Positions 1-64,000 of a DNA stretch of 64,000 nucleotides are shown piece by piece. The position numbers were made by a program, and so were the translations under genes. The DNA comes from Chloroflexota bacterium. Lineage in GTDB: Bacteria; Chloroflexota; Anaerolineae; Anaerolineales; UBA4823. The notes beneath the pieces were generated by a model. The model was not told where the DNA came from and made no database searches. It saw nothing but the letters and a program-made list of their open reading frames with translations. Location of the stretch: NCBI GenBank assembly GCA_012516075.1, contig JAAYXE010000099.1, positions 62,001-126,000 on the forward strand, written 5' to 3'. Position 1 is the first letter of the stretch. Every line of letters starts with the position of its first letter.

Positions 1-1062
1 CTGCTGGAAGCCGGGATTATGCCTTTTGTAACCCTTTATCACTGGGATTTACCTCAGGCCTTGCAGGATGCCGGGGGGTGGCCCAACAGGGATACCACCG
101 AAGCCTTTGTTGAATATACCGGCCATGTGACCCGCCTGCTGGGAGACCGGGTGCGCTTCTGGGCGACTTTCAACGAACCCTTTTGCAGCGCCTGGCTGGG
201 TTACTGGGAGGGCGTCCATGCACCCGGACACCAGGACCTGGACGAGATGCTGGCCGCGGGCCACCACCTGCTGCTGGCGCACGGCCTGGCGCTGCCGGTG
301 ATTCGCGAGAACGTCAAACAAGCACAGGCTGGTATTGTGCTCAACCTGACACCCCAGTATCCCGCATCTGAAAGCGAAGCGGACCGGCTGGCGGCGCGCG
401 AGAGAGATGGGCAGATCAACCGCTGGTACCTGGATCCGCTCAGCGGGCGCGGATATCCCCAGGACATGGTATCAGCTTATGCCCGGCCAATGGACTTTGT
501 GCATGCCGGCGATATGGAGATTATTGCCCGTCCGGTCGATTTCCTGGGGATCAATCACTACACACGCGCTGTGGTGCGCAGCCAGGCGGTTGATGAGAGC
601 CAGAATTTGCCGGCAGCCGTTTTCCCGGGCCCCGAATACACCGATATGGGTTGGGAGGTCTATCCGCCCGGGTTGTATGACCTGCTTATTCGCCTGCAGC
701 GGGAATATGATTTCCCCAGCCTGTATATTACAGAAAACGGCGCTGCCTTTGCTGACGTCGTTTCAGCAGATGGCAGCGTCCATGACATGCAGCGGATCGA
801 CTACCTGCGCCGCTACCTGGCTGCTGCAGCGGATGCGCTGCAGGCGGGAGTCCCGCTGCGCGGCTATTTTGTGTGGTCTTTTCTGGATAATTTTGAATGG
901 GCCTTCGGGTATTCCAAACGCTTCGGCATCGTGCATGTGGATTTCGAAACGCTGGTCCGCAGGCCGAAAGACAGTGCCCTCTGGTACCGGGATCTGATCA
1001 GGATCCACCAGACGGTCCAGAGCCCAGGTGATCAGGGGCTTACTTCACCCCTTTGGCGTTGA
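1..1062 (+). CDS. GH1 family beta-glucosidase, 5' end outside the window
   Basis: Retaining glycoside hydrolase of family 1, predicted to release glucose or a related sugar from beta-linked oligosaccharides. The reading frame is open from base 1 (LLEAGI before the first in-window Met at 19), so the gene starts upstream. About 353 residues are visible of a usual 440-460. Family hallmarks: VTLYHWDLPQAL, the acid/base motif TFNEP with its catalytic Glu, and the nucleophile motif YITENG near residue 240. FVWSFLDNFEWAFGYSKRFG is the aglycone-side tryptophan block. No signal peptide can be judged. The last 23 bases overlap the 3' end of the convergent hemerythrin gene. Substrate preference within GH1 (glucoside or galactoside) cannot be told. 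Confidence 0.93.
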   Translation: MLEAGIMPFVTLYHWDLPQALQDAGGWPNRDTTEAFVEYTGHVTRLLGDRVRFWATFNEPFCSAWLGYWEGVHAPGHQDLDEMLAAGHHLLLAHGLALPVIRENVKQAQAGIVLNLTPQYPASESEADRLAARERDGQINRWYLDPLSGRGYPQDMVSAYARPMDFVHAGDMEIIARPVDFLGINHYTRAVVRSQAVDESQNLPAAVFPGPEYTDMGWEVYPPGLYDLLIRLQREYDFPSLYITENGAAFADVVSADGSVHDMQRIDYLRRYLAAAADALQAGVPLRGYFVWSFLDNFEWAFGYSKRFGIVHVDFETLVRRPKDSALWYRDLIRIHQTVQSPGDQGLTSPLWR

Positions 1063-1447
1063 GAAAGCTGCTGTACTGCCGGTCTGTTCCCAGGATGTGA
1101 TTGGTCAGCCAGCTTTTCAGAAAATTGCTGAGCGAGACGGCGATGGAGTGATTACCGGACTGGTACTGCTTCTGCATGTCTGAGACAGCCTGAACCAGTT
1201 CCTGATGTTCCCGGCAGTGCGCCAGGTATCCCGGGTAGCCGTAAGTTTGCATGACCCGCTCTTCGTCTGCAAAGTGGGTCTGCGTATATGTGATCAGCTC
1301 GGAAATAATATCTCCCGCAACCTCTCTGCCCCGGCCGCTTTGCATTGCATTGAAGAGCCGGTCAATCAGGCTGACGAGCTGCTTGTGCTGGGCGTCGAAC
1401 TGTTCAATATTTACGCTGTACTCGGGTTTCCAATTGAAGAAGGACAT
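1040..1447 (-). CDS. Bacteriohemerythrin
   Basis: Single-domain hemerythrin of 135 residues, the normal length. It is a four-helix bundle that binds O2 at a non-heme di-iron site in the cytoplasm. The full ligand set is visible: His21 (DAQH), His58 and Glu62 (HFADEE), His77 and His81 (HCREH), His117 and Asp122 (HILGTD). The C-terminal stretch is slightly divergent but the set is intact. Likely roles are O2 sensing, storage or delivery, which suits a facultative respirer. The gene stands alone, convergent with the beta-glucosidase. A perfect palindrome lies about 30 bases upstream of the start and may be an operator. Confidence 0.92.
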   Translation of the reverse strand: MSFFNWKPEYSVNIEQFDAQHKQLVSLIDRLFNAMQSGRGREVAGDIISELITYTQTHFADEERVMQTYGYPGYLAHCREHQELVQAVSDMQKQYQSGNHSIAVSLSNFLKSWLTNHILGTDRQYSSFLNAKGVK

Positions 1448-1476
1448 TTTGTACTCCAGCCGATGATTGTAAAAGG

Positions 1477-1498
1477 ACCTTCCTGATATCAGGAAGGT
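1477..1498. promoter_or_regulatory. Perfect 22-bp palindrome upstream of the hemerythrin gene
   Basis: The half-site ACCTTCCTGAT is followed immediately by its exact reverse complement, with no spacer. It lies 30-51 bases upstream of the hemerythrin ATG on the minus strand. The lack of a loop and of a U-run argues against a terminator and for a dimeric repressor or activator site. The regulator is unknown. Confidence 0.5.
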
Positions 1499-1588
1499 TC
1501 CTGGATTCCGCCTGATCTAGTATACAGGTACTCGTCTTTTCAAGCTGTAAAAAACAGATAAAGACCCTGTAGATCGAGAGGGGATGGT

Positions 1589-2128
1589 TCAGGATACGCT
1601 GTCAAATACCGGGGGATAGACAACCCTACCGCGGATCCCCTGCAGAGAACCCGGAACCAGCTCATGCGCCATCCATGCATTACCGCAGTCTCCGAACGGG
1701 CAGGTTAGCGACCTGGCCAGGTGAGCCGAAAAGCCAAAGCGAGGGTAGAAATTGGGATGCCCGAGCACAACCACCAGCGCGTGCCCCAGCTGCCGGCAGG
1801 CCTGCAGTCCTTCCCGTACCAGTTTAGACCCGATACCCTGACGCTGGTATCCTGGCAGAACAGCCATTGGGCCCAATGCCAGGGCAGGAACGCGCCCCTG
1901 ATCTGTTTCGATGTGAATGCGGCTGAAAAGGATGTGCCCTACGACGCGGCCATCAACTTCGGCCACCAGCGATAACTGTGGAATAAAGTGTTCTGATTTA
2001 CGGATTACGTCTACCAGGTCTGCCTCGCCGCGGCGGCCGAAGGCCTGCTCGTTGACGGTGTAGATGGCTGCGAGATCGTCCGGAGTTTCGGGGCGGATGA
2101 TTGGCAAGTTTTCGTCCTTTTTCGTCAA
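1589..2128 (-). CDS. GNAT family N-acetyltransferase (YhbS-like)
   Basis: A 179-residue acyl-CoA N-acetyltransferase. The acetyl-CoA-binding motif A is clear: GPMAVLPGYQRQGIGSKLV, with the Q/R-x-x-G-x-G/A pyrophosphate loop. It is followed by VVLGHPNFYPRFGF, typical of the YhbS subgroup. The N-terminus (IIRPETPDDLAAIYTVNEQA) is the usual alpha1 region. The start is TTG; a stop codon lies five codons upstream in frame and no ATG is available. The gene stands alone on the minus strand. The substrate is unknown; related proteins acetylate small molecules, tRNA or protein N-termini. Confidence 0.85.
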   Translation of the reverse strand: MTKKDENLPIIRPETPDDLAAIYTVNEQAFGRRGEADLVDVIRKSEHFIPQLSLVAEVDGRVVGHILFSRIHIETDQGRVPALALGPMAVLPGYQRQGIGSKLVREGLQACRQLGHALVVVLGHPNFYPRFGFSAHLARSLTCPFGDCGNAWMAHELVPGSLQGIRGRVVYPPVFDSVS

Positions 2129-2341
2129 TTCGCTGTGGATTCAATGGGAGTAAGGGCTGAAAGATGAGACGTGATAGAAATTGTACCTCCCTTTCTTTTT
2201 ATTGGGTCTGGAGCAGTTTATGCACCGTTTGAATAACAATGCTTATAACTACGAGCACGTAATCAACCGGTCAAATTTATCACATTACACCATCGTTTGT
2301 CATGCCTTAAAAATGTGATTATTTCTAAATGCTTTCTGATA
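2129..2341. other. AT-rich intergenic spacer
   Basis: About 210 bases that are noticeably more AT-rich than the surroundings, between the GNAT gene and the tRNA-derived repeat array. No open reading frame or strong hairpin was found. It probably carries the GNAT promoter and receives the end of tRNA transcription. Confidence 0.4.
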
Positions 2342-2389
2342 TGCTCCAGCGCTCTAAAAGAGAAAACTCCACCTCTGCAGGTGGAGTCG

Positions 2390-2442
2390 TGGTGGACGCG
2401 GAGGGGCTCGAACCCCTGTAAGCGCAGCGACGCTCACGGATG
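2390..2442 (-). pseudogene. tRNA-Val 3'-half remnant, copy 1
   Basis: Minus-strand segment running from ACATCCGTGAG (anticodon-stem 3' side) to GTCCACCA. The T-loop TTCGAGC is intact and the acceptor 3' strand CGCGTCC differs by one base from the true tRNA at 2592-2669. The 5' half, with D arm and acceptor 5' strand, is missing, so it cannot be a tRNA. The variable loop is enlarged to a potential hairpin. Confidence 0.7.
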
Positions 2443-2490
2443 TGCTCCAGCGCTCTAAAAGAGAAAACTCCACCTCTGCAGGTGGAGTCG

Positions 2491-2543
2491 TGGTGGATGC
2501 GAAAGAGCTCGAACCCCTGTAAGCGCAGCGACGCTCACGGATA
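2491..2543 (-). pseudogene. tRNA-Val 3'-half remnant, copy 2
   Basis: Same layout as copy 1 but more decayed: the T-stem 3' side reads TCTTT instead of CCCTC and the acceptor strand is CGCATCC. CCA is retained. The remnant keeps the enlarged variable-region hairpin found in copy 1 and not in the functional tRNA. Confidence 0.7.
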
Positions 2544-2556
2544 TACTCCAGCGCAC

Positions 2557-2589
2557 TAAAAGAGAAAACTCCACCTCTGCAGGTGGAGT
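2557..2589 (-). terminator. Rho-independent terminator of tRNA-Val
   Basis: On the minus strand the 9-bp stem ACTCCACCT / AGGTGGAGT with loop GCAG is followed by TTTTCTCTTTT. It begins three bases after the CCA end of the tRNA. Identical hairpins recur at 2366-2387 and 2467-2488 in the upstream repeat units. Confidence 0.8.
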
Positions 2590-2591
2590 CC

Positions 2592-2669
2592 TGGTGGGCG
2601 CGGAGGGGCTCGAACCCCCGAACCTCACGGATGTGAACCGTGCGCTCTGACCAACTGAGCTACGCGCCC
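2592..2669 (-). tRNA. tRNA-Val (anticodon CAC), CCA encoded
   Basis: Minus-strand cloverleaf of 75 nt plus encoded CCA. The acceptor stem GGGCGCG pairs with CGCGCCC. The D arm is GCTC-AGTTGGTCA-GAGC, the anticodon stem CACGG/CCGTG with loop TTCACAT (anticodon CAC, reads GUG valine). The variable loop is AGGTT-like and the T loop is TTCGAGC. A promoter (TTGCAC, 17 bp, TATAAT) lies just upstream and a terminator hairpin just downstream, so the gene is probably expressed on its own. Confidence 0.95.
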
Positions 2670-2687
2670 GCTCTTCGAGCGGCCTAC

Positions 2688-2716
2688 ATTATACAACAAC
2701 CGTCCCTGGAGTGCAA
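2688..2716 (-). promoter_or_regulatory. Sigma70-type promoter of tRNA-Val
   Basis: On the minus strand, -35 TTGCAC (2716-2711), a 17-bp spacer, and a consensus -10 TATAAT (2693-2688). The -10 lies 18 bases upstream of the mature tRNA 5' end, leaving a short leader for RNase P. Confidence 0.7.
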
Positions 2717-2832
2717 GCCTTCGGAGGATGATTTTCTCCACAGGCTCATCTGAATATAATATACTTTCCTTTCCCGGAATGCTGTCCTGTTCTGTGGTAA
2801 AACAGAGCTAACCGAACTTTGCGGAGGGATGA

Positions 2833-3519
2833 ATGGATTTGAAACAGCAGGCAGCTGCCCGTGCTCTTGAGTATGTGCACAGCGGCATGACGCTGGGTCT
2901 GGGCAGCGGTTCTACGGCTGCGTGCTTCGTTGATCTGCTGGGTGCAAAGCTGCAGGCTGGCGAACTGCATGACCTGCGGTGTGTTGCCACATCCGAAAAG
3001 ACCGCCAGGCAGGCTCGTGAGCTGGGCATCCCGCTGACCTCACTCGCTGAGCTGCCCGAACTGGACCTGGCGGTAGACGGCGCCGATGAGGTCGATCCAT
3101 CCCTCAACCTGATCAAAGGGCTGGGGCGGGCGCTGCTGCGTGAGAAAGTGATCGAAATTCATGCCAGAAAGGTTGTCGTTATTGTTGATGAGTCCAAACT
3201 GGTCTCCCGCCTGGGCTCCACCCGACCGCTGCCGGTGGAGCTGGTGCAGTTCGAAGCGCAGGCGCAAATCCGCTGGCTGAACACGCTGGGGTGTCGGGCC
3301 GAAATGTGGCTGGAGGATGACGGCCGCCCGGTCGTCACCGATAACGGTAACTATCTGGCTCTGCTGCACTTCCCCGAAGGCATCGAGGACCCCTGCGCGC
3401 TGGCAAAAGAACTGGCTTTCAGGCCGGGCATTGTGGAACACGGGCTGTTTCTGAATATGGTCGATACAGTCATCGCAGCCGGAGCGGGCGGGGTTCGCTT
3501 ACTGGAGCGTGAAAAATGA
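2833..3519 (+). CDS. rpiA: Ribose-5-phosphate isomerase A
   Basis: Interconverts ribose 5-phosphate and ribulose 5-phosphate in the non-oxidative pentose phosphate pathway; cytosolic. At 228 residues it has the standard RpiA length. Visible signatures: the phosphate-binding LGLGSGSTAACFVDLL near the N-terminus, LDLAVDGADEVDPSLNLIKG with catalytic Asp residues, and GRALLREKVIE followed by VVIVDESKLV. The start at 2833 has GGAGG six bases upstream; another ATG at 2829 is out of frame. A perfect TATAAT at 2755-2760 upstream could be its -10, although no good -35 is present. The stop overlaps the rpe start by 4 bases (ATGA), so the two are translationally coupled. Confidence 0.96.
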   Translation: MDLKQQAAARALEYVHSGMTLGLGSGSTAACFVDLLGAKLQAGELHDLRCVATSEKTARQARELGIPLTSLAELPELDLAVDGADEVDPSLNLIKGLGRALLREKVIEIHARKVVVIVDESKLVSRLGSTRPLPVELVQFEAQAQIRWLNTLGCRAEMWLEDDGRPVVTDNGNYLALLHFPEGIEDPCALAKELAFRPGIVEHGLFLNMVDTVIAAGAGGVRLLEREK

Positions 3520-4220
3520 ACACAACGCGTAAATTGAAGATTGCTCCATCCATTCTTTCGGCAGATTTTGCTCACCTGGGACGGCAGGTTCAGGATGCTA
3601 TTGAAGCCGGAGCGGATTACATCCATGTAGATGTGATGGACGGGCACTTTGTGCCTAACCTGACGATTGGCCCCCTGGTGGTCGCCGCGCTGCGGCCGCT
3701 GGTGCCTGCACATGTGCTGCTGGATGTGCACCTGATGATCGAACGTCCGGAGGCGCTGATACCCGATTTTGCCCGCGCCGGGGCGGATATCCTGACCGTC
3801 CATGTAGAGACCTGCCCGCACCTGCACCGCACAATCCAGCAGATTAAAGAGCTGGATGTGCGCGCCGGGGTTACCCTCAACCCGGCAACCTCGCTCAGCA
3901 CACTGGAAGATATCCTCCACGATGTGGATCAGGTTCTGATTATGTCGGTAAATCCGGGGTACGGTGGTCAGTCGTATATTCCATATAGCACACAGCGCAT
4001 CCGCCGGCTGCGGAAGATGCTGGACGAACGGCGTCTTTATGAGGTAGATATTGAAGTGGACGGCGGGATCAAGGCAGACAACGCCGGTGAGGTGGCAGCG
4101 GCAGGTGCAAATGTGCTGGTGGCTGGTTCGGCGATCTTCAACCAGCACGATATTGCTGAAAATATCGCCGCACTGCGCCGCGGGGCAGCGGCCGGGATCT
4201 ACGGCCGCCAGGCAGCCTGA
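3516..4220 (+). CDS. rpe: Ribulose-phosphate 3-epimerase
   Basis: Converts ribulose 5-phosphate to xylulose 5-phosphate; TIM-barrel metalloenzyme of 234 residues. It shows the family marks KIAPSILSADFAHL, the metal-site HVDVMDGHFVPNLTIG (His and Asp ligands), DVHLMIE, SVNPGYGGQ, and the C-terminal DGGI followed by NVLVAGSAIF (phosphate binding). It sits directly after rpiA with a 4-base overlap, giving a two-gene pentose phosphate operon. No terminator hairpin was seen before the next promoter at 4241. Confidence 0.96.
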   Translation: MNTTRKLKIAPSILSADFAHLGRQVQDAIEAGADYIHVDVMDGHFVPNLTIGPLVVAALRPLVPAHVLLDVHLMIERPEALIPDFARAGADILTVHVETCPHLHRTIQQIKELDVRAGVTLNPATSLSTLEDILHDVDQVLIMSVNPGYGGQSYIPYSTQRIRRLRKMLDERRLYEVDIEVDGGIKADNAGEVAAAGANVLVAGSAIFNQHDIAENIAALRRGAAAGIYGRQAA

Positions 4221-4240
4221 TTGTAGACCGCGGGCGTAGG

Positions 4241-4269
4241 TTGACCCTGCTGTACGGATAAGTTATAAT
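4241..4269 (+). promoter_or_regulatory. Sigma70-type promoter upstream of the FMN riboswitch
   Basis: TTGACC (4241-4246), a 17-bp spacer, then a consensus TATAAT (4264-4269). The predicted start of transcription near 4276 lies about 36 bases before the aptamer. This should drive the riboflavin-transport genes. Confidence 0.75.
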
Positions 4270-4311
4270 CATAACAAGTCCGGTACAATGTCACTAATGT
4301 GACTACACAAT

Positions 4312-4441
4312 AAACCTTCGGGGCAGGGTGAGAGCAGGTTTTTGCTCAATTCCCGACCGGCGGTAAAGCCCGCGAGTACGATTTCCGTACACGATCCGGT
4401 GAAACTCCGGGGCCGACGGTACAGTCCGGATGAAAGAAGGT
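4312..4441 (+). ncRNA. FMN riboswitch (RFN element)
   Basis: All conserved blocks of the RFN aptamer are present in order: CTTCGGGGCAGGGTG, AATTCCCGACCGGCGGT, AGCCCGCGAG, GATCCGGTGAAACTCCGG, GGCCGACGGTACAGTCCGGA, and the closing GAAAGAAGG. The closing stem pairs AACCTTC with GAAGGT. Three hairpins follow before the ribX start and could serve as the expression platform. The element binds FMN and is expected to shut off the downstream transporter when flavin is plentiful. Confidence 0.96.
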
Positions 4442-4446
4442 GTTCT

Positions 4447-4471
4447 GTTCACGGGTTCACAGCCCGTGAAC
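4447..4471 (+). promoter_or_regulatory. Hairpin immediately after the FMN aptamer
   Basis: GTTCACGGG and CCCGTGAAC form a 9-bp stem with a 7-base loop. It starts six bases after the aptamer closing stem and has no U-run. It may be the anti-antiterminator or part of the switching helix. Confidence 0.45.
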
Positions 4472-4521
4472 CAGTACAAGGCAGCCGGCCATCTGTTTAG
4501 ATGTTGCCTTTGTCTGAGTGT

Positions 4522-4548
4522 GCCCCGAAAACGATTTGTTTTCGGGGC
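4522..4548 (+). terminator. Terminator-like hairpin 1 of the riboswitch leader
   Basis: An 11-bp stem GCCCCGAAAAC / GTTTTCGGGGC with loop GATTT, followed by ATTTGATT. The U-tract is imperfect. It lies between aptamer and ribX and is the likely FMN-dependent terminator or the first of a tandem pair. Confidence 0.55.
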
Positions 4549-4588
4549 ATTTGATTACCGAGGCGGGCTGCCTGCGGTGAATTTCCTG

Positions 4589-4616
4589 CGCCCCGAGATA
4601 TTTTGATCTCGGGGCG
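4589..4616 (+). terminator. Terminator-like hairpin 2, just before ribX
   Basis: An 11-bp stem CGCCCCGAGAT / ATCTCGGGGCG with a 6-base loop, followed by TTTCTTC. It resembles hairpin 1 (both have a GCCCCGA arm) and ends about 24 bases before the ribX ATG, close to its ribosome-binding site. Confidence 0.55.
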
Positions 4617-4640
4617 TTTCTTCGAGAGGACAGGAAGCGC

Positions 4641-5507
4641 ATGGATTTGTCAACCTGGATCAAAAAAGAAAGAAAACTGGAGGTGGAAACGCCTCACCTT
4701 CACAGGCCGGCGCAGTATTTGCTGCTGAGTACCAGGCGCCAGAACTTCCTCTGGACGGTTCTTTCAATGTTTCTGGCCATCCTGCTCTGGGATCTGTTTG
4801 TGAGACTGACCAATGTCCCGCCCTTTATCCTGCCCTCGCCGCGATTGGTGCTTGAACGCTTTTTACAGGTCCTTCAGGATGGCAGCCTGCTGCGCCACAG
4901 TCTGGTAACCCTGCAGGAGGTGCTCGCAGGGCTGGCTCTGGGCCTGACGACGGCCTCTGCACTGGGTTACCTGCTCGCAAAATCCAGATGGGCCGAGCGC
5001 CTGCTCGCCCCTTATATCGTAGCCAGCCAGTCTATTCCCACCGTTGCGATCGCGCCGCTGCTGGTGATCTGGTTTGGCCCGGGTCTGTTTTCCAAAGTGC
5101 TGACCTCGGCGCTGATCGTGTTTTTCCCGGTGCTGGTTAACTCGATCGTGGGCCTGCGCTCGGTTCCGGCGGATCTGCGGGACCTGATGCGCTCGCTGCA
5201 TGCCACACGCTGGCAGATGTTCACCCTGCTGGAAATCCCTGCCTCTCTGCCGGTGGTGCTGGGCGGTTTGCGCGTGGGCGCCACCCTTTCGGTGATCGGT
5301 GCTGTGGTGGGTGAGTTTGTTGGAGCCGACCAGGGCCTGGGATTCATGATCAACCGGGCCCGCGGGCAGTACGATACTGCACTGGTGTTCGTCGCCGTGC
5401 TGACGCTTGTGGCGATGGCGCTGGCCCTCTACGGTATTGTGGTCCTGCTGGAATCCCGCCTGCTCTCCTGGCGCAATGGGGCCGAAAAAACTACGCAGAC
5501 GGTCTGA
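4641..5507 (+). CDS. ribX: ABC transporter permease, riboflavin uptake (RibX-like)
   Basis: Inner-membrane permease of the SsuC/TauC/ThiX type, 288 residues. It has about six membrane segments (first near residues 38-58) and the coupling-helix EAA-like region LLEIPASLPVVLGGLRVGAT near residue 195. General family members move sulfonates, nitrate or pyrimidines. Riboflavin is inferred here because the gene lies directly under an FMN riboswitch and is followed by an NMT1/THI5-type binding protein, the arrangement described for RibXY in Chloroflexi. The N-terminal 35 residues are cytosolic and charged. The ATG follows a GAGAGGACAGGAAG purine tract. Spacing to ribY is 35 bases. Confidence 0.82.
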   Translation: MDLSTWIKKERKLEVETPHLHRPAQYLLLSTRRQNFLWTVLSMFLAILLWDLFVRLTNVPPFILPSPRLVLERFLQVLQDGSLLRHSLVTLQEVLAGLALGLTTASALGYLLAKSRWAERLLAPYIVASQSIPTVAIAPLLVIWFGPGLFSKVLTSALIVFFPVLVNSIVGLRSVPADLRDLMRSLHATRWQMFTLLEIPASLPVVLGGLRVGATLSVIGAVVGEFVGADQGLGFMINRARGQYDTALVFVAVLTLVAMALALYGIVVLLESRLLSWRNGAEKTTQTV

Positions 5508-5542
5508 TCTGCATCAACGCATCAATTCCGGAGAAGAAGAAT

Positions 5543-6556
5543 ATGTCATTTCAATCCATAGCTCGCCTCATAATTGCTGCACTGCTGCTGACCGCCTGTG
5601 CAGGATCTCCTTCCCCAACCCCAGCTGTGAGCCCGGCGACGCCCACGGAACAGACAATGGAGCAGGTTCGCCTGGGAATGGGTTTTATCCCCAATGTCCA
5701 GTTTGCGCCCTTCTATGTGGCCCTTGAGAAAGGTTATTTCCGGGATGCTGGCATTGATCTGGTGATCGACTACGACCTGGATGAAGTGGGAAATGTTGCC
5801 CTGGTGGGCAACGGCGACCGCCAGTTCACGGTGGCCTCGGCAGAGCAGATCATGCTGGCTCGTTCCCAGGGACTTCCCGTGGTTTATGTATTGAACTGGT
5901 GGCGCAACTATCCGGTGGCTGTGGCGGCGCTGGCCGAAGCAAATATTCACACGCCTGCTGATCTGGCCGGAAAAACGATCGGACTGCCGGGGTTATTTGG
6001 CGCGAGCTACATTGGGCTAATTGCGCTGCTGGAAAGCGGCGGATTAGCGGAAAGCGATGTCAAACTGGACGCAATCGGATACAACCAGGTCGACGCGCTG
6101 GTTACCGGTCGGGAGGACGCCGTTGTCGTTTACACGAATAACGAACCGGTGCAGCTCAAGCTGCGCGGCTATGACGTCACGGTGCTGCCGGTAGCTGATT
6201 ACGCCCAGCTGGCCTCGAATGGGCTGGTCACGAACCAGGAAACGATCGATCAGAATCCTGATCTGGTGAGCAGAATGGTGCAGGCTACGCTGCGTGGAAT
6301 AAGCGATACACTGGCGAACCCGGATGAGGCCTTTGAGATTTCGAAAAAGTATGTTGAAGGCCTGGATGCGAACGCGGACGTGCAGCGCGAAATCCTGCAG
6401 GCAACTCTTTCGTTCTGGGATGCCGAGGAAGGGGAACTGGGGGCTTCTGACCCACAGGCCTGGGAAAATATGCAGCAAATCCTGCTGGACATGGAACTGC
6501 TGTCCGAACCGGTCGACCTAGATAAGGCCTTTACCAATGCGTTTATTGAGCCGTAG
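5543..6556 (+). CDS. ribY: Riboflavin-binding lipoprotein of ABC transporter (RibY-like)
   Basis: Substrate-binding protein of the NMT1/THI5 fold, 337 residues. The lipobox LTAC gives a lipid-anchored Cys at residue 19, followed by a Ser/Pro/Thr-rich linker up to about residue 42. The body starts VRLGMGFIPNVQFAPFYVAL, which is the typical N-terminal beta-strand and ligand pocket of this family, then EKGYFRDAGIDLV. The family binds thiamine-pyrimidine precursors, sulfonates or riboflavin; the FMN riboswitch upstream makes riboflavin by far the likeliest. A good ribosome-binding site (GGAGAAG) precedes the ATG. Confidence 0.83.
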   Translation: MSFQSIARLIIAALLLTACAGSPSPTPAVSPATPTEQTMEQVRLGMGFIPNVQFAPFYVALEKGYFRDAGIDLVIDYDLDEVGNVALVGNGDRQFTVASAEQIMLARSQGLPVVYVLNWWRNYPVAVAALAEANIHTPADLAGKTIGLPGLFGASYIGLIALLESGGLAESDVKLDAIGYNQVDALVTGREDAVVVYTNNEPVQLKLRGYDVTVLPVADYAQLASNGLVTNQETIDQNPDLVSRMVQATLRGISDTLANPDEAFEISKKYVEGLDANADVQREILQATLSFWDAEEGELGASDPQAWENMQQILLDMELLSEPVDLDKAFTNAFIEP

Positions 6557-6571
6557 GTAAGGAGTTCTTGA

Positions 6572-7354
6572 ATGCAGGCATCTGCTAATGCGGTGCTGGT
6601 TGTGCGCGATCTGAGTGCAGTTTTCCCCAACGGGAACGGGGGGCTGCGCGCACTTGACCACGTTTCTTTTGAAATCTACCCCCAGGAATTTGTGTGTGTG
6701 CTGGGCCCCTCCGGGAGTGGGAAAAGCACGCTGCTGCGCATCCTGGCCGGGCTGCTTCCGGCCAGTGAAGGGGAAGCAGTATTCCATGGCCAGCGGCTTG
6801 ACGGCCCTCAGGGCGATATCGGGATTGTTTTTCAGAATGCCAATCTGATGCCCTGGCGCACGGTGATTGAGAATATTCTGCTGCCCCTGGAGGTGGGCGA
6901 TCGCGCCCGGTCTCTTTCCCGAGAGCAGGCTTATTCAAAGGCAAAGGAAATGGTAGAATTGGTCGGTCTGCAGGGTTTCGACCAATCCCTCCCGCGCGAC
7001 CTTTCGGGTGGTATGGCACAGCGGGTGGCCATAGCACGGGCTCTTGTGCATGATCCGGAGGTGCTCCTGCTGGATGAGCCTTTTGGGGCGCTCGACGCAC
7101 TGACCAGAGAGCGGATGGGGCATGAACTGCTGCGCATCTGGCAGGCGCACCGTAAAACGGTCCTGATGGTCACCCATTCTATTTCCGAAGCGCTGCTGCT
7201 GGCCGACCGGGTGCTGGTCCTCACCTCACGCCCGGGGCGGGTCTGTCTCGATCTGCCGGTCGACCTTCCCCGGCCCAGGGATGATTCGATCCGCTACTCA
7301 CCCCGCTTCGGAGAACTGGCCGGGCAGATCCGGGATGCGATTGGCGAGTCCTGA
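6572..7354 (+). CDS. ABC transporter ATPase of the riboflavin uptake system
   Basis: Cytosolic ATPase of the SsuB/TauB/NrtD class, 260 residues. Walker A GPSGSGKST is near residue 47, Q-loop VFQNANLMPWRT, signature LSGGMAQRVAIARAL, Walker B VLLLDEPFGALD, and the H-loop MVTHSISEA. It follows ribY by 15 bases with a clear AAGGAG site. It supplies energy to the RibX permease. Many RibXY loci lack a dedicated ATPase, so its presence here completes the transporter. Confidence 0.9.
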   Translation: MQASANAVLVVRDLSAVFPNGNGGLRALDHVSFEIYPQEFVCVLGPSGSGKSTLLRILAGLLPASEGEAVFHGQRLDGPQGDIGIVFQNANLMPWRTVIENILLPLEVGDRARSLSREQAYSKAKEMVELVGLQGFDQSLPRDLSGGMAQRVAIARALVHDPEVLLLDEPFGALDALTRERMGHELLRIWQAHRKTVLMVTHSISEALLLADRVLVLTSRPGRVCLDLPVDLPRPRDDSIRYSPRFGELAGQIRDAIGES

Positions 7355-7386
7355 AAAGATGAAACCGCATGCAGAGGGGTGCTTTT

Positions 7387-8346
7387 ATGCTCATGAAAAA
7401 AGTCTCTGCCGTTTTGATCCTTCCAGGAATACTTCTGGCCTTCTTGCTGGCCGCCGCGCTGGTCTTTCCGGCAGGTGCAGTGGCTCAGGAAAATCTGACC
7501 CTGCCCGAAGCACGCATTGATCTCTGGCCCGAATACGACCGGCCCGAGATGCTCGTCATCCAGAATTTCGTCCTGCCCGCCAGTGTAAGCCTGCCGGCAG
7601 AGGTGGTGTTCCGGATTCCAGCCGCCAGCGGAGGTCCTTCTGCTGTTGCCGTGCGCCAGCCGGACGGCGCGCTCTATGAAACCCCTTATACCGAAGAACA
7701 GGCAGGCGCCTGGATAGCCGTCCAGGTAACGGCTACCACGCCCGAGATTGTGATCGAGTATTATGATCCTGGCCTGACCAAAGAAGGAAGTATGCGCAGC
7801 TATACCTACCAGTGGCCGGGTGATCCGGCTGTTGAGTCAATGACCCTGCGCATTCAGCAGCCGGCACAAGCCAGTCAGATGACGATCACTGGAGGTCTGG
7901 GTACCGGCACGGTTGGCAGCGATGGGCTGACCTATTACGTGAAGGATCTGGGGGAGATCGCTGCCGGTCAGGCTTTTTCACTGGAGCTGCAGTATACAAA
8001 ACCTTCTGACGATCTGACGGTCAGTGGTCTGCCAGTGCAGCCTGCTTCACCTATTCAGGAGACAACCGCCGGCAGCGTCCAGCTGGTATCCGCGCTGCCC
8101 TGGGTCCTGGGCGGCTTTGGAGTGCTCTTTATTGCGGTTGGCGGATGGTGGTACTGGAGATCTGGCCGGGGGGATGCAAAACAGACCACCCCGGCGCGTG
8201 CTCGAGGCTCACGATCATCGGGCAAATTAAAAGGAAAACCGGCTCCTTCCGACGGAGAGTACATCTACTGTCACCAGTGTGGAAACCGTGCGGCTCCAGG
8301 AGATCGCTTCTGCCGCACCTGCGGAACCCAGCTGCGAGGCAGATGA
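7387..8346 (+). CDS. Membrane-anchored secreted-domain protein with C-terminal zinc ribbon, function unknown
   Basis: A 319-residue protein with an N-terminal signal segment (LAFLLAAALVFPAGAVAQ). A beta-rich domain of about 200 residues, presumed extracytoplasmic, follows; then one membrane helix (WVLGGFGVLFIAVGGWWYW, about residues 240-260), a basic linker, and a zinc ribbon at the extreme C-terminus (CHQCG...FCRTCG). I chose the Met at 7387 over one at 7369 because AGAGGGG lies 7 bases before it. The layout resembles the C-terminal part of the diheme lipoprotein at 21738-23726 (beta domain, one helix, cytosolic tail). It follows the riboflavin ABC genes by 32 bases and is probably cotranscribed. 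No known function is recognised. Confidence 0.75.
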   Translation: MLMKKVSAVLILPGILLAFLLAAALVFPAGAVAQENLTLPEARIDLWPEYDRPEMLVIQNFVLPASVSLPAEVVFRIPAASGGPSAVAVRQPDGALYETPYTEEQAGAWIAVQVTATTPEIVIEYYDPGLTKEGSMRSYTYQWPGDPAVESMTLRIQQPAQASQMTITGGLGTGTVGSDGLTYYVKDLGEIAAGQAFSLELQYTKPSDDLTVSGLPVQPASPIQETTAGSVQLVSALPWVLGGFGVLFIAVGGWWYWRSGRGDAKQTTPARARGSRSSGKLKGKPAPSDGEYIYCHQCGNRAAPGDRFCRTCGTQLRGR

Positions 8347-8394
8347 AAACAACCCGGGCAGGTACTGTCCGGGCTGCTGGAGTAAACAAAAGGT

Positions 8395-8436
8395 GAAGGC
8401 GCTGCCCGGTTCGTAAGTAACCAGGGCAGCGCCTTC
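8395..8436. terminator. Bidirectional terminator between convergent genes
   Basis: A 13-bp stem GAAGGCGCTGCCC / GGGCAGCGCCTTC with a 16-base loop. It lies between the zinc-ribbon gene (plus) and the decaheme gene (minus). The minus-strand side is followed by CACCTTTTGTTT. A smaller CCCGG/CCGGG hairpin lies just before it. Confidence 0.65.
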
Positions 8437-8445
8437 TGATTCAGA

Positions 8446-10704
8446 TCACGAGCCGTCTTCGGCGGTCTCCGTCTCCACAGGTACTCCTGCACCTGAATTG
8501 ACCGGGGGGCGGGTCAGGCCGGATGCATCGCCAATGGAGTCGATGCTGTCGTACAGGAACTGCAGGACGTATTCATTGTTGTGAGCGAACGCGCCCGGAT
8601 CCTTGGCGACCCAGGTGTAGTTATAGGCCGCACGCAGCAGATTCGGAGTCCAGCTTACGAAGCGGTTGTCGTTGCTGGCTTCATCCGGGTCCACCTGGCC
8701 ATTGCCGTTCAGGTCGTTGAACCAGTAAGGATACCTGGCGGGATTGTAGGCCAGCGGCGTACCTCTGCGCTGGCTGTATTCCAGGATGGCCTCAAACAGC
8801 AAATTGTGCATAGTCTCGATTTCGAAGGCGATTCCCTCATCCGGGTCGCCGTCGCCATCGTAGTCAATACCTTCTCCGTCCGGATCGAGGCGGATGCTGC
8901 GCAGATCCTCCTGGGTTTCAACACCGGGATGGCAGAGGACACAGGTGTTCACCTGAATGGTCAGCGCATGCGGGTCATGGCATTCCACGCAGGAGTCAAA
9001 CGGAGGGATGTGATCGAACCTTCCGTTGTATTCCCGCCCCTCGTACTCATAGGCTCCATGCGCCTCTGAGCCGAAGAGCGTGGCGCCGGCTGCGAAGTAG
9101 TGCGGGTTGCGGAAGCTGAGCGCTTCGGACGCCTGGTCATCACCGACGCCAACGCGGTTGATGGCCGCATCCACGGAGCGCGTGGATTCACGCCCCTGGT
9201 GACAGGTCATGCACAGATTGCCCTGGGGGTTGTCCTGGAAGCCCAGTACCTCTCCACTGGGGAACTCGACTTCTGCCACCTCATACAGGGTGAAGTCATC
9301 GATGTTGGTATGGCAGGTTGTGCATGACAGGTTGGTAGAAGGCGGAATGGAGATGGTGGCGCCGTTTTCGATGAACATGGGCAGCCCTTCGGCCGTATGG
9401 CAGCGAACGCAGGTGGCTTCCACAATCCCTTCCTCGTCCCAGTGGCGCCAGGCTTCGTAGAAGGAAGCAAAGTGCCCGGGGTCATTGCGGTTGGCGCGCG
9501 ACAGATCAACGGCCTGTGAGCCAAGCGCCTCGTTTAACACATCGATCGAGTCATAGAGGAGCTGGATGATGTATTTGCCATTGTGGGCATAATTCCCGGG
9601 ATCCTTTAGTGACACCTGGTAGTTGTAGGCAGCCTGCAGCAGCCGGCCGGTAAAGGCATTGTAGCCGTTACTCGAGGTAGCCTCATCCTCGTCCACCACT
9701 CCGTTTTCGTTGGTGTCGATAAAGAAATACGGATGGGAATGCTCATCGTAGGCGATCGGGGTTCCGACAACACTGCTGGCATACGCCTGCATGGCCTGCA
9801 TCAGCATCTGCTGGAGCGTTTCGATCTCGTAGTAGATGCCTTCTGCGATCTCGCCATCGCCATCGTAATCCAGCATTGAACCCTGCATGCGGATGTTGCG
9901 CAGATCTTCAACGCTGGCTACGCCCTCGTGGCAGGTTGTACACCCTTCGATGCGGATTTCCAGGGTGTGGGGGTTATGGCATTCGGCGCAGGTATCGTAT
10001 TCTTCTACGTGTTCAAACTTGTACACGTAGGCCCGGTCGGAATATTCATATCCGCCCTTTACCTGGGTGCCGTACAATGTGGCAGCCGCGGCATAGTAGT
10101 GGATGTTGACAAACCGCAGATCCTCACTGGGCGTATCCAGGTCTTCGGTCAGACCGGCGTTTTCGATGGCTGAATTTACCTGTACCACAGAAGAACGGCC
10201 CTGGTGACATTCCATACAGCGGGCCGAGGGACCCAGTCCAGCAAGTTCTATGCCAGAAGGAAAGACCACTGCATCCAGAGTGCCAGCCACCTGATTATGG
10301 CAGGCCTGGCATTCGATCACCGTGCCGATTGGGGCCGCGTTATCTACCTGGTGAAAAGCGGTGCCGTCCACACCCAGATAGTCGAGATAGCCCGGTGTAC
10401 TGTGGCAGCGGGCGCACTGTGCGGGAATTTCCTGAGGATCTTCCTCATCCCAGTGCCGGAAGGCCTCTGAATCAGCATCGGCATGCGGTGAATTCACCCA
10501 TGCCTCCTGGAATGGAACCACATCAACCACCGGCTCGGCAGGGCAGGTGGGACAATCTGGGCAGGGAGCGGCTGTTGGGCAGGGGACCTGCGTTACAGCC
10601 GCTGCATCTTCTGTTACTGCCGGTCCTGGCGCCTGCTGGCAGGCTGCTAAAGCGAACAAGAGAAACAGCAGCAACCCCCCTTTCCACAAATAGCTTCGTT
10701 TCAT
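8446..10704 (-). CDS. Decaheme c-type cytochrome lipoprotein made of two pentaheme repeats
   Basis: A 752-residue lipoprotein (lipobox LAAC, Cys22) with ten CXXCH motifs, at residues 97, 132, 163, 239, 255 and 432, 461, 498, 572, 588. The two sets of five have matching spacing and flanking sequence (for example HWDEE before heme 1, CHQGR at heme 3, FAAGATLFG/YAAAATLYG, ECHDPH/ECHNPH), so the protein is an internal duplication. Each repeat carries two calcium-loop-like stretches: DYDGDGEIAEG and DTNENGVVDEDE in the first, DYDGDGDPDEG and DLNGNGQVDPDE in the second. The N-terminal linker is Cys/Pro-rich (PCPTAAPCPDCPTCP). It lies downstream of the cytochrome b / nonaheme genes but has its own structured leader. 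Likely a surface-exposed electron carrier or terminal reductase; no family name is recognised. Confidence 0.88.
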   Translation of the reverse strand: MKRSYLWKGGLLLFLLFALAACQQAPGPAVTEDAAAVTQVPCPTAAPCPDCPTCPAEPVVDVVPFQEAWVNSPHADADSEAFRHWDEEDPQEIPAQCARCHSTPGYLDYLGVDGTAFHQVDNAAPIGTVIECQACHNQVAGTLDAVVFPSGIELAGLGPSARCMECHQGRSSVVQVNSAIENAGLTEDLDTPSEDLRFVNIHYYAAAATLYGTQVKGGYEYSDRAYVYKFEHVEEYDTCAECHNPHTLEIRIEGCTTCHEGVASVEDLRNIRMQGSMLDYDGDGEIAEGIYYEIETLQQMLMQAMQAYASSVVGTPIAYDEHSHPYFFIDTNENGVVDEDEATSSNGYNAFTGRLLQAAYNYQVSLKDPGNYAHNGKYIIQLLYDSIDVLNEALGSQAVDLSRANRNDPGHFASFYEAWRHWDEEGIVEATCVRCHTAEGLPMFIENGATISIPPSTNLSCTTCHTNIDDFTLYEVAEVEFPSGEVLGFQDNPQGNLCMTCHQGRESTRSVDAAINRVGVGDDQASEALSFRNPHYFAAGATLFGSEAHGAYEYEGREYNGRFDHIPPFDSCVECHDPHALTIQVNTCVLCHPGVETQEDLRSIRLDPDGEGIDYDGDGDPDEGIAFEIETMHNLLFEAILEYSQRRGTPLAYNPARYPYWFNDLNGNGQVDPDEASNDNRFVSWTPNLLRAAYNYTWVAKDPGAFAHNNEYVLQFLYDSIDSIGDASGLTRPPVNSGAGVPVETETAEDGS

Positions 10705-10873
10705 GGCATTCTCCTCATCGTAGTTGATGAAACGAACTCGCCTTACCTGTCAGGGGTTTAGGTTCGTTTAGCGGTCGTTTTTTCACCTCCTTATACCGCA
10801 TTGTGTTGACCGGTGAAACACCGGTCAACAGGGCAGTTTTCCTGCCCCTGAAGGGGATATCTCCGACATTATA
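10705..10873 (-). promoter_or_regulatory. Promoter and structured 5' leader of the decaheme gene
   Basis: On the minus strand a consensus TATAAT (10873-10868) starts a leader of about 155 bases. It contains a GGGCAG/CTGCCC hairpin, then the perfect 11-bp hairpin GTTGACCGGTG / CACCGGTCAAC with a TTT loop (10829-10805). A full anti-SD complement AAGGAGGTG follows with no ATG at the usual distance. GTG within it opens a 23-codon frame ending 10 bases before the decaheme ATG (10786-10715). The -35 is poor. GATGAGGAGA provides the ribosome-binding site of the decaheme gene itself. Confidence 0.5.
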
Positions 10874-10980
10874 TCTCAGAGATTAGAGCAGGATGAGAGA
10901 TAGTTGTCCCCATTAATGCATGACGAACATCACCAGATTCATATGATTTTCATTGTCATGCGGCATTCAACTCCCTTCTC

Positions 10981-12186
10981 TCATTGTTCCGTAGCACCAG
11001 CCTGTATCCATTCCACCACCTGGGCCAGTTCGTCTGGCGAGAGCTGGCCAGGATGCCCTCCGGCAGCCTGGATTTGCACCACAACGCTGTTATCCGGATC
11101 TCCAGGCACAACACCCGGGCCGCTCAACCCACCTTCCAGGGCGTCCTGATATGTCGCCAGGGAAAGGCCGCCGAAGGAACCCTGAACGTGGCAGCTTCCG
11201 CAGCGATTTTCGAAAAGAACGGAAACACCACCTTCCCAGGAATCGAAATTCAGCGCGCCTTCGGGCAGCGGTGTCAGCGTGGGCAGCGGGGTCGGAGTGA
11301 TGGGGACAAAGACCGGCGCGGTTTCACCGGGCGGCAGGGTGGTAATGGCGGTTTCCTCGAAGGTGACAAAGCGGACGAGCCCGTAGCCGAGCACCAACAC
11401 AATCACACCGGCAAGCGGGTAAAAAATTCGCTCCCTCTGGCGGACCACTTCAGGAGGCGGGGGCCGGTGGGCAGTACCGGAGCGGATGGCATCCAGTTCG
11501 GCCGGGTGTTCGTGCTCCATCTCCTCTTCGGTGAGCTTTCCGGTAAACATGCTGCGGTTGAAGTGGCGGATATGGACGTGATAAAAGTGCCAGATAATGA
11601 TGGCCAGAACGGCCAGCAGCGCTTCACCCCCATGAGCCGCCTTGGCCGCAGGAATCGCCTCTCCGGGAAGGAAGCGCGCGGTGGCGATCGGGTTCCACAT
11701 CATAAACCCGGTGATGGCCATGATGACCGTCCCCCAGACCACGGCCAGGTATTCGACTTTTTCGGCATACATATAGCGTCCGTAATAGGCCTTGCGCGTC
11801 CGCCTGCCCAGGTAGAACAGAATGTCATGGAACAGATGACGGAAATCTTCGAACGTTGGGAGCATGCTCAATGGGGCGCGCTGGACGAAGACCCGGTAAA
11901 TCACCGCCACGATGTGAAAGATGCTGACCGCCATAAGAGCCACAGCTGAGGTGCGGTGGATAATGCGGGCGGTTTCTATCCCCCCAAGCAGGCTGATCAC
12001 GGCCTCGCCGGCAGGCGTGATGGCGTATTTCTGAGCCAATCCGGTAATGCCCAGAAGGGAGAAGGATACCAGCAGGACAGCATGTTCGATCCGCTGTGTG
12101 CGGCTGAAGCGGGTGTAAACCCTTACCTCTTCTCTGGCGGGGGCCTCTGCTTCAGCGCCGGGCTGGGCCGGGTACGATTCAGCCAT
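10981..12186 (-). CDS. Diheme cytochrome b (FdhI/HydC-like) fused to a C-terminal cytochrome c domain
   Basis: A 401-residue integral membrane protein. Residues about 20-240 form a four-helix cytochrome b561-type quinone module with heme-ligand histidines in IEHAVLL, IHRTSAV...FHIVAV, AHGGEALL and IWHFYHVHIRHFNRSMFTG. A further membrane helix (FYPLAGVIVLVLGYGLVRF, about residue 260) leads to a Pro/Thr linker and a monoheme cytochrome c domain with CGSCH near residue 332. It should take electrons from menaquinol (or give them) and pass them outward through its own c heme. Start ATG has AGGAG upstream; it overlaps the end of the nonaheme gene by 8 bases. It is a paralogue of the 253-residue cytochrome b at 13468-14229, which lacks the c domain. 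Confidence 0.88.
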   Translation of the reverse strand: MAESYPAQPGAEAEAPAREEVRVYTRFSRTQRIEHAVLLVSFSLLGITGLAQKYAITPAGEAVISLLGGIETARIIHRTSAVALMAVSIFHIVAVIYRVFVQRAPLSMLPTFEDFRHLFHDILFYLGRRTRKAYYGRYMYAEKVEYLAVVWGTVIMAITGFMMWNPIATARFLPGEAIPAAKAAHGGEALLAVLAIIIWHFYHVHIRHFNRSMFTGKLTEEEMEHEHPAELDAIRSGTAHRPPPPEVVRQRERIFYPLAGVIVLVLGYGLVRFVTFEETAITTLPPGETAPVFVPITPTPLPTLTPLPEGALNFDSWEGGVSVLFENRCGSCHVQGSFGGLSLATYQDALEGGLSGPGVVPGDPDNSVVVQIQAAGGHPGQLSPDELAQVVEWIQAGATEQ

Positions 12187-13471
12187 TCTCGCTCTCCTGG
12201 GATGGGCTGCCGGTGTCTTCTTCCGGTGATGGTTGTTCTGAGTCCGGTGCAGTACTAGTACTTTCTTCGCTAGCCGGGCTCTCGCCTTCTGGTGCAGCAG
12301 GTTCTATGCGCTGTGCTCTCCATTTGCGGAGCAGTGTCATTGCGTCCATGATGACAAGGATCGTCATGCCGCCCAGGACGACCGGAATAAAGAAACGGTA
12401 GAAGGTGTCTACGGTAAAGACCAGCGGATAGCGATCCGGTGAAGGGATGTAATGTGACAGCCAGGCTGTGGGGAAGTTCTGACTGGCATCGGGGTGACAG
12501 CGCTGGCAGGTTTCGAGCAAATTTTGCTTTACGCGCAGCCCTTTTTCCGGGTCGTCCGGGTCAATGATGTTGTGGATCCCGTGACAGTCATAGCAGACCG
12601 GTTTGTTGGTTTCCTGATCCGGATGGCTGCGTTGAAACAGGACGACGGTTGTGCCGTGGAAGTCGGCGACATAGGTGTCCAGCACCTGTGTCGAAATCCC
12701 GTAAGGCTCCATGATTTCCGGGTTGGTGTGGCAGCCAGCGCAGATATTCGGGGAGCGCAGGCGGAAAGCGGCAGTATTAGGGTCCTCAATACTGTGCACA
12801 CCATGACAGTCCGTGCAGGTGGGAACGTTGGGATCGCTGCCCTCGAGCAGAGCGGAACCGTGGACGCTTTCTGCGTAAATCTGGTAAATGGCATAGTGGC
12901 AGTTGGCGCATGTTTGCGGCACCCAATCGCGCGCTTGGGGCAGTAGTTCATTCGAGTCCGGCTGAGTCAGACGCCGCGTGGTATGCGCGGTGTGGCAGTC
13001 TGTGCAGATGGCGGCGTTCAGGTTGCCCGCCTGCAGAGCGGTTTCGTGCACGCTGTCCTTGACCTGCTCAAACTGGGCGGTATGGCAGCGCTGGCAGACA
13101 CTCACCAGCTGCAAACTCGCATCGCGCGCGTTTTCGGCCTCGAATGGGGGGTGGGGATATTCACCCACCTGCGTATGGCACTGCACACAGGCGTATCCCT
13201 GCTCTCCATGCACCGAGCGTGCAAACAAGCCTTCCGGTACGAATAAGCTCCATTCCTCTCCATCGTTCAACGTCATGGAGATACCCGGGTTCCCGTGACA
13301 GCTCAAACAGGTTTCGTTACCGATGGAGAGGTTCGGGTCGGGTGTATTTTGCAGAACAGGCTGAGCCGCCGCCTGTGTGTTGTGAGGACCGTCTGGCGGG
13401 GCTGTGAGGACCAAAACCGCCATGAAAACTGCTCCACCGATGAGGAAAAGAGCCGCTCGATACCAGCTCAT
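12179..13471 (-). CDS. Nonaheme c-type cytochrome with C-terminal membrane anchor (copy 2)
   Basis: A 430-residue protein with an N-terminal membrane segment or uncleaved signal (AALFLIGGAVFMAVLVLTAP). Nine CXXCH motifs follow (CLSCH, CVQCH, CQRCH, CTDCH, CANCH, CTDCH, CAGCH, CYDCH, CQRCH), then a C-terminal helix FFIPVVLGGMTILVIMDAM with a short Glu/Ser/Pro-rich cytosolic tail. Heme order and spacing match the nonaheme protein at 14226-15350, so the two are paralogues. The start overlaps the stop of the preceding cytochrome b by 4 bases and its stop overlaps the next cytochrome b-c start. It should relay electrons between the quinone module and outer cytochromes. Confidence 0.9.
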   Translation of the reverse strand: MSWYRAALFLIGGAVFMAVLVLTAPPDGPHNTQAAAQPVLQNTPDPNLSIGNETCLSCHGNPGISMTLNDGEEWSLFVPEGLFARSVHGEQGYACVQCHTQVGEYPHPPFEAENARDASLQLVSVCQRCHTAQFEQVKDSVHETALQAGNLNAAICTDCHTAHTTRRLTQPDSNELLPQARDWVPQTCANCHYAIYQIYAESVHGSALLEGSDPNVPTCTDCHGVHSIEDPNTAAFRLRSPNICAGCHTNPEIMEPYGISTQVLDTYVADFHGTTVVLFQRSHPDQETNKPVCYDCHGIHNIIDPDDPEKGLRVKQNLLETCQRCHPDASQNFPTAWLSHYIPSPDRYPLVFTVDTFYRFFIPVVLGGMTILVIMDAMTLLRKWRAQRIEPAAPEGESPASEESTSTAPDSEQPSPEEDTGSPSQESENG

Positions 13472-14229
13472 CCGGCTATCTCTCCAGATTCGGGGGCATC
13501 AGGTTCTCCGAAATTTGCCCGGGCTTCTTCTTCTACCAGCCGACGGTACTCCAGCGTGTGATAATCCTGCATTTCGCGCTCGGACAAACGCCCGCTGAAG
13601 ATGCTCAGGTTCAGACGCTCCACATGCACGTGGTAGAAGTGCCAGACGACGATAAAGATGAGCGCGACCAGAGCCTCACTGCTGTGTGCCCGGTAGGCGG
13701 CGGGGATGGTCTCCCCTGGAAAGACCCGTGTCCACTGGATGGGAAACCAGAGGATGATCCCGGTCAGCACCAGGATGCCGATGCCTACAAACAAGAACCA
13801 GTAAGTAAACTTCTGCTCAAAGTTGTATTTACCGAACTCGGGTTTGCGTTCAGTCAGGAAGAACAGGTAGCGAAGCATTTGCCAGGCGTCGCGGAAATCC
13901 TTCCAGGTGGGGAAAATGTCCGCCGAGAGCCGGCCTCTCAGCATCAAATACAGGGAGTGCCCGATGTGGTAAATCACTTCGATGATCAACACTACAGCCG
14001 CCGCATGATGAATCTGGCGGACAAGGATTAACCTGCTGGGAGAAGTGAGGATCAGATGCCCCCACAGGTCGAAGTACTTTTGCGGCAGGCCCGTGAGTGC
14101 CAGCACGGTAAAGCTGAGGAACAGCAGGGCGTGCTCCCAGCGCTGTGCCAGGGTGAAGCGGGGAAAATGCCGCTCAACCCGAACAGCACTTTGAACGGGC
14201 AGGCTCTGATTGTCCTGTGCTTCCGTCAT
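13468..14229 (-). CDS. Diheme cytochrome b membrane subunit (FdhI/HydC-like)
   Basis: A 253-residue cytochrome b of the formate dehydrogenase gamma / hydrogenase cytochrome b type with four membrane helices. Candidate heme ligands are in WEHALLFLSF, QIHHAAAVV...VIYHIGH, AHSSEALV and VWHFYHVHVERLNLSIFSG. A longer reading frame extends to 14427, but that part lies inside the upstream nonaheme gene. ATG at 14229 overlaps that gene's TGA (ATGA), so it is the true start. With the nonaheme protein it forms a quinone-to-cytochrome c module, repeated by the next two genes. The C-terminus is cytosolic and acidic. Confidence 0.9.
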   Translation of the reverse strand: MTEAQDNQSLPVQSAVRVERHFPRFTLAQRWEHALLFLSFTVLALTGLPQKYFDLWGHLILTSPSRLILVRQIHHAAAVVLIIEVIYHIGHSLYLMLRGRLSADIFPTWKDFRDAWQMLRYLFFLTERKPEFGKYNFEQKFTYWFLFVGIGILVLTGIILWFPIQWTRVFPGETIPAAYRAHSSEALVALIFIVVWHFYHVHVERLNLSIFSGRLSEREMQDYHTLEYRRLVEEEARANFGEPDAPESGEIAG

Positions 14230-15350
14230 CCCAAACTCCTTCGCACCCTCACAACGGTTGCCCTCAAGATCTGTAAAAGGACATAAATCGCTGAAACCAT
14301 GAGGACCAGGTAGGCAAAATAGCGGTAGAAAATGTCTGTATAGAAGACATAAGGGTTCCTCTGAAGGTCGATCTGCGTGTGCCCTGTCCACGCGCCGACA
14401 AACTGCGGCCCTGCGCCCGGGTGACACTGCTGGCAGGTGCCCAGCAGGTTGTCAGGATGTACGCTCGACTGCGGGTCGCTGCTGCTTAAAATATTGTGGA
14501 CGCCGTGACAGTCGGTGCATACGGCGCTGCTGTGCCAGAGATTGGGCCAGCGCGCCTGATACACGGTTACGTCAACCCCGTGCCAGGAAAGCTGGTAGGT
14601 GCTGTAGACATCTGAATTCAACCCATACTGGCTCATCAGTTCAGGGTCGGCATGGCAGCCGGCGCAGAGTTCAGGGGTCTCCACACGAAAAGCCACGGCA
14701 GTAGGATCCTGAATGGCATGCACGCCGTGACAGTCTGTGCAGACGGGCACATCGGGGTTCTCTGCTTCCAGTAAGGCGGCTCCGTGCACACTGTCCCGGT
14801 AGACATCAAACACCTCAGTGTGGCATTCACCGCAGGTGAGTGATATTTGCGAACGGGGCTCATCCGGCGCCTGTACCGCATGGGCCGTATGACAGTCGGT
14901 GCAGATGGGAGCGCTGTCGCTGCCCTGTTCCACCGCCGCGGCGTGAATGCTGTCCATCGCCTCAGCGAAGAGGTCTGAATGACATTTCTGGCAGGCCTGG
15001 AAATAGGACTGGGCTAATTCTCTGGGGTTATTGAACTCAACCGGCGGGTGAGGGTAAGAGCGGATGTCGGTATGGCAGGCGATGCATTCAATGCCAAGAG
15101 AACTGTGCACCGAATGACTCAACGCCTCCGGTGAGATGTAAAGGGACAGGGTTTCACCATCGGGAAAGGTCAGGTCCAGATCGGGGTCGGCATGGCAGGA
15201 AAGGCAGTAATCCTCGGTCGTCTCCTGACTGCTGTCGCGCGCATATACCGGCTGGCTGAAGCTCAGGACAGCAAAGATGGGGACCAGAACGAAGATGGTA
15301 AATTTGAATGCCACACAAGGCATCACGGCGAAGGATTCAGGCTTTGCCAT
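14226..15350 (-). CDS. Nonaheme c-type cytochrome with C-terminal membrane anchor (copy 1)
   Basis: A 374-residue protein with a signal segment (FTIFVLVPIFAVLSF), nine CXXCH sites (the first at residue 49: CLSCH, CIACH, CQKCH, CTDCH, CGECH, CTDCH, CAGCH, CTDCH, CQQCH) and a C-terminal helix near residues 338-362. Repeated phrases CTDCHGVHAI and CTDCHGVHNI mark doubled heme-pair units. A histidine often follows each site at a fixed distance (DSVHG, SWHG), consistent with bis-His ligation. It overlaps the small membrane protein gene by 14 bases upstream and the cytochrome b gene by 4 bases downstream. Resembles the multiheme half of CbcL-like fusions, with the b subunit as a separate gene here. 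Confidence 0.9.
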   Translation of the reverse strand: MAKPESFAVMPCVAFKFTIFVLVPIFAVLSFSQPVYARDSSQETTEDYCLSCHADPDLDLTFPDGETLSLYISPEALSHSVHSSLGIECIACHTDIRSYPHPPVEFNNPRELAQSYFQACQKCHSDLFAEAMDSIHAAAVEQGSDSAPICTDCHTAHAVQAPDEPRSQISLTCGECHTEVFDVYRDSVHGAALLEAENPDVPVCTDCHGVHAIQDPTAVAFRVETPELCAGCHADPELMSQYGLNSDVYSTYQLSWHGVDVTVYQARWPNLWHSSAVCTDCHGVHNILSSSDPQSSVHPDNLLGTCQQCHPGAGPQFVGAWTGHTQIDLQRNPYVFYTDIFYRYFAYLVLMVSAIYVLLQILRATVVRVRRSLG

Positions 15351-15537
15351 GCATCCAGTTTCCTTCTTTCTCCCTGCCGTAACCGTTTCCGCTGTTATGG
15401 TCAGCCGGAGGCTGTGGAGGCTCTTTCAGCAGTCCCAGACGTTTTAGCAGGTAAGAAATACCCAGCATGATCAGCAGAGGGACTCCGCAGCGGAGCACAA
15501 ACATCAGGATGATGATGAGCGGGTTTGCACCTTCCAC
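15337..15537 (-). CDS. Small single-helix membrane protein of the multiheme cluster
   Basis: A 66-residue protein with a hydrophobic N-terminal half (about residues 6-30, PLIIILMFVLRCGVPLLIML) and a polar, Pro/Asn/Gly-rich C-terminal tail. The start is GTG; the 3' end overlaps the nonaheme gene by 14 bases, which supports translation. It may be an assembly or stability factor for the cytochrome complex. No homologue is recognised. Confidence 0.6.
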   Translation of the reverse strand: MEGANPLIIILMFVLRCGVPLLIMLGISYLLKRLGLLKEPPQPPADHNSGNGYGREKEGNWMHGKA

Positions 15538-15567
15538 GATCAGGTCATCCTTCCCTAACCAGGCAGG

Positions 15568-16800
15568 TCACTGCGAGCCCTGGGGTTCTGCATGATAATT
15601 GCGCGCGTTCTCGAAAAGGGCTTCGTCTGTCAGGAGGACCCCGCGGCCTTCGATGTGACACTGGCGGCAGGCATGGTTCAGGGGGATCTGTGCAAAGCCG
15701 GCCTGCCCAAGAGTATTTTCATCCGTGAGGTTCAGTCGATAAGGATCGATCGCGACCACGTGGGTGCGAACATCAGCAATAAAGACCTGTGGATCTCCCC
15801 ACGCGTTCTCGATCATGTAGGGCATGTGGCAGGTGATACAGTCCACACCCAACCGGGCGTGATCCTCTACTTTCTGGAAGCGTGCGGCCTGGGTGTGGCA
15901 TTCCACGCAGCGGGGAATATTACTCCCGGTCTGCTGTTCGGTCTGCGCTGCGCCGCTGTGGGGATCATGGCAGGTAACGCAGTCTAAAACCTGGTGTTTT
16001 CCCTGAAACATCCCCCCATATTCATCGTGGTGCAGGATGAAAACATCGTCTGTTTCGGCGGGTGGGCCGGGCGTATGGCAGCGCTCACAGGCCTGCCGGT
16101 CGCGGTCAATGCGCATATCGACTGCACGCGGGTTCTGGATGTGCAGGCTGCCCGGGCCGTGGCAGGCCTCGCACTGCACACCGGGAGCAGACCAGGTCCC
16201 CTGGATTCCGGGTAAATCATCCTGGCTGCCGTTCGTGCTGTAGCCAGTGCTGTGACACGCCCCGCAGTTGTAGGCTACCTGAGCAACGCCGGGCCTGTAG
16301 GGTACGAATTCACCCTGAAAAAAGATCACCTGATTGGGAAGATTGAATTGGGTAAGCGCTGCTGAGTCTTCTCCGGTGATGATGTAGCCCTGCGAATCGA
16401 TGAAGAGGGCTTTCCAGCGGTAACCGCCGATCACATAGCTGATATCGTCCCAGGCATAGCCTGCGGGCGGCTGGGGGATTTCACTGAAGGGATAGTCTGG
16501 GGGCTGGCCGTCGACAACCGGGTTCAGAATCCAGGGATGCCCGGAGCGAAGAAAGGCCTCATAGGCCTGCTGGTGGCAGCTGGCGCACGTCTCACTGCCG
16601 GTATACGCGGCGTCCAGCAGGGTGACCGATTCGCCGGGCGGCCCTGTTTCTCCCCGGGGTCCCTGAGGCCCTTCCGGACCAGGCGGGCCAGGTGGTCCGG
16701 GCGGCCCCTGCACACTCTCTGCCCGTGCGCATGCGGACAGAATACAGAGAATGAGAACCACCAGGCAGGTCTGGAATCGGTGGAAACGTTGAGTGTGCAT
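15568..16800 (-). CDS. Octaheme c-type cytochrome lipoprotein with a collagen-like Gly-X-Y stalk
   Basis: A 410-residue lipoprotein: lipobox LSAC (Cys24), then nine uninterrupted Gly-X-Y triplets (residues 32-58, begins GPPGPPGPPGPEGP), then a heme domain with eight CXXCH motifs at residues 72, 179, 210, 238, 274, 298, 321 and 378. The first heme region (YTGSETCASCH...SGHPW) looks like the cytochrome c554 type. All sites are CXXCH; no CXXCK or P460-type signature was seen. The gene is first in the minus-strand cluster, with a GGGAGGG site before the ATG. The stalk could trimerise and lift the hemes away from the membrane. Its electron partner is presumably the nonaheme / cytochrome b modules downstream. 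Confidence 0.88.
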   Translation of the reverse strand: MHTQRFHRFQTCLVVLILCILSACARAESVQGPPGPPGPPGPEGPQGPRGETGPPGESVTLLDAAYTGSETCASCHQQAYEAFLRSGHPWILNPVVDGQPPDYPFSEIPQPPAGYAWDDISYVIGGYRWKALFIDSQGYIITGEDSAALTQFNLPNQVIFFQGEFVPYRPGVAQVAYNCGACHSTGYSTNGSQDDLPGIQGTWSAPGVQCEACHGPGSLHIQNPRAVDMRIDRDRQACERCHTPGPPAETDDVFILHHDEYGGMFQGKHQVLDCVTCHDPHSGAAQTEQQTGSNIPRCVECHTQAARFQKVEDHARLGVDCITCHMPYMIENAWGDPQVFIADVRTHVVAIDPYRLNLTDENTLGQAGFAQIPLNHACRQCHIEGRGVLLTDEALFENARNYHAEPQGSQ

Positions 16801-17286
16801 TTCCCTCCCTCATCGTCAACGGCTCTCAATGAAGAACGAAAAATTCGCCCGGATTGGTTTGATGCTCGGCGGCGGTGAAATGCAGGGCGCTCCGAATACC
16901 GATATTCCCCCTGGTTGAAACAAGAACTGCCTGGGATTATTTTACCTCATTCGGCATGAAGATGAGAGAAATCTGAGTAATCCCCGTTAAAAACATTAAA
17001 TTTATTTTCTCCGGTTACAATTTCTCTGATCCGTGCTGTGTGTAGTACGCCTTAACACTTTGCTGTAAAATAACGGTTGTTTGGAACATCTGTCACCAGG
17101 TGAATGGGCCTGAAGTGAATAGGGTTGTTAAAATTCATAAAAGCTTGAGAAGTTCGTTTCATTCTCATATGTTATTTTTCACTATTTCAGGTTCTTCTAA
17201 TCTTTGTGTGACAGAATTTCTGTAAGCTTTCCTCTGGTGAGGATTAAGATCAATAATGCTCTCTGTGACCTGGAGGTGATAACTTT
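16801..17286. promoter_or_regulatory. Divergent intergenic region between multiheme cluster and ccm operon
   Basis: 486 bases without a gene, AT-rich in the central part, separating two divergent operons that both serve c-type cytochromes. A candidate plus-strand promoter for ccmE is TTGAGA (17145-17150), a 17-bp spacer, and TATGTT (17168-17173). No confident minus-strand promoter was picked out. CTGGAGGTGAT just before 17287 is a very good ribosome-binding site for ccmE. It is a natural place for shared redox control. Confidence 0.5.
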
Positions 17287-17796
17287 ATGGAGAATACCGC
17301 GACGCTTCAATCCCGCTCTGGAAGCCGGGTGAAGTTTTTAGTGGGCGGCCTTTTAATCATTGCCGCGGTAATTTACCTGATTGCGACCTCGATGCAGGCC
17401 AGCGCCCAATATTTTTTAACAATCGATGAGATGTTGAGTAAGGGCGATAGTGTCATCGGACAGAACCTGCGGGTCTCGGGAGCTGTGATTGGCGACTCGA
17501 TCCAGTACGACGCGCAAAATCTCATTCTCACCTTTGAGGTAGCGCATATTCCGGGTGATAACGCCGAGGTTGAAGCCCAGGGTGGACTGGCCAAAGTCCT
17601 GCACGATGCTGTTGTGGATCCGAACCGGCAGCGGGTGAAGGTCGTTTACAATGATGTCAAGCCCGACCTGCTGCGCGATGAAGCCCAGGCGATTATGACC
17701 GGTCATCTGGGCGAAGACGGGGTTTTCTATGCAGACGAACTGCTGTTGAAATGCCCCACCAAATACGAAGAGGCAGTACCCGAGCAGGCAGGTTGA
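17287..17796 (+). CDS. ccmE: Cytochrome c maturation heme chaperone CcmE, CxxxY type
   Basis: Periplasm-facing heme chaperone of System I, 169 residues. One membrane anchor (FLVGGLLIIAAVIYLIATSM, about residues 17-36) is followed by the OB-fold (LRVSGAVIGDSIQYD). The C-terminus has LLLKCPTKYEE, so the heme-attaching residue is Cys156 in a CxxxY motif instead of the usual His of HxxxY. That variant is known from archaea, sulfate reducers and some other bacteria. CcmE receives heme from CcmC and hands it to CcmF. A strong AGGTGAT site precedes the ATG. It is the first gene of the ccm operon. Confidence 0.93.
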   Translation: MENTATLQSRSGSRVKFLVGGLLIIAAVIYLIATSMQASAQYFLTIDEMLSKGDSVIGQNLRVSGAVIGDSIQYDAQNLILTFEVAHIPGDNAEVEAQGGLAKVLHDAVVDPNRQRVKVVYNDVKPDLLRDEAQAIMTGHLGEDGVFYADELLLKCPTKYEEAVPEQAG

Positions 17797-17851
17797 TCGC
17801 AGGTTTGTGTACGAGTTTCCATCGAATTATTGATAGGGTGGGGCATTTAAT

Positions 17852-17882
17852 GTAAAACGTGAGAGCGATCCTCACGTTTTAC
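17852..17882 (+). promoter_or_regulatory. Hairpin between ccmE and ccmF
   Basis: A 12-bp perfect stem GTAAAACGTGAG / CTCACGTTTTAC with a 7-base loop, followed by GTTTGC. It lies in the 114-base gap after ccmE. It could act as a partial terminator or an RNA-processing site giving ccmE a different level from the rest of the operon. Confidence 0.5.
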
Positions 17883-17910
17883 GTTTGCAGGGAAGTAGTA
17901 TGGAGCACAC

Positions 17911-19965
17911 ATGATCACCAATTTAGGATTTGGAGCTATTCTGATCACCTTCCTCATATCGCTGTATGGGGCTGGCGCAGCCGCGTATGGAGCCAGTAAG
18001 AAGGCACAGGAGTGGATCGAAAGCGCGCGTCTGGCGATGCTGCTGACCTTTCCGCTGCTCACCCTATCGGCTCTGGCGCTCATTTATTTGCTGGTTAATG
18101 GGCACTACGAAGTGGCATTTGTCACCTCGGTGACCAGCAACAGCATGCCCTTATATTTGAGGGTAACAGCGCTGTGGGGTGGACAGGCTGGTTCATTAGT
18201 TTTCTGGTCCTGGTTGATGTCTGCGTTTGCTTCCGCCGTTACCCTGCGCAGATGGGACCGGGATCGTGAATTTCTCCCCTGGGTGATTGTCGTATCTCTC
18301 GTCACTCTGGCATTCTTCCTGGCGCTGGTTATTTTCTTTGAAAACCCCTTTGAACGCTACTGGCAGACGCCCTCGGGCGTGGTGGCTGCGATGTTCCAGC
18401 CGGCGAGTTCCACTCTGCTGGTTCCGCCAGATGGAAACGGGCTGAACCCGCTGCTGCGCCACCCGGGCATGACCCTTCACCCGCCGATGCTGTACCTTGG
18501 CTTTGTGGGCTTTGTGATCCCCTACGCATTCGCCATTGCCGCTCTGGTCACCGGGCGTACCGATGACCGCTGGATCCGGCTCACGCGGCGCTGGACCTTG
18601 ATCGCGTGGTTGTTCCTCTCGCTGGGTTTGATCCTGGGCGGGCGCTGGGCTTATGACGTTCTCGGTTGGGGCGGTTACTGGGCATGGGACCCGGTGGAGA
18701 TTGCAGCCTTCATGCCCTGGCTGACCGGCACGGCATTCCTGCATTCGGTGATGATTCAGGAAAAGCGCGGGATGCTGAAACACTGGAACATGGCGCTGAT
18801 CATCCTGACCTACTGTCTGGTGATCTTCGGCACATTCCTGACCCGGTCTGGCGTTCTGTCATCGGTGCACTCCTTTGCCCAGAGCGCCATTGGGCCGATG
18901 TTCTTCGGCTTCATCGGGATCACTTTTATTATCTCGCTGGCCCTGCTCCTGCGCCGCTGGGATGAATTAAAATCGGGCGTGGAAATGACGTCGCTGCTGT
19001 CGCGTGAGGCGCTCTTCCTGCTCAACAACCTGCTGTTCCTCGGTATTATGGTCGTCTGCTTCTGGGGTGTGATCTTCCCTCTGATATCGGAGCTCGTGAC
19101 AGGCCAGAAGGTCACCGTGGGACCGCCGTTTTATGAGCGTGCCACCGGGCCGCTGTTTGCCGGCCTGCTACTGCTGATGGGCGTCGCTCCGCTGGCAGCC
19201 TGGCGTCATTCCACCGCGAAAACCCTGGGCCGCGCGATGTGGAAACCGGGTCTGTTCTCGATCGCGGTGCTGCTGGCGCTGGTCGCTGCCGGCGTGCGCA
19301 GCGCGGCTGCCCTTCTGGGCTTCTGGCTGACCGCTTTTGTCACCTCCGTGACGGTCTATGAGTTCTGGCGCGGCGCGCTGGCGCGCCACCGCAGGTCAGG
19401 AGAAAGCCTGCCCGTGGCACTGGCTCGTTTATCCGCCCGCAACCGCAGGCGGTACGGCGGCTACATCATCCATCTGGGCGTGGTGCTGATGGCCGTGGGC
19501 ATTATTGGGATTGAGCTCTTCCAGACCGAAACGCAGGGAACGATCGGGCAGGGCGAGTCGATCACGCTGGGCGAATATACGATGACGTATGACGACCTGG
19601 CCATTTTCGATACCGATGACGGGCGCAATGTGGCCCGTTCGGTCGTCAGCGTGTATAAAAACGGCCGGTTTGTCTCTGAGCTGTACCCGCGCCGGGATTT
19701 CTACTATGAGTCCCAGCAGCCGATGACCATCCCCGGTGTACGCAGTACCATGGAAGATGATTTCTATGTGCTGCTGGTGGACTGGCAGCCGATTACCTCG
19801 CAGGGAGCAACCTTTAAGGTGTACCATAACCCGCTGGTCAACTGGCTCTGGATGGGTGGTTTCGTCTTCATCTTTGGCACCCTGATCGCGGCCTGGCCGG
19901 ATAAAGACCCGGAGGTTGTGCCTGCGCGTGCGAAGCGTCCTGTCTATGCTTCTGCTGAAGGATAA
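17911..19965 (+). CDS. ccmF: Cytochrome c heme lyase subunit CcmF
   Basis: Polytopic membrane protein of 684 residues, close to the usual CcmF length, that attaches heme to apocytochrome c. It has the tryptophan-rich WWD-type motif WGGYWAWDPVEIAAFMPWL near residue 255, the upstream HPGMTLHPPMLYLGFVGF and LTRSGVLSSVHSFAQS with conserved heme-ligand histidines, and a large C-terminal periplasmic loop before a last helix. It follows ccmE and precedes ccmH and ccmG as expected for System I. Confidence 0.96.
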   Translation: MITNLGFGAILITFLISLYGAGAAAYGASKKAQEWIESARLAMLLTFPLLTLSALALIYLLVNGHYEVAFVTSVTSNSMPLYLRVTALWGGQAGSLVFWSWLMSAFASAVTLRRWDRDREFLPWVIVVSLVTLAFFLALVIFFENPFERYWQTPSGVVAAMFQPASSTLLVPPDGNGLNPLLRHPGMTLHPPMLYLGFVGFVIPYAFAIAALVTGRTDDRWIRLTRRWTLIAWLFLSLGLILGGRWAYDVLGWGGYWAWDPVEIAAFMPWLTGTAFLHSVMIQEKRGMLKHWNMALIILTYCLVIFGTFLTRSGVLSSVHSFAQSAIGPMFFGFIGITFIISLALLLRRWDELKSGVEMTSLLSREALFLLNNLLFLGIMVVCFWGVIFPLISELVTGQKVTVGPPFYERATGPLFAGLLLLMGVAPLAAWRHSTAKTLGRAMWKPGLFSIAVLLALVAAGVRSAAALLGFWLTAFVTSVTVYEFWRGALARHRRSGESLPVALARLSARNRRRYGGYIIHLGVVLMAVGIIGIELFQTETQGTIGQGESITLGEYTMTYDDLAIFDTDDGRNVARSVVSVYKNGRFVSELYPRRDFYYESQQPMTIPGVRSTMEDDFYVLLVDWQPITSQGATFKVYHNPLVNWLWMGGFVFIFGTLIAAWPDKDPEVVPARAKRPVYASAEG

Positions 19966-20001
19966 GGCTGCAGAGCAGAGATCAACGGCCGGGAGATCTT
20001 C

Positions 20002-20532
20002 ATGAACGATCGAAGGACCATGGTGAACCGATTTGCACTGGTGGCCGTTATGCTGTCGGTGGGACTGGCGTTCCTGCTGGCCGGAAGGGTACAGGCACAG
20101 GGTCCCACTCCATCGCAGAACATCACGGACGATGAAGTGAATGCCATCGCCAAGCAGTTATACTGCCCGGTTTGCGAGAATATCCCCCTGGATGTCTGCT
20201 CCACTCAGGCCTGTGCCGAATGGCGGGAACAGATCCGCGATCTTCTGGCGGAGGGATATACAGAAGCAGAGATCAAACAGTATTTCGTTGACCGCTACGG
20301 TGATCGCGTTCTGGCAACACCCCCGGCGCGCGGCCTTAACTGGCTGGTTTACGTGCTGCCGCCGGTGGCCATCCTGGCGGGGGTATTTATCCTTTACCGG
20401 GCTTTCCGGGCGTGGTCAAAGAATGCACCTGAACCGGCCGCTGGTCAGCCCGAGATCCGGCCGGAAGACGACCCTTATATCCGCCGGATTGAAGAGGAGC
20501 TCCGCCGGCGCCAGAAATCCGACTCCGTATAA
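20002..20532 (+). CDS. ccmH: Cytochrome c maturation thiol protein CcmH (four-Cys variant)
   Basis: Membrane-anchored oxidoreductase of 176 residues that keeps apocytochrome CXXCH thiols reduced. A signal segment (VAVMLSVGLAFLLAGRVQAQ) precedes the active site CPVCENIPLDVCSTQAC with cysteines 55, 58, 66 and 71. The usual proteobacterial form has only the first CxxC pair. A helix WLVYVLPPVAILAGVFILY (about residue 115) and a basic tail follow. It sits between ccmF and the thioredoxin-like ccmG, its expected redox partner. Confidence 0.93.
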   Translation: MNDRRTMVNRFALVAVMLSVGLAFLLAGRVQAQGPTPSQNITDDEVNAIAKQLYCPVCENIPLDVCSTQACAEWREQIRDLLAEGYTEAEIKQYFVDRYGDRVLATPPARGLNWLVYVLPPVAILAGVFILYRAFRAWSKNAPEPAAGQPEIRPEDDPYIRRIEEELRRRQKSDSV

Positions 20533-20561
20533 AAAACCTCTCCGGGGCATCGATTTTATCG

Positions 20562-21164
20562 TTGAGTGCGAATATGGAAACTGTACAACCTTCAGAAGCA
20601 GCAGGTCAAATTGAAAAAAACAGCAGTCGTCCAAAGTGGGGGCGCATTGTCATCTGGGTTGTTGTTCTGGCCCTGCTGGTGATCGTCGGGTTTACGTTGC
20701 TCCGCAACCAGCGCGGCCCGGTTCAGATCGGGCAGGCAGTGCCCGATTTCACCCTGACCACCTTTTCGGGAGAGAAGGTAGCGCTGCAGGACCTGAAAGG
20801 TAAAGTGGTTGTGATTAACTTCTGGGCTTCCTGGTGCCTGCCGTGTGAGCAGGAAGCCGCAGACCTGGAGCAGGCCTGGCGCGACTACCAGCCAGGAGGC
20901 GAGGTTGTTTTCCTGGGAGTGAACTGGTCGGATACCGATAAAAAAGCCCTGGCTTATCTGGAGCGGTTTGGGATTACTTATAAGAACGAGCCGGATCTCG
21001 GCACCCGCATCTCACAGGCTTTCCGCATTACCGGCGTGCCGGAAACGTATATCGTGGATCAGAACGGCAACCTGGTGGACTTTAAGAAGGGTCCCTTCCT
21101 TTCTCTGGCCGATATCAAAGGCAGAATCGAACCGCTGCTTGCAGCCGATAAAGGTTCCGGTTAA
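20562..21164 (+). CDS. ccmG: Thioredoxin-like cytochrome c maturation protein CcmG/ResA
   Basis: Membrane-anchored, outward-facing thioredoxin fold of 200 residues (196 if the in-frame ATG at 20574 is used). The coordinates use a TTG; neither start has a strong ribosome-binding site. One N-terminal helix (about residues 28-47) is followed by the TlpA/ResA domain with active site NFWASWCLPCEQE (Cys92, Cys95). The cis-Pro loop is ITGVPETYIVDQNG. It passes electrons to CcmH or directly to apocytochromes c. Eight bases separate it from the next gene. Confidence 0.92.
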   Translation: MSANMETVQPSEAAGQIEKNSSRPKWGRIVIWVVVLALLVIVGFTLLRNQRGPVQIGQAVPDFTLTTFSGEKVALQDLKGKVVVINFWASWCLPCEQEAADLEQAWRDYQPGGEVVFLGVNWSDTDKKALAYLERFGITYKNEPDLGTRISQAFRITGVPETYIVDQNGNLVDFKKGPFLSLADIKGRIEPLLAADKGSG

Positions 21165-21172
21165 AGGATAAT

Positions 21173-21736
21173 ATGGATTTAGGCTCTCTTTTCCTCATTC
21201 TTGCTCTGTTGATCCTGGTTGGGCTGGTGATCAGCCGTCCTTTTTACGAGCGCAAACTGTTTGCCAGACCCGCGGCCATCACCCCGGATGATCATGAGTA
21301 TTCCGCATTGATGGCCGAACGAGATCGTTTATTGGGGGCGCTACAGGAACTGGATTTCGATTACGCTCTGGGGAAGATCCCGGAAGAGGATTATCCTGCC
21401 CAGCGTGCACAACTGCTGCAGCGTGGAGCCGAGATCCTGCGCAGCCTTGACCGCCTGCAGCCTGATAAGGTGAGCGAGGATGCGGAGGCTCGCCTGGAAG
21501 CCGCAGTTGCAGCCCGTCGCGCAGATGCCGGCACTGCAGTTCCTGGGAAGCACAGCGAACATGCCCGTCCAAGAGCACTGGCCGCGGATGCCTCACCCGA
21601 TGATGATATTGAGGTGCTGCTTGCAAACCGCAGGCGTGCACGCCAGGCAAAAGCGGCCGGTTTTTGCCCGCAGTGCGGCGGACCGGTTCAGAAATCCGAT
21701 CGTTTTTGCCCCCGATGTGGTTCAAAAGTCGGCTAA
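21173..21736 (+). CDS. CcmI-like membrane protein with zinc ribbon
   Basis: A 187-residue protein with one N-terminal helix (LGSLFLILALLILVGLVIS) and a coiled segment with LGALQELDFDYALGKIPEEDY, similar to the helical motif at the N-terminus of CcmI. A low-complexity Ala/Arg linker leads to a C-terminal zinc ribbon (CPQCGGPVQKSDRFCPRCG). There are no TPR repeats. Position between ccmG and the cytochrome lipoprotein suggests an accessory role in System I. The same LDDLYQ-GKLPEE-Y helical motif ends the neighbouring protein. Confidence 0.75.
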   Translation: MDLGSLFLILALLILVGLVISRPFYERKLFARPAAITPDDHEYSALMAERDRLLGALQELDFDYALGKIPEEDYPAQRAQLLQRGAEILRSLDRLQPDKVSEDAEARLEAAVAARRADAGTAVPGKHSEHARPRALAADASPDDDIEVLLANRRRARQAKAAGFCPQCGGPVQKSDRFCPRCGSKVG

Positions 21737-21737
21737 C

Positions 21738-23726
21738 ATGAAGGCACTGCGGATTTCTCTGTATCTCCTGACTTCAGGAATCTCCCTGCTTGTATTAACA
21801 GCATGTAATATTTCTCTGGCGGCAGATGTCACACCTCCGCCAAATTATCGTCCTCCGGTGGAAGTAACCGAACCGGCGCCGGTCAGTGGACCGGTTTACC
21901 CGGTGCTGCCTCCCAGCGCAGCGGACGGCGAGGCGATCTTCGCCGATAAGTGCGCTCCCTGTCACGGCGATGCCGGACTGGGGGACGGCCCTCAGGCGGT
22001 CCAGCTGCCTACCGATGTGACCCCAATCGGGAACCCCAACGTTGCCCGGATGGCGAAACCTTCGGACTGGTATCAGGTGGTCACACAGGGGAAAATCGAC
22101 TCATTTATGCCGCCGTTTCGCAGCCTGACGGACCGTGAACGCTGGGACGTTGTCGCCTACAGCTTCAGTCTTTCGATGCCAGACAGCCGGATCGAGGCGG
22201 GGCGTGAACTTTACGAGCAGAACTGCGCTGCCTGCCACGGCGACCAGGGCATGGGAAATGGGCCTGAGGCCGCCGCTGGTATTCCGGATTTCACTCACCC
22301 GAAATTTATGGCTGCGAACACCACGCAGGATTTCTTCCAGGTCATCACCGAAGGCGTCCCGCCCGGGATGCCCGGTTTTGGGGACAGCCTGAACGAAGAT
22401 GAGCGCTGGGTGTTGAGCGATTATGTGCGCTATCTGACAATCAGCGCCCCGCTCAGCGGTGAGAAGCTGGCGGAACAGCCTGAGGCAGCAGAGCAGCCTG
22501 AGGCAGAGACACCATCAACAGTTGTGGAAGAACCTGCTCCAGGCAGCGGTCCAGACGTATCGATGGCTCCCGCCGGAGATCCTGAAGGGGCTGCAGAAGA
22601 GGTAGAACCTGCGGGTGAAGTCTTTGGGCAGGTGGTAAACGCTTCGGGAGGTGAAGTTCCACCCGGCCTGGAGATCACACTGCACAGTTTCGATGGTATG
22701 CAGTCGGTCGAGACGGCAACGACCACCGTACAGGAAGATGGCACCTACGTTTTCGAAAACGTGAAGATGCCGGTTGGGCGCATGTTCCTGTCCACCATTG
22801 AATTCGAAGGAGCCACATACGGGTCGGAGTTGAAGGCCGTCCAGGCGGTTCAGGGCGCACAGCAGCTGGAACTGCCCATCACCGTTTATGAGACGACCAC
22901 CGATCCTTCAAATGTTTCGGTTGACCGTCTGCACGTGTTTCTTGAATTTATCGATCGAAACACACTGCGCGTAATCCAGCTTTATATTCTTTCCAATAAC
23001 GGGATGAAGACGCTGATCGCCCCTGAAGGGGAGCCTACCATCCGGTTTAACCTGCCAGACGGGGCGCAGAATCTGGAGATCCAGAACGGCGCTCTGGGAG
23101 AGCGCTACATTCCCCTGCCGGGTGGTTTCGGCGATACCATTGCGCTGCGCCCCGGCCAGGGGGCCTATCAGGCGATGTTTGCCTTTGAGATGCCCTACCA
23201 GCGCAGTCTGGACCTGGTGCAGCCGATGTCGCTGCCGACAAACGCTGTTGTCGTTCTGGTTCCTGATGGCAGTATCAACGTCAAGGGTGAAAACCTGCAG
23301 GACACCGGACGGCGCGAAGTGGATGGTATGACCTATCGTATGTTCAGCCGCGGCGGGCTGGCTGCAGGTGATCCACTGCGGTTGACGATCAGCGGGCGAT
23401 ACAGCGATCCCAACGCAGCGTTGTTCAACATCGGGTCCAGCTCGGATCTGCTGGTGGGGGCAGGCGTGTTCGGACTGGCGCTGATCGCAGCAGGAATCAT
23501 CCTCTACCGGCGAAGCTCCGAGAGCGTGGAGGAAGAACTAGAAACCGGGGAGACGCCGGATGAGGAACCTGTGCTGGATGACGCGCCCGACAGCTTGATG
23601 GACGCCATCCTGGCTCTGGACGATCTGTATCAGGAAGGGAAGCTGCCTGAAGAAGCTTACCTCCAGCGCCGGCGGGCGCTGAAAGAACGGCTGCGCCGGG
23701 TCATTGGCACAGGGGCAGGGGAATAA
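21738..23726 (+). CDS. Diheme cytochrome c lipoprotein with beta domains, membrane helix and cytosolic tail
   Basis: A 662-residue multidomain protein embedded in the ccm operon. Lipobox LTAC (Cys23); two cytochrome c domains with CAPCHGDAG (72-76) and CAACHGDQG (163-167), each followed by a Met ligand region (FMPPF, GMPGF). A Glu/Pro/Ala linker follows, then a carboxypeptidase-regulatory-like beta domain (GEVFGQVVNASGG...). A longer beta-rich domain comes next, then one helix (VGAGVFGLALIAAGIILY) and a cytosolic helical tail (LDDLYQEGKLPEEAYLQRR). The frame extends upstream to 21480 inside ccmI; I take ATG 21738, two bases after that gene's stop. Perhaps an electron donor or a sensor for cytochrome maturation; function unknown. 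Confidence 0.8.
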   Translation: MKALRISLYLLTSGISLLVLTACNISLAADVTPPPNYRPPVEVTEPAPVSGPVYPVLPPSAADGEAIFADKCAPCHGDAGLGDGPQAVQLPTDVTPIGNPNVARMAKPSDWYQVVTQGKIDSFMPPFRSLTDRERWDVVAYSFSLSMPDSRIEAGRELYEQNCAACHGDQGMGNGPEAAAGIPDFTHPKFMAANTTQDFFQVITEGVPPGMPGFGDSLNEDERWVLSDYVRYLTISAPLSGEKLAEQPEAAEQPEAETPSTVVEEPAPGSGPDVSMAPAGDPEGAAEEVEPAGEVFGQVVNASGGEVPPGLEITLHSFDGMQSVETATTTVQEDGTYVFENVKMPVGRMFLSTIEFEGATYGSELKAVQAVQGAQQLELPITVYETTTDPSNVSVDRLHVFLEFIDRNTLRVIQLYILSNNGMKTLIAPEGEPTIRFNLPDGAQNLEIQNGALGERYIPLPGGFGDTIALRPGQGAYQAMFAFEMPYQRSLDLVQPMSLPTNAVVVLVPDGSINVKGENLQDTGRREVDGMTYRMFSRGGLAAGDPLRLTISGRYSDPNAALFNIGSSSDLLVGAGVFGLALIAAGIILYRRSSESVEEELETGETPDEEPVLDDAPDSLMDAILALDDLYQEGKLPEEAYLQRRRALKERLRRVIGTGAGE

Positions 23727-23733
23727 GCGCGGC

Positions 23734-24441
23734 ATGAAGATGATCGAAGTGCGCAAGCTGGTGAAGCGCTTTGGGTTGAAAACCGTGCTGCGCGGACTGG
23801 ATTTTGAGGTGCAGCAGGGGGAGTTCGTGGCTTTACTGGGACCCAATGGAGCCGGCAAAACCACCTTCTTGCGCATCCTGGCCTCGCTTGCGCGCCCGGC
23901 TCTGGGAGAAGTCTTTATCGCCGGGTACCGGCTGCCGGACCAGGCTTCAGCTGTACGCCGTCACCTGGGCGTGGTGTCTCACCAGCCCCTGCTCTATGGG
24001 GATCTGACCGCCGAAGAGAATCTGCAGTTTTTCGGCCGTTTGTATGGTGTTGCCAACCTGAACCGGCGTGTTCAAGAAGTACTTGAACTGGTCGGTCTGG
24101 CAGGCCGCCGTCGTGATCTTGTGCGCACCTTTTCGCGCGGCATGCAGCAGCGTCTGGCGATCGGCCGGGCTGTGCTCCATGATCCGCAGGTGATGCTCTT
24201 TGACGAACCGCATACCGGACTGGACCAGGATGCCAGCGCGATGCTGGATCAGGTATTGAGAGAGGTCGCCGCGCGTGGACGCACGGTGGTGATGACCTCG
24301 CACGACCTGGCGCGTACCGCCGATCTGGCTTCGCGGTTTGACATCCTCTCACGGGGGAAAATCACGGCTTCGGTGCGGCGCAGCGAAATCGACCCTGATC
24401 AACTGCTGGCTTATTACCGCCAGTCTCTGGAAAAGGCGTAA
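23734..24441 (+). CDS. ccmA: Heme exporter / CcmE-release ATPase CcmA
   Basis: ABC ATPase of 235 residues that works with CcmB and CcmC to release holo-CcmE. Walker A LLGPNGAGKTT, signature FSRGMQQRLAIGRAVLH (atypical SRGMQQ, as in CcmA), Walker B VMLFDEPHTGLD, and H-loop MTSHDLAR. The reading frame opens at 23704 inside the preceding gene; ATG 23734 lies 7 bases past that stop and fits the family N-terminus (MIEVRKLVKRFG). Confidence 0.93.
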   Translation: MKMIEVRKLVKRFGLKTVLRGLDFEVQQGEFVALLGPNGAGKTTFLRILASLARPALGEVFIAGYRLPDQASAVRRHLGVVSHQPLLYGDLTAEENLQFFGRLYGVANLNRRVQEVLELVGLAGRRRDLVRTFSRGMQQRLAIGRAVLHDPQVMLFDEPHTGLDQDASAMLDQVLREVAARGRTVVMTSHDLARTADLASRFDILSRGKITASVRRSEIDPDQLLAYYRQSLEKA

Positions 24442-24444
24442 TCT

Positions 24445-25182
24445 GTGAAGAGCCGCGCTGAAGAAATCCTTACGACCGAACAGCCCGTTCAGGGGCGCAC
24501 CTCGATCCTGAGCGATTATATGCGGGCGCTTTCAGCCGTGGTGTGGAAAGACCTGGCCGCCGAACTGCGCAGCCGGGAGCTTTTCTCGGCCATGATGGTT
24601 TTCGCCCTGCTGGTGATTTTGATCTTTAACTTCGCTCTGGAACTGGATGCTGCGACGCGCTCCAGCGTTACGTCCGGCGTGCTGTGGGTCACCTTTGCTT
24701 TTGCGGGTACGCTGGGCCTGAACCGTTCCATGGCAATCGAGAAGGACCGCGGCTGCCTGGACGGGCTGCTCCTGGCTCCGGTGGACCGCAGCGCGATATA
24801 TTTTGGCAAAGTCATCGGCAACCTGATCTTCATGTTCATCGTGGAGGTCATCATTCTGCCGGTTTACAGCGTGCTGTACAACACCAACCTGTTCAACCCC
24901 GGCCTGCTGCTGGTGATTTTGCTCGGGTCGATTGGGTACGTTGTCGTTGGCACCCTGCTCTCTACAATGGCCGTCCAGGCGCGCACTCGCGATATTTTGC
25001 TGCCGATCCTGCTCTTCCCGGTGATGATTCCAATCTTCATCGCTTCGGTAAAGGCCAGCAGCGGTTTCCTGGACGGGCTGGAAATGGAGATGATCTCGCC
25101 CTGGTTGAATTTGCTGCTCGTTTACGATGTGATCTTTACTGCGGTGGCATTTATGCTTTTTGATTATATTGTGGAGGAATAG
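24445..25182 (+). CDS. ccmB: Heme exporter membrane protein CcmB
   Basis: Integral membrane subunit of the CcmABCD complex, 245 residues, six helices, the standard size. Recognised by the N-terminal KDLAAELRSRELFSAMMVFA and the conserved SMAIEKDRGCLDGLLLAPVD, then PILLFPVMIPIFIASVKA. Starts with GTG three bases after the ccmA stop. Slightly longer at the N-terminus than typical (about 25 extra residues). Confidence 0.93.
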   Translation: MKSRAEEILTTEQPVQGRTSILSDYMRALSAVVWKDLAAELRSRELFSAMMVFALLVILIFNFALELDAATRSSVTSGVLWVTFAFAGTLGLNRSMAIEKDRGCLDGLLLAPVDRSAIYFGKVIGNLIFMFIVEVIILPVYSVLYNTNLFNPGLLLVILLGSIGYVVVGTLLSTMAVQARTRDILLPILLFPVMIPIFIASVKASSGFLDGLEMEMISPWLNLLLVYDVIFTAVAFMLFDYIVEE

Positions 25183-25217
25183 CCAAAGGAACAGCTTCTG
25201 GTGAGGAGAAAACCTGT

Positions 25218-25916
25218 ATGGAATCTAAACCCCGTTTGCTTTCGATCCTGGATGTGGTTACCGCGTTGATGCTGCTGGCTGCGACGGCGCTGGTCTTCTT
25301 TTACGCGCCGGTCGAGGCGGTGATGGGGCAGGTGCAGAAAGTATTCTATTTCCATGTGGCTTCTGGCTGGGTGGGAATGCTTTCGTTCATGACCGCGGCA
25401 GCGGCAGGAATTATTTACCTGATGCGCGGCAGCAGTAACTGGGATATCGTGGGCGTAGCAGCAGTCGAGATTGGGATCGCGTTTTCATTTATCAACATCG
25501 TCACCGGTTCGATCTGGGCTCGACCAATCTGGAACACCTGGTGGACCTGGGATCCGCGCCTGACGACCGCCACGATCATGCTGCTGATTTATCTGGCCTA
25601 TTTGATGCTGCGGTCGGGAATCGAAGATCCCAACCGCAGAGCCCGCTTTGGCGCCGTATATGCCATTGTTGGCTTTGTCAGCGTGCCGCTCACATTCTTC
25701 TCTGCGCGTCTGTTTCGCACCATCCACCCGGTGGTGATCGGCAGCAACCAGCCCGGAGCGGAGGGGAGTTTCGATATGACGCCGCTCATGCTGCAGGTGT
25801 TCCTTTTCAGCCTGCTGACCTTCACGGTGGTGTATGCTGACCTGCTGTGGCACCGTATTCGCCTTGGGAAGCTGGCCGAAAAAGTTGAGCAATTAAAGCT
25901 CAAAACGATGTCATAA
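25218..25916 (+). CDS. ccmC: Heme handling protein CcmC
   Basis: Six-helix membrane protein of 232 residues that loads heme onto CcmE. It holds the WWD-type motif WNTWWTWDPRLTTATIMLLI near residue 110, flanked by conserved histidines (FYFHVASGW, TIHPVVIG). A GGTGAGGAG site precedes the ATG. It follows ccmB by 35 bases and is followed by ccmD. Confidence 0.95.
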   Translation: MESKPRLLSILDVVTALMLLAATALVFFYAPVEAVMGQVQKVFYFHVASGWVGMLSFMTAAAAGIIYLMRGSSNWDIVGVAAVEIGIAFSFINIVTGSIWARPIWNTWWTWDPRLTTATIMLLIYLAYLMLRSGIEDPNRRARFGAVYAIVGFVSVPLTFFSARLFRTIHPVVIGSNQPGAEGSFDMTPLMLQVFLFSLLTFTVVYADLLWHRIRLGKLAEKVEQLKLKTMS

Positions 25917-25928
25917 GGGAGACAGGAA

Positions 25929-26165
25929 ATGTTGTTCTTACTGCAGGAAGGCCCTGCCGAGACACTTGATTTTATGATCGCTGGATATGTGGTCATATTC
26001 AGCGTGATGTTAATCTACCTGGTCAGCTTAATTGTACGGCGCCGCAATCTGCAGCGTGATCTTGAGATTCTGAAGGAAATTGAGGCTCAAGAGAGCGCAG
26101 ATGCCCCGGAAGGTTCAGATCGCCTGAACACAGCAGCGACCGGATTGATCGGTCAACAGGATTAA
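25929..26165 (+). CDS. ccmD: CcmD-like small membrane protein
   Basis: A 78-residue protein with one helix (MIAGYVVIFSVMLIYLVSLIVRR) and a charged cytosolic tail (LQRDLEILKEIEAQE), as expected for CcmD, the small subunit of the CcmABC complex. Twelve bases after ccmC and preceded by GGGAGACAGGAA. Assignment rests on position, size and topology, because CcmD sequences are poorly conserved. Confidence 0.75.
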   Translation: MLFLLQEGPAETLDFMIAGYVVIFSVMLIYLVSLIVRRRNLQRDLEILKEIEAQESADAPEGSDRLNTAATGLIGQQD

Positions 26166-26169
26166 TTTA

Positions 26170-26210
26170 CCGGGCGCCTGAGATTTTCAGGCGCCCGGTC
26201 TTTTATTTTT
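26170..26210. terminator. Terminator at the end of the ccm operon
   Basis: A 12-bp stem CCGGGCGCCTGA / TCAGGCGCCCGG with loop GATTT, followed by TCTTTTATTTTT. It ends the plus-strand ccm operon and overlaps the last codons of the convergent MFS gene, so it may work in both directions. Confidence 0.85.
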
Positions 26211-27417
26211 CAGGATGGGGGGCTAAGAGCACCAGGCTGACCGGACCCAGGATCAGCAGCCACATGGCGGCAGGCAGTCCTGCCTGCCCGGCTACCCAGC
26301 CAATTGCCGTCGTTAATGCTGCAAGCCCCATCGCAGCAAGCGAGGTGACTGCCATTACCGTGCCCGAACGCCCGGGGATGGACGCATAAGCTTCCCCCTG
26401 GAGCACGGCGTACCAGCCGGCAGTGGTGAAAGGCAGGATCACCAGCAGTGCGATTTTCACCAGGATCCAGGGGGAGAGCAGCAGGGCTGCATACACGAGG
26501 ATCGAGAAAGCTGCGGTGACGCGCACCACACTGCGCCCCGAGAAGCGCTCGAGCAGAGGAATGGCGACAATGTCAGCCACCAGGTTGGCCGTCATATAGA
26601 CGCCAAAAATCAGGCTGGCCTGGGCGGCAGAGAGGCCGGCGCTGTCGGTCAGGTACAGGGTGAGATAGCCAGCGAGGACATCCTGCAGCAGGTCCGAGAG
26701 TTCCAGCAGGACCATCCAGCGCATCAGCGGCCTGTGCCGCAGAGCATAGGCCAGATTTTCCCAGAGGATTCGTAGCTCTGGGATGTTTTCTTTATCCTCA
26801 CTGTCTGTATGATGTTTGGGACGGGGAAAAGCCCGGGCCGAGATCAGCAGGACCAGGATAAGCGCCAGGCCGGCAGCGCCGACAAACAACCAGCGCCAGC
26901 CGATGGCCAGGGCAAAAGCTCCGGCGACCAGGAGCGGCCCGAGCAGGCTGCCGGCTGAACCGGCAGCCGTCCAGCGCGCCATCATCTGCGGCTCACGCCC
27001 GGGATTCAGGTCCATCAGCGTGGCCTGCGATAGCGAGACGAAAGCGCCGCTGGCAGGGTAGCTCAGGATGACCGCGATCAGCAGGATGGGAAAGGAAGGC
27101 GAGCCAGCCTTGAGCAGCATCGCAGTGGCGATTAACACGCCGCCGCCGATCACCAGCCTTTTTCGCAGCCGTGTATCGCCCAGAAGCATCATAAATGGCT
27201 CGACGACGGCGCTGACCAGGTTGGCCGCGCCATACATCAGGCCGATTTGTGCATACGTCAGATTGAGATCCGTGCGGATGGCTGGCAGCGCGGCTCCCAG
27301 AATACCAAACGCGAGTTCGTCAAAGAACTCAATAAGCAGGAACAGCACCGTCAGGGAGACCGCCTGTTTTCTGAACAGCGCTCCGGTAGCTTTAATTTCG
27401 AAACTGCGTTTAACCAT
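26203..27417 (-). CDS. Major facilitator superfamily transporter
   Basis: A 404-residue membrane carrier with about 12 helices in two halves. It has a basic N-terminus and the loop 2-3 motif LLGDTRLRKRLVIGGGVL. A cytosolic loop near residue 200 (RPKHHTDSEDKENIPELR) splits the halves. The substrate cannot be predicted; the pattern fits drug or metabolite efflux. The gene is alone on the minus strand and convergent with ccmD. Its upstream side is 300 bases from the divergent polyketide synthase operon. Confidence 0.82.
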   Translation of the reverse strand: MVKRSFEIKATGALFRKQAVSLTVLFLLIEFFDELAFGILGAALPAIRTDLNLTYAQIGLMYGAANLVSAVVEPFMMLLGDTRLRKRLVIGGGVLIATAMLLKAGSPSFPILLIAVILSYPASGAFVSLSQATLMDLNPGREPQMMARWTAAGSAGSLLGPLLVAGAFALAIGWRWLFVGAAGLALILVLLISARAFPRPKHHTDSEDKENIPELRILWENLAYALRHRPLMRWMVLLELSDLLQDVLAGYLTLYLTDSAGLSAAQASLIFGVYMTANLVADIVAIPLLERFSGRSVVRVTAAFSILVYAALLLSPWILVKIALLVILPFTTAGWYAVLQGEAYASIPGRSGTVMAVTSLAAMGLAALTTAIGWVAGQAGLPAAMWLLILGPVSLVLLAPHPEK

Positions 27418-27637
27418 AAATACCTCCTTCGAACGAATGTGACGGGAAGAGAAAACAGCATCATTCGTCCAAAAGAGGCGGAGCGCGCCCGGGTGGTTGT
27501 GGGCTTAAGAATTAACGGGGAGGGTGGAAGATCTCGACCATGCGAGCATTATATCAGGATATCGAGTGTCCGAATAGGTGTGGATATACTGCACAGGATA
27601 CAGAGTTCTTCTCGTGCAGGGCTGCCGGGCACCAGTT

Positions 27638-27666
27638 TTGATACCGCTGGTGGTCGGGGATATAAT
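27638..27666 (+). promoter_or_regulatory. Near-consensus sigma70 promoter of the polyketide synthase operon
   Basis: TTGATA (27638-27643), a 17-bp spacer, and TATAAT (27661-27666): eleven of twelve positions match consensus. Predicted transcript start near 27673, about 47 bases before the ATG. The rest of 27418-27637 shows no other feature beyond the expected divergent MFS promoter region. Confidence 0.8.
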
Positions 27667-27719
27667 TAAGACAGGGTGGATAATAAAAGGTTGGTATCTC
27701 TGAATTACGAGGAATCGAG

Positions 27720-28781
27720 ATGAGCTATATTGTGTCGACGGCTACGGCATTTCCTCCTCACTATTATCAACAGGAGGAAATCCTGGCCTGGTTATCGGAT
27801 TTGTGGTCCGGGCAGGAGAGCCGCATAGCACGATTAGAGCAGTTTCACCGCAACGCCATGGTCAGCGGCCGCCATCTGGCTTTACCGATCGATAAATATG
27901 CCGATCTACGCGGTTTTGGGGAGAAAAATGACGCCTGGATCGAGGCTGCTCTGGACCTGGGGGAGAAGGTGATCTGCAAACTGCTGGACGCTGCCGGATT
28001 GACATCGGGAGATATCCAGCAGCTTCTGTTCACCACCGTAACCGGAATCGCCGTGCCATCCATTGACGCACGCCTGATGAACCGCATCCCCTTTTCTACT
28101 ACACTGAAACGTGTGCCGCTGTTCGGTCTGGGCTGTATGGGCGGCGCAGCGGGGATCGCCCGGCAGGCTGATTACCTGCACGGGCACCAGCAGGATGCCG
28201 CAGTGCTGCTGTCTATCGAGCTGTGCTCCCTGACGCTGCAGCACGATGATCTCACTGCCGCCAATATGGTTTCCAGCAGTCTGTTTGGAGATGGCGCGGC
28301 GGCTGTTTTGATGGTCGGTGATGAACATCCGCTGGCCAGAGAAGGTATGGCGCGGGTGATCGACAGCCAGTCGGTCTTCTTTCCACGGACTGAATACATT
28401 ATGGGCTGGGAGGTGCGCGACAGCGGCTTGAAAATGCTCCTCAGCTCGGATGTGGCTGAAATTGTGCAAAACAACCTGCTCCCGCCGATGGAAGCATTCC
28501 TGGCCCGGCACGGGCTGCAGGTGAGCAATGTTGACCACTGGATCGTACATCCCGGTGGACCGCGTGTGATCGAGGCAATGGAGCAGGCCCTTGCGCTGCG
28601 CCCGGACGCGCTGGACATCACCCGGAATAGCCTGAGGACTGTGGGCAACCTGTCTTCAGCCTCGGTGCTCTCCGTGCTTGATGAAACCCTGCGCACCTGC
28701 CAGCCACCGGCCGGCTCGAATGGCCTGATCCTGGCTATGGGACCGGCATTCAGTGCAGAAATGGTGCTGGTGCGATGGTGA
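27720..28781 (+). CDS. Type III polyketide synthase (chalcone synthase-like)
   Basis: Homodimeric cytosolic condensing enzyme of 353 residues, the normal bacterial length. It extends an acyl-CoA with malonyl-CoA to alkylpyrones or alkylresorcinols. Catalytic triad: Cys139 in FGLGCMGGAAG, His277 in WIVHPGGPRV, Asn310 in RTVGNLSSASV. The C-terminal GLILAMGPAFSAEMVL closes the fold. The last bases overlap the methyltransferase gene by 7, which shows tight coupling. Product chain length cannot be read from sequence. A near-consensus promoter lies 54 bases upstream. Confidence 0.93.
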   Translation: MSYIVSTATAFPPHYYQQEEILAWLSDLWSGQESRIARLEQFHRNAMVSGRHLALPIDKYADLRGFGEKNDAWIEAALDLGEKVICKLLDAAGLTSGDIQQLLFTTVTGIAVPSIDARLMNRIPFSTTLKRVPLFGLGCMGGAAGIARQADYLHGHQQDAAVLLSIELCSLTLQHDDLTAANMVSSSLFGDGAAAVLMVGDEHPLAREGMARVIDSQSVFFPRTEYIMGWEVRDSGLKMLLSSDVAEIVQNNLLPPMEAFLARHGLQVSNVDHWIVHPGGPRVIEAMEQALALRPDALDITRNSLRTVGNLSSASVLSVLDETLRTCQPPAGSNGLILAMGPAFSAEMVLVRW

Positions 28782-29353
28782 CGCGTATCCTGTTTACGGT
28801 ACTGGTTGCAGGGCTGGCGGTACAGCGCCTGGTCGAGCTGCGCTGGAGCCGGCGCAATGAACAGGAGATCCTGAAGCGCGGCGGGCGCGAGCATGCCCCG
28901 GTCCAGTTCGAGTGGATGAAAGTCCTGCACACAACATGGTTCGTTTCGATGCTGGTTGAGGTCTTTGCCCTGAAGCGTAAATTTCCCCCGCTCCTAGCAT
29001 CGGTAGCTGTGCTGACCCTGGCTGTGGGACAATCGCTGCGCTACGCGGCGATTCGCACGCTTGGCTGGCGCTGGTCGGTGCGGGTGATGACGCTGCCGCA
29101 CCTGCCCCCGGTGAGTGACGGCATTTACCGCCACATCCGCCATCCTAATTACCTGGGGGTGGCGCTTGAGATCCTGGCCGTTCCCCTGATTCACGGCGCT
29201 TATCTAACCGCCCTGATCTTCAGCCTGGCAAACGGGCTGCTGCTGCGCGCCCGCATCCAGCAGGAGGAACAGGCAATGAACGAGGCCAATCATTATGAGA
29301 TGTATTTCCGCGAGCGGCCGCGCTGGTTCCCACGCCTGTTCCGGTCGGAGTGA
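28775..29353 (+). CDS. Isoprenylcysteine carboxyl methyltransferase family protein (polyketide O-methyltransferase)
   Basis: A 192-residue membrane methyltransferase with several helices. The C-terminal SAM-binding motif is DGIYRHIRHPNYLGVALEI, then a further helix and EEQAMNE..HYEMYFRERPRWFPRLF, both diagnostic of the ICMT/YpbQ family. In Bacillus the equivalent neighbour of the type III PKS (BpsB) methylates alkylpyrones, so the same role is inferred here. It begins inside the PKS stop region and ends four bases before the flavoprotein. Confidence 0.88.
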   Translation: MVTRILFTVLVAGLAVQRLVELRWSRRNEQEILKRGGREHAPVQFEWMKVLHTTWFVSMLVEVFALKRKFPPLLASVAVLTLAVGQSLRYAAIRTLGWRWSVRVMTLPHLPPVSDGIYRHIRHPNYLGVALEILAVPLIHGAYLTALIFSLANGLLLRARIQQEEQAMNEANHYEMYFRERPRWFPRLFRSE

Positions 29354-29356
29354 GTT

Positions 29357-30487
29357 TTGTACGATTGGGATGTGGTGATCGCCGGCGCAGGTCCGGCCGG
29401 CCTGGCTGCCGGAATGGTGTTCGCAGACAGCGGACTGAGGACACTGGTCTGCGAGAAAAAACGTCTCCCGCTGGACAAAGCCTGTGGTGAAGGGGTGATG
29501 CCGCCCGGGGCAGCCGTCCTGCAGCGCCTGGGCATTTATGAGCTGCTGCCTCCTGGCGGCTTTGCTCCGTTTCAGGGGATCCGTTTCTATTCGCCGGCAG
29601 GGCGCTGCGCCAGTGGTGTCTTTCGAGAAGGTCCTGGTCTCGGAATTGACCGCCGCATCCTTTCTAAAGCCCTGGCTCAGCGCGCCCGGTCTACCGCTGG
29701 CCTGACGATGTGGGAAGAGGCGCCGGTAGAGGGTTTCGACCGGGAGTCAGGGAGCCTTCGTGTGCAGGTAAAAGGAGAAACCCTGTCCACCCGCCTGCTG
29801 GTTGGGGCGGACGGACTGCATTCACGCCTGCGGCGATTAAGTGGGGTCCATATGGCGTGCAGGCGCCACAACCGCTGGGGAATACGCCAGCATTTTCACG
29901 TGCGGCCGTGGAGCGATTTCGTCGAGGTTTACTGGGCACAGGGAGCGGAAGCGTACATCACCCCCTGCGGCGCCGAGATGGTGAACGTCGCCTTTCTGTG
30001 GGATGCAGACCGGCAGGACGGCCGGGCAGCAGGGCGATCCCTTTTTGACTCATTGATGGACAAATTCCCTGAGCTGAGAAGCCGCCTGGACGGCGCCGAA
30101 CCGGCAGGCCCCCCCGCTGCCGCGGGGCCTCTCGAACAGCGGGCGAAAAGCCCCATTGGGGACGGTGTGCTGCTGATTGGGGATGCTGCAGGTTATCTGG
30201 ACGCGCGTACCGGCGAGGGCATCAGCATTGCTCTGGCGCAGGCGCTGGCGCTGCAGGATACGGTCGTGCCGCTCCTCTGCCGTCAGGATGGGATGCTTAC
30301 TGCGGCTGAACTGGCTGGCTACCTGCAGGTCCACCGAAAAATAGTGCGGCCTTATTATCTGATTACCGGAAAGGTGCTGGCGCTGAGCCGGCACCCTCGC
30401 ATGGTAGAAGGGGCAATCTCCCTGCTCAGCCGCTTCCCGGGGCTTTTCCAGCGCCTGCTGTCGATGAATATGGGCCCAGGGTGGTAA
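29357..30487 (+). CDS. FAD-dependent oxidoreductase of the polyketide operon (geranylgeranyl reductase-like)
   Basis: A 376-residue flavoprotein with the N-terminal FAD motif VVIAGAGPAGLAAGMVFADS, the middle motif LLVGADGLHSRLRR, and GDAAGYLDARTGEGISIA, typical of the group that includes geranylgeranyl reductases and aromatic hydroxylases. TTG start (frame begins three bases after the methyltransferase stop). As third gene of the PKS operon it probably hydroxylates or reduces the polyketide lipid, perhaps turning a resorcinol into a quinone-type compound. Confidence 0.87.
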   Translation: MYDWDVVIAGAGPAGLAAGMVFADSGLRTLVCEKKRLPLDKACGEGVMPPGAAVLQRLGIYELLPPGGFAPFQGIRFYSPAGRCASGVFREGPGLGIDRRILSKALAQRARSTAGLTMWEEAPVEGFDRESGSLRVQVKGETLSTRLLVGADGLHSRLRRLSGVHMACRRHNRWGIRQHFHVRPWSDFVEVYWAQGAEAYITPCGAEMVNVAFLWDADRQDGRAAGRSLFDSLMDKFPELRSRLDGAEPAGPPAAAGPLEQRAKSPIGDGVLLIGDAAGYLDARTGEGISIALAQALALQDTVVPLLCRQDGMLTAAELAGYLQVHRKIVRPYYLITGKVLALSRHPRMVEGAISLLSRFPGLFQRLLSMNMGPGW

Positions 30488-30534
30488 ATCGTCTTATACC
30501 CTGCGGTTCAAAGATCTGGCAGACTCGCCCTAAC

Positions 30535-31182
30535 TCACTTCAAGGCTGTGGGCAGGTAGATTTTTACAGGTAAATCAGCTGGAGGGGGAGGGGTGGGAGA
30601 TGGCCCAGACATACTGGCGCACTGGCCTTCGATGGACCCCTCGACGATGTTGCCCTCACCGACCGGCGGCGGGTTATTCGCGGAGCACTGCAGATCACCG
30701 TCAATGCGATTGTTGGTGATCGTCAGCCCGCCTGTGTTCTGGAAGGCCTGTAAATTACCGCCGATGGTATTGTTGTCCGCCCGCAAAGCCCCGCTGTTTT
30801 CATCAAACTGCAGGTCACCGTCAATATCTACGGACAGGATGTTTGATGATCCGGACTGGAAGATCTGGATGTTTCCACCGACCGTCGAATTCGCCTGGAC
30901 GTCGACACGCGCTGCGTCCTCGGCCTGAACATTTCCATCAACGTCCACCTGATTGGCGATCAGGGTGGCGTTGTTTTCAACCTGGATATTGCCTTCTACC
31001 ACGGTGCCGTTCAGGGTGCAGGTTGCGTTGACGGGGACGATTACGTTGTCGACTGTGATCGCCCCGGTTGTTCCTGTGCAGATGTAATCATCTGCCAGTG
31101 CAGGATGATAACTGGCAAACATCAGGAACACGGCCAGTCCTGCGCTCAAGAATATCATTCGCCAACTCATGTGTTTTCGCAT
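30535..31182 (-). CDS. Secreted repeat protein with predicted beta-solenoid and C-terminal YLP motif
   Basis: A 215-residue exported protein: signal peptide (FLSAGLAVFLMFASYHPALA), then short repeats of the type VDGNVQ, VGGNIQ, IDGDLQ, IGGNLQ, IDGDLQ spaced 18-25 residues apart, the sort that build a beta-solenoid. A Pro-rich linker (PSPTPPPPADLP) ends in VKIYLPTALK. Many secreted Chloroflexi proteins end in a similar short hydrophobic LP-containing tail after a proline linker. Cys residues flank the repeat block and may form a disulfide. The gene stands alone. Function unknown; adhesion or surface layer is possible. Confidence 0.75.
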   Translation of the reverse strand: MRKHMSWRMIFLSAGLAVFLMFASYHPALADDYICTGTTGAITVDNVIVPVNATCTLNGTVVEGNIQVENNATLIANQVDVDGNVQAEDAARVDVQANSTVGGNIQIFQSGSSNILSVDIDGDLQFDENSGALRADNNTIGGNLQAFQNTGGLTITNNRIDGDLQCSANNPPPVGEGNIVEGSIEGQCASMSGPSPTPPPPADLPVKIYLPTALK

Positions 31183-31549
31183 CTGGTCTCCTTTCGCCTG
31201 TCGGTCTATCCCCCTGCCAGCAAGCGGTCCACCGTTTCATTATAACGATATACTCTCGTCTGCTTCCCGGTCCAATCTAAGAGGTTTGTTAGAGGCGACC
31301 AGTGAAGTTTTATGCTGAGCAGTGTGGCGGTTAGACAGCTGAGCAGCAGGCGGTGACCGCGCCTGCCCTGGTCGCCGCTGCGAAGGGAGATGTGGTAAAC
31401 TCTTAAACCGCGCTGCGGCAGCGTAACCTGACAGCGGGTTTTTTCAGATGCCCGCTGTTTCGAAAGTACAAGTAGAAAAGACTGGAAAGCCGCTGCCAAA
31501 AACCCTGGATTTGAAAGATGTTTACCGGGCGAATACAGCCCGACCGTAA
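31183..31549. other. Intergenic region upstream of mutS2
   Basis: 367 bases between the divergent secreted protein and mutS2. No gene is supported. GGCGGTGACCGCGCC makes a GC-rich inverted repeat near 31350. TTATAACGATATACT near 31238 is AT-rich and could hold a minus-strand -10. No clear promoter for mutS2 was picked out. Confidence 0.35.
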
Positions 31550-33988
31550 ATGGACGAAAAAACACTCCAGACACTTGAATATCATAAAATACTCGACCGC
31601 CTGGCCGCCTACACGTCTTTTGCCGTCTCGGCCGATAAAGCGCGCGCCCTGCGGCCGACCGCAAATATCGATCTGGCCCGCCAGCGGCTGGAGGAGACCA
31701 CCGAGGCTGTTCAGCTTCTGGTCACGCATGCGGATCTGAGCATTGGAGGTGCCAGAGACATACGCGGCCCGGTGGACCTTGCCCGGCGCGGTGGTGTACT
31801 GACGCCAGCGGACCTGCTGGACATCAAATACACACTGGTAGCGGCGCGCACGCTGGTGCGCACCTTCGAGCGCCTGTCTTCGCAGTATCCACGGCTGGCG
31901 GATATCGTTCTGAAAATGACGGCCCCGCTGGGGTTGATCGATGCCATTTCCCGGGCGATCTCAGAGCGCGGCGAAATCCTCGATTCAGCCTCCGAACGGC
32001 TGGGCCAGATCCGCGGCGAACTGCGCATCGCATATGAGCGCCTGATGACCAAACTGCAGCGCATGGTGAGCGATCCGAATAATGCTGCTATCCTGCAGGA
32101 TGCAATCATCACCCAGCGGGATGGGCGCTACGTGCTGCCACTGCGTGCGGAATTTAAAGGGCGCATCAAGGCCATTGTGCACGACCAGTCCGCCTCTGGG
32201 GCGACGCTGTTCGTTGAACCCCTGGCAGTCGTGGAGCTGAACAACCAGTACCGTGAGCTGCAGCTCGCAGAACGAGACGAGGAACGGCGCATTCTGGCTG
32301 AGCTGTCGCGCCAGGTGGGTGAGAAAGCGGATGAAACGCTGGCTACCGTGGACGTCGTCGCCGAGCTGGATCTGGCGCTGGCGCGCGGTAAGTACGCCGA
32401 GGCCCTGAACGCCACTGCGCCTGTCCTTCACCCGATTCGCCCTCCGAAAAAAACTGAGGATGCGAACGGCCGGGAAGAACCCGGTACACGCCATCCGGGG
32501 AGCGTAATCCGGCTGCTCGAGGCGCGCCATCCCCTGCTCGACCCGCAGACCGTTGTCCCTGTGGATGTGGAGCTGGATCAGGAGACCTATGCGCTGGTCA
32601 TCACAGGGCCCAACACCGGTGGGAAGACGGTCACGCTGAAAACCGTCGGTTTGCTGGCGCTGATGGCGCAGTCAGGCATGCACATCCCCGCGCATTCAGG
32701 GTCTGAGATCAGCGTTTTTCGCAACATCTATGCGGATATCGGCGATGAGCAGTCCATCGAGCAGTCCCTTTCGACCTTTTCGGGGCATGTGACCAACATC
32801 ATTCGCATCCTGCAGCGCGCCGATCCCCAGTGCCTGGTGATTCTGGATGAACTGGGTGCTGGAACCGACCCGCAGGAAGGCGCGGCTCTGGCACGTGCCA
32901 TCCTCAAACACCTGCTACGGCGCGGCATTACCACACTGGTCACCACCCACCATCCGGAGTTAAAGACCTTTGCCCATGCTACCCGGGGAGTGGTAAATGC
33001 CAGTGTGGAGTTCGATCTGGAAACGCTGCGCCCGACGTACCGCCTGACCATCGGTCTGCCCGGGCGCTCGAACGCGCTCGCAATTGCAGAGCGGCTCGGT
33101 ATGCCCAGAGCGATCATCCAGGATGCTCGCGCGGAGATCAACCCGGAAGAACTGCACGCCGATACGCTGCTGGACGAAATCTACCGCCAGCGTGATCTGG
33201 CGCGGGAAGCTCGCGAAAACGCAGAAAAGGCCCGAAAAGAAGCGGAACGCCTGCGCAGTGAGCTGTACGAACGGCTGGAAAAGATCGAGGACGAGCGCCG
33301 CAGTATTCTGGAAGAAGCCCGACAGGAAGCCGAGAGGGAGATCGAGAAGCTGCAGGAAGAACTCCGTGAAGCGCGCCGGGCTCTGGCACGCGCCCGCCAG
33401 CCCCTGGACGTCATCGAGGCTGTGGAAGAAAAGGTTGAGGCGGTGCAGGAGAAGGTGCAGAAGCCTGTTGAGCGGATGAAACCGGAAGGGACGCTGCCCC
33501 TGACGCGCCCGATCCGCCTGGGTGATAAAGTCCGTCTGCGCACGCTGGGCACGCAGGGAGTGGTCACTGCATTGAGTGAGGAAGAGGCTGAGGTGCAGGT
33601 GGGGGTGCTGCGCGTGCGCGCCCGGCTGGGTGATCTGCAGCATGCCAGCGGAAGCGCGCCGGCGGAGGAGAAAACAACCCGTCAGGCGGCGGCTTCCGGA
33701 TCCACCGGCGCCCGGCGGACAGATCTGTTCCCAGCCTCACCCGGAATGGAGCTGGACCTGCGCGGGCAGCGGGCCGAAGACGCCCTGGACGCGCTGGACC
33801 GCTACCTGGACGCCGCTTATCTGGCGGGACTGCCTTTCGTGCGCATCATCCATGGCAAAGGGACGGGGCGTCTGCGTGAAGTCGTCCGCCAGACCCTGAG
33901 CGCGCATCCCAACGTGAAAACGTATGAATCAGGCGGCGATCGAGAAGGCGGCGAGGGGGTCACGATCGCGAAGTTGAATAACGCTTAG
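31550..33988 (+). CDS. mutS2: MutS2 family ATPase/endonuclease with Smr domain
   Basis: Cytosolic DNA- and ribosome-associated ATPase of 812 residues. It lacks the MutS mismatch-recognition domain. In order: core and clamp helices (about 1-290), ABC-type ATPase with Walker A ITGPNTGGKTVTLKTVGLL, Walker B LVILDELGAGTDP, then a long coiled coil (about 520-650, Glu/Arg rich), a KOW-like basic segment, and a C-terminal Smr nuclease domain (LDLRGQRAEDALDALD...IIHGKGTGRLREVV). MutS2 suppresses homologous recombination and, in Firmicutes, rescues collided ribosomes. A clear terminator follows. Confidence 0.95.
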   Translation: MDEKTLQTLEYHKILDRLAAYTSFAVSADKARALRPTANIDLARQRLEETTEAVQLLVTHADLSIGGARDIRGPVDLARRGGVLTPADLLDIKYTLVAARTLVRTFERLSSQYPRLADIVLKMTAPLGLIDAISRAISERGEILDSASERLGQIRGELRIAYERLMTKLQRMVSDPNNAAILQDAIITQRDGRYVLPLRAEFKGRIKAIVHDQSASGATLFVEPLAVVELNNQYRELQLAERDEERRILAELSRQVGEKADETLATVDVVAELDLALARGKYAEALNATAPVLHPIRPPKKTEDANGREEPGTRHPGSVIRLLEARHPLLDPQTVVPVDVELDQETYALVITGPNTGGKTVTLKTVGLLALMAQSGMHIPAHSGSEISVFRNIYADIGDEQSIEQSLSTFSGHVTNIIRILQRADPQCLVILDELGAGTDPQEGAALARAILKHLLRRGITTLVTTHHPELKTFAHATRGVVNASVEFDLETLRPTYRLTIGLPGRSNALAIAERLGMPRAIIQDARAEINPEELHADTLLDEIYRQRDLAREARENAEKARKEAERLRSELYERLEKIEDERRSILEEARQEAEREIEKLQEELREARRALARARQPLDVIEAVEEKVEAVQEKVQKPVERMKPEGTLPLTRPIRLGDKVRLRTLGTQGVVTALSEEEAEVQVGVLRVRARLGDLQHASGSAPAEEKTTRQAAASGSTGARRTDLFPASPGMELDLRGQRAEDALDALDRYLDAAYLAGLPFVRIIHGKGTGRLREVVRQTLSAHPNVKTYESGGDREGGEGVTIAKLNNA

Positions 33989-34001
33989 GCTTAAAAGTGA
34001 A

Positions 34002-34027
34002 GGGCGGCTCACGGGCCGCCCTTTTTT
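34002..34027. terminator. Terminator after mutS2
   Basis: GGGCGGC and GCCGCCC form the core stem around TCACGG, followed by TTTTTT. It closes the mutS2 transcript and lies 14 bases before the end of the convergent aminopeptidase gene. Confidence 0.88.
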
Positions 34028-34039
34028 CATGCTCACCAT

Positions 34040-35143
34040 CTATACGACAAACTGACCATTCTTGTAAAACAGCTCTCCGTCCACCCAGATCTCGCTGTTG
34101 TCGCGCATATCGCAGATCATATCCCAGTGGATGGAGGATTCGTTCTTGCCGCCGATTTCCGGGAAGCCTGCGCCGACCGCCAGGTGGATGCTGCCGCCGA
34201 TTTTTTCATCGAACAGAATGCTGCGGGTGAACTTCTGGATGCTGTAGTTGGTGCCAATGGCGAATTCACCCAGATAGCGTGCACCGGCGTCGCTGTCGAG
34301 CATGGCCAGCAGATAATCTTCGTTTTTCGCGGCGCGGGCGTTTACCACCTTTCCATCCTTGAATTCGAGTTCAATCCCATCCACCTCGCGTCCCAGGTGT
34401 ATCGCCGGGTAGGTGAAGCGAATCCAGCCGTTAGCCGAATCTTCCAGCGGGCTGGTGTAAATCTCACCGCTGGGGACGTTGTGGGTCGCTGTGCTGTTGA
34501 TAAAGCTGCGTCCGGCGATCGACAGCTTCAGGTCGCAGTTCGGCCCGCGCACCACAACTTCCTGCTTGCCCTTCAACCATTCCACCAGGCGCTGCTGTTT
34601 TTGTTCAACGTCGATCCAGGCCTGAATCGGGTCGGGCTGGTCGGCGAAAGTTGCTGCGTAAACAAAATCCTCATATTCACGCAGGCTCATATCCGCATCC
34701 TGGGCATAGGCCGGGCAGGGATACTGGGTCAGTGTCCAGCGCAGGCTGCCGGAGGCAGAGCGCTGCATGTAGGTGTTGAACAGGCTGCGCCGGGCCAGGC
34801 CGAAGGCCTGCATCTTCTTCGGATCGACGCCGGTCAGTACACGGGTGTTGCTGGAGGCCATAATCACAATGCGCACATCCGCCTGTTCATAGAGGATCTT
34901 ATCGACTGGAGAGATCCACTGTATCTGGTCCTCGTTCATCTCCTGCAGGGCGATCTCCGTAATATCATCACTGGAGAACTGCAGTGTTGGCCGTCCGCCA
35001 GCCTTGAGGACATGACGGACGACTTCTTTTACCAGAGGCTGGGCAATGATGTTGGATTCAATCCAAACCCAGTCTCCCGGTTTGACCTTCGTCGAGTACT
35101 GAACGAGTATCTTTGCCAGGTTTTCTATTCTTGGATCTCCCAT
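34040..35143 (-). CDS. Aminopeptidase, M29 family (AmpS/PepS/aminopeptidase T-like)
   Basis: Cytosolic metallo-aminopeptidase of 367 residues, usual for M29. It hydrolyses N-terminal residues using a co-catalytic metal pair held by Glu, His, Tyr and Asp. Visible blocks: GDWVWIESN, RSFINSTATHNVPSGEIYTSP, DGIELEFKDGKVVNARA, LGEFAIGTNY, ILFDEKIGGSIHLAVGAGFPE, SSIHWDMICDMRD. AGGAGGAAA precedes the ATG. The gene is monocistronic, convergent with mutS2. Confidence 0.93.
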   Translation of the reverse strand: MGDPRIENLAKILVQYSTKVKPGDWVWIESNIIAQPLVKEVVRHVLKAGGRPTLQFSSDDITEIALQEMNEDQIQWISPVDKILYEQADVRIVIMASSNTRVLTGVDPKKMQAFGLARRSLFNTYMQRSASGSLRWTLTQYPCPAYAQDADMSLREYEDFVYAATFADQPDPIQAWIDVEQKQQRLVEWLKGKQEVVVRGPNCDLKLSIAGRSFINSTATHNVPSGEIYTSPLEDSANGWIRFTYPAIHLGREVDGIELEFKDGKVVNARAAKNEDYLLAMLDSDAGARYLGEFAIGTNYSIQKFTRSILFDEKIGGSIHLAVGAGFPEIGGKNESSIHWDMICDMRDNSEIWVDGELFYKNGQFVV

Positions 35144-35322
35144 TGCTGGTTTCCTCCTGATGCGGCATACCAGGCAGTCTGCCCCGGTTGAGCGGCTGCC
35201 GGATGCTCCAGTCTCGGTGCCCGGGCTTTCACCACGTGGATCTTACAAGCCCGTCATCAATACGAGATGAATGCAGCAATTATAAACCCTGCCCTTAACT
35301 GATGCTACAATTGGTCTGTCAA

Positions 35323-36534
35323 ATGAACCGAATCCTGCGGAAATGCCTGCTATCCCTGATCGGCGTCTGCTGTCTGGCAGCCTGCAGCCCGGGGCCGGCA
35401 GTCCCTACTGCAACAGTCACCCTGCCCGACACGCCAGTTCCCACGCGCACGGCCACCCTCACCCCGACAGCAACGGCCACCGCGACGGTTACGCCATCGC
35501 CCACGCCAACTCCCACGGCCACGCTGACCCCCACCCCGCTGCTGCTGGTGCTGGAAGGGACGCCTTTACCGGATGTTCTGGAAGCGATCGTGCCCGCCAG
35601 CGCAGATGATGTCTCCGGCCTGGCAGCCCTGCAGGGCGATCCGGTTCTGGACTTTGCCTGGACTCCTGACGGAAGCACACTGGCTGTGGCGCATGGGGAT
35701 ACCATCGCGCTTTACGAAGTGCGCAGCCGACTGCTGGCCCGCAGCCTGTACCCCGCCGGAGGGGGTGTCGTGCGGATCGCATTCAGCCCGGATGGCAGAT
35801 GGCTGGTGGCGGCGAGCCAGTACGGATCGGAGGATACGAGTTACGCAGGCAACCTGCAGCTCTGGGCCGGGCCTTTCTGGCAGCCGCTGGGGATCCTGGC
35901 AGGCTTCGACCGGGCGATCAGCGATATTGCCTTCTCACCGGATGGGAGGACCTTCGCGGCCACCCTTACCGGCCCGGCTTTTCAGGATGACAGCCTGACT
36001 TTCTGGCCGACTGACGCATGGGAAATATCCGGTGAATGGAAGATCAGCCAGGCCCTTAAGGTCGTTTTTTCACCGGACGGCCTGTACCTGGCCATATCTC
36101 CCGACCGCTATGCGATCAAGATCTGGTCACTGGAGGATGAGTTTCAGCTGCTCTACGATCTGCCCACTTCCTTTACCGGTGAGGTCAGCACGATGGTTTT
36201 CTCACCGGAGAGAGCAATCCTGGCGACGGGACATTATGACGGAACGATCCGCCTGTGGGATGTCAGCTCGGGGGATCTGCTGCACAGCATGGAGCTCGAA
36301 GGGCAGGAGGTAGTGCAGAGCCTGGCGTTCAACCCGCAGGGTAACCTGCTCGCTTCGGGAAGCAGCTACGAAGGCAATAACATCCACCTGTGGGATGTGG
36401 ACAGCGGCGTGCTGCTGCACACACTGGAAGGGCATACCAGCGGCGTGGTCGATCTGATTTTCTCCCCGGACGGCCAGATCCTGGTTTCTGGCTCGTACGA
36501 CGGCACCATTCGCCTGTGGGGGGTGCGCCCGTGA
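35323..36534 (+). CDS. WD40-repeat lipoprotein (first of a pair)
   Basis: A 403-residue lipoprotein with lipobox LAAC, then a Thr/Pro-rich linker (about residues 25-75, many TPTPTATxT-like units) and a WD40 beta-propeller. Repeats end in phrases such as LWDVSSGDLLHSMEL and IRLWDVSSG, with internal FSPDG turns. I use ATG 35323; an in-frame upstream start at 35302 would put seven extra residues before the signal. Likely a surface protein-binding scaffold. The stop overlaps the GTG of the next WD40 gene. Confidence 0.87.
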   Translation: MNRILRKCLLSLIGVCCLAACSPGPAVPTATVTLPDTPVPTRTATLTPTATATATVTPSPTPTPTATLTPTPLLLVLEGTPLPDVLEAIVPASADDVSGLAALQGDPVLDFAWTPDGSTLAVAHGDTIALYEVRSRLLARSLYPAGGGVVRIAFSPDGRWLVAASQYGSEDTSYAGNLQLWAGPFWQPLGILAGFDRAISDIAFSPDGRTFAATLTGPAFQDDSLTFWPTDAWEISGEWKISQALKVVFSPDGLYLAISPDRYAIKIWSLEDEFQLLYDLPTSFTGEVSTMVFSPERAILATGHYDGTIRLWDVSSGDLLHSMELEGQEVVQSLAFNPQGNLLASGSSYEGNNIHLWDVDSGVLLHTLEGHTSGVVDLIFSPDGQILVSGSYDGTIRLWGVRP

Positions 36535-37685
36535 AGCGCTCTCTGGTGTTGATTTTCCTGGCCGTGCTGCTGGCGGCCTGCAGCACGCCTGGAACGGTCA
36601 CCAGCGCGCCGCCGCCTGACACGCCCACGCCGACCAGACCTGTGGATGTCCCTGCGTCACAGGAGCCAGCTCCTCCGGAGCCGGAGGTTACTCCCAGCAG
36701 TGAAGTCCCTCCTACCCCTATCCCTCCAGAGGAACCCGCACAGGCGGAAGAGATTCGCTTCCAGTCCTGGGAACTGGTTACAGCGCTGGCCTGGTCAACG
36801 GATGGAGAACTGCTGGCAGCAGCCGCGGGCAACCAGATCTATGTCATCGAACCTGATACCCTTGAACCGCTGGCACAACTGCCAGTAGGCGCGCTGAGCC
36901 CCAGCCTGTCCTTCCACCCTCAGGACCGGCTGCTTGCGGCAGCCGCCCGGGACGGCAGGGTGCGCATCTGGAATTTGTCTTCGCCTGAGAAGGCAGGTGA
37001 ACCAGATGTAACGCTCGATGCGCACAAGAAGGGGGCGAACGTGGTCGCTTTCAGCCATGCAGGGGACCAGCTCGCCACGGGTGGCAACGATGCGGTGGTG
37101 CGCATCTGGGATTTGCAAACCCGGGAACGCCTGGCAGAGATCATTGGAGGCACTTTTTCGGTGCCGGATCTGGTGTACCAGCCAGATGGGAACATCCTGG
37201 GGATCATCAACGGCGCACTGCTGCGCTGGCGCGAGCCTGTCTCCGGTCGTATGCTGGGCGCGTACCAGTCGCCAACAGGAGAAGATGTCCCCTTCTACAG
37301 CGCAGCTCTCAGCCCCGACGGCAGCACGCTCGCCATGGGCGACCACCAAAACCGGATCTGGATCTGGGACTTAACCGTGGGGTTGGGAGATAAGCCGGAA
37401 AAAACGCCGCAGCCGCAGATCTGGCAAATTCCTGCCAAAACCACAGGCTCTGCGGCACTGGTATGGGATCTGGCGTTCAGCCCGTCTGGCGAACTGCTCG
37501 CCTCATCGAGCGGCGACGGAAAGGTGCGTCTGTGGGATGCCCGGCAGGGGGAACTGCTGGAAGAAATCTCCGCACACAGCCTGGCTGCCACCAGCCTTGC
37601 GTTTCGTCCGGATGGGGCTGTGCTGGCATCAGGAGGCCTGGACGGAGCAGTGAGGCTCTGGCAGATCGATCCCGAGGGCCGTTAG
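36531..37685 (+). CDS. WD40-repeat lipoprotein (second of a pair)
   Basis: A 384-residue lipoprotein (LAAC box), a Pro/Glu/Thr linker to about residue 70, then WD40 repeats with marks such as GRVRIWNLSS, AVVRIWDLQT, KVRLWDARQ and AVRLWQID, plus FSPSGELLAS turns. The start is GTG 36531, overlapping the preceding TGA by 3 bases; a longer frame from 36390 is inside the first gene. It probably arose by tandem duplication of its neighbour. It ends convergently with coxD, with 4 bases of overlap. Confidence 0.87.
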   Translation: MKRSLVLIFLAVLLAACSTPGTVTSAPPPDTPTPTRPVDVPASQEPAPPEPEVTPSSEVPPTPIPPEEPAQAEEIRFQSWELVTALAWSTDGELLAAAAGNQIYVIEPDTLEPLAQLPVGALSPSLSFHPQDRLLAAAARDGRVRIWNLSSPEKAGEPDVTLDAHKKGANVVAFSHAGDQLATGGNDAVVRIWDLQTRERLAEIIGGTFSVPDLVYQPDGNILGIINGALLRWREPVSGRMLGAYQSPTGEDVPFYSAALSPDGSTLAMGDHQNRIWIWDLTVGLGDKPEKTPQPQIWQIPAKTTGSAALVWDLAFSPSGELLASSSGDGKVRLWDARQGELLEEISAHSLAATSLAFRPDGAVLASGGLDGAVRLWQIDPEGR

Positions 37686-37975
37686 ACCGGCGGCAGCCAG
37701 ATACGCGTCAGATAATCCCCCATCGTCAGAAAAATCAGAATCCCCAACCAGAAGAAACCGAGCAGTGCGAAGATGCGGACTATGGCGCTGCTAGCGCGCA
37801 CGTGCATAAAAAACAGGATCACGAGCACCGCCTTAATCACAGCGATGGTCAACGCGATGACCGGATTCAGCCAGCCGGCATCGAGAAAGGCCGCGCCCAC
37901 GGTGGCTGTCAGCAGCACAAGCAGGCCGAGATACACCAGGAAGTATGTTCTACGTGAGACCGGTTGGTGGTTCAT
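37682..37975 (-). CDS. coxD: Cytochrome c oxidase subunit IV
   Basis: A 97-residue, three-helix membrane protein of the prokaryotic COX4/CtaF type (TYFLVYLGLLVLLTATVG, then IKAVLVILFFMHVRAS, which is the family hallmark). It is the last gene of the act-cox operon and overlaps coxC by 4 bases. Confidence 0.9.
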   Translation of the reverse strand: MNHQPVSRRTYFLVYLGLLVLLTATVGAAFLDAGWLNPVIALTIAVIKAVLVILFFMHVRASSAIVRIFALLGFFWLGILIFLTMGDYLTRIWLPPV

Positions 37976-38640
37976 GAGGCTCGATCAATCAGATACAGCA
38001 GTGGGAAGATAAAAATCCATACGATGTCGACAAAATGCCAGTAGAGGCCCATGTTCTCGATGGCAGAGTAATCGGCAGCCGAATAGCGTTTGAACAGATT
38101 GGCCTGCACAATCAGAAATGCAATTACAAGCAGCCCAAGGAGCATGTGGAGAAGGTGCAGACCGGTCATGGCAAAGTACAGGCTGAAGAAAATCTGACCG
38201 GGTCTCTCATCTGCGGAAAGGGTTAACAGCTGTTCCCGGTTTGGGAACAGTCCTTCGTTGATGACGTGCAGGTATTCCGTGCCTTTTATTCCGATAAACG
38301 CCAGCCCGAGCAGCATCGTGAGGAGTAAAAAGAGCGTCAATGCTCTGCGGCTGCCGGCCTGGATGGCGTGTACGGCCAGAGCCATGGTAAAACTGCTGGT
38401 CAGCAGTATGGCAGTGTTGATGGTGCCGAGGACCAGGTCAAGCTCCCGGCTGGCCGTGGCGAACACCTGTGGGTACAGCCAGCGGTAGACCAGATAAATC
38501 GTGAAAAGCCCGCCGAAGAACATGACCTCACTGGCCAGGAACACCCACATCCCCAGGCGGTTGAGCTCCAGCTTTTCTTCCGGGGTCTGGTAATGCACCT
38601 CGACCGCGCCGCCTGTCGTTGTGGTCTCACTCATCTTCAT
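37972..38640 (-). CDS. coxC: Cytochrome c oxidase subunit III
   Basis: A 222-residue membrane protein with five helices, as in short bacterial subunit III. Marks: [60 protein letters not shown] and the C-terminal [18 protein letters not shown]. It stabilises subunit I during turnover. It overlaps coxA by 14 bases; a second in-frame Met at 38634 is an equally possible start. Confidence 0.95.
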
Positions 38641-40246
38641 CGTCCTCAGGAAAGTCTGTATAAGCTTCCGCTGTCACCACCGGGATGGTAGAGAAATTCT
38701 CTGTAGGCGGCGGCGATGATGTTGTCCATTCCAGCCCGCTGACTCTCCAGGGGTTTGGGCCCACCCGTTCGCCGGTGCGCAGCGACCAGATGAGGTAAAT
38801 GAGCGGCAGCAGATATCCCAAAGAGACAATGGATGCACCGGCTGTGGACATTACATTCAGCACCTGGAACTCCTCAGGATAGGTGGCATAGCGCCGCGGC
38901 ATCCCCTGGTAGCCCAGGATGAACTGGGGGAAGAAGGTCAGGTTAAAGCCGGCAAAGATCAATGCGGCAGAAATGCGTCCCCACCATTCCGGATAGGTGC
39001 GCCCGCTGATTTTCGGCCACCAGTAGTGGATCCCTCCCAGGTAAGCCATGACCGAGGCGCCGACCATGATGTAATGGAAGTGGGCGACGACAAAATAAGT
39101 GTCGTGTACATGCACGTCCAGGGCCAGTGAAGCGACAAACAGACCGGTAAGACCACCGATCACGAAAAGGCCGATAAAGCCCAGCGCGTAAAGCATGGGG
39201 GTATCCAGAGAGATTGAGCCTTTATACAGTGTGGCCGTCCAGTTGAAAACCTTAACAGCAGACGGGATGGCCACCAGGAAGCTCAACCCTGAGAAGATGG
39301 CGGCATTGAAAGCCGACTGTCCGGCGACGAACATATGGTGTCCCCAAACCAGGAAACCGATGAAAGCAATGGCCAGACTGGCCAGCGCAACGAAGGTGTA
39401 GCCAAACACGCGCCGGCGGCTGAACGCGGCGATGAGTTCGCTGATCACCCCCATGGCCGGCAGCACCATGATGTACACTGCCGGATGCGAGTAGAACCAG
39501 AACAGGTGCTGGAAGAGAACCGGATCCCCGCCCCGGCTGGGGTCGAAGATACCGATCCCCAGCAACCGCTCGGCCACAACCAGCAGCAGAGAGACGCCCA
39601 GCACAGGAGTGGCCAGGATGAAAATCAGGCTGGTGGCATAGTGCGACCAGACAAACAGCGGCAGCCGTGACCAGGTCATGCCAGGGGCGCGCAGTTTATG
39701 GATGGTGACGATGAAATTCAGACCGGTCAAAATCGTCGAGATGCCGGCGATGAACACGCCCACAATGGTGGCGACCACCGCCGTGTTGGTGTAACCGCTG
39801 CTGTAAGGGGTGTAGAAGGTCCACCCAGTATCGACACCGCCGAACACCACAGCGCCAAAGGTGATAAAACCGCCAATCATGAACAGATACCAGCTCGCCA
39901 GATTCAGGCGGGGGTAGGCCAGGTCGCGGGCACCGATCATCAATGGGATCAGAAAATTGCCGAGCACCGAGGGGATCGCCGGCACCAGGAAGAAGAAGAT
40001 CATGATGATCCCGTGGACGGTGAACAGGCGGTTGTAATTATCTAAACTGACCAGGTCCGCCTGGGGAGTGAGCAGCTCCAGGCGGAAGAGCACGGCTGCA
40101 AAACCGCCCACGAAGAAGAAAAAGGTGATGGAGATCATGTAAAGCACTGCGATGCGCTTATGGTCGAGCGTCAGCAGCCAGGACCGGGCGGTATAGCCGG
40201 CGTTCAGATAATTTTCACGGAAACGGTCGAATGTAATGGAAGCCAT
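38627..40246 (-). CDS. coxA: Cytochrome c oxidase subunit I (A2-type heme-copper oxidase)
   Basis: Catalytic subunit of 539 residues with 12 helices that reduces O2 and pumps protons. Low-spin heme ligand His78 ([16 protein letters not shown]); CuB ligands His254 with cross-link Tyr258 in [12 protein letters not shown], and His303/His304 in WGHHMFVAG; high-spin heme histidines in [13 protein letters not shown]. The YSHP motif in place of GHPEVY marks the A2 subfamily, as in Rhodothermus and Thermus caa3 enzymes. It follows coxB by 21 bases and overlaps coxC. Confidence 0.97.
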
Positions 40247-40267
40247 AGACAGGTGCGTGTCCTTTCC

Positions 40268-41242
40268 TCACTGCTGTCCTTCTGCGCCTGCCCCGAGGGA
40301 CTGTATGTAGGCGACCAGTTCAAGAAGCTGCTCTTCGGTGATGCGGCCTTCATAGGTGGGCATGATGGGGGCATATCCGGCCACGATTTTCTCGCTCGGG
40401 AATAGGATCGATTCACGAATGTAACTTTCATCCGCAATAACATTTTCTCCGCTTTCGAGGGGTCTGGGCTGGCCAAAGATACCAGCCAGATCGGGGGCGG
40501 TGGCATTTGGCTCCCCTGTATGGCACCCGCTGCATCCTAACTGGGAGAAGAGCTGCTCTCCGGCATCGGACAGGGGTACCTCAGCGGCGGTTCCACTGGA
40601 CAGCCAGGCCTGGTAATCGCTCTGCTCCATGACCACCACTTTTCCGATCATGCGAGAATGATTGGTGCCGCAGTATTCAGCGCAGAACAGGTGGTACTCG
40701 CCCGGCCTGGTGGCTTCGAACCAGAGATTGGTGTAGCGACCGGGGATAACGTCGTACTTCAGACGGAATGCAGGGATGAAGAAGCTGTGGATCACGTCCT
40801 GCGAGATCATGGTCAGCCTCACGGGCACATTGACCGGCACATGCAGCTCATTAATCTCCCGGCGTCCTTCCGGATGCTGGGCCTTCCACATCCACTGCTG
40901 GCCAACCACGTAAATATCAAGTGCATCGGCGGGCGGAGTGTTGATATTGAAGTACACCGAAGCAGCGCCTAAAAATGAACCCATACCCAGTACGAGCAGA
41001 CCCAGCATCCAGCTCAACTCGACCTTCAGGTTGGTATCGGGCGGGTTGCTGCGGTCCACCCGGGCGCCGCGGCGGTAGCGAATGCCGAAATATATGATCA
41101 GGATAACGACAATGGTGGTGAAGAACAGACCCAGGGCGATCTCGGCAGCAAAGATAAAATCCACCTGACCGGCAACCGTGGAGGCCTGCTGCGGGAAGAG
41201 CGGCAGTTGAGGCAGGCCGGGGATATCAGGGAATCCTGGCAT
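40268..41242 (-). CDS. coxB: Cytochrome c oxidase subunit II with fused cytochrome c (caa3 type)
   Basis: A 324-residue subunit: two N-terminal helices, the CuA cupredoxin domain with ligands His152, Cys187, Glu189, Cys191, His195 and Met198 (CAEYCGTNHSRM), and a C-terminal monoheme cytochrome c domain (LGCSGCH, Met in APIMPTYEGR). Electrons enter at the c heme and go to CuA. The c domain is closely similar to that of the extra cytochrome at 42240-43073. Second-last cluster of the operon, after sco. Confidence 0.96.
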   Translation of the reverse strand: MPGFPDIPGLPQLPLFPQQASTVAGQVDFIFAAEIALGLFFTTIVVILIIYFGIRYRRGARVDRSNPPDTNLKVELSWMLGLLVLGMGSFLGAASVYFNINTPPADALDIYVVGQQWMWKAQHPEGRREINELHVPVNVPVRLTMISQDVIHSFFIPAFRLKYDVIPGRYTNLWFEATRPGEYHLFCAEYCGTNHSRMIGKVVVMEQSDYQAWLSSGTAAEVPLSDAGEQLFSQLGCSGCHTGEPNATAPDLAGIFGQPRPLESGENVIADESYIRESILFPSEKIVAGYAPIMPTYEGRITEEQLLELVAYIQSLGAGAEGQQ

Positions 41243-41283
41243 GACGATCTTCCTTCTGTTCGGGTTTCATTTCGTGCGCCTCC

Positions 41284-42120
41284 CTACACGCCCGGTGTAA
41301 TATCCAGCGGACCCGGGCGGCTGCGCTCCCTCCACAACATGAGCAGGATCAGCCCGGAGAGCAGCAGCACCGTGCCCACGGCTACCAGACGGAGCACGTT
41401 CTGGATCAGGAGCGTGTACTTTCCTGTGGCCGGATTGTAGGAATAGCAGAGCAGGAAGGCCCGGTCGATCAGCGAGCCGATCCTTTCCTGAGAGGCCTCT
41501 ACAAGTCCCAGGCGTAAGTCCTGAGCGGTGTAATTGAAGCCGAAGAAATAGCGTGAAATTTTCCCCTGTGGGGTGATGAGGACCAGCCCCGTGGGGTGAG
41601 AATACTCGTCGAGCGCAGGGTCGTACACATAGCTGAAACCGATCGATTCTGCCAGCCGGTCGATTTCCGCCTGCCGGCCGGTGAGGAAATGCCAGCCCTG
41701 CTCCGCTCCCGGGCGCTGGTACTCGCTCAGCAGGGCAGCTTTCTTACGGGCTGCGATTTCGGGCGTCTCACGGGGGTCGATGCTGAGGGTGACCACTTCA
41801 TACTGCTCGCCGATATTGAAGCGCAGTTCTCGCAGGACCCGGGTAATGTTGGCCAGCGCCAGGTCGCAAAGCATGGGGCACTCGTAGTAAGCCAGCAGCA
41901 GGATTACCGGGCGGTTATTGAAATAATCCTCCAGACGGACGGACGTCCCGTTTTCGTCTGTAAAGGTAAGGTCCAGGGGAACCGCCTCGTTCAGCCGCTG
42001 GTCAAAAGCGACATCCTTCACCGGGTCGGGGGTGGGCTCCTGCGCCACGGCCCTGGCGAAAGACAGCAGCACAAGGATCAATATCGTGGATCGCAGGATC
42101 TTCCAGTAACTGCTTCTCAT
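41284..42120 (-). CDS. SCO1/SenC family copper chaperone for CuA assembly
   Basis: A 278-residue protein with an N-terminal signal/anchor (STILILVLLSFARAVAQ), a thioredoxin-like domain with the copper-binding CPMLC motif (Cys81, Cys85) and the distal His in YSHPTG. A C-terminal membrane helix (LVAVGTVLLLSGLILLMLW) is present. It delivers Cu to the CuA site of CoxB. I take ATG 42120, with AAAAGGAA just upstream; an in-frame Met at 42183 has none. It directly precedes coxB. Confidence 0.92.
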   Translation of the reverse strand: MRSSYWKILRSTILILVLLSFARAVAQEPTPDPVKDVAFDQRLNEAVPLDLTFTDENGTSVRLEDYFNNRPVILLLAYYECPMLCDLALANITRVLRELRFNIGEQYEVVTLSIDPRETPEIAARKKAALLSEYQRPGAEQGWHFLTGRQAEIDRLAESIGFSYVYDPALDEYSHPTGLVLITPQGKISRYFFGFNYTAQDLRLGLVEASQERIGSLIDRAFLLCYSYNPATGKYTLLIQNVLRLVAVGTVLLLSGLILLMLWRERSRPGPLDITPGV

Positions 42121-42239
42121 GATTCCTTTTCCTGTGAGGCTTCTCCTGTGAGTTAAGCTGTCACAGCGCTCGATAATCCCCACTGTTTCAAACGGATCGC
42201 AGGGCGCACCCGCAGCCCGATGGCCATACGGCGGCAGGA

Positions 42240-43073
42240 TTAATCCCCCAGCGAAACGATATAGTCAACCAGGGCTTGCAGTTCTTCTTCGCTCACCCTG
42301 TTTTCGTAAGATGGCATGATAGGCTGGTAGCCGGCGACGATCCTGGCGTTGGGGTTCAGGATCGATTCGGCCAGATAAGCCTCATCTGCTGTTACGGTCT
42401 GGCCTCCTTCCAGGGGCACCTCTTCACCGTACAGACCCACCAGGGAAGGAGCGATATCCGTAGATGTCTGCTGGTGGCAGCTACTGCAGCCTAACTCCTG
42501 AAACAACGCCGCACCGGGCTGTCCCGCCCCGGCCGGTGGACCGGGCGTACGTGGGGCTTCCGTGGGGAACGGGGGGAAAGTTCCCTGAAATAGCGGCGTA
42601 CCTGGAGGAGCTTGAGTCGGGCTGAAGGCAAAGCCGCTGTCCCCGGCGAAGCGCGTTGGCACATTTGCCGGCGTTACCGGCAGCCCCTGCGCGGCGATCA
42701 GGTCCATGGCGGCATCGATGGGTATGCGAGCGCGGCCGCTCTGCTCGTCGATTTCAAACCCACGCAGGCGGGCATCCTCGGTGAGGCGCAGGATTTGCAT
42801 GTCCCTTTCCGGCGCGACCTGCAGGCCGGGCTGACCCGTAAACAGACCTTCAGGGAGCACTGTGACCAGCTTTTCTCCGGGCCGTGTTCCAGTCACCGAA
42901 AAGAAGGCGACGGTCAGGCAGATATGGACCAGGCCGCCGAGGATAATGACGGCAAAGATCCCGAGGAAGAGATTGCGGATGCTCAGATAGGCGGGTGATT
43001 CGGCTCGCGCAGGATCTTCTCCGTGGATTGTTCTCCCCAGCTGGGGTTCCCGGTTTTCTCCATTCTCATCCAT
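42240..43073 (-). CDS. Membrane-anchored monoheme cytochrome c between ACIII and oxidase
   Basis: A 277-residue protein with one helix near residues 32-56 (LFLGIFAVIILGGLVHICLT). A conserved patch reading RLRGFEIDEQSGRARIPIDA follows, then AMDLIAAQGLPV, a motif also found in accessory proteins of bacterial oxidase loci. A Pro/Thr linker leads to a C-terminal cytochrome c domain (CSSCH, Met in QPIMPSYENR). That domain is a near copy of the CoxB tail (SILNPNARIVAGYQPIMP versus SILFPSEKIVAGYAPIMP). Best guess is the electron shuttle from ACIII to the oxidase. It starts one base after actF ends. Confidence 0.85.
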   Translation of the reverse strand: MDENGENREPQLGRTIHGEDPARAESPAYLSIRNLFLGIFAVIILGGLVHICLTVAFFSVTGTRPGEKLVTVLPEGLFTGQPGLQVAPERDMQILRLTEDARLRGFEIDEQSGRARIPIDAAMDLIAAQGLPVTPANVPTRFAGDSGFAFSPTQAPPGTPLFQGTFPPFPTEAPRTPGPPAGAGQPGAALFQELGCSSCHQQTSTDIAPSLVGLYGEEVPLEGGQTVTADEAYLAESILNPNARIVAGYQPIMPSYENRVSEEELQALVDYIVSLGD

Positions 43074-43074
43074 T

Positions 43075-44277
43075 TCAATAACCTGCCTGTTTTTCCCCGC
43101 GGTTCAACTCTGCTGGCCGGCGGCGGATCAGGGCTGCCTGCGGAGTACGGCTGAGGTGCCAGACAAAAGCGGCCGCCCACAGCCCTCCCAGTGCCACCGG
43201 AGCGACCAGGTCCATCCAATCGATGGAAAACCGGGCGGGGTGAAAAGCCGGCGCCACCGTCCAGAAGGTTTCGAAAAGGCGCATCAGTAAAATCAAGATC
43301 GCAAGAAATGCCAGGATGCGAGGACTGCGCTTGGTGCTGAGCGGCAGCAGGATCAGGAAGGGCAGCACAAACTGTACGACGATCACGATGAGCTGCACCA
43401 CCAGCCAGCCGCCGGTGACACGAGAGAGGTACCAGAGCACCTCACGGGGTATGTTGCCGGACCAGATGATGACAAACTGCGAGTAAGCGATGTAAGCCCA
43501 GAAAATTACCCCCGAGAGCAGAAAGGCGCCCAGGTCCCGGAAGACCAGCGGGGTCATCATTTCCGTCAGAGGCCGTTCGCGGGCCAGGTACGGCAGCACT
43601 GCGAGACCCAGGGCAAAGCCTCCCAGGAGCTGTCCAGTGATCACCAGCAGTCCGAAGACCGAGGAAAGCCACTCCACCTCAAGCGACATGATCCAGTCGA
43701 CCGAGGCAAAGGTCATGGTGAGTGTGTAGGCCAGGAAACCCAGTGCACTCAGGCGCTGGAAGGTGCGCCGCACCGGAGATTCGACATTGTATTCGGCGCG
43801 CTGTGCCCAGCGGCCTGCCACCCAGGCCAGCCCGATCCATATAAGGAAGTAAACCAGGGCGCGCAGAAGGAAGAAGGGTGTATTGAGATAGGCTGCTTTA
43901 TGCTGCAAAATATCTGTAGACATCTCTGCAGGATTGGCCCATCGATAGAGAAAGGGCAGCCCAAAAATGATGGGGATAAAGAGCAGCGCCACCAGCCAGA
44001 TGGTTTTATAGCCTGCTTCAAGCACCCGCCGGAGGGCGATCCCCCAGCGGCCGCCAACCAGGTAGTGCAGCAGTCCAACTCCCAGGCAGCCCAGCGCCAG
44101 CCCCAGGATCCATAAAAATGCGGTCAGGTAGGCCTGGAAAAAAGGCTGCGGCCCGCTGATGAAATAACCGGCAGCCAGCAGAGCACTGGCGAGCAGGCCA
44201 GCGACCAGTCCGGTCCTGCGCACTCGCTGCAGGGCTGGCTCCAGTCGTTCAACACTTTCGTAAATCAAATCGCTCAT
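43075..44277 (-). CDS. actF: Alternative complex III subunit ActF
   Basis: A 400-residue polytopic membrane protein (about ten helices), the size and position of ActF, a NrfD-family quinol-site subunit of quinol:cytochrome c oxidoreductase. Recognisable runs: YLTAFLWILGLALGCLGVGLLHYLVGGRWG and FASVDWIMSLEVEWLSSVFG. Start overlaps the actE stop by 4 bases. Confidence 0.9.
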   Translation of the reverse strand: MSDLIYESVERLEPALQRVRRTGLVAGLLASALLAAGYFISGPQPFFQAYLTAFLWILGLALGCLGVGLLHYLVGGRWGIALRRVLEAGYKTIWLVALLFIPIIFGLPFLYRWANPAEMSTDILQHKAAYLNTPFFLLRALVYFLIWIGLAWVAGRWAQRAEYNVESPVRRTFQRLSALGFLAYTLTMTFASVDWIMSLEVEWLSSVFGLLVITGQLLGGFALGLAVLPYLARERPLTEMMTPLVFRDLGAFLLSGVIFWAYIAYSQFVIIWSGNIPREVLWYLSRVTGGWLVVQLIVIVVQFVLPFLILLPLSTKRSPRILAFLAILILLMRLFETFWTVAPAFHPARFSIDWMDLVAPVALGGLWAAAFVWHLSRTPQAALIRRRPAELNRGEKQAGY

Positions 44278-44891
44278 GGCTGCGAACCTGCCAGCTCATC
44301 CAGCAGTTCCTGGGGGATATCATCGACCACGGCATTCTGGCTCAACTGCAGTGCCTCGATATAGGCAGCGATCGCCCAGCGGTCAGCGGGTTTTATGCGT
44401 GAGTCGTAGGGATACATCTGACCAAAGCCTTCACTGATAACGTAAAAGAAATAGCCGGGAGGCGCCTCACGCAGGCGATCTTCGTGCAGCGATGGCGGTG
44501 GGCTGAAGCCGCGCTGGACGATCATTCCGTCTCCATATCCGGCATAACCGTGGCAGGGTGAACAGAAAATGTCATACCGCTCCCGCCCTCTCTCAAGGAC
44601 CTCACGGGTGATCTCAAACGGGTAAGCGTCCACAAATTCTCCAGCTTCATCCTGCCCGGTGAAGAAGAAGCTCTGTTCGGAAAAAGCGCCCTGAGGAACC
44701 GTTTCTGGGACCAGCGGGCGTGAAGACCGTCCGTCAATAAAAAAATCGCTGGGTTCGTACGGCTCGTAGCGCGGCTGGTTGCTCATATCATCACAGCCGG
44801 CGATGAGCAGCAGGACCACAGCCAGGCCGAACGTGATGGACAGGCGCATCCCCCTGTTTGGCGGATATCTTTGAGCATCGGGTAATCTCAT
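44274..44891 (-). CDS. actE: Alternative complex III subunit ActE, monoheme cytochrome c
   Basis: A 205-residue lipoprotein-like cytochrome c (LLIAGCDDM, Cys about residue 33) with one heme site CSPCHGYAGYGDGMI and the Met ligand region near YPYDSRI. It is the electron exit of ACIII. A Met at 44849 would give a shorter start closer to the signal peptide (MRLSITFGLAVVLLLIAGC); the long form is listed, and the short one is plausible. Four bases separate it from actD. Confidence 0.9.
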   Translation of the reverse strand: MRLPDAQRYPPNRGMRLSITFGLAVVLLLIAGCDDMSNQPRYEPYEPSDFFIDGRSSRPLVPETVPQGAFSEQSFFFTGQDEAGEFVDAYPFEITREVLERGRERYDIFCSPCHGYAGYGDGMIVQRGFSPPPSLHEDRLREAPPGYFFYVISEGFGQMYPYDSRIKPADRWAIAAYIEALQLSQNAVVDDIPQELLDELAGSQP

Positions 44892-44894
44892 AAG

Positions 44895-45452
44895 CTACGG
44901 CTCGATGACGCTGACATCATTTGGGTTCAAACTTTCCAGAAATTCAAGCGTTTTTTCCAGGTCAAACAGCGGGTCACTGGCTTCAATGGCCAGGAAAAAG
45001 TGAGTGCGCGAGGCCAGCTCGAAGGAGGGCACATGAAACACCGGGTGGTACGGCTGCGGCAGGCCGTTGAGTGCAAACATGCCCAGCACTGCAGCAAAGG
45101 CGGCGAAAAGGATGGTCATCTCGAAGGTGATGGGGATGTACGCTGGCCAGCTGTGCAGCGGGCGCCCTCCGACATTGATCGGGTAATCGATCACGGTGGC
45201 GTAGTACTGCATAAAATATCCCGCCAGCGCTCCGGTGATGCCACCTCCTAAGACCACCAGCGGCAGCGCGGTGCGCCGCATACCTAGTGCTTCCGACAGC
45301 CCTTCAACCGGGAAGGGAGAGTAGGCGTCCATGCGGCGGTAGCCCTGTTCATACGCCCGGTGGGCGGCTTCGAGGAGGGCCTCCGGTTTTTCAAATTCAG
45401 CCATCAGGCCGTAGACTCTGGGGATCGGGGAAGAAGGGTTCTCAGTCACCAT
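44895..45452 (-). CDS. actD: Alternative complex III subunit ActD (DUF3341)
   Basis: A 185-residue membrane subunit with two helices flanked by soluble parts, as in DUF3341. Marks: VYGLMAEFEKPEALLEAA, YRRMDAYSPFPVEGL, WPAYIPITFEMTILFAAF, and GLPQPYHPVFHVP. Overlaps the actC stop by 11 bases. It ties the membrane and peripheral parts of ACIII together. Confidence 0.94.
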   Translation of the reverse strand: MVTENPSSPIPRVYGLMAEFEKPEALLEAAHRAYEQGYRRMDAYSPFPVEGLSEALGMRRTALPLVVLGGGITGALAGYFMQYYATVIDYPINVGGRPLHSWPAYIPITFEMTILFAAFAAVLGMFALNGLPQPYHPVFHVPSFELASRTHFFLAIEASDPLFDLEKTLEFLESLNPNDVSVIEP

Positions 45453-46815
45453 GGGCCTCCTGTTCCTGTACCAGCTCGCGCATCTCGAAAATGGATATGA
45501 CCGGCAGGAAGCGGATAAAGAGGAAGATCAGGGCGAAGAAAAGTCCGATCGTTCCCAGGAAGGTGGAGAAATCCCAGAAGGTGGGGATGAAGACATGCCA
45601 TGAGGACGGCAGGTAATCGTGGTACAGCCCGCCGACGATGATCATGAAGCGTTCTAACCACATCCCGATGTTGATGATGATCGAGATGATAAACAGGGCC
45701 AGTGGACTGCGGCGGATGCGGATCGACCAGAACAACTGCGGCACAAGCACGTTGAAAACCAGCATGGCAATGTAAAAAGGCCCGTACTCGCCGACGAGGC
45801 GGTTGTAATAGGTTGCGATTTCAAACTCGTCGCCGCTGTACCAGGCCATAAAGTTTTCCATCAGATAGCCGTAGGCCACAATCAGGCCCATCGCCAGCAT
45901 GACCTTGGCCATGTTATCCAGATGGCGGAGGGTGATGAAATCCTCCAGGTCGTAAAACCGCCGCAGCGGGATGGCGATGGTCAGCACCATAGCGAACCCT
46001 GAAAAGACTGCACCGGCCACGAAATAGGGCGGAAAGATGGTGGCATGCCAGCCAGGGACAATGGAATAGGCGAAATCCAGACCAATGATGCTGTGGACGG
46101 AGATCACCAGGGGTGTGGCAATGGCTGCCATCAGAAAATAAGCGGTTTGATAGCGGTGCCAGTGCAGGGCCGACCCGCGCCAGCCCATTGCAAAGATGCC
46201 GTAGATGATCTGCCAGATGCGCGAACGGGCCCGGTCGCGCAGGGTAGCCAGGTCGGGGATCAGGCCCATGTACCAGAACAGCGCTGAAACAATCCCGTAT
46301 GTTCCGATGGCGAAGGCATCCCAGACGAGCGGACTGCGGAACTGCGGCCACAGCCCCATCGTGTTGGGATAAGGGAAGATGTAGTAAGCGAACAGCGGGC
46401 GGCCCAGATGCAGCAGGGGAAAGAGGGCGGCATTGGCCACGGCGAACAGGGTCATGGCCTCGGCAAAGCGGTTGATGGACGTGCGCCAGTCCTGGCGGAA
46501 GAGCAGAAGAATGGCTGAGATCAACGTGCCGGCGTGGCCAATTCCGATCCACCACACCAGGTTGGTGATATCGAATGCCCAGCCCACCGGGACGTTCAGG
46601 CCCCAGATGCCGACTCCACGGGCGAATAGATACAGGACGGAGATCATAAGCGCCTGGAGCAGGATAAACGAAATGGCGAATCCCACCCACCAGAAGCGAG
46701 AGGTGCGGCGGGTGAGCACAATCTGCGATATATTGTCCGTAACCGAAGCAAAGGTATGCCCGGGTTTCAGAACGGGTATTTGCTCGATACGGCGGTCCGG
46801 TTCCTGTCTATCCAT
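45442..46815 (-). CDS. actC: Alternative complex III subunit ActC (NrfD-like)
   Basis: A 457-residue membrane subunit with about ten helices, NrfD/PsrC family, thought to carry a quinol-binding site and a proton path. Marks include WWIGIGHAGTLISAILLLFRQDWRTSINRFAEAM and LAMGLIVAYGYLMENFMAWYSG (fragments), PLLHLGRPLFAYYIFPYPN, and SVHSIIGLDFAYSIVPGWH. It follows actB by 26 bases. Confidence 0.95.
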   Translation of the reverse strand: MDRQEPDRRIEQIPVLKPGHTFASVTDNISQIVLTRRTSRFWWVGFAISFILLQALMISVLYLFARGVGIWGLNVPVGWAFDITNLVWWIGIGHAGTLISAILLLFRQDWRTSINRFAEAMTLFAVANAALFPLLHLGRPLFAYYIFPYPNTMGLWPQFRSPLVWDAFAIGTYGIVSALFWYMGLIPDLATLRDRARSRIWQIIYGIFAMGWRGSALHWHRYQTAYFLMAAIATPLVISVHSIIGLDFAYSIVPGWHATIFPPYFVAGAVFSGFAMVLTIAIPLRRFYDLEDFITLRHLDNMAKVMLAMGLIVAYGYLMENFMAWYSGDEFEIATYYNRLVGEYGPFYIAMLVFNVLVPQLFWSIRIRRSPLALFIISIIINIGMWLERFMIIVGGLYHDYLPSSWHVFIPTFWDFSTFLGTIGLFFALIFLFIRFLPVISIFEMRELVQEQEAHGD

Positions 46816-46841
46816 ATCCGCGTCCTGTGGGTCTGCGCTGA

Positions 46842-49800
46842 TCAGGTCTGCCCTTCGAGAGGCGGCAGGTTGGGGTTCGGATTGCGAAGCCGTGCCAGAT
46901 AGCTGGTGCGGGGCTGGGTCCCTAATTCAGCAAGCAGACCGTAATTTAAGGGCTGTTCTTTCATCCGGCGCACCTGGCTGTCTTCCCGGTTGATATCGCC
47001 AAATACGATGGCCTGGGCCGGGCAGGCCTGCTGACAGGCGGTCACCACATCTCCCTCATCGATCTCGCGCCCCTCCGCTTTTGCACGAATGCGTGCATCG
47101 GAGATCCGCTGGATGCAGTAGGTGCATTTTTCCATCACGCCCCGGCTGCGCACGGTGACATCCGGATTGCGCCAGAGCTTCAGCGGGATAATGTTCTCGT
47201 CTACGTAATCGAGGAAATTGAAGCGCCGCACTTTGTAAGGGCAGTTATTCGAGCAGTAGCGAGTGCCGATGCAGCGGGCGTAAACCATTTCGTTCAGCCC
47301 TTCGCTGTCGTGCAGAGTGGCGTTCACCGGGCAGACCGGTTCACAGGGCGCTTTTTCACAGTGCATGCAGAGCACGGGCTGGTTCAGGATCTCCGGATTG
47401 TCCAGATCGCCTTCGAAGTAGCGGTCGATGCGCAGCCAGTGCATCTCGCGGCCGATCAGGACCTGCTCCTTGCCGACCACAGGAATGTTGTTCTCGACCT
47501 GGCAGGCCATCACACAGGCGTTACAGCCGGTGCAGGCGCTCAGGTTGATCGCCATCCCCCATGCGTTGCCGGTATATTCAAATTCTGGAAATAGTGATGG
47601 CATCTGCGGCACAACACCATCATCCTCGCTCCTGAGCGCCTCGGGGACTTCCAGTTCGTGCCCCATCTCGTTTACAAAATCCGGATTTTCCTGAAACTGG
47701 GCCAGGGTCCCGGTGCGGACGAGGTCGCGGCCTTCCATGCGGAAATGGTCCTGTGTAATAGCGAGAGAATAGCGCCGGGATGTAGGACGGATATCGACAC
47801 CGCTGCCGCCCCAGGGGGCGTCGGAGGTGCGCAGGGCATAAGCGTTGACACCGGCGCCTTCCTGCACTTCACCGCCGGCCTGCCGCCCAAAGCCCAGATG
47901 TAATGTGATGGTATTTTCCGGCTGGCCGGGGAGGATCCACACGGGAGCCAGGATGGAACGCTGGCGGTAGGTGAGCTCGATCACCTGTTCGTTCTGCAGG
48001 TTCAGACGGGCCGCCAGGCGAGGGCTGATCAGGGCAGCGTTATCCCAGGTAAGTTTTGTCAGCGGACGGGGGAGTTCCTGCAGCCAGGCATTGTTGGCAA
48101 AGTTCCCGTCCCATACCGAGTAGTCGGGCAGGAAGAGGAGTTCGATTGTCTGCGTGTCTACCGGCTGGGGGGAGACCGCATTGGCGGCATCGAGGAAGTC
48201 GGGTCTAAGCGCAATACCCTCGCGGGGCAGCAGGCGCGTGCCGGCGATGACGCCTACATGCAGAGCGCGCCGCCAGAACTGGGTGAAAGTCTGCCCGTTT
48301 ACCACCGGTTCGGGGGTCTGCTGGGCCTCTGTCTCCTCGCCAGCTTCCCCTTCCCCACCTTCCCCGGTCGGGGGTGCGGGTGTAGACGCCGGGCTTTCTT
48401 CCGGCAAGGCGGTTCCAGCCGGCCCACCTGCCAGGCCGGCAAACTGGCCTTCCCAAAATCTGCGCACAATATCGTACCCTTCTGCTGCAGGGCTGCCCAG
48501 CATCAGCGCCAGGAGTTCATGGCTGCTGTGATTGTTATAGAGGGGGAAAATCAGAGGCTGGATGATGGACACCGTGCCGTCACTGGCGCGTGTGTCCGAC
48601 CACATCTCCAGGTAATGGGTGGCCGGGATATGCCAGTGGCATGCCCGGGCAGTTTCGTTTCGATAAAGGCCCAGATAGGCGCTTAACTTGGCCTGAGCCA
48701 CGGCCTCGCCGAAGTTCAGGTCGGCAGGGGCGTCGTAAACCGGATTCCCGTCCAGAATCACAAGCAGTTCAACGCTTCCGTTCTGCAGGTCCTGGGTGAG
48801 CTCGCGCAGCGACTGCAGGTGGTTCACCGGCCGGGGTTCTACCGGGTCGGTGTAATAAACCGTGCTGCCCACATTCTCCAGCGCAGCGTTCAGGGCGTGC
48901 GCCAGTGCATGCACGATTGGCGGCTGCTGCGGGCCAGCCAGGACCAGACAGCGGCCCCGGTGGGCGTTCAGATCATCAGCCAGTGCTGCCAGCCAGGCTT
49001 CAGGCACCGGGCTGGCGGTTGGACCAGGGTCGACGGCGATGCCCATGCGGAAAGCAAGCCGGCGGGCGAAGACTTCAATCTGGGCCAAACTGAGCGCTAC
49101 ACGATGATCGGCGTTCGAACCGGTGAGTGAAAAGCTGCTCTCGATCATATACAGCCGGTTCATACTCCCCTCGCCCTCGCCCGGCCGGCGGCGGCCGCTG
49201 AACTCGCGCGTGTACCGCAGGGCGGCAGGTTCCAGGAACATGAAGTCATTGTCCAGTGATAGCACCACATCGGCAGCTTGAAAATTGTAGTGTGTATCGA
49301 CGACTTCACCAAAAGCCAGGCGCGCCCCTTCGCGTTCGTTGTCCCTGTTTACAGGGCTGTACTGGTGCCAGCGCGCCTGCGGAAAGGCTTCCAGCAGAGC
49401 TCTGATCTGACTGGTAAGGGTGGGGGAGGTGATGGTCTGGGTGAGCAGCCGCAGTCCTGCGCCCTGCTGACCACGCTGGTTTTCGAGTGCCTGGAGCAGC
49501 TCAGCCTGGAAGGATTCCCAGGTGCGAATCTGCCCGCGATGGGTTACTGCCTGGGCACGGTCGGGATCATACAGGGTCAGGATGGACGCCTGAGTGAAGG
49601 CGTCTGTCGCCCCCAGGCTGTCCGGGTGCAGGGGGTTTCCTTCCACCTTGATCGGCCGCCCTTCGTGACTTTCCACCAGCACACCGCGCGCATAGCCATT
49701 CATTTCGAGTGCAGTGGCAAAATACAGCGGCTGCCCCGGGATCACTTCCTCCGGAGCCTCTACATAGGGCATGATTAATTCCACCGGCTGGGGTATACAG

Positions 49801-50039
49801 GCGCTCAGGCCCGCCAGGGCCAGCGGAGCCGCCAGCAGCTTGAGAAAATCGCGCCGGTTGAGGGATTTCACCCAGGACGTCTCGCGCGGAAACTCGCGGT
49901 GCAAAAACTCGAGGAACTCACTGCTTTCAGCCAGTTCTTCCAGGCTGATCCAGCTCCGCTTTCCGGGCTGCGCAGCGAGCTTTGCCCGGATTGCGGCCAG
50001 ATCCAGGGGTTTTTTCTCGGGATGGGGATCAGAATCCAT
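46842..50039 (-). CDS. actB: Alternative complex III subunit ActB (molybdopterin-like plus FeS domains)
   Basis: A 1065-residue peripheral subunit. An N-terminal twin-arginine-like signal (NRRDFLKLLAAPLALAGLSAC) is followed by a molybdopterin oxidoreductase-like domain, which in ACIII carries no molybdenum, then a proline linker near residues 545-575. The C-terminal ferredoxin domain has four cysteine clusters (CTGCNACVMAC, CMHCEKAPCEPVCP, CIGTRYCSNNC, CTYCIQRI). I choose ATG 50039 because it forms TAATG with the actA stop; an earlier Met at 50060 lies inside actA. It relays electrons from quinol toward the ActA hemes. Confidence 0.95.
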   Translation of the reverse strand: MDSDPHPEKKPLDLAAIRAKLAAQPGKRSWISLEELAESSEFLEFLHREFPRETSWVKSLNRRDFLKLLAAPLALAGLSACIPQPVELIMPYVEAPEEVIPGQPLYFATALEMNGYARGVLVESHEGRPIKVEGNPLHPDSLGATDAFTQASILTLYDPDRAQAVTHRGQIRTWESFQAELLQALENQRGQQGAGLRLLTQTITSPTLTSQIRALLEAFPQARWHQYSPVNRDNEREGARLAFGEVVDTHYNFQAADVVLSLDNDFMFLEPAALRYTREFSGRRRPGEGEGSMNRLYMIESSFSLTGSNADHRVALSLAQIEVFARRLAFRMGIAVDPGPTASPVPEAWLAALADDLNAHRGRCLVLAGPQQPPIVHALAHALNAALENVGSTVYYTDPVEPRPVNHLQSLRELTQDLQNGSVELLVILDGNPVYDAPADLNFGEAVAQAKLSAYLGLYRNETARACHWHIPATHYLEMWSDTRASDGTVSIIQPLIFPLYNNHSSHELLALMLGSPAAEGYDIVRRFWEGQFAGLAGGPAGTALPEESPASTPAPPTGEGGEGEAGEETEAQQTPEPVVNGQTFTQFWRRALHVGVIAGTRLLPREGIALRPDFLDAANAVSPQPVDTQTIELLFLPDYSVWDGNFANNAWLQELPRPLTKLTWDNAALISPRLAARLNLQNEQVIELTYRQRSILAPVWILPGQPENTITLHLGFGRQAGGEVQEGAGVNAYALRTSDAPWGGSGVDIRPTSRRYSLAITQDHFRMEGRDLVRTGTLAQFQENPDFVNEMGHELEVPEALRSEDDGVVPQMPSLFPEFEYTGNAWGMAINLSACTGCNACVMACQVENNIPVVGKEQVLIGREMHWLRIDRYFEGDLDNPEILNQPVLCMHCEKAPCEPVCPVNATLHDSEGLNEMVYARCIGTRYCSNNCPYKVRRFNFLDYVDENIIPLKLWRNPDVTVRSRGVMEKCTYCIQRISDARIRAKAEGREIDEGDVVTACQQACPAQAIVFGDINREDSQVRRMKEQPLNYGLLAELGTQPRTSYLARLRNPNPNLPPLEGQT

Positions 50040-50698
50040 TACCTGTGACATATGTAGCAATCATCCAGTACGCTGCCGGGAGCAATATCGTATTCCTCTA
50101 CCAGCCTGAGCCCCAGGGTCTGTTGATCCTGCGGGGGAACATATCCCATGGTGTATACCTCCTCTCTGGGGCGGATGTACCGTTCGGGGTTCCGGTGACA
50201 TTCCAGGCAGAATTCCATGTAAAACGTCTCCGTTTTGCGGATGAGCGGCATCTGATCCACCCGTCCATGACAGGTCTCGCAGCCGACTCCTTTGGCAACG
50301 TGGATCTGGTGATCGAAGTAGGCGAAGTCCGGCAGGTCATGCACGCGGATCCAGGGGATGTATTCACCATTCTGAAAACTTTCGCGCACCATCGCCAGTG
50401 CCGGGCTGTCTGCGAAGATCTGACTATGACAGGTCATGCAGGTCTGGGTGGATGGGATACCGGCAAACCCCGATTCCTCTACCGAGGTATGGCAGTAGCG
50501 GCAGTCTATTCCGCGGCCGCTCACATGCGCCTGGTGGCTGAAATCCACCGGCTGCGCAACAACAACATTGACCCGGGATACATATGATGAGCGGAAAAAG
50601 AGAGTCAGGATACCTGCGATTCCGGCAAGGAAGAAAAGCGCGCCAAAAATGCTGACTCTGGAAAAAGGATTGGTGCTCGGATGGAAGATCTGAGGCAT
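50039..50698 (-). CDS. actA: Alternative complex III subunit ActA, pentaheme cytochrome c
   Basis: A 219-residue membrane-anchored cytochrome (helix about residues 17-36) with five CXXCH motifs (CRYCH, CMTCH, CETCH, CLECH, CYICH), the canonical ActA heme number. The C-terminal heme is three residues from the end. First gene of the act-cox operon; the downstream order actA-B-C-D-E-F, cytochrome c, sco, coxB-A-C-D matches ACIII-oxidase supercomplex loci. Confidence 0.96.
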   Translation of the reverse strand: MPQIFHPSTNPFSRVSIFGALFFLAGIAGILTLFFRSSYVSRVNVVVAQPVDFSHQAHVSGRGIDCRYCHTSVEESGFAGIPSTQTCMTCHSQIFADSPALAMVRESFQNGEYIPWIRVHDLPDFAYFDHQIHVAKGVGCETCHGRVDQMPLIRKTETFYMEFCLECHRNPERYIRPREEVYTMGYVPPQDQQTLGLRLVEEYDIAPGSVLDDCYICHR

Positions 50699-50923
50699 CA
50701 GGCTTGATTTATCAATTATCGAAATCTGATCTGGCAGGAATGGAGCCCGTTGTCTTTGATTTACCCGCCCCCATATATCACGGCAACGCGGTCTGTAACC
50801 CCCAATGAAATTCAGACCAAGTCTACCCCATTATAGCCCCATAATGCAAATTAATCATCCATTAAAACCGTTGATTCCGGGAAAGAAAAAATTACCGGTG
50901 ATGACTGGAATCCGGAAGTAAAT
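50699..50923 (-). promoter_or_regulatory. Upstream region of the act-cox operon with candidate -10
   Basis: About 225 bases, AT-rich. On the minus strand a consensus TATAAT lies at 50835-50830, 132 bases before the actA ATG. No convincing -35 sits 16-18 bases upstream, so an activator may be needed. No other feature was seen. Confidence 0.35.
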
Positions 50924-50950
50924 AAAAGACCCTCCGGCTGGCGGAGGGTC
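50924..50950 (-). terminator. Terminator after galK
   Basis: On the minus strand GACCCTCCG pairs with CGGAGGGTC around a CCAGC loop, followed by TTTTATTT. It ends the galK-containing operon before the act promoter region. Confidence 0.85.
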
Positions 50951-50981
50951 AGATCAATCCAGATCGTGAAGCAGCGGTTTG

Positions 50982-52148
50982 CTACAGGGTTGTCACCGAA
51001 GCGCCGTCACTGGCATGGCAGAGATAAACCTGGGTTTCCCGACCGGTTTTCTGAAGGTAACCGGCTTTCAGTCCGGCGATAAATTCATCGGCGAATTCTG
51101 CTTTCACCAGGTTGATCGTACAGCCGCCGAAACCGGCCCCAGTCAGCCGGGCGCCGTAGCAGCCGGGGAGTTCGCGGGTTAATTCGACAAGGGTGTCCAG
51201 TTCCGGGACGCTGACTTCATACAGGTCGCGCAGGCTGGCGTGGCCAGCGTACATGAGAGCGCCAAATGCATGGCTGTCATTACGCTTCAGGGCGTTCAAG
51301 GCCGACTCGACCCGGGCGATCTCTTTTACCACATGTTCCGCACGCTTGCTGATCTCGCGGGGGAGCTCAATACTGTAAGCGGCAAATTCTGTGGGCGAAA
51401 TATCTCGCAGAGATTTAATATCGGGCAGGAAGCGCTTCAGCATTTCCACAGCCTGTTCACAGGCGGAACGCCGTTCGTTATAGGCTGAAGTGGTCAGCGA
51501 GCGGCGAACGCCCGAGTCGGCAATGACCAGCGCCGTGCCCGGTGGGAGAGGCGCCGGTTCCCATTCCAAACTGCGAGTATCGAAATAGAGCGCATGACCG
51601 GCAACGCCGTTGGCGCTGGCGAACTGGTCCATCAGCCCTGAATTGACGCCCACATAGACGTTTTCTGCCCGCTGGCAGTAGCGTGCCAGCGTCACTCCAT
51701 CGGCTTCCCAACCGCCCAGCGTCCTCCATGCGGCAGCAAAGGCCACCTCAACCGCTGCCGAGGAGCTCAGACCGGCGCCGATGGGGACGTCAGAGGTGAA
51801 GACGCCCTGCATTCCCGTCACCCGCAGTCCTTCCTTCTGCAAGGACCAGGCGACTCCAGCCGGGTAGCGGGCCCAGCCCGGCAGCGGTTGGCCGTTGATA
51901 TCGACTTTCTCCTCCAGATTCTCCAGCTTGAAGGTGACGCTTTCCTTGAGGTCCAGGGCGTGCAGGGTCACTGTGCTGTCACCGGTGCCCGCGGCTGCCA
52001 GGTAAACAGCCCGGTCAATTGCGGCGGGCAGCACGAGACCGTCGTTGTAGTCTACATGCTCGCCCAGAAGGTTAACTCTTCCCGGCGCACGCGCCAGCAG
52101 CGCGGGCTGTTTTGAAAAGATTTGTGTGAACGTATTTTGGATGTCCAT
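50982..52148 (-). CDS. galK: Galactokinase
   Basis: Cytosolic GHMP kinase of 388 residues that makes galactose 1-phosphate. Galactokinase signature GRVNLLGEHVDYNDG near residue 21, ATP motif PIGAGLSSSAAVEVA, and C-terminal GARLTGAGFGGCTINLV. ATG 52148 is taken; a GTG at 52157 is also in frame. Last gene of a minus-strand operon with a lactate permease-like transporter and a CoA-transferase. Its Leloir partner galT lies 9.5 kb away at 61598 on the other strand. Confidence 0.95.
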   Translation of the reverse strand: MDIQNTFTQIFSKQPALLARAPGRVNLLGEHVDYNDGLVLPAAIDRAVYLAAAGTGDSTVTLHALDLKESVTFKLENLEEKVDINGQPLPGWARYPAGVAWSLQKEGLRVTGMQGVFTSDVPIGAGLSSSAAVEVAFAAAWRTLGGWEADGVTLARYCQRAENVYVGVNSGLMDQFASANGVAGHALYFDTRSLEWEPAPLPPGTALVIADSGVRRSLTTSAYNERRSACEQAVEMLKRFLPDIKSLRDISPTEFAAYSIELPREISKRAEHVVKEIARVESALNALKRNDSHAFGALMYAGHASLRDLYEVSVPELDTLVELTRELPGCYGARLTGAGFGGCTINLVKAEFADEFIAGLKAGYLQKTGRETQVYLCHASDGASVTTL

Positions 52149-52153
52149 TTTCC

Positions 52154-52336
52154 TCACTTTGTTGCCACTGCCAGCAGATTACCCAGGATCACCAGCCCGA
52201 TGAGCACCCAGACCAGTCCAACTGAACCAGAACGGGCCGCAAAGTAAAGCGGAATGGAGGGCAGCATGGTGAGTAAAAACGCCAGCAGATGGACTCTGGT
52301 TTTGTTTTTTGAAAGCCAGTTCAGGATTTGGCTCAC
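52154..52336 (-). CDS. Small two-helix membrane protein
   Basis: A 60-residue protein with two hydrophobic segments (VHLLAFLLTMLPSIPLYFAA and VGLVWVLIGLVILGNLLAVA) joined by a short polar turn. GTG start. It ends 6 bases before the galK ATG and starts 24 bases after the permease, so it is part of the operon. Function unknown. Confidence 0.6.
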   Translation of the reverse strand: MSQILNWLSKNKTRVHLLAFLLTMLPSIPLYFAARSGSVGLVWVLIGLVILGNLLAVATK

Positions 52337-52360
52337 TTTCTCATACCCGGGGCGGCCTGG

Positions 52361-53908
52361 TCAGGGAGCGGAGACCAGAACACCAATCACCGTCATGGCG
52401 CTGCCAAGCAGCATGAGGATCAACACATACAGGGCCATTTTACGCATAACGACGCCTTCTTTGCCAGCCATACCTGCCGTGCTGGCGCCGACAACCACCT
52501 TGGTAGGCGCCATAACGGAGGCGATCCCGGCACCGGCGTTCTGTCCGGCCAGGATGATCGCGAGCGGATATCCCAGCAGCTCTGCTGTGCGCATCTGCAG
52601 GGCGGACAGAACGACATTCGAATTGGTATTACTGCCGGTCATAAAAGCCCCGATCCCGCCGATCCAGCCGGATGCGACGGGAAAAAACTCGCCCACTCCG
52701 CTGGCGATAGCTCGCGCCAGTGTATCGGTCATGCCTGAGTTTTCCATGATCACTGCCATGGTGACCATTGAAGCAATGCTAACCGATGATGAGAGCATGC
52801 CGCGAACGGTGCTGTTCGCGATGCGCTTCGCAGCGCCTGGCTGGTACATGCCCCGGGAACGAAAGAGCATGAACGTGATCAGCGAGGCATAGGTCAGCAC
52901 GGCTCCTGTGTGCTGTAAGAGAGCCAGCGAGCGGCCGGGACCGGCTGGTGTGACAAAACCCATCGCGGTGACGGTTTCGGGAAACTGCACCTGGATGGTG
53001 AACTGCCGCAGAAAGTCTCGCACCGGTGGGAACACCTGGACCAGCAGGATGATCACCACCAGAATCGCGTAGCCGGACATAGATAGGGCCAGCTTTTTAA
53101 AGTCGATCGTCTGCAGGCCGGATTTTTCATCCTGAGGATTTCTGCGGTTGACCAGGAAGGCAAAGGCAATCCCAATCAGCAGGCCCGCCAGGCCGCCGGT
53201 CATGGTGGCAATGTTCCAGAACCCCAGGACAGCAACTCCGTACTGGCCAGCCAGCATCGCTGCACCCATGAGCAGGCTGGGGACGATCAGCCGCTGGACG
53301 GCTTCCCAGCCCTGGGCAATGTGGGCGATCATAGGCCCGGTTACCAGCGCAAAAATACCCAGAAAAAGCGCCGATTCTTTCACCAGCGTTTGTGTCGGCA
53401 GCCCGGTGGTGGCGAGCATGGCCTGGAAGGAAGAGCCCAGGGAGCCAAAGGTGACACCCCATCCATGGCCGATGGAAGGGATGATCACCGCATTCAACGG
53501 TGAAAAACCCAAACCGACCAGCATCGGCGCGGTGACAGCCACAGGCACGCCAAAGCCGCCGATCCCCTGCAGGAAGGATGCAAAGCCCCAGCCAATAATC
53601 AGGGCCTGCATCCCGGTGTCAGGGGTCAGTCGGGGGAGGAACTCGCCCATGATCCGGATTGCTCCGGACTCGTCCACGACCCGGAAGAGCAGGAATGCGG
53701 CCCATACGATCAGGAGCACGTCCACGCTCAACAGAAGCGCCCGGGCATGGGCGAAAGCCAGTAGTTCCGGGCCGGCGCCAAAAAAGAACAGCGCAATGAG
53801 CAGGGCGCTGAGATACCCGGCTCCGCCGGCCCGGGCTGCACTCCAGCGCAGCCCTACCATCAATATTAAGATGAGCAGAATGGGTGTCAGGGCGAATAGA
53901 AAGGCCAT
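52361..53908 (-). CDS. lctP: L-lactate permease family transporter (LctP)
   Basis: A 515-residue membrane carrier with about 13 helices, the LctP family (lactate/glycolate:H+ symport). Marks: IGWGFASFLQGIGGFGVPVAVTAP, VIIPSIGHGWGVTFGSLGSSF, and GVGEFFPVASGWIGGIGAFMTGSNTNSN (given here as fragments). It lies downstream of the CoA-transferase genes, so the transported acid may be activated by that enzyme. Sugar-acid or other hydroxy-acid substrates are possible. Confidence 0.9.
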   Translation of the reverse strand: MAFLFALTPILLILILMVGLRWSAARAGGAGYLSALLIALFFFGAGPELLAFAHARALLLSVDVLLIVWAAFLLFRVVDESGAIRIMGEFLPRLTPDTGMQALIIGWGFASFLQGIGGFGVPVAVTAPMLVGLGFSPLNAVIIPSIGHGWGVTFGSLGSSFQAMLATTGLPTQTLVKESALFLGIFALVTGPMIAHIAQGWEAVQRLIVPSLLMGAAMLAGQYGVAVLGFWNIATMTGGLAGLLIGIAFAFLVNRRNPQDEKSGLQTIDFKKLALSMSGYAILVVIILLVQVFPPVRDFLRQFTIQVQFPETVTAMGFVTPAGPGRSLALLQHTGAVLTYASLITFMLFRSRGMYQPGAAKRIANSTVRGMLSSSVSIASMVTMAVIMENSGMTDTLARAIASGVGEFFPVASGWIGGIGAFMTGSNTNSNVVLSALQMRTAELLGYPLAIILAGQNAGAGIASVMAPTKVVVGASTAGMAGKEGVVMRKMALYVLILMLLGSAMTVIGVLVSAP

Positions 53909-53935
53909 GGCAAAGGCGGCGCCGGAGCGTGCAGA

Positions 53936-54712
53936 TCAGGATTTTAAGTAGATTCCCTGCGGATCCAGTTCCTCACGCAGAATGCGTAGTTCTTCCGCGG
54001 TCGGCGGCTCGGTTGTTTTCAGGTCAGGCGCCTGACGAAGATCCCAGCCGGTATTGGCGCGCACATCATCCAGGGTGGCTCCGGGATGCAGGGCGGTAAG
54101 CACCAGCTCTCCGCTTTCATCCGGCTCAAGGACGCCCAGATTCGTGACCACTGCAGCCGGCCCTTTCCCGCGCAGTCGAGCGGCATCGCGCTCGGCCCGG
54201 CCTCCCAGGAAACCGGCCGAAGTGCAGAAATCCACCTTTTCAGGGAAGCGCCGCTTCTGGTGGGGCGTGATGACATAGCAGCGGTTCGCCCAGGCGGCGA
54301 TTTCCATCGAACCGCCCGAACCGGGCAGGCGGACCTTAGGATGTTCGTAATCACCGATCACGGTGGCGTTGATGTTTCCGAAGCGATCAATCTGTGCCCC
54401 GCCCAGAAATCCGACATCAACGTTACCGCGCTGCAGGTACAAGGCAAAAATATCGTACATGCTGCAGACTGCTGTCGCACCGCTGACCAGGGTCGGGTCC
54501 CCAATGGAGAGAGGGAGTCTTTCAGGCTGCGCTCCGATGACACCGGCCTCGTAGATCATCAACAGGTTGGTGGCATGGGTGCGGCGGGCCAGATTACAGG
54601 CCAGATTCGGCAGACCTACACCGACGAAGACGACATCGCCATCACGCAGCAGACGGGCGGCGTTGATGGTCATCAGTTCTGCGGAGGTATACGTGGTTAC
54701 GCTGGTGTTCAT
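53936..54712 (-). CDS. CoA-transferase family I, beta subunit
   Basis: A 258-residue subunit related to glutaconate CoA-transferase subunit B. Features: DGDVVFVGVGLPNLACNLARR, GAQIDRFGNINATVIGDYEHPKVRLPGSGG, then ITPHQKRRFPEKVDFCTSAGF. It pairs with the alpha subunit 15 bases upstream. A related pair, IpdAB, acts as a ring-opening hydrolase on CoA thioesters, so the reaction could be hydrolytic instead. Substrate unknown. Confidence 0.88.
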   Translation of the reverse strand: MNTSVTTYTSAELMTINAARLLRDGDVVFVGVGLPNLACNLARRTHATNLLMIYEAGVIGAQPERLPLSIGDPTLVSGATAVCSMYDIFALYLQRGNVDVGFLGGAQIDRFGNINATVIGDYEHPKVRLPGSGGSMEIAAWANRCYVITPHQKRRFPEKVDFCTSAGFLGGRAERDAARLRGKGPAAVVTNLGVLEPDESGELVLTALHPGATLDDVRANTGWDLRQAPDLKTTEPPTAEELRILREELDPQGIYLKS

Positions 54713-54727
54713 GGCTGCCTCTTTCGA

Positions 54728-55630
54728 TTAATAACGGCCGTAGTTCACGGTATCGCTGAGACGGCTCTCCACCTTCAGTCGTGCGTGGACCTCAGGCCCG
54801 AGCTTTTCCCAGTATTCTGCGCGATCTGTCACGCCGTAGACCCATTCGTCCAGATATGCTTTGACTTCATCAGCGTTCCTGCTGATTTTATCCCATGCCA
54901 GATAAAACTCATTATCGCGGTCGTAATAACCCTGGGTGTAGGACGGGTGACAGGCATAGGGCACGTGGCAGACAGCGTCGACGATCACGCCAGGGATCAG
55001 CGTGCGGTTGGGATCAGAGCGGATCACTTCTTCCGGGACAATCTCCTCGGCCGTCAGAATGACATGCCGGGCAGCGAAGGCGGCTTCTTTCTGCTCCCCA
55101 ATGATGCCCCAGATCTGAGCGTTGCCGTGTTCGTCAGCGCGCTGCACGTGAACAATGGCGACATCCGGGTTCAAAGCCGGGACGACCACCACTTCCTGAC
55201 CCGAATATGGATCCGTAATCCGGCGGTAGTTCGGATTGGCGTTCTCCAGGTCGCGTGTGCCGGTTTGATTCATGGGCATAAAAGGCAGGCCGCTGGCGCC
55301 TGCCTGCAGGCGGGAGATCATGCCAAAATGAGAGTATTCCTCCCATTCGAGCCGGCCTGCCTCGATTTCTGCCCGGATAACGTGCAGAGAACCAACTCCG
55401 GGATTGCCCATATAAGAGAAAATGACCTTACGGGCACAGCCGGCTGCAACCATCTGGTCGTAAATGAGATCTGGCGTCGCGCGCGCCAGCACCAGATCTC
55501 GAAACCCCTGGCGGATGATCTCATGAGCGGCGGCAAAGGGGATAAGGTGAGTAAACCCGGCGGCGTAAATGGTATCTCCGTTTTTAACAAACTGCTGGAT
55601 TGCGCTGGATAGAGAAAGGAGTTTGCTCAT
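54728..55630 (-). CDS. CoA-transferase family I, alpha subunit
   Basis: A 300-residue subunit of the glutaconate CoA-transferase A type: NGDTIYAAGFTHLIPFAAAHEIIRQG, VIFSYMGNPGVGSLH, then EWEEYSHFGMISRLQAGA and VVPALNPDVAIVHVQRADEHGNAQIWG. Encoded just before the beta subunit on the minus strand; ribosome-binding site AAAAGGA. It transfers CoA between carboxylic acids, or hydrolyses a CoA ester as in IpdA-type proteins. Confidence 0.88.
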   Translation of the reverse strand: MSKLLSLSSAIQQFVKNGDTIYAAGFTHLIPFAAAHEIIRQGFRDLVLARATPDLIYDQMVAAGCARKVIFSYMGNPGVGSLHVIRAEIEAGRLEWEEYSHFGMISRLQAGASGLPFMPMNQTGTRDLENANPNYRRITDPYSGQEVVVVPALNPDVAIVHVQRADEHGNAQIWGIIGEQKEAAFAARHVILTAEEIVPEEVIRSDPNRTLIPGVIVDAVCHVPYACHPSYTQGYYDRDNEFYLAWDKISRNADEVKAYLDEWVYGVTDRAEYWEKLGPEVHARLKVESRLSDTVNYGRY

Positions 55631-55666
55631 GGGGTCGTGGATCCTTTTTGAGAGCAGGCGCTGAGA

Positions 55667-55888
55667 TTACTCTTCCCGGTTCCTGCGCCGGCCGCGAAGC
55701 AGCCTGAAGCGGCTCCTGGGCTGTTGTTCCGGACGCTTTCTCCACAACAAATAAATACCCAGGATAACGAGAGGCGTTCCCCAGCAAAAGAACTCGTAGG
55801 CCGGAGCATTCGCTGCATTCGTGGCGAAAAAGATGACGAGCAGGATAACACCGATGAACAGGAAAAAATGACCCAGCTGCCTTATCAT
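55667..55888 (-). CDS. Small two-helix membrane protein with basic tail
   Basis: A 73-residue protein with two hydrophobic stretches (LGHFFLFIGVILLVIFFATN and CWGTPLVILGIYLLWR) and an Arg-rich C-terminus (RFRLLRGRRRNREE). It begins the CoA-transferase / permease / galK operon, 36 bases before the alpha subunit. No clear ribosome-binding site. Function unknown. Confidence 0.6.
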   Translation of the reverse strand: MIRQLGHFFLFIGVILLVIFFATNAANAPAYEFFCWGTPLVILGIYLLWRKRPEQQPRSRFRLLRGRRRNREE

Positions 55889-55966
55889 AGGGAGAAAACA
55901 ATTCTAGTAGTGCTGCTTCAGGGCCGGCGGAGGTCATACCGGTGGGTAATTATTCAGATAAACTTT

Positions 55967-55988
55967 CCCCGCCCCTGGTGGGGCGGGG
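55967..55988 (-). terminator. GC hairpin after the dehydrogenase gene
   Basis: A perfect 9-bp stem CCCCGCCCC / GGGGCGGGG with a TGGT loop (ACCA on the minus strand), followed on the minus strand by AAAGTTTATC. It sits about 97 bases past the dehydrogenase stop. The weak U-tract lowers confidence. Confidence 0.5.
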
Positions 55989-56084
55989 CCTGGTGTGCAG
56001 TTTCGTTACTGCAGACGGGGACTATTCCGGGACTCGGGCTGTAACAAGACCCTGAGCGGCGTCCCCGATCTGCAGTGCTGGTGG

Positions 56085-57659
56085 TTATTCGACGAGATTG
56101 TGGATCTGCTCGTGCATGTAGAGCGGCAGATAGTAGAGACCACCGCCGTTCTTACCGGTGGAACCCGATCCTTTCCAGCCGCCGAAAGGCTGGAAGCCAG
56201 GCCAGGCGCCCGTGGTAGCGCCCTGCGGCCGGTTGGCATAGGTTACACCTGCCTGAATGTTGTCAAAGAACCATTTTGCCTCTTCTTTCGTACCATAGAA
56301 GCCGGCTGTCAGCCCGTAGTTGACGTTGTTGGCCTCCTCCATGGCGCGGTCCAGGTTGGGGACACGGGCCAGGGTGGTGATGGGCAGGAACATTTCGTAC
56401 TTCCACAGGCGGTGATCCAGAGGCAGGTCAGCTACCAGGGTGGGGGTGCAGAAATAGCCGCGGGCATATTCGCCGTCCGTCAGGACTTTGCCGCCGGTCA
56501 GGAAGGTCCCGGCCTGAGAGAGTTCCTCGGTGAAGTTCTTGAAGTCCTGATAGGCTTTCTGATTGATGACCGGTCCCATATAGACTGAGCGGTCGGTGGG
56601 ATCGCCGATTTTGATTTTGTTGGTCAGATCAACCAGACGTTCGGTGAGCTCATCATATACGGGTTCTTCAATGTATACCCGTGAAGCTGCGGAGCATTTC
56701 TGCCCCTGCAGACCAAACGCGGAGCGCATGATGCCAATAGCAGCTTTTTCCAGATCTGCGTTGCGTGAAACAATGGTGGGATTCTTCCCGCCAAGCTCCA
56801 GAATGGTGGGGCGGACATATGGGCCCCTGGCGAAATCGCGGAAGATTTTCATGCCCACGTCGTAAGAACCGGTGAAGGTGATGCCATCGACCAGTGGGCT
56901 GTCGACCAGAGCCTGCCCCAGTGTGCTTCCCGGGCCGGTGATGAAGTTGAAGACCCCTTCAGGGAGGCCAGCATCGCGGAAGCATTCAGCAAGCAGGCGG
57001 ACGGTAAAGGGGGTATCGGTGGCGGGTTTCATCACAATGGTATTGCCCGCCACAAGAGCAGCTCCGGCCGGGCCGCCGGTCAGCGCGCTGGGGAAGTTGA
57101 AAGGACTTACGACCAGCCAGACGCCGTAGGGCTTAAGGACGGAGTAGTTGGTGGATTTGAAACCGACCAGGGGATCGCGGCCCATCTCGACCACATAACC
57201 GTCGTTCTTTTCCATCATGTCGCAGGAGTAGCGAATCAGATCGGCGGTTTCAGCGACGTCGCCGAGCGCCTCCATGCGGTTCTTGCCCACCTCCATGGCC
57301 ATAACCGCTCCGATCTCGAAGATGCGCTTCTCGATCTGCTCGATGGCCTTGCGCATCAAGGCGACGCGGTCCTGCCATTTCATCTTGCTCCACATGGGGA
57401 AAGCCGCGCGGGCAGCTTTGAGAGCCCGTTCGGCATCCTCTGCTGTTCCTTTCTGGAACACGCCCAGAACGACATCCGTGTTTGCAGGACTGCGTGATTC
57501 GAATTTCTCAGCGGCGAAAACATCTTCGCCGTTGATGATCATGCCGTACTCCTGCCCCAGCCGGGCTTTGACTGCTTCCAACGCCTCGTCAAATCGTTCA
57601 TGCAGCTCTTCCGGGGGATTGAACATTGTGGCGTAGGTCAGTTTGAAAGTCTCAGCCAT
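56085..57659 (-). CDS. Delta-1-pyrroline-5-carboxylate dehydrogenase-type aldehyde dehydrogenase
   Basis: A 524-residue NAD-linked aldehyde dehydrogenase, likely oxidising glutamate gamma-semialdehyde to glutamate in proline and arginine breakdown. Catalytic Glu in ILELGGKNPTIVS and Cys in FGLQGQKCSAASRV; oxyanion Asn in VSPFNFPSALTGGP. C-terminal FQPFGGWKGSGSTGKNGG. The length and N-terminal extension fit the RocA/P5CDH branch. A proline dehydrogenase is not in the window, so substrate is an inference. Monocistronic. Confidence 0.88.
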   Translation of the reverse strand: MAETFKLTYATMFNPPEELHERFDEALEAVKARLGQEYGMIINGEDVFAAEKFESRSPANTDVVLGVFQKGTAEDAERALKAARAAFPMWSKMKWQDRVALMRKAIEQIEKRIFEIGAVMAMEVGKNRMEALGDVAETADLIRYSCDMMEKNDGYVVEMGRDPLVGFKSTNYSVLKPYGVWLVVSPFNFPSALTGGPAGAALVAGNTIVMKPATDTPFTVRLLAECFRDAGLPEGVFNFITGPGSTLGQALVDSPLVDGITFTGSYDVGMKIFRDFARGPYVRPTILELGGKNPTIVSRNADLEKAAIGIMRSAFGLQGQKCSAASRVYIEEPVYDELTERLVDLTNKIKIGDPTDRSVYMGPVINQKAYQDFKNFTEELSQAGTFLTGGKVLTDGEYARGYFCTPTLVADLPLDHRLWKYEMFLPITTLARVPNLDRAMEEANNVNYGLTAGFYGTKEEAKWFFDNIQAGVTYANRPQGATTGAWPGFQPFGGWKGSGSTGKNGGGLYYLPLYMHEQIHNLVE

Positions 57660-57871
57660 TCGAGTTGCCTCCTCATATGCAGTTGATCGGATGGTTCACG
57701 CTTACTTGACGGGTGGTCTTGCTTCATTAAGTATAGCCGAGGCGGCTTATCTCGTCAAAAGAATGATGAGAGGATCAAATATCTGCCAGACAACCAATTT
57801 GTGTTGCAACTCTGGGGATTTTGCGCTAAACTCATGATGTTCACATCGAGAGAAGCAAGCCTGAGAAAGGG

Positions 57872-58663
57872 GTGCAGGTGTTCTATCATTACCAGACGAC
57901 TTTTGTTGGCGTCGATCCGACTGCAGGCAAAAGACCGTTCGCCTACGCAGCCCTGGATCACGAATTGAAGCTCCTGGCCCTGGGTCATGGTAGTATCGAC
58001 GATGTCCTGGCTTTTCTCGCCGGTCAGCGGCAGGCGTTTGTGGCCGTCAGTGCTCCCCGGCGGCCGAACCTGCAGTTGCTGGAACGCAGCGAGGTGCGCG
58101 CCAGCCTGTCGCCGCCCCCGAAGCCGGGGCGCTGGTTTGACTTCCGCCTGTGCGAATACCTTCTTCGCCAGCATAACATCAGCACCCCACAAACGTCATC
58201 CAGCGTGGAGAAATGCCCCAACTGGATGAAAGTAGGCTTCCACTTTTACAGCCGGCTGGAGGGGATGGGGTACCGTCCCTATCCGGATGAAGAATGCCCG
58301 CTGCAGTATATGGAAGTCTATCCCCATGCCTGTTTTACGACCCTGCTGGGCCTGATCCCCTTCCCGAAGAATTCTCTCGAAGGACGCCTGCAGCGCCAGC
58401 TGATACTTCATGAGTTGAAAATCAATGTGCGCGATGCGATGGAAGTGTTCGAGGAGATCACCCGCTACCGTTTGCTGAACGGGATTCTCCCAACCGACCA
58501 TATGTACAAGCCAGCTGAACTGGATGCGCTGGTGTCTGCTTATACAGCCTGGCTCGCTGCACTGCAGCCCGATCAGGTACTGCGTATCGGTGACCGTGAA
58601 GAAGGTGAACTGGTCTTACCGGTCGCTGAATTAAAGGCGCGCTACGAAGCGAAGAAGAATTGA
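57872..58663 (+). CDS. DUF429 family protein (predicted RNase H-like fold)
   Basis: A 263-residue protein opening with FVGVDPTAGKRPFAYAALD, the first acidic strand of DUF429, which is predicted to be an RNase H-like nuclease. Further acidic and conserved segments: FVAVSAPRRPNLQLLERSE, FDFRLCEYLL, YMEVYPHACFTTLLGL and a late DHMYKPAELDALVSAYTAWL. The second DUF429 Asp appears as Ala in VAVSAP, so catalytic competence is unsure. GTG start with GAAAGG upstream. Followed 51 bases later by the lipid-kinase-like gene. Confidence 0.78.
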   Translation: MQVFYHYQTTFVGVDPTAGKRPFAYAALDHELKLLALGHGSIDDVLAFLAGQRQAFVAVSAPRRPNLQLLERSEVRASLSPPPKPGRWFDFRLCEYLLRQHNISTPQTSSSVEKCPNWMKVGFHFYSRLEGMGYRPYPDEECPLQYMEVYPHACFTTLLGLIPFPKNSLEGRLQRQLILHELKINVRDAMEVFEEITRYRLLNGILPTDHMYKPAELDALVSAYTAWLAALQPDQVLRIGDREEGELVLPVAELKARYEAKKN

Positions 58664-58714
58664 CTGTACCCCAATCCTGATACAGATCCCAACTGAAGAA
58701 ACGAATCTATCATT

Positions 58715-59632
58715 ATGCCAAAACACGCTGTTAAGTTAATCGTGAATCCGAATGCTGACTTTGGGCGCGCCTGGCATGCGGCCAGGGACCTGCGGTCGAT
58801 TGTAGATGAGTTTGGTGGTGCTGACTGGAGCGGTACCGTTTATCCGACACACGCGACAGAACTGGCCTACCAGGCGGCGGAGGAAGGTTATGAATTGATC
58901 ATTTCCCTGGGCGGTGATGGGACCCTGCACGAAGTGATTAACGGCCTGATGCAGGTGCCGCCCGAAAAGAGACCGCGGGTCGGCGTGGTCCCTCTGGGTT
59001 CAGGGAACGATTTCGCTCATTCGATGGGCATCGACAAGCGTTCTGTTGTCGCCATGCGGCAGGTTTTTACTGGTAAGCCACAGCCGGTCGACGTGATGCG
59101 CATCTGCGATGACAGCGGGCGCTGCGAATACGTGCATAACACACTGGGCATCGGCTTTGATGCGATCGTGCTCATTCGCTCGCGGCAGGTTCCGATCGGG
59201 CGAGGTTTCTTCAGCTACCTGGTCGGTGTGTTCCAGACCATCCTGCTCAACCATACGCCCATGCGGATGGAGGTGCAGACGGATCAGGAGCAGTGGTCCA
59301 GAGAACTGCTGATGTTTACCGTCTGCAATGGACGCAGAGAAGGGGGGGGATTCATGCTGGCGCCTGACGCCCGGCTGGATGACGGGCTTGTGGATTATGT
59401 GGGAGTAGAAGAAGTGACCAAGCTGCAAATGGTCCAGCTTCTGCCGAAGTTCCTGAACGGCAAACATATCGGGTTGAAACCCGTACATACAGGCTGCTTT
59501 TCCTCCCTCAAACTACAGTCCAACCGGCCGCTGGTCGTCCATACCGATGGAGAGATCTTCGCCGGCTTCGGCATGGAAAAGTACTCTCTGACGATCGACG
59601 TGATCCCGAAAGCGATCGAAGTTATCATCTGA
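58715..59632 (+). CDS. Diacylglycerol kinase-like lipid kinase (YegS/DgkB family)
   Basis: A 305-residue protein of the diacylglycerol / sphingosine kinase fold. KLIVNPNADFGRA opens the N-terminal domain, LIISLGGDGTLHEVINGLM is the nucleotide site, and VVPLGSGNDFAHSMG the second glycine loop. The C-terminal beta domain has VHTDGEIFAG. It phosphorylates a lipid such as diacylglycerol, feeding phosphatidic acid back into phospholipid synthesis. GTG of the next gene starts 21 bases later. Confidence 0.92.
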   Translation: MPKHAVKLIVNPNADFGRAWHAARDLRSIVDEFGGADWSGTVYPTHATELAYQAAEEGYELIISLGGDGTLHEVINGLMQVPPEKRPRVGVVPLGSGNDFAHSMGIDKRSVVAMRQVFTGKPQPVDVMRICDDSGRCEYVHNTLGIGFDAIVLIRSRQVPIGRGFFSYLVGVFQTILLNHTPMRMEVQTDQEQWSRELLMFTVCNGRREGGGFMLAPDARLDDGLVDYVGVEEVTKLQMVQLLPKFLNGKHIGLKPVHTGCFSSLKLQSNRPLVVHTDGEIFAGFGMEKYSLTIDVIPKAIEVII

Positions 59633-59653
59633 GATCCTGGGAAGGAACGGGTT

Positions 59654-61333
59654 GTGGAAATTCAAGTGCCCGACCTGGCCCATGCGTTACAGGGTCATGA
59701 CCAAGGCTACTTGCGCATTGTCGCGGAATTATGGGGGATCTCTTTTGACGCAGCAGATGCTCGCAGCGGGTTAAAGCTGCTGGTATCTGCGCTGCACGAC
59801 CGGGCTCTTGTATCCCGGGTGGTGAACAGTCTGCCGGAAGAAGCTCGCAGGGCGCTGGATGACCTTGCAGCGCAGAATGGCTACATGCCCTGGGCGCTGT
59901 TCACCCGCCGCTACGGCATGCTGCGCAGCATGGGCCCCGGCCGCCGGGACCGTGAGAAACCCTATCTGCAGCCGGTTTCGACTGCAGAGGTGCTGTGGTA
60001 CCGGGCGTTGATCAGCCGGGCTTTTTTTGACACTCCCGATGGGCCGCAGGAGTTTGCTTTTATTCCCGAAGATCTGATGGATTGGATCCCACCGGCAGAA
60101 AATGCGCCGCGCTCTGCGTTGGGCCGGGCGGCATCTCCACTGGAGCGCAAACACCTGATTGCGAGCAGCGACTATATTCTCGATCACGCCTGCACCCTGC
60201 TGGCAGCGCTGCGGCTGGGGATGCCCCTGGAGGCGCTCGAGAAAGATGCAGCGGGATGGGGCGGCGGCTCGCCATATGCGCTCACGCCGTTGATCCTGCG
60301 CGATTTGCTGGCTGCAGCCGGTCTGCTGGATGAGGCTCTGATGCCGCGCCTGGAACCGGTGCGGGCTTTCCTGGAAGCCGGGAGAGGTGAAGCACTGGCC
60401 ATCCTGGTAAGCGGGTGGCTGCGCAGTGATACTTTCAATGAACTGTTTTTACTGCCCGGACTGGAGATGGAAGGGGAATGGCGCAACCAGCCGCTGCAAA
60501 CCCGCCTGCGTGTGCTGGACCTGCTGTCTACCGTCCCGGCGGATTCCTGGTGGAGCATTCCGGCATTCACACACGCGGTTTACCAGTCTTATCCCGACTT
60601 TCAGCGTCCGGCGGGTGACTATGATTCCTGGCATATCCGGGATCGAGAGCGTGGGGAGTTCCTGCGCGGGTTCGAACACTGGGAGCGGGTGGACGGCGCA
60701 CTGCTGGACTATATCATCGCCGGCCCGCTTTTCTGGCTGGGGATCGTGGATCTGGCCGCTCCGGCCCCCGGTGGACCGGTGAGCGCTTTCCGCTTCAAAG
60801 CCTGGGCGAATGATCTGTTAAAGGGAACTGCTCCGCAGGGCCTGGCGCCTGAAAACCAGGCGATCACCGCCACCTCGGATGCGCGTCTGGTTGTGCCGCG
60901 ACTGGCGCCGCGCTCTCTGCGCTATCAGCTCGCGCGTTTCAGTCAGTGGGAAAAGGCAGATGATGAGAAATACACGTACCGTCTGACGCCCGCTTCCCTC
61001 CTTAAAGCGCACGAACAGGGGCTGCGTCTTTCTCACCTGGTTGGCCTGCTGCGGCGTTACGCACGCACGGTGCCTCCCAGCCTGTATAAAGCTCTGGACC
61101 GCTGGGAAGAACACGGCAGCGAAGCCAGCGTGGAGAGCCTGGTGGTGCTGCGCCTGAGCAGTCCGAAGCTGCTGACCGAGCTGCGAAAATCACGCGCCGC
61201 GCGTTTTCTGGGCGACCCTCTGGGGCCTACCGCCGTGATCGTGCAGCCAGGCGCATGGAAAAAGGTGCTGGCCATCCTGGCGGAGCTTGGTTATCTTGGA
61301 GAGGCCCGCGTGCTGGAGGAAGACGATAATTAA
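59654..61333 (+). CDS. Helicase-associated domain protein without a motor
   Basis: A 559-residue soluble protein. The C-terminal third (VVPRLAPRSLRYQLARFSQ, then YTYRLTPASLLKAHEQGL and a final PTAVIVQPGAWKKVLAILAELGYLGEARV) resembles the XPB/Ssl2-like helicase-associated domain (Helicase_C_3). The N-terminal part is all-helical with winged-helix-like segments. No Walker A or DEAH box is present, so it is not a helicase. GTG start with GAAGGAACGGG ahead. In Actinobacteria and Chloroflexi such proteins sit near an XPB helicase; none is in this window. Confidence 0.7.
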   Translation: MEIQVPDLAHALQGHDQGYLRIVAELWGISFDAADARSGLKLLVSALHDRALVSRVVNSLPEEARRALDDLAAQNGYMPWALFTRRYGMLRSMGPGRRDREKPYLQPVSTAEVLWYRALISRAFFDTPDGPQEFAFIPEDLMDWIPPAENAPRSALGRAASPLERKHLIASSDYILDHACTLLAALRLGMPLEALEKDAAGWGGGSPYALTPLILRDLLAAAGLLDEALMPRLEPVRAFLEAGRGEALAILVSGWLRSDTFNELFLLPGLEMEGEWRNQPLQTRLRVLDLLSTVPADSWWSIPAFTHAVYQSYPDFQRPAGDYDSWHIRDRERGEFLRGFEHWERVDGALLDYIIAGPLFWLGIVDLAAPAPGGPVSAFRFKAWANDLLKGTAPQGLAPENQAITATSDARLVVPRLAPRSLRYQLARFSQWEKADDEKYTYRLTPASLLKAHEQGLRLSHLVGLLRRYARTVPPSLYKALDRWEEHGSEASVESLVVLRLSSPKLLTELRKSRAARFLGDPLGPTAVIVQPGAWKKVLAILAELGYLGEARVLEEDDN

Positions 61334-61338
61334 AAAGC

Positions 61339-61459
61339 CGCCGGAGTAATCCTCATCCTGCAAATCAGGCAGGTTCTATCTGGCTTATGCTGCAATTTAC
61401 AGCTCCCCCAGCATTTTTTTTGTGGGTGACAGCCAGTCATCGTCTGGATTACTCCGGCG
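61339..61459. repeat. 121-bp element bounded by a perfect 14-bp inverted repeat
   Basis: The arm CGCCGGAGTAATCC (61339-61352) recurs as its exact reverse complement at 61446-61459. The 93 bases between contain smaller self-complementary stretches (CCTG...CAGG, TGCTG...CAGCA) and an 8-base T-run (61414-61421). It could be a structured RNA with a long closing stem, a terminator region for the upstream gene, or a small inverted-repeat element. No target-site duplication is apparent. Confidence 0.55.
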
Positions 61460-61525
61460 TATGCAGTTGTAAAATTCACAATCTCATCTTAGCACTCTTT
61501 CACCACTCGTTTCACGTGATAGATG

Positions 61526-61542
61526 TCATATTCGTGATATGA
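61526..61542. promoter_or_regulatory. Operator-like inverted repeat upstream of galT
   Basis: TCATAT and ATATGA flank TCGTG, 55-72 bases before the galT ATG, beside an AT-rich, promoter-like stretch. The spacing to galT suits a repressor site, but the regulator is unknown. Confidence 0.35.
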
Positions 61543-61597
61543 TATTTGTCAGGTGGGGGATGGTGAAAAGGACGATTGCTCCTGGTAGTAAAATAAA

Positions 61598-62656
61598 ATG
61601 ATGACCCTAGATTACCCTCACCGACGATTTAATCCCCTTACTCGTGAATGGGTGCTGGTATCCCCCCATCGCGCTCGCCGGCCCTGGTTAGGGCAGGTGG
61701 AAAAGACACCCGGGGAAGATCTCCCCGCCTATGACCCAACCTGTTACCTCTGCCCGGGAAATGAACGGGCGGGCGGGATTAAAAACCCTGAATACACATC
61801 TACCTTTGTTTTTGACAATGATTTCCCCGCCGTGCTGCGCCCGGAACAGGTGGAGCAGAACCCGGCTGCCCTGCCCGACTCACCTCTCTTCGCTGCGAAA
61901 CCCGAGTACGGCACTGCCCGGGTGGTGTGTTTTTCGCCGCGGCATGACTTAACGCTGCCTGAACTCTCCCAGGAACAGGTGGAGGCCGTGGTTCGAACCT
62001 GGACAGAGCAGACGCGCGAACTGGGGGCCAGAGACTATGTGCGCTATGTGCAGGTCTTTGAGAACAAAGGCGCCATGATGGGGTGTTCGAACCCGCACCC
62101 ACACAGCCAGATCTGGGCTGTCAGCCAGGTTCCCAATGAACCGGCGAAGGAGCTTGCAGCGCAGGCTGAATACTTGAAAGAGCACGGCTCCTGCCTGCTG
62201 TGCGATTATCTGGAAGAAGAGCGGCGCCTGGGCGAGCGAGTTATTGCCGAAAACGGGGGATTTACCGCCCTGGTTCCATTCTGGGCTGTCTGGCCTTTTG
62301 AAGTCATGCTGGTTGCCAGGCGCCACAGCGCTTCGCTCACTGATCTTACAGTCTCTGAGGTGAGCTTCCTGGCGGACATTATCCGCCGGATCACAGCACG
62401 CTATGATAATTTGTTCGAAATCTCATTCCCTTACTCGATGGGATTTCACCAGGCGCCCACCGATGGGGGTCGTTATGAAGGACAGCACCTGCATGTCCAT
62501 TTTTACCCGCCGCTCCTGCGTTCGGCGACCGTGCGAAAGTTTATGGTAGGTTATGAAATGCTGGCCATGCCCCAGCGTGACCTGACCCCCGAGACGGCTG
62601 CCGAGCGGCTGAGAGGTTTAAGTGAACAGCACTACCGGCTGGTGAAAGCTGCATGA
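61598..62656 (+). CDS. galT: Galactose-1-phosphate uridylyltransferase
   Basis: HIT-superfamily enzyme of 352 residues that converts UDP-glucose and galactose 1-phosphate to UDP-galactose and glucose 1-phosphate. Zinc-site CYLCPGN near residue 45, catalytic HPH in [12 protein letters not shown], second metal region [12 protein letters not shown] and [13 protein letters not shown]. It stands ahead of a D-2-hydroxyacid dehydrogenase. The other Leloir enzyme in the window, galK, lies on the opposite strand 9.5 kb away. Confidence 0.95.
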
Positions 62657-62708
62657 AGATTTATATCCCAAATTATCCAACAATATCCCACTTATATCCC
62701 ACACCGGT

Positions 62709-63734
62709 ATGCCTATGAATAAGCCCGTTGAAGTTCTGCTTATGGTCCCCTTTTCCGAACCGCTGCTGGCCAAGCTGCGCCGCGTTTCGCCGCGCCTGAA
62801 CTTTACGGTGAGCAAAGCACGTAAGGCCAGTGATGTTTCGGATGAAATCTGGGAGCAGGTGGAAGTACTGTACACACACCAGGTGCTCCCCGAACCGGAG
62901 AAGGCGCCTAATTTACGGTGGATTCAATTCCACTGGTCAGGGATTAACCATGCGCTGGATGCACCTATCCTGCAGAAACCCGACCTGGTGGCCACCACAT
63001 TGAGCGGAGCATCCGCCTCGCAGATGGCTGAATATGTCGTCATGATGCTCCTGGCGCTGGGACACAGCCTGCCAGAGATGATGGCCGCCCAGTGGCGAGG
63101 GGAGTGGATTAAGGAGCAGCGCGACCGGTTAAAGCGGCGGGAACTGCGCGACAGCACGGTGGGAATCGTCGGGTATGGCAGCATCGGGCGTCAGGTGGCG
63201 CGCCTGCTAACCCCATTTGGCGTCGAAATTCTGGCGACCAAACGTGACGTCATGCGGCCGGAGGATACCGGATATACACCCGAAGGCTGGGGGGATCCCG
63301 AGGGTGAGCTGGTCCGCCGCCTGTACCCGCATCAGGCGCTGCGCTCTATGATCAAGGAATGTGATTTTGTAATCGTCACGACTCCGCTGACCCCGGAGAC
63401 GAGGGATCTCATCGGAGCGGAGGAGTTTGAAGCCTTCAAACCGGGTGCTTTTTTGATCGATGTATCCAGGGGTGGGGTTGTCAACCACCAGGCGCTTCTC
63501 ACCGCCCTGAAAGAGAAAAAGATTGCCGGAGCTGCCCTGGATGTCTTCCCAGAAGAACCGCTGCCCGAAGACAGCCCGCTCTGGAAGATGCCAAACGTGA
63601 TTGTCACGCCGCATATTGCAGGCACATCTCCGTTTTATGATGCCCGCGCGGCTGACCTGTTTGCCGAAAACCTGCACCGCTACCTGGCAGGGCTGCCGCT
63701 TTATAACCGCATCAACCTCGAACGGGGATATTAG
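62709..63734 (+). CDS. D-isomer-specific 2-hydroxyacid dehydrogenase
   Basis: A 341-residue NAD(P)-dependent dehydrogenase. Rossmann motif VGIVGYGSIGRQVARLL near residue 155; catalytic Arg in LIDVSRGGVVNHQAL, Glu in DVFPEEPLPEDSPLW, His in VTPHIAGTSP. It reduces a 2-keto acid to a D-hydroxy acid, or the reverse. The exact acid (glyoxylate, hydroxypyruvate, pyruvate) cannot be told. TATCC-containing short repeats lie in the 52-base gap after galT. A strong terminator follows. Confidence 0.92.
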   Translation: MPMNKPVEVLLMVPFSEPLLAKLRRVSPRLNFTVSKARKASDVSDEIWEQVEVLYTHQVLPEPEKAPNLRWIQFHWSGINHALDAPILQKPDLVATTLSGASASQMAEYVVMMLLALGHSLPEMMAAQWRGEWIKEQRDRLKRRELRDSTVGIVGYGSIGRQVARLLTPFGVEILATKRDVMRPEDTGYTPEGWGDPEGELVRRLYPHQALRSMIKECDFVIVTTPLTPETRDLIGAEEFEAFKPGAFLIDVSRGGVVNHQALLTALKEKKIAGAALDVFPEEPLPEDSPLWKMPNVIVTPHIAGTSPFYDARAADLFAENLHRYLAGLPLYNRINLERGY

Positions 63735-63747
63735 AGAAACGAACGAA

Positions 63748-63784
63748 GATTACCCAGGTCCCGAGAGCCTGGGTGATCTTTTTT
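63748..63784 (+). terminator. Terminator after the D-2-hydroxyacid dehydrogenase
   Basis: An 11-bp stem GATTACCCAGG / CCTGGGTGATC (one G-U pair) with a 9-base loop, followed by TTTTTT. It closes the plus-strand galT region. Confidence 0.88.
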
Positions 63785-63922
63785 GAGGCCGGCAAAACTG
63801 CATATTCTGTACGCTCAAAACCGGATAAATCTCTAATAAAATAGGTCTGATTTGTACCCTCAGGTGAATGAAATTGAATTAAAATTTTTAGTGAGGGGGA
63901 AAATCGAGACCTGGAGGGTGCA

Positions 63923-64000
63923 GTGACATCTCAGAGTCCAGTCGAAGTTCCTGTTATTGGACAGCGAGACGAAACCGATATTGTAATTCGCACGAAGGGG
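63923..64000 (+). CDS. Start of a truncated open reading frame, product unknown
   Basis: GTG at 63923 with CTGGAGGG five bases upstream opens 26 codons to the window end without a stop (V T S Q S P V E V P V I G Q...). The upstream 140 bases are AT-rich and intergenic. Too short to name a family. Confidence 0.5.
   Translation, partial: MTSQSPVEVPVIGQRDETDIVIRTKG

Follow-up and report, generated by a model that had tools for sequence, protein, structure and literature searches.

OcwA of Thermincola potens is a surface reductase for which electron exchange with electrodes and the reduction of iron oxides have been shown (PMC6703420). It carries a c554-like four-heme half and a five-heme half in one nine-heme polypeptide, and both OcwA and OmhA of Carboxydothermus ferrireducens come from hosts without an outer membrane. 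In a second kind of system, represented by CbcL, nine c hemes are joined to a diheme b unit, with bis-His wiring (PMC9129911); no CbcL homologs have been reported for Chloroflexi (PMC6295460). Among Chloroflexota isolates, Ardenticatena maritima was the only one for which we found published electrode activity in the open-access literature, and it transfers electrons to electrodes with no protein of more than seven hemes reported (PMC5808234).

The window, that is, the whole stretch of 64,000 nt analysed here, contains a run of seven minus-strand genes, A-S-B-C-D-E-G, read from 16800 to 8446 as seen by ORF and sequence inspection (Table 1). We consider it probable, at roughly 60%, that in a single-membrane bacterium this cluster links the quinone pool by electron transfer to acceptors located on the cell surface or outside the cell. 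A recount of CxxCH motifs gave 8 in A, 9 each in B and D, 1 in E and 10 in G, and the two b subunits proved to be FdnI-type, so that the earlier note was right in describing seven genes with 37 c-heme sites and two cytochromes b. From residue frequencies, we estimate that chance alone would produce far less than one CxxCH motif over the combined length of these proteins, and homologs with identical motif positions in dozens of genomes indicate that the genes A to G are real. Most genes are joined by start/stop overlaps, as had also been noted: four of the six junctions overlap (S/B by 14 nt, B/C and C/D by 4 nt each, D/E by 8 nt), the others being gaps of about 30 nt (A-S) and 276 nt (E-G), the latter of which suggests that G may have its own transcript. 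Promoter and terminator scans gave nothing above chance. A longer GTG-initiated ORF of C (start at 14427) was rejected as the gene, as the ATG of C overlaps the stop codon of B.

Table 1. Position and description of the cluster genes and of other electron transfer genes in the window
Feature	Position	Strand	Description
A	15568-16800	-	410 aa, octaheme lipoprotein with collagen-like stalk, 8 CxxCH
S	15337-15537	-	66 aa, small single-TM protein, GTG start
B	14226-15350	-	374 aa, first nonaheme cytochrome c, 9 CxxCH, C-terminal TM
C	13468-14229	-	253 aa, FdnI-type cytochrome b, zero CxxCH
D	12179-13471	-	430 aa, second nonaheme cytochrome c, 9 CxxCH, C-terminal TM
E	10981-12186	-	401 aa, second FdnI-type cytochrome b fused to monoheme cytochrome c domain
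G	8446-10704	-	752 aa, decaheme lipoprotein, two tandem five-heme repeats, 10 CxxCH
Cytochrome c maturation genes	17287-25916	+	divergent from cluster; ccmE, ccmF, ccmH, thioredoxin, ccmA/B/C type
Alternative-complex-III-like genes and COX1-3	37972-50698		same window

The genes divergent from the cluster matched the Pfam families CcmE, CcmF_C, CcmH, AhpC-TSA, ABC, CcmB and Cytochrom_C_asm; ccm genes are needed for building c hemes. A ccmE gene also lies near the cluster in one related locus (L006).

Protein A starts with a signal peptide, has its lipobox cysteine at position 24 and contains a collagen-like GPP stretch. Its N-terminal half matched OcwA (6i5b) both by phmmer (1.1e-12) and by profile (E = 4.7e-25 over chain residues 12–199), and the same profile also matched MccA (2.9e-13) and OmhA (4.6e-12). 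On this sequence similarity, the first half of A is a homolog of OcwA hemes 1–4, the c554-like half. A resembles OcwA in this four-heme half, heme order included, and has two adjacent histidines after heme 4 and before heme 5. These residues, 257/258, are 85% and 70% conserved and align in sequence with OmhA, and one heme of A may be open-coordinated. The chain ends about 28 residues past the last of the eight hemes. Outside the heme motifs, cysteines occur only at positions 12, 19 and 24, within the signal peptide and lipobox, and an MccA-type copper site, which has two Cys ligands, is therefore absent.

The second lipoprotein, G (lipobox Cys22), is a tandem duplication whose two five-heme repeats are 44% identical (E = 5e-115). 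Searched against the PDB, its sequence gave no match and its profile only 0.005. A link between G and NrfA from sequence alone was dropped, since the profile E-value of 8e-4 was worse than the values of 1e-9 to 1e-11 that A, B or D gave, an effect of shared heme motifs. The sequence score being uninformative, the case for an NrfA fold is based on the structural model and the heme register. In the AF2 model of G (mean pLDDT 74.6), the first repeat (residues 57–398, VIA-align) aligned with OcwA at Z 11.7 (3.5 Å over 217) and with E. coli NrfA at Z 11.4 (4.4 Å over 258 residues), as compared to Z 3 for unrelated folds. For the first repeat, the prediction is thus a five-heme NrfA fold with its three-helix end, equivalent to the C-terminal half of OcwA, and the second repeat, given its identity to the first, would share it. 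The two halves that OcwA holds in one polypeptide hence appear to sit on separate lipoproteins, A and G. Unlike in OcwA, the five-heme half is doubled in G, and A adds four further hemes and a collagen-like stalk.

G resembles NrfA in having five hemes in the same order and a three-helix end, but it is a tandem-duplicated lipoprotein and departs from NrfA at catalytic positions. Both repeats have CxxCH where heme 1 of NrfA has CxxCK, and CHQGR stands where NrfA reads CHVEY, so that an arginine replaces the catalytic tyrosine after heme 3. The catalytic histidine of NrfA aligns with a non-conserved histidine of G, and three of the four distal histidines of this organism's own NrfA line up with conserved histidines in the second repeat. 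We initially took every heme of G to be bis-His but gave this up in view of the NrfA-type match, as heme 1 may be open. The earlier note had stated that no NrfA-type subunit is encoded. This needs correcting in view of the predicted fold of the first G repeat and the homology of A to OcwA, with which a reductase site, if a weak one, that acts on a soluble substrate is possible.

The same features could be read as those of a respiratory enzyme that reduces a soluble compound, for instance nitrite, hydroxylamine or some other N- or S-oxyanion, with A and G as catalytic members of the OcwA/MccA/NrfA superfamily and B–E as the quinol dehydrogenase. In relatives, A is paired with FeS and NrfD genes, and mcc and nrf operons pair their multiheme enzyme with NrfC/NrfD-type subunits. 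In addition, hydroxylamine and, at a slow rate, nitrite are substrates of OcwA itself (PMC6703420), which, along with the fold of G and the OcwA/MccA homology of A, lends this reading some appeal. We nevertheless regard it as unlikely, because G has CxxCH and arginine in place of the NrfA lysine motif and tyrosine, A has no MccA-type copper site, and two different lipoproteins are better suited to a surface role. Furthermore, the genome has a canonical NrfAH at another locus and would not need the cluster for nitrite ammonification.

Between the two lipoproteins lie the candidate quinone modules. C matched PF01292 (8.8e-14) and, below that model's cut-off, TIGR01583 (9.4e-18), while E matched PF01292 (5.3e-13) and PF07635 (6.7e-6), with its CxxCH at residue 329. 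E also aligned with FdnI (1kqf_C, 3.8e-7), such that E histidines 35, 77 and 185 fall on FdnI histidines 18, 57 and 155. These matches agree with the suggestion of the earlier note that FdnI-type b subunits adjoin the nonahemes. From the conserved histidines common to C and E, C is expected to carry two b hemes. Besides its nine motifs, B has ten further conserved histidines (13 sequences aligned) and a transmembrane segment at 340–358. An alignment of D showed nine (one at 83%) plus Met254, and its AF2 model (pLDDT 78) ends in a long helix at 349–388. The best PDB match of the D profile was MtrA (6r2q, 5.5e-10); structural matches of the model to HAO (Z 7.5, 14 Å rmsd) and MtrA (Z 5.5) were too weak to name a fold. 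S has a transmembrane segment at residues 7–25 and no match in NCBIfam; in about a dozen loci a homolog of S directly precedes B.

Compared by description, B/D together with C/E resemble CbcL, MtrH and MtoC in their nine c hemes, about ten extra histidines and FdnI-type b domain. The conserved further histidines would fit bis-His wiring as in CbcL (PMC9129911), and the CbcL-like working principle proposed earlier is supported, the likeness to CbcL being one of architecture. Whereas the multiheme c and diheme b parts are fused in one protein in CbcL, MtrH and MtoC, they are encoded here by separate genes, the nonaheme domain is longer and has its own C-terminal anchor, and the module is doubled in tandem. 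A split between b and c genes is also known from CbcBA of Geobacter, and relatives of E are fused to multiheme domains in two loci (L077 and L078). MtrCAB offers a further parallel, with MtrA as the best solved relative of the D/B profile and with large surface lipoprotein cytochromes, but the cluster contains no porin or barrel gene and, in the comparisons made, its surface proteins are closer to OcwA/NrfA than to MtrC. We found no single named complex matching the cluster in the open-access literature, in line with the earlier note.

The cluster is conserved among relatives. Across 201 genomes of the same order (Anaerolineales), D, the most widely conserved core member, was present in 71. 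It occurred together with G in 46 genomes (28.6 expected, p = 2e-7) and with A in 27 (12 expected, p = 1e-8), p values that are optimistic given the relatedness of the 201 genomes. The genes were also linked, with D and G less than 20 kb apart in 33 of the 46 genomes and D and A in 21 of the 27. The earlier note had named a lack of co-conservation in relatives as a refutation; D, G and A instead co-occur far above expectation. Nearly all carriers are MAGs. In four family members we detected a larger version that adds NrfD, an FeS protein, a second octaheme, and a sensor kinase with its regulator, and of which a NapC-type heptaheme is also part; the cluster in the window is a reduced form of it. 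A functional tie between G and an FMN-riboswitch transporter was weakened by the presence of the transporter's binding protein in 164 of the 201 genomes.

D-E is the pair retained in most relatives. In the tree, B and D fall in separate, old and well-supported paralogous clades (B clade support 100/100), and we rejected B-C as a recent duplicate of D-E. The earlier proposal of two parallel routes, each with its own terminal lipoprotein, found no backing, as there is no evidence that pairs A with B-C or G with D-E.

No match to Omp85 was found in this genome, whereas 7 of 14 control genomes gave one. This fits a single membrane, in which case a lipoprotein attached to its outer side would lie on the surface of the cell. 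Electrons could also travel inward, taken up by A and G from Fe(II), reduced humics or partner cells and used by B–E to reduce quinone, before passing to O2 via alternative complex III and cytochrome oxidase or to nitrite via NrfAH, all of which have genes or like genes in this genome. Bidirectionality has indeed been proposed for CbcL/MtoC-type modules (PMC6295460) and shown for Ardenticatena (PMC5808234). Since the cluster has no Fe(II)-oxidation-specific gene (no Cyc2, no porin) and its closest characterised relatives, OcwA and OmhA, are proposed terminal reductases, we consider such a direction improbable. That the cytochromes act only within the cell-wall space, storing electrons or handing them to an NrfD complex or oxidases, is most improbable given the size and lipidation of the cytochromes A and G, the collagen-like stalk of A and the missing Omp85 match, even if neighboring NrfD/FeS, NapC-type heptaheme and Rieske/cytochrome b genes in relatives would allow a membrane-bound network.

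Under quinone-linked transfer to the surface, the cytochromes b, C and E, would exchange electrons with membrane quinone, B and D, anchored by their C-terminal helices, would move them outward, and the outward-facing lipoproteins A and G would hand them to the final acceptor. Candidate acceptors would be Fe(III) and Mn(IV) minerals, humics, flavins, electrodes or partner cells, and an open heme might additionally allow weak turnover of N-oxides. That no protein of more than seven hemes is reported for Ardenticatena maritima means that electron transfer in Chloroflexota does not require this cluster, which counts against our reading. Judged from sequence, the cluster is nevertheless a good candidate for electron export to the outside in these bacteria. 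More tentatively, it may represent a distinct system of single-membrane Chloroflexota, in which tandem split CbcL-like quinone modules feed A and G as the two halves of OcwA, with G as a terminal, tandem NrfA-fold surface outlet devoid of the NrfA catalytic residues.

Sediments, groundwater and anammox reactors harbour abundant Chloroflexota, and to our knowledge the anaerobic respiration of most of these bacteria is poorly known. The conserved gene set can serve as a marker in metaproteomic data and narrows down the proteins worth expressing. If our reading is true, the OcwA architecture can be assembled from separable parts, which bears on the proposed common ancestry of NrfA, c554 and OcwA and the proposed emergence of surface outlets from enzymes that acted on soluble acceptors.

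All seven minus-strand genes of the cluster, transcribed in the order A, S, B, C, D, E, G, proved to be real, and the coordinates of the earlier note hold except for the start of C, whose ATG lies at 14229 and overlaps the stop of B. Its count of 37 c-heme sites was likewise recovered, with eight in the lipoprotein A, none in the small single-TM protein S, nine each in the cytochromes B and D, none in the cytochrome b C, one in the second cytochrome b E and ten in the lipoprotein G. The S/B, B/C, C/D and D/E junctions overlap, and ∼30 bases separate A from S. Given the 276-base gap between E and G, G may be transcribed from a promoter of its own; scans for promoters yielded no signal above chance. 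Cytochrome c maturation genes begin 487 bases from A on the opposite strand. The ccm run also contains a 748-aa ORF that is not a usual ccm component.

Both C and E matched the Ni_hydr_CYTB domain and, below the model cut-off, the formate dehydrogenase gamma model. Aligned with E. coli FdnI, His 35, 77 and 185 of E correspond to His 18, 57 and 155. Behind one further membrane helix, E has an extra single-heme domain; in relatives, a heptaheme NapC-type protein that adjoins the cluster has a homologous C-terminal domain. E homologs elsewhere have 0 to 6 heme motifs. B and D each carry a signal peptide and, at the C-terminus, a single membrane helix followed by basic residues, so their nine hemes should face outward. 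Among solved structures, the B/D profile found MtrA first (5.5e-10), then NrfA, HAO and octaheme nitrite reductases. Outside the heme motifs, ten His residues in B and nine in D are conserved, which suffices for two-His coordination of every one of the nine hemes and agrees with CbcL, for which such coordination was measured and which likewise combines nine c hemes with two b hemes (PMC9129911).

The lipoprotein A matched OcwA of Thermincola (1.1e-12) and OmhA of Carboxydothermus (1.7e-9) in single-sequence searches, and OcwA (4.7e-25), MccA (2.9e-13) and OmhA (4.6e-12) in profile searches. The OcwA match spans its first four hemes and the stretch separating hemes 1 and 2. Because a His-His pair is retained in A, between hemes 4 and 5 (conservation 85% and 70%), and such a pair covers the open heme 2 of OcwA (PMC6703420), A may possibly have an open heme as well. 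At L102, a diverged second copy of A with 38% identity and 8 hemes lies beside genes resembling a metal/B12-type ABC importer. G is a tandem duplication of a five-heme unit (E 5e-115 and 44% identity between the halves), and no solved relative was found for it by sequence. By VIA-align, its AlphaFold2 model (mean pLDDT 74.6) resembled the NrfA-like half of OcwA (Z 11.7, 3.5 Å over 217 residues) and E. coli NrfA (Z 11.4), with many NrfA entries at 10–11, and unrelated entries started only at Z 3. The matched part of the model, residues 57–398, is the first repeat. The putative NrfA fold of the second repeat is assigned from its 44% identity to the first. The five heme motifs of this second repeat align one to one with NrfA of the same genome, as do three of the four distal His; canonical NrfAH is encoded elsewhere in that genome. 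Since profile scores alone did not single out NrfA for G in a control comparison, the fold assignment rests on the predicted structure. OcwA has been described as an NrfA-like five-heme cytochrome fused to a c554-like four-heme cytochrome (PMC6703420); here the c554-like part resides on A, and G would carry two copies of the NrfA-like one.

We consider it most likely, with a probability of roughly 0.6, that the cluster connects quinone with an extracellular acceptor. The gene content, membrane anchors, lipoboxes, homologies and linkage are established by the analysis, whereas the reaction with quinone and the path, direction and acceptor of the electrons are inferred. The quinone side would operate as in CbcL and CbcBA of Geobacter (PMC9129911, PMC12307469), and the surface side as proposed for OcwA, which exchanges electrons with electrodes, reduces iron oxide and slowly reduces nitrite (PMC6703420). 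The strongest alternative is a reductase of a soluble substrate, as A and G belong to or resemble enzyme superfamilies. However, the NrfA residues are absent (CxxCK is CxxCH in G, and the catalytic Tyr after heme 3 is Arg), as is the MccA copper Cys, which lowers its weight and leaves it unlikely. Inward electron flow through the same chain is less likely still.

Co-conservation of the genes in relatives, on which the earlier note had made its proposal depend, was borne out by recurrent co-occurrence and physical linkage across families. Scanning GTDB contigs with D yielded 80 loci; nearly all keep D-E, about a dozen Chloroflexota keep S-B-C-D-E in this order, and many have G and A nearby. Beyond the phylum, delta-proteobacterial and Myxococcota MAGs, WOR-3 and a few others have D-E-like pairs, some of them fused multiheme-cytochrome b proteins. 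Of 201 genomes drawn evenly from the same order, 71 have D, 81 have G and 34 have A; D and G co-occurred in 46 (28.6 expected) and D and A in 27 (12 expected), although relatedness among the genomes overstates p values. Linkage of D with both, recurrent across families, was within 20 kb in 33/46 and 21/27 cases. Four family members (L103, L104, L105, L107) carry A, a second octaheme, an FeS protein, NrfD, S, B, C, D, E, a kinase and a regulator as one run, with G at its end in three and the heptaheme in two. The window cluster lacks the middle part, and a second octaheme-FeS-NrfD set on another contig of its genome (L097) is the counterpart of this NrfD module. In a maximum-likelihood tree, the B of this cluster sits in a B clade with 13 members (100/100) and its D in a group of 16 D proteins (99/99), so the B/D doubling is old and shared. 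In Caldilineaceae, Ardenticatenaceae and others (L038, L040-L043, L045-L054), the D homologs have 14 or 15 heme motifs, and heme number varies among families around a conserved nonaheme core.

Features outside the cluster (window positions unless a locus or contig is named)
Feature	Position	Strand	Remark
FMN riboswitch, NMT1/SsuA-type ABC transporter, membrane protein	4310-8346	+	
Transporter permease	4641-5507	+	
Transporter binding protein	5543-6556	+	
Transporter ATPase	6572-7354	+	
Unnamed membrane protein	7369-8346	+	zinc-ribbon end; faces G
748-aa ORF in ccm run	21480-23726	+	two cytochrome c (cbb3 subunit III-like) domains, C-terminal membrane helix
COX3, COX1, COX2 with cytochrome c, and alternative complex III-like run	37972-50698	-	the two sets lie side by side
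11-heme lipoprotein diverging from LysR regulator, octaheme, TAT-type FeS protein, NrfD	L097:8120-13799		own genome, contig C164
Second copy of A	G000:C83:63713-64915		L102
Rieske, cytochrome b6, subunit IV fused to seven heme motifs	L006:17248-20560; L108:5038-8350		

Of eight family members examined, six have the riboswitch and transporter beside G, but the binding protein occurs in 164/201 order genomes. This is probably a flavin transporter; OcwA binds FMN (PMC6703420), which gives no more than a hint that the transporter is connected with flavin use by the cytochromes. The alternative complex III-like run comprises a multiheme protein, a 1072-aa FeS protein, NrfD and small cytochromes. 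Another contig of the genome (L098, C188) encodes HdrD-like, DsrM-like, FeS and NrfD proteins, the NrfD fused to six heme motifs, a set that we take to resemble Tmc/Hme-type complexes. The Rieske/b6 sets of relatives, which look like an unusual bc-type complex, adjoin the cluster, or A and the heptaheme. Omp85 had no match in the window's genome (97% completeness), whereas the same search was positive in 7/14 control genomes; this fits a single membrane, as expected for Chloroflexota.

That the cluster matches no single named complex also stands for the papers searched. Its genes are split, unlike CbcL; the OcwA parts are split and doubled; NrfA catalytic residues are missing; and it has no barrel, unlike MtrCAB. 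Among the open-access papers examined we found no description of it; an early study of a sediment Chloroflexi genome had noted octahemes and a decaheme (PMC3971608), and no protein above seven hemes was reported for the electrode-active Ardenticatena maritima (PMC5808234). By analogy, the cluster would work like a combination of CbcL and OcwA.
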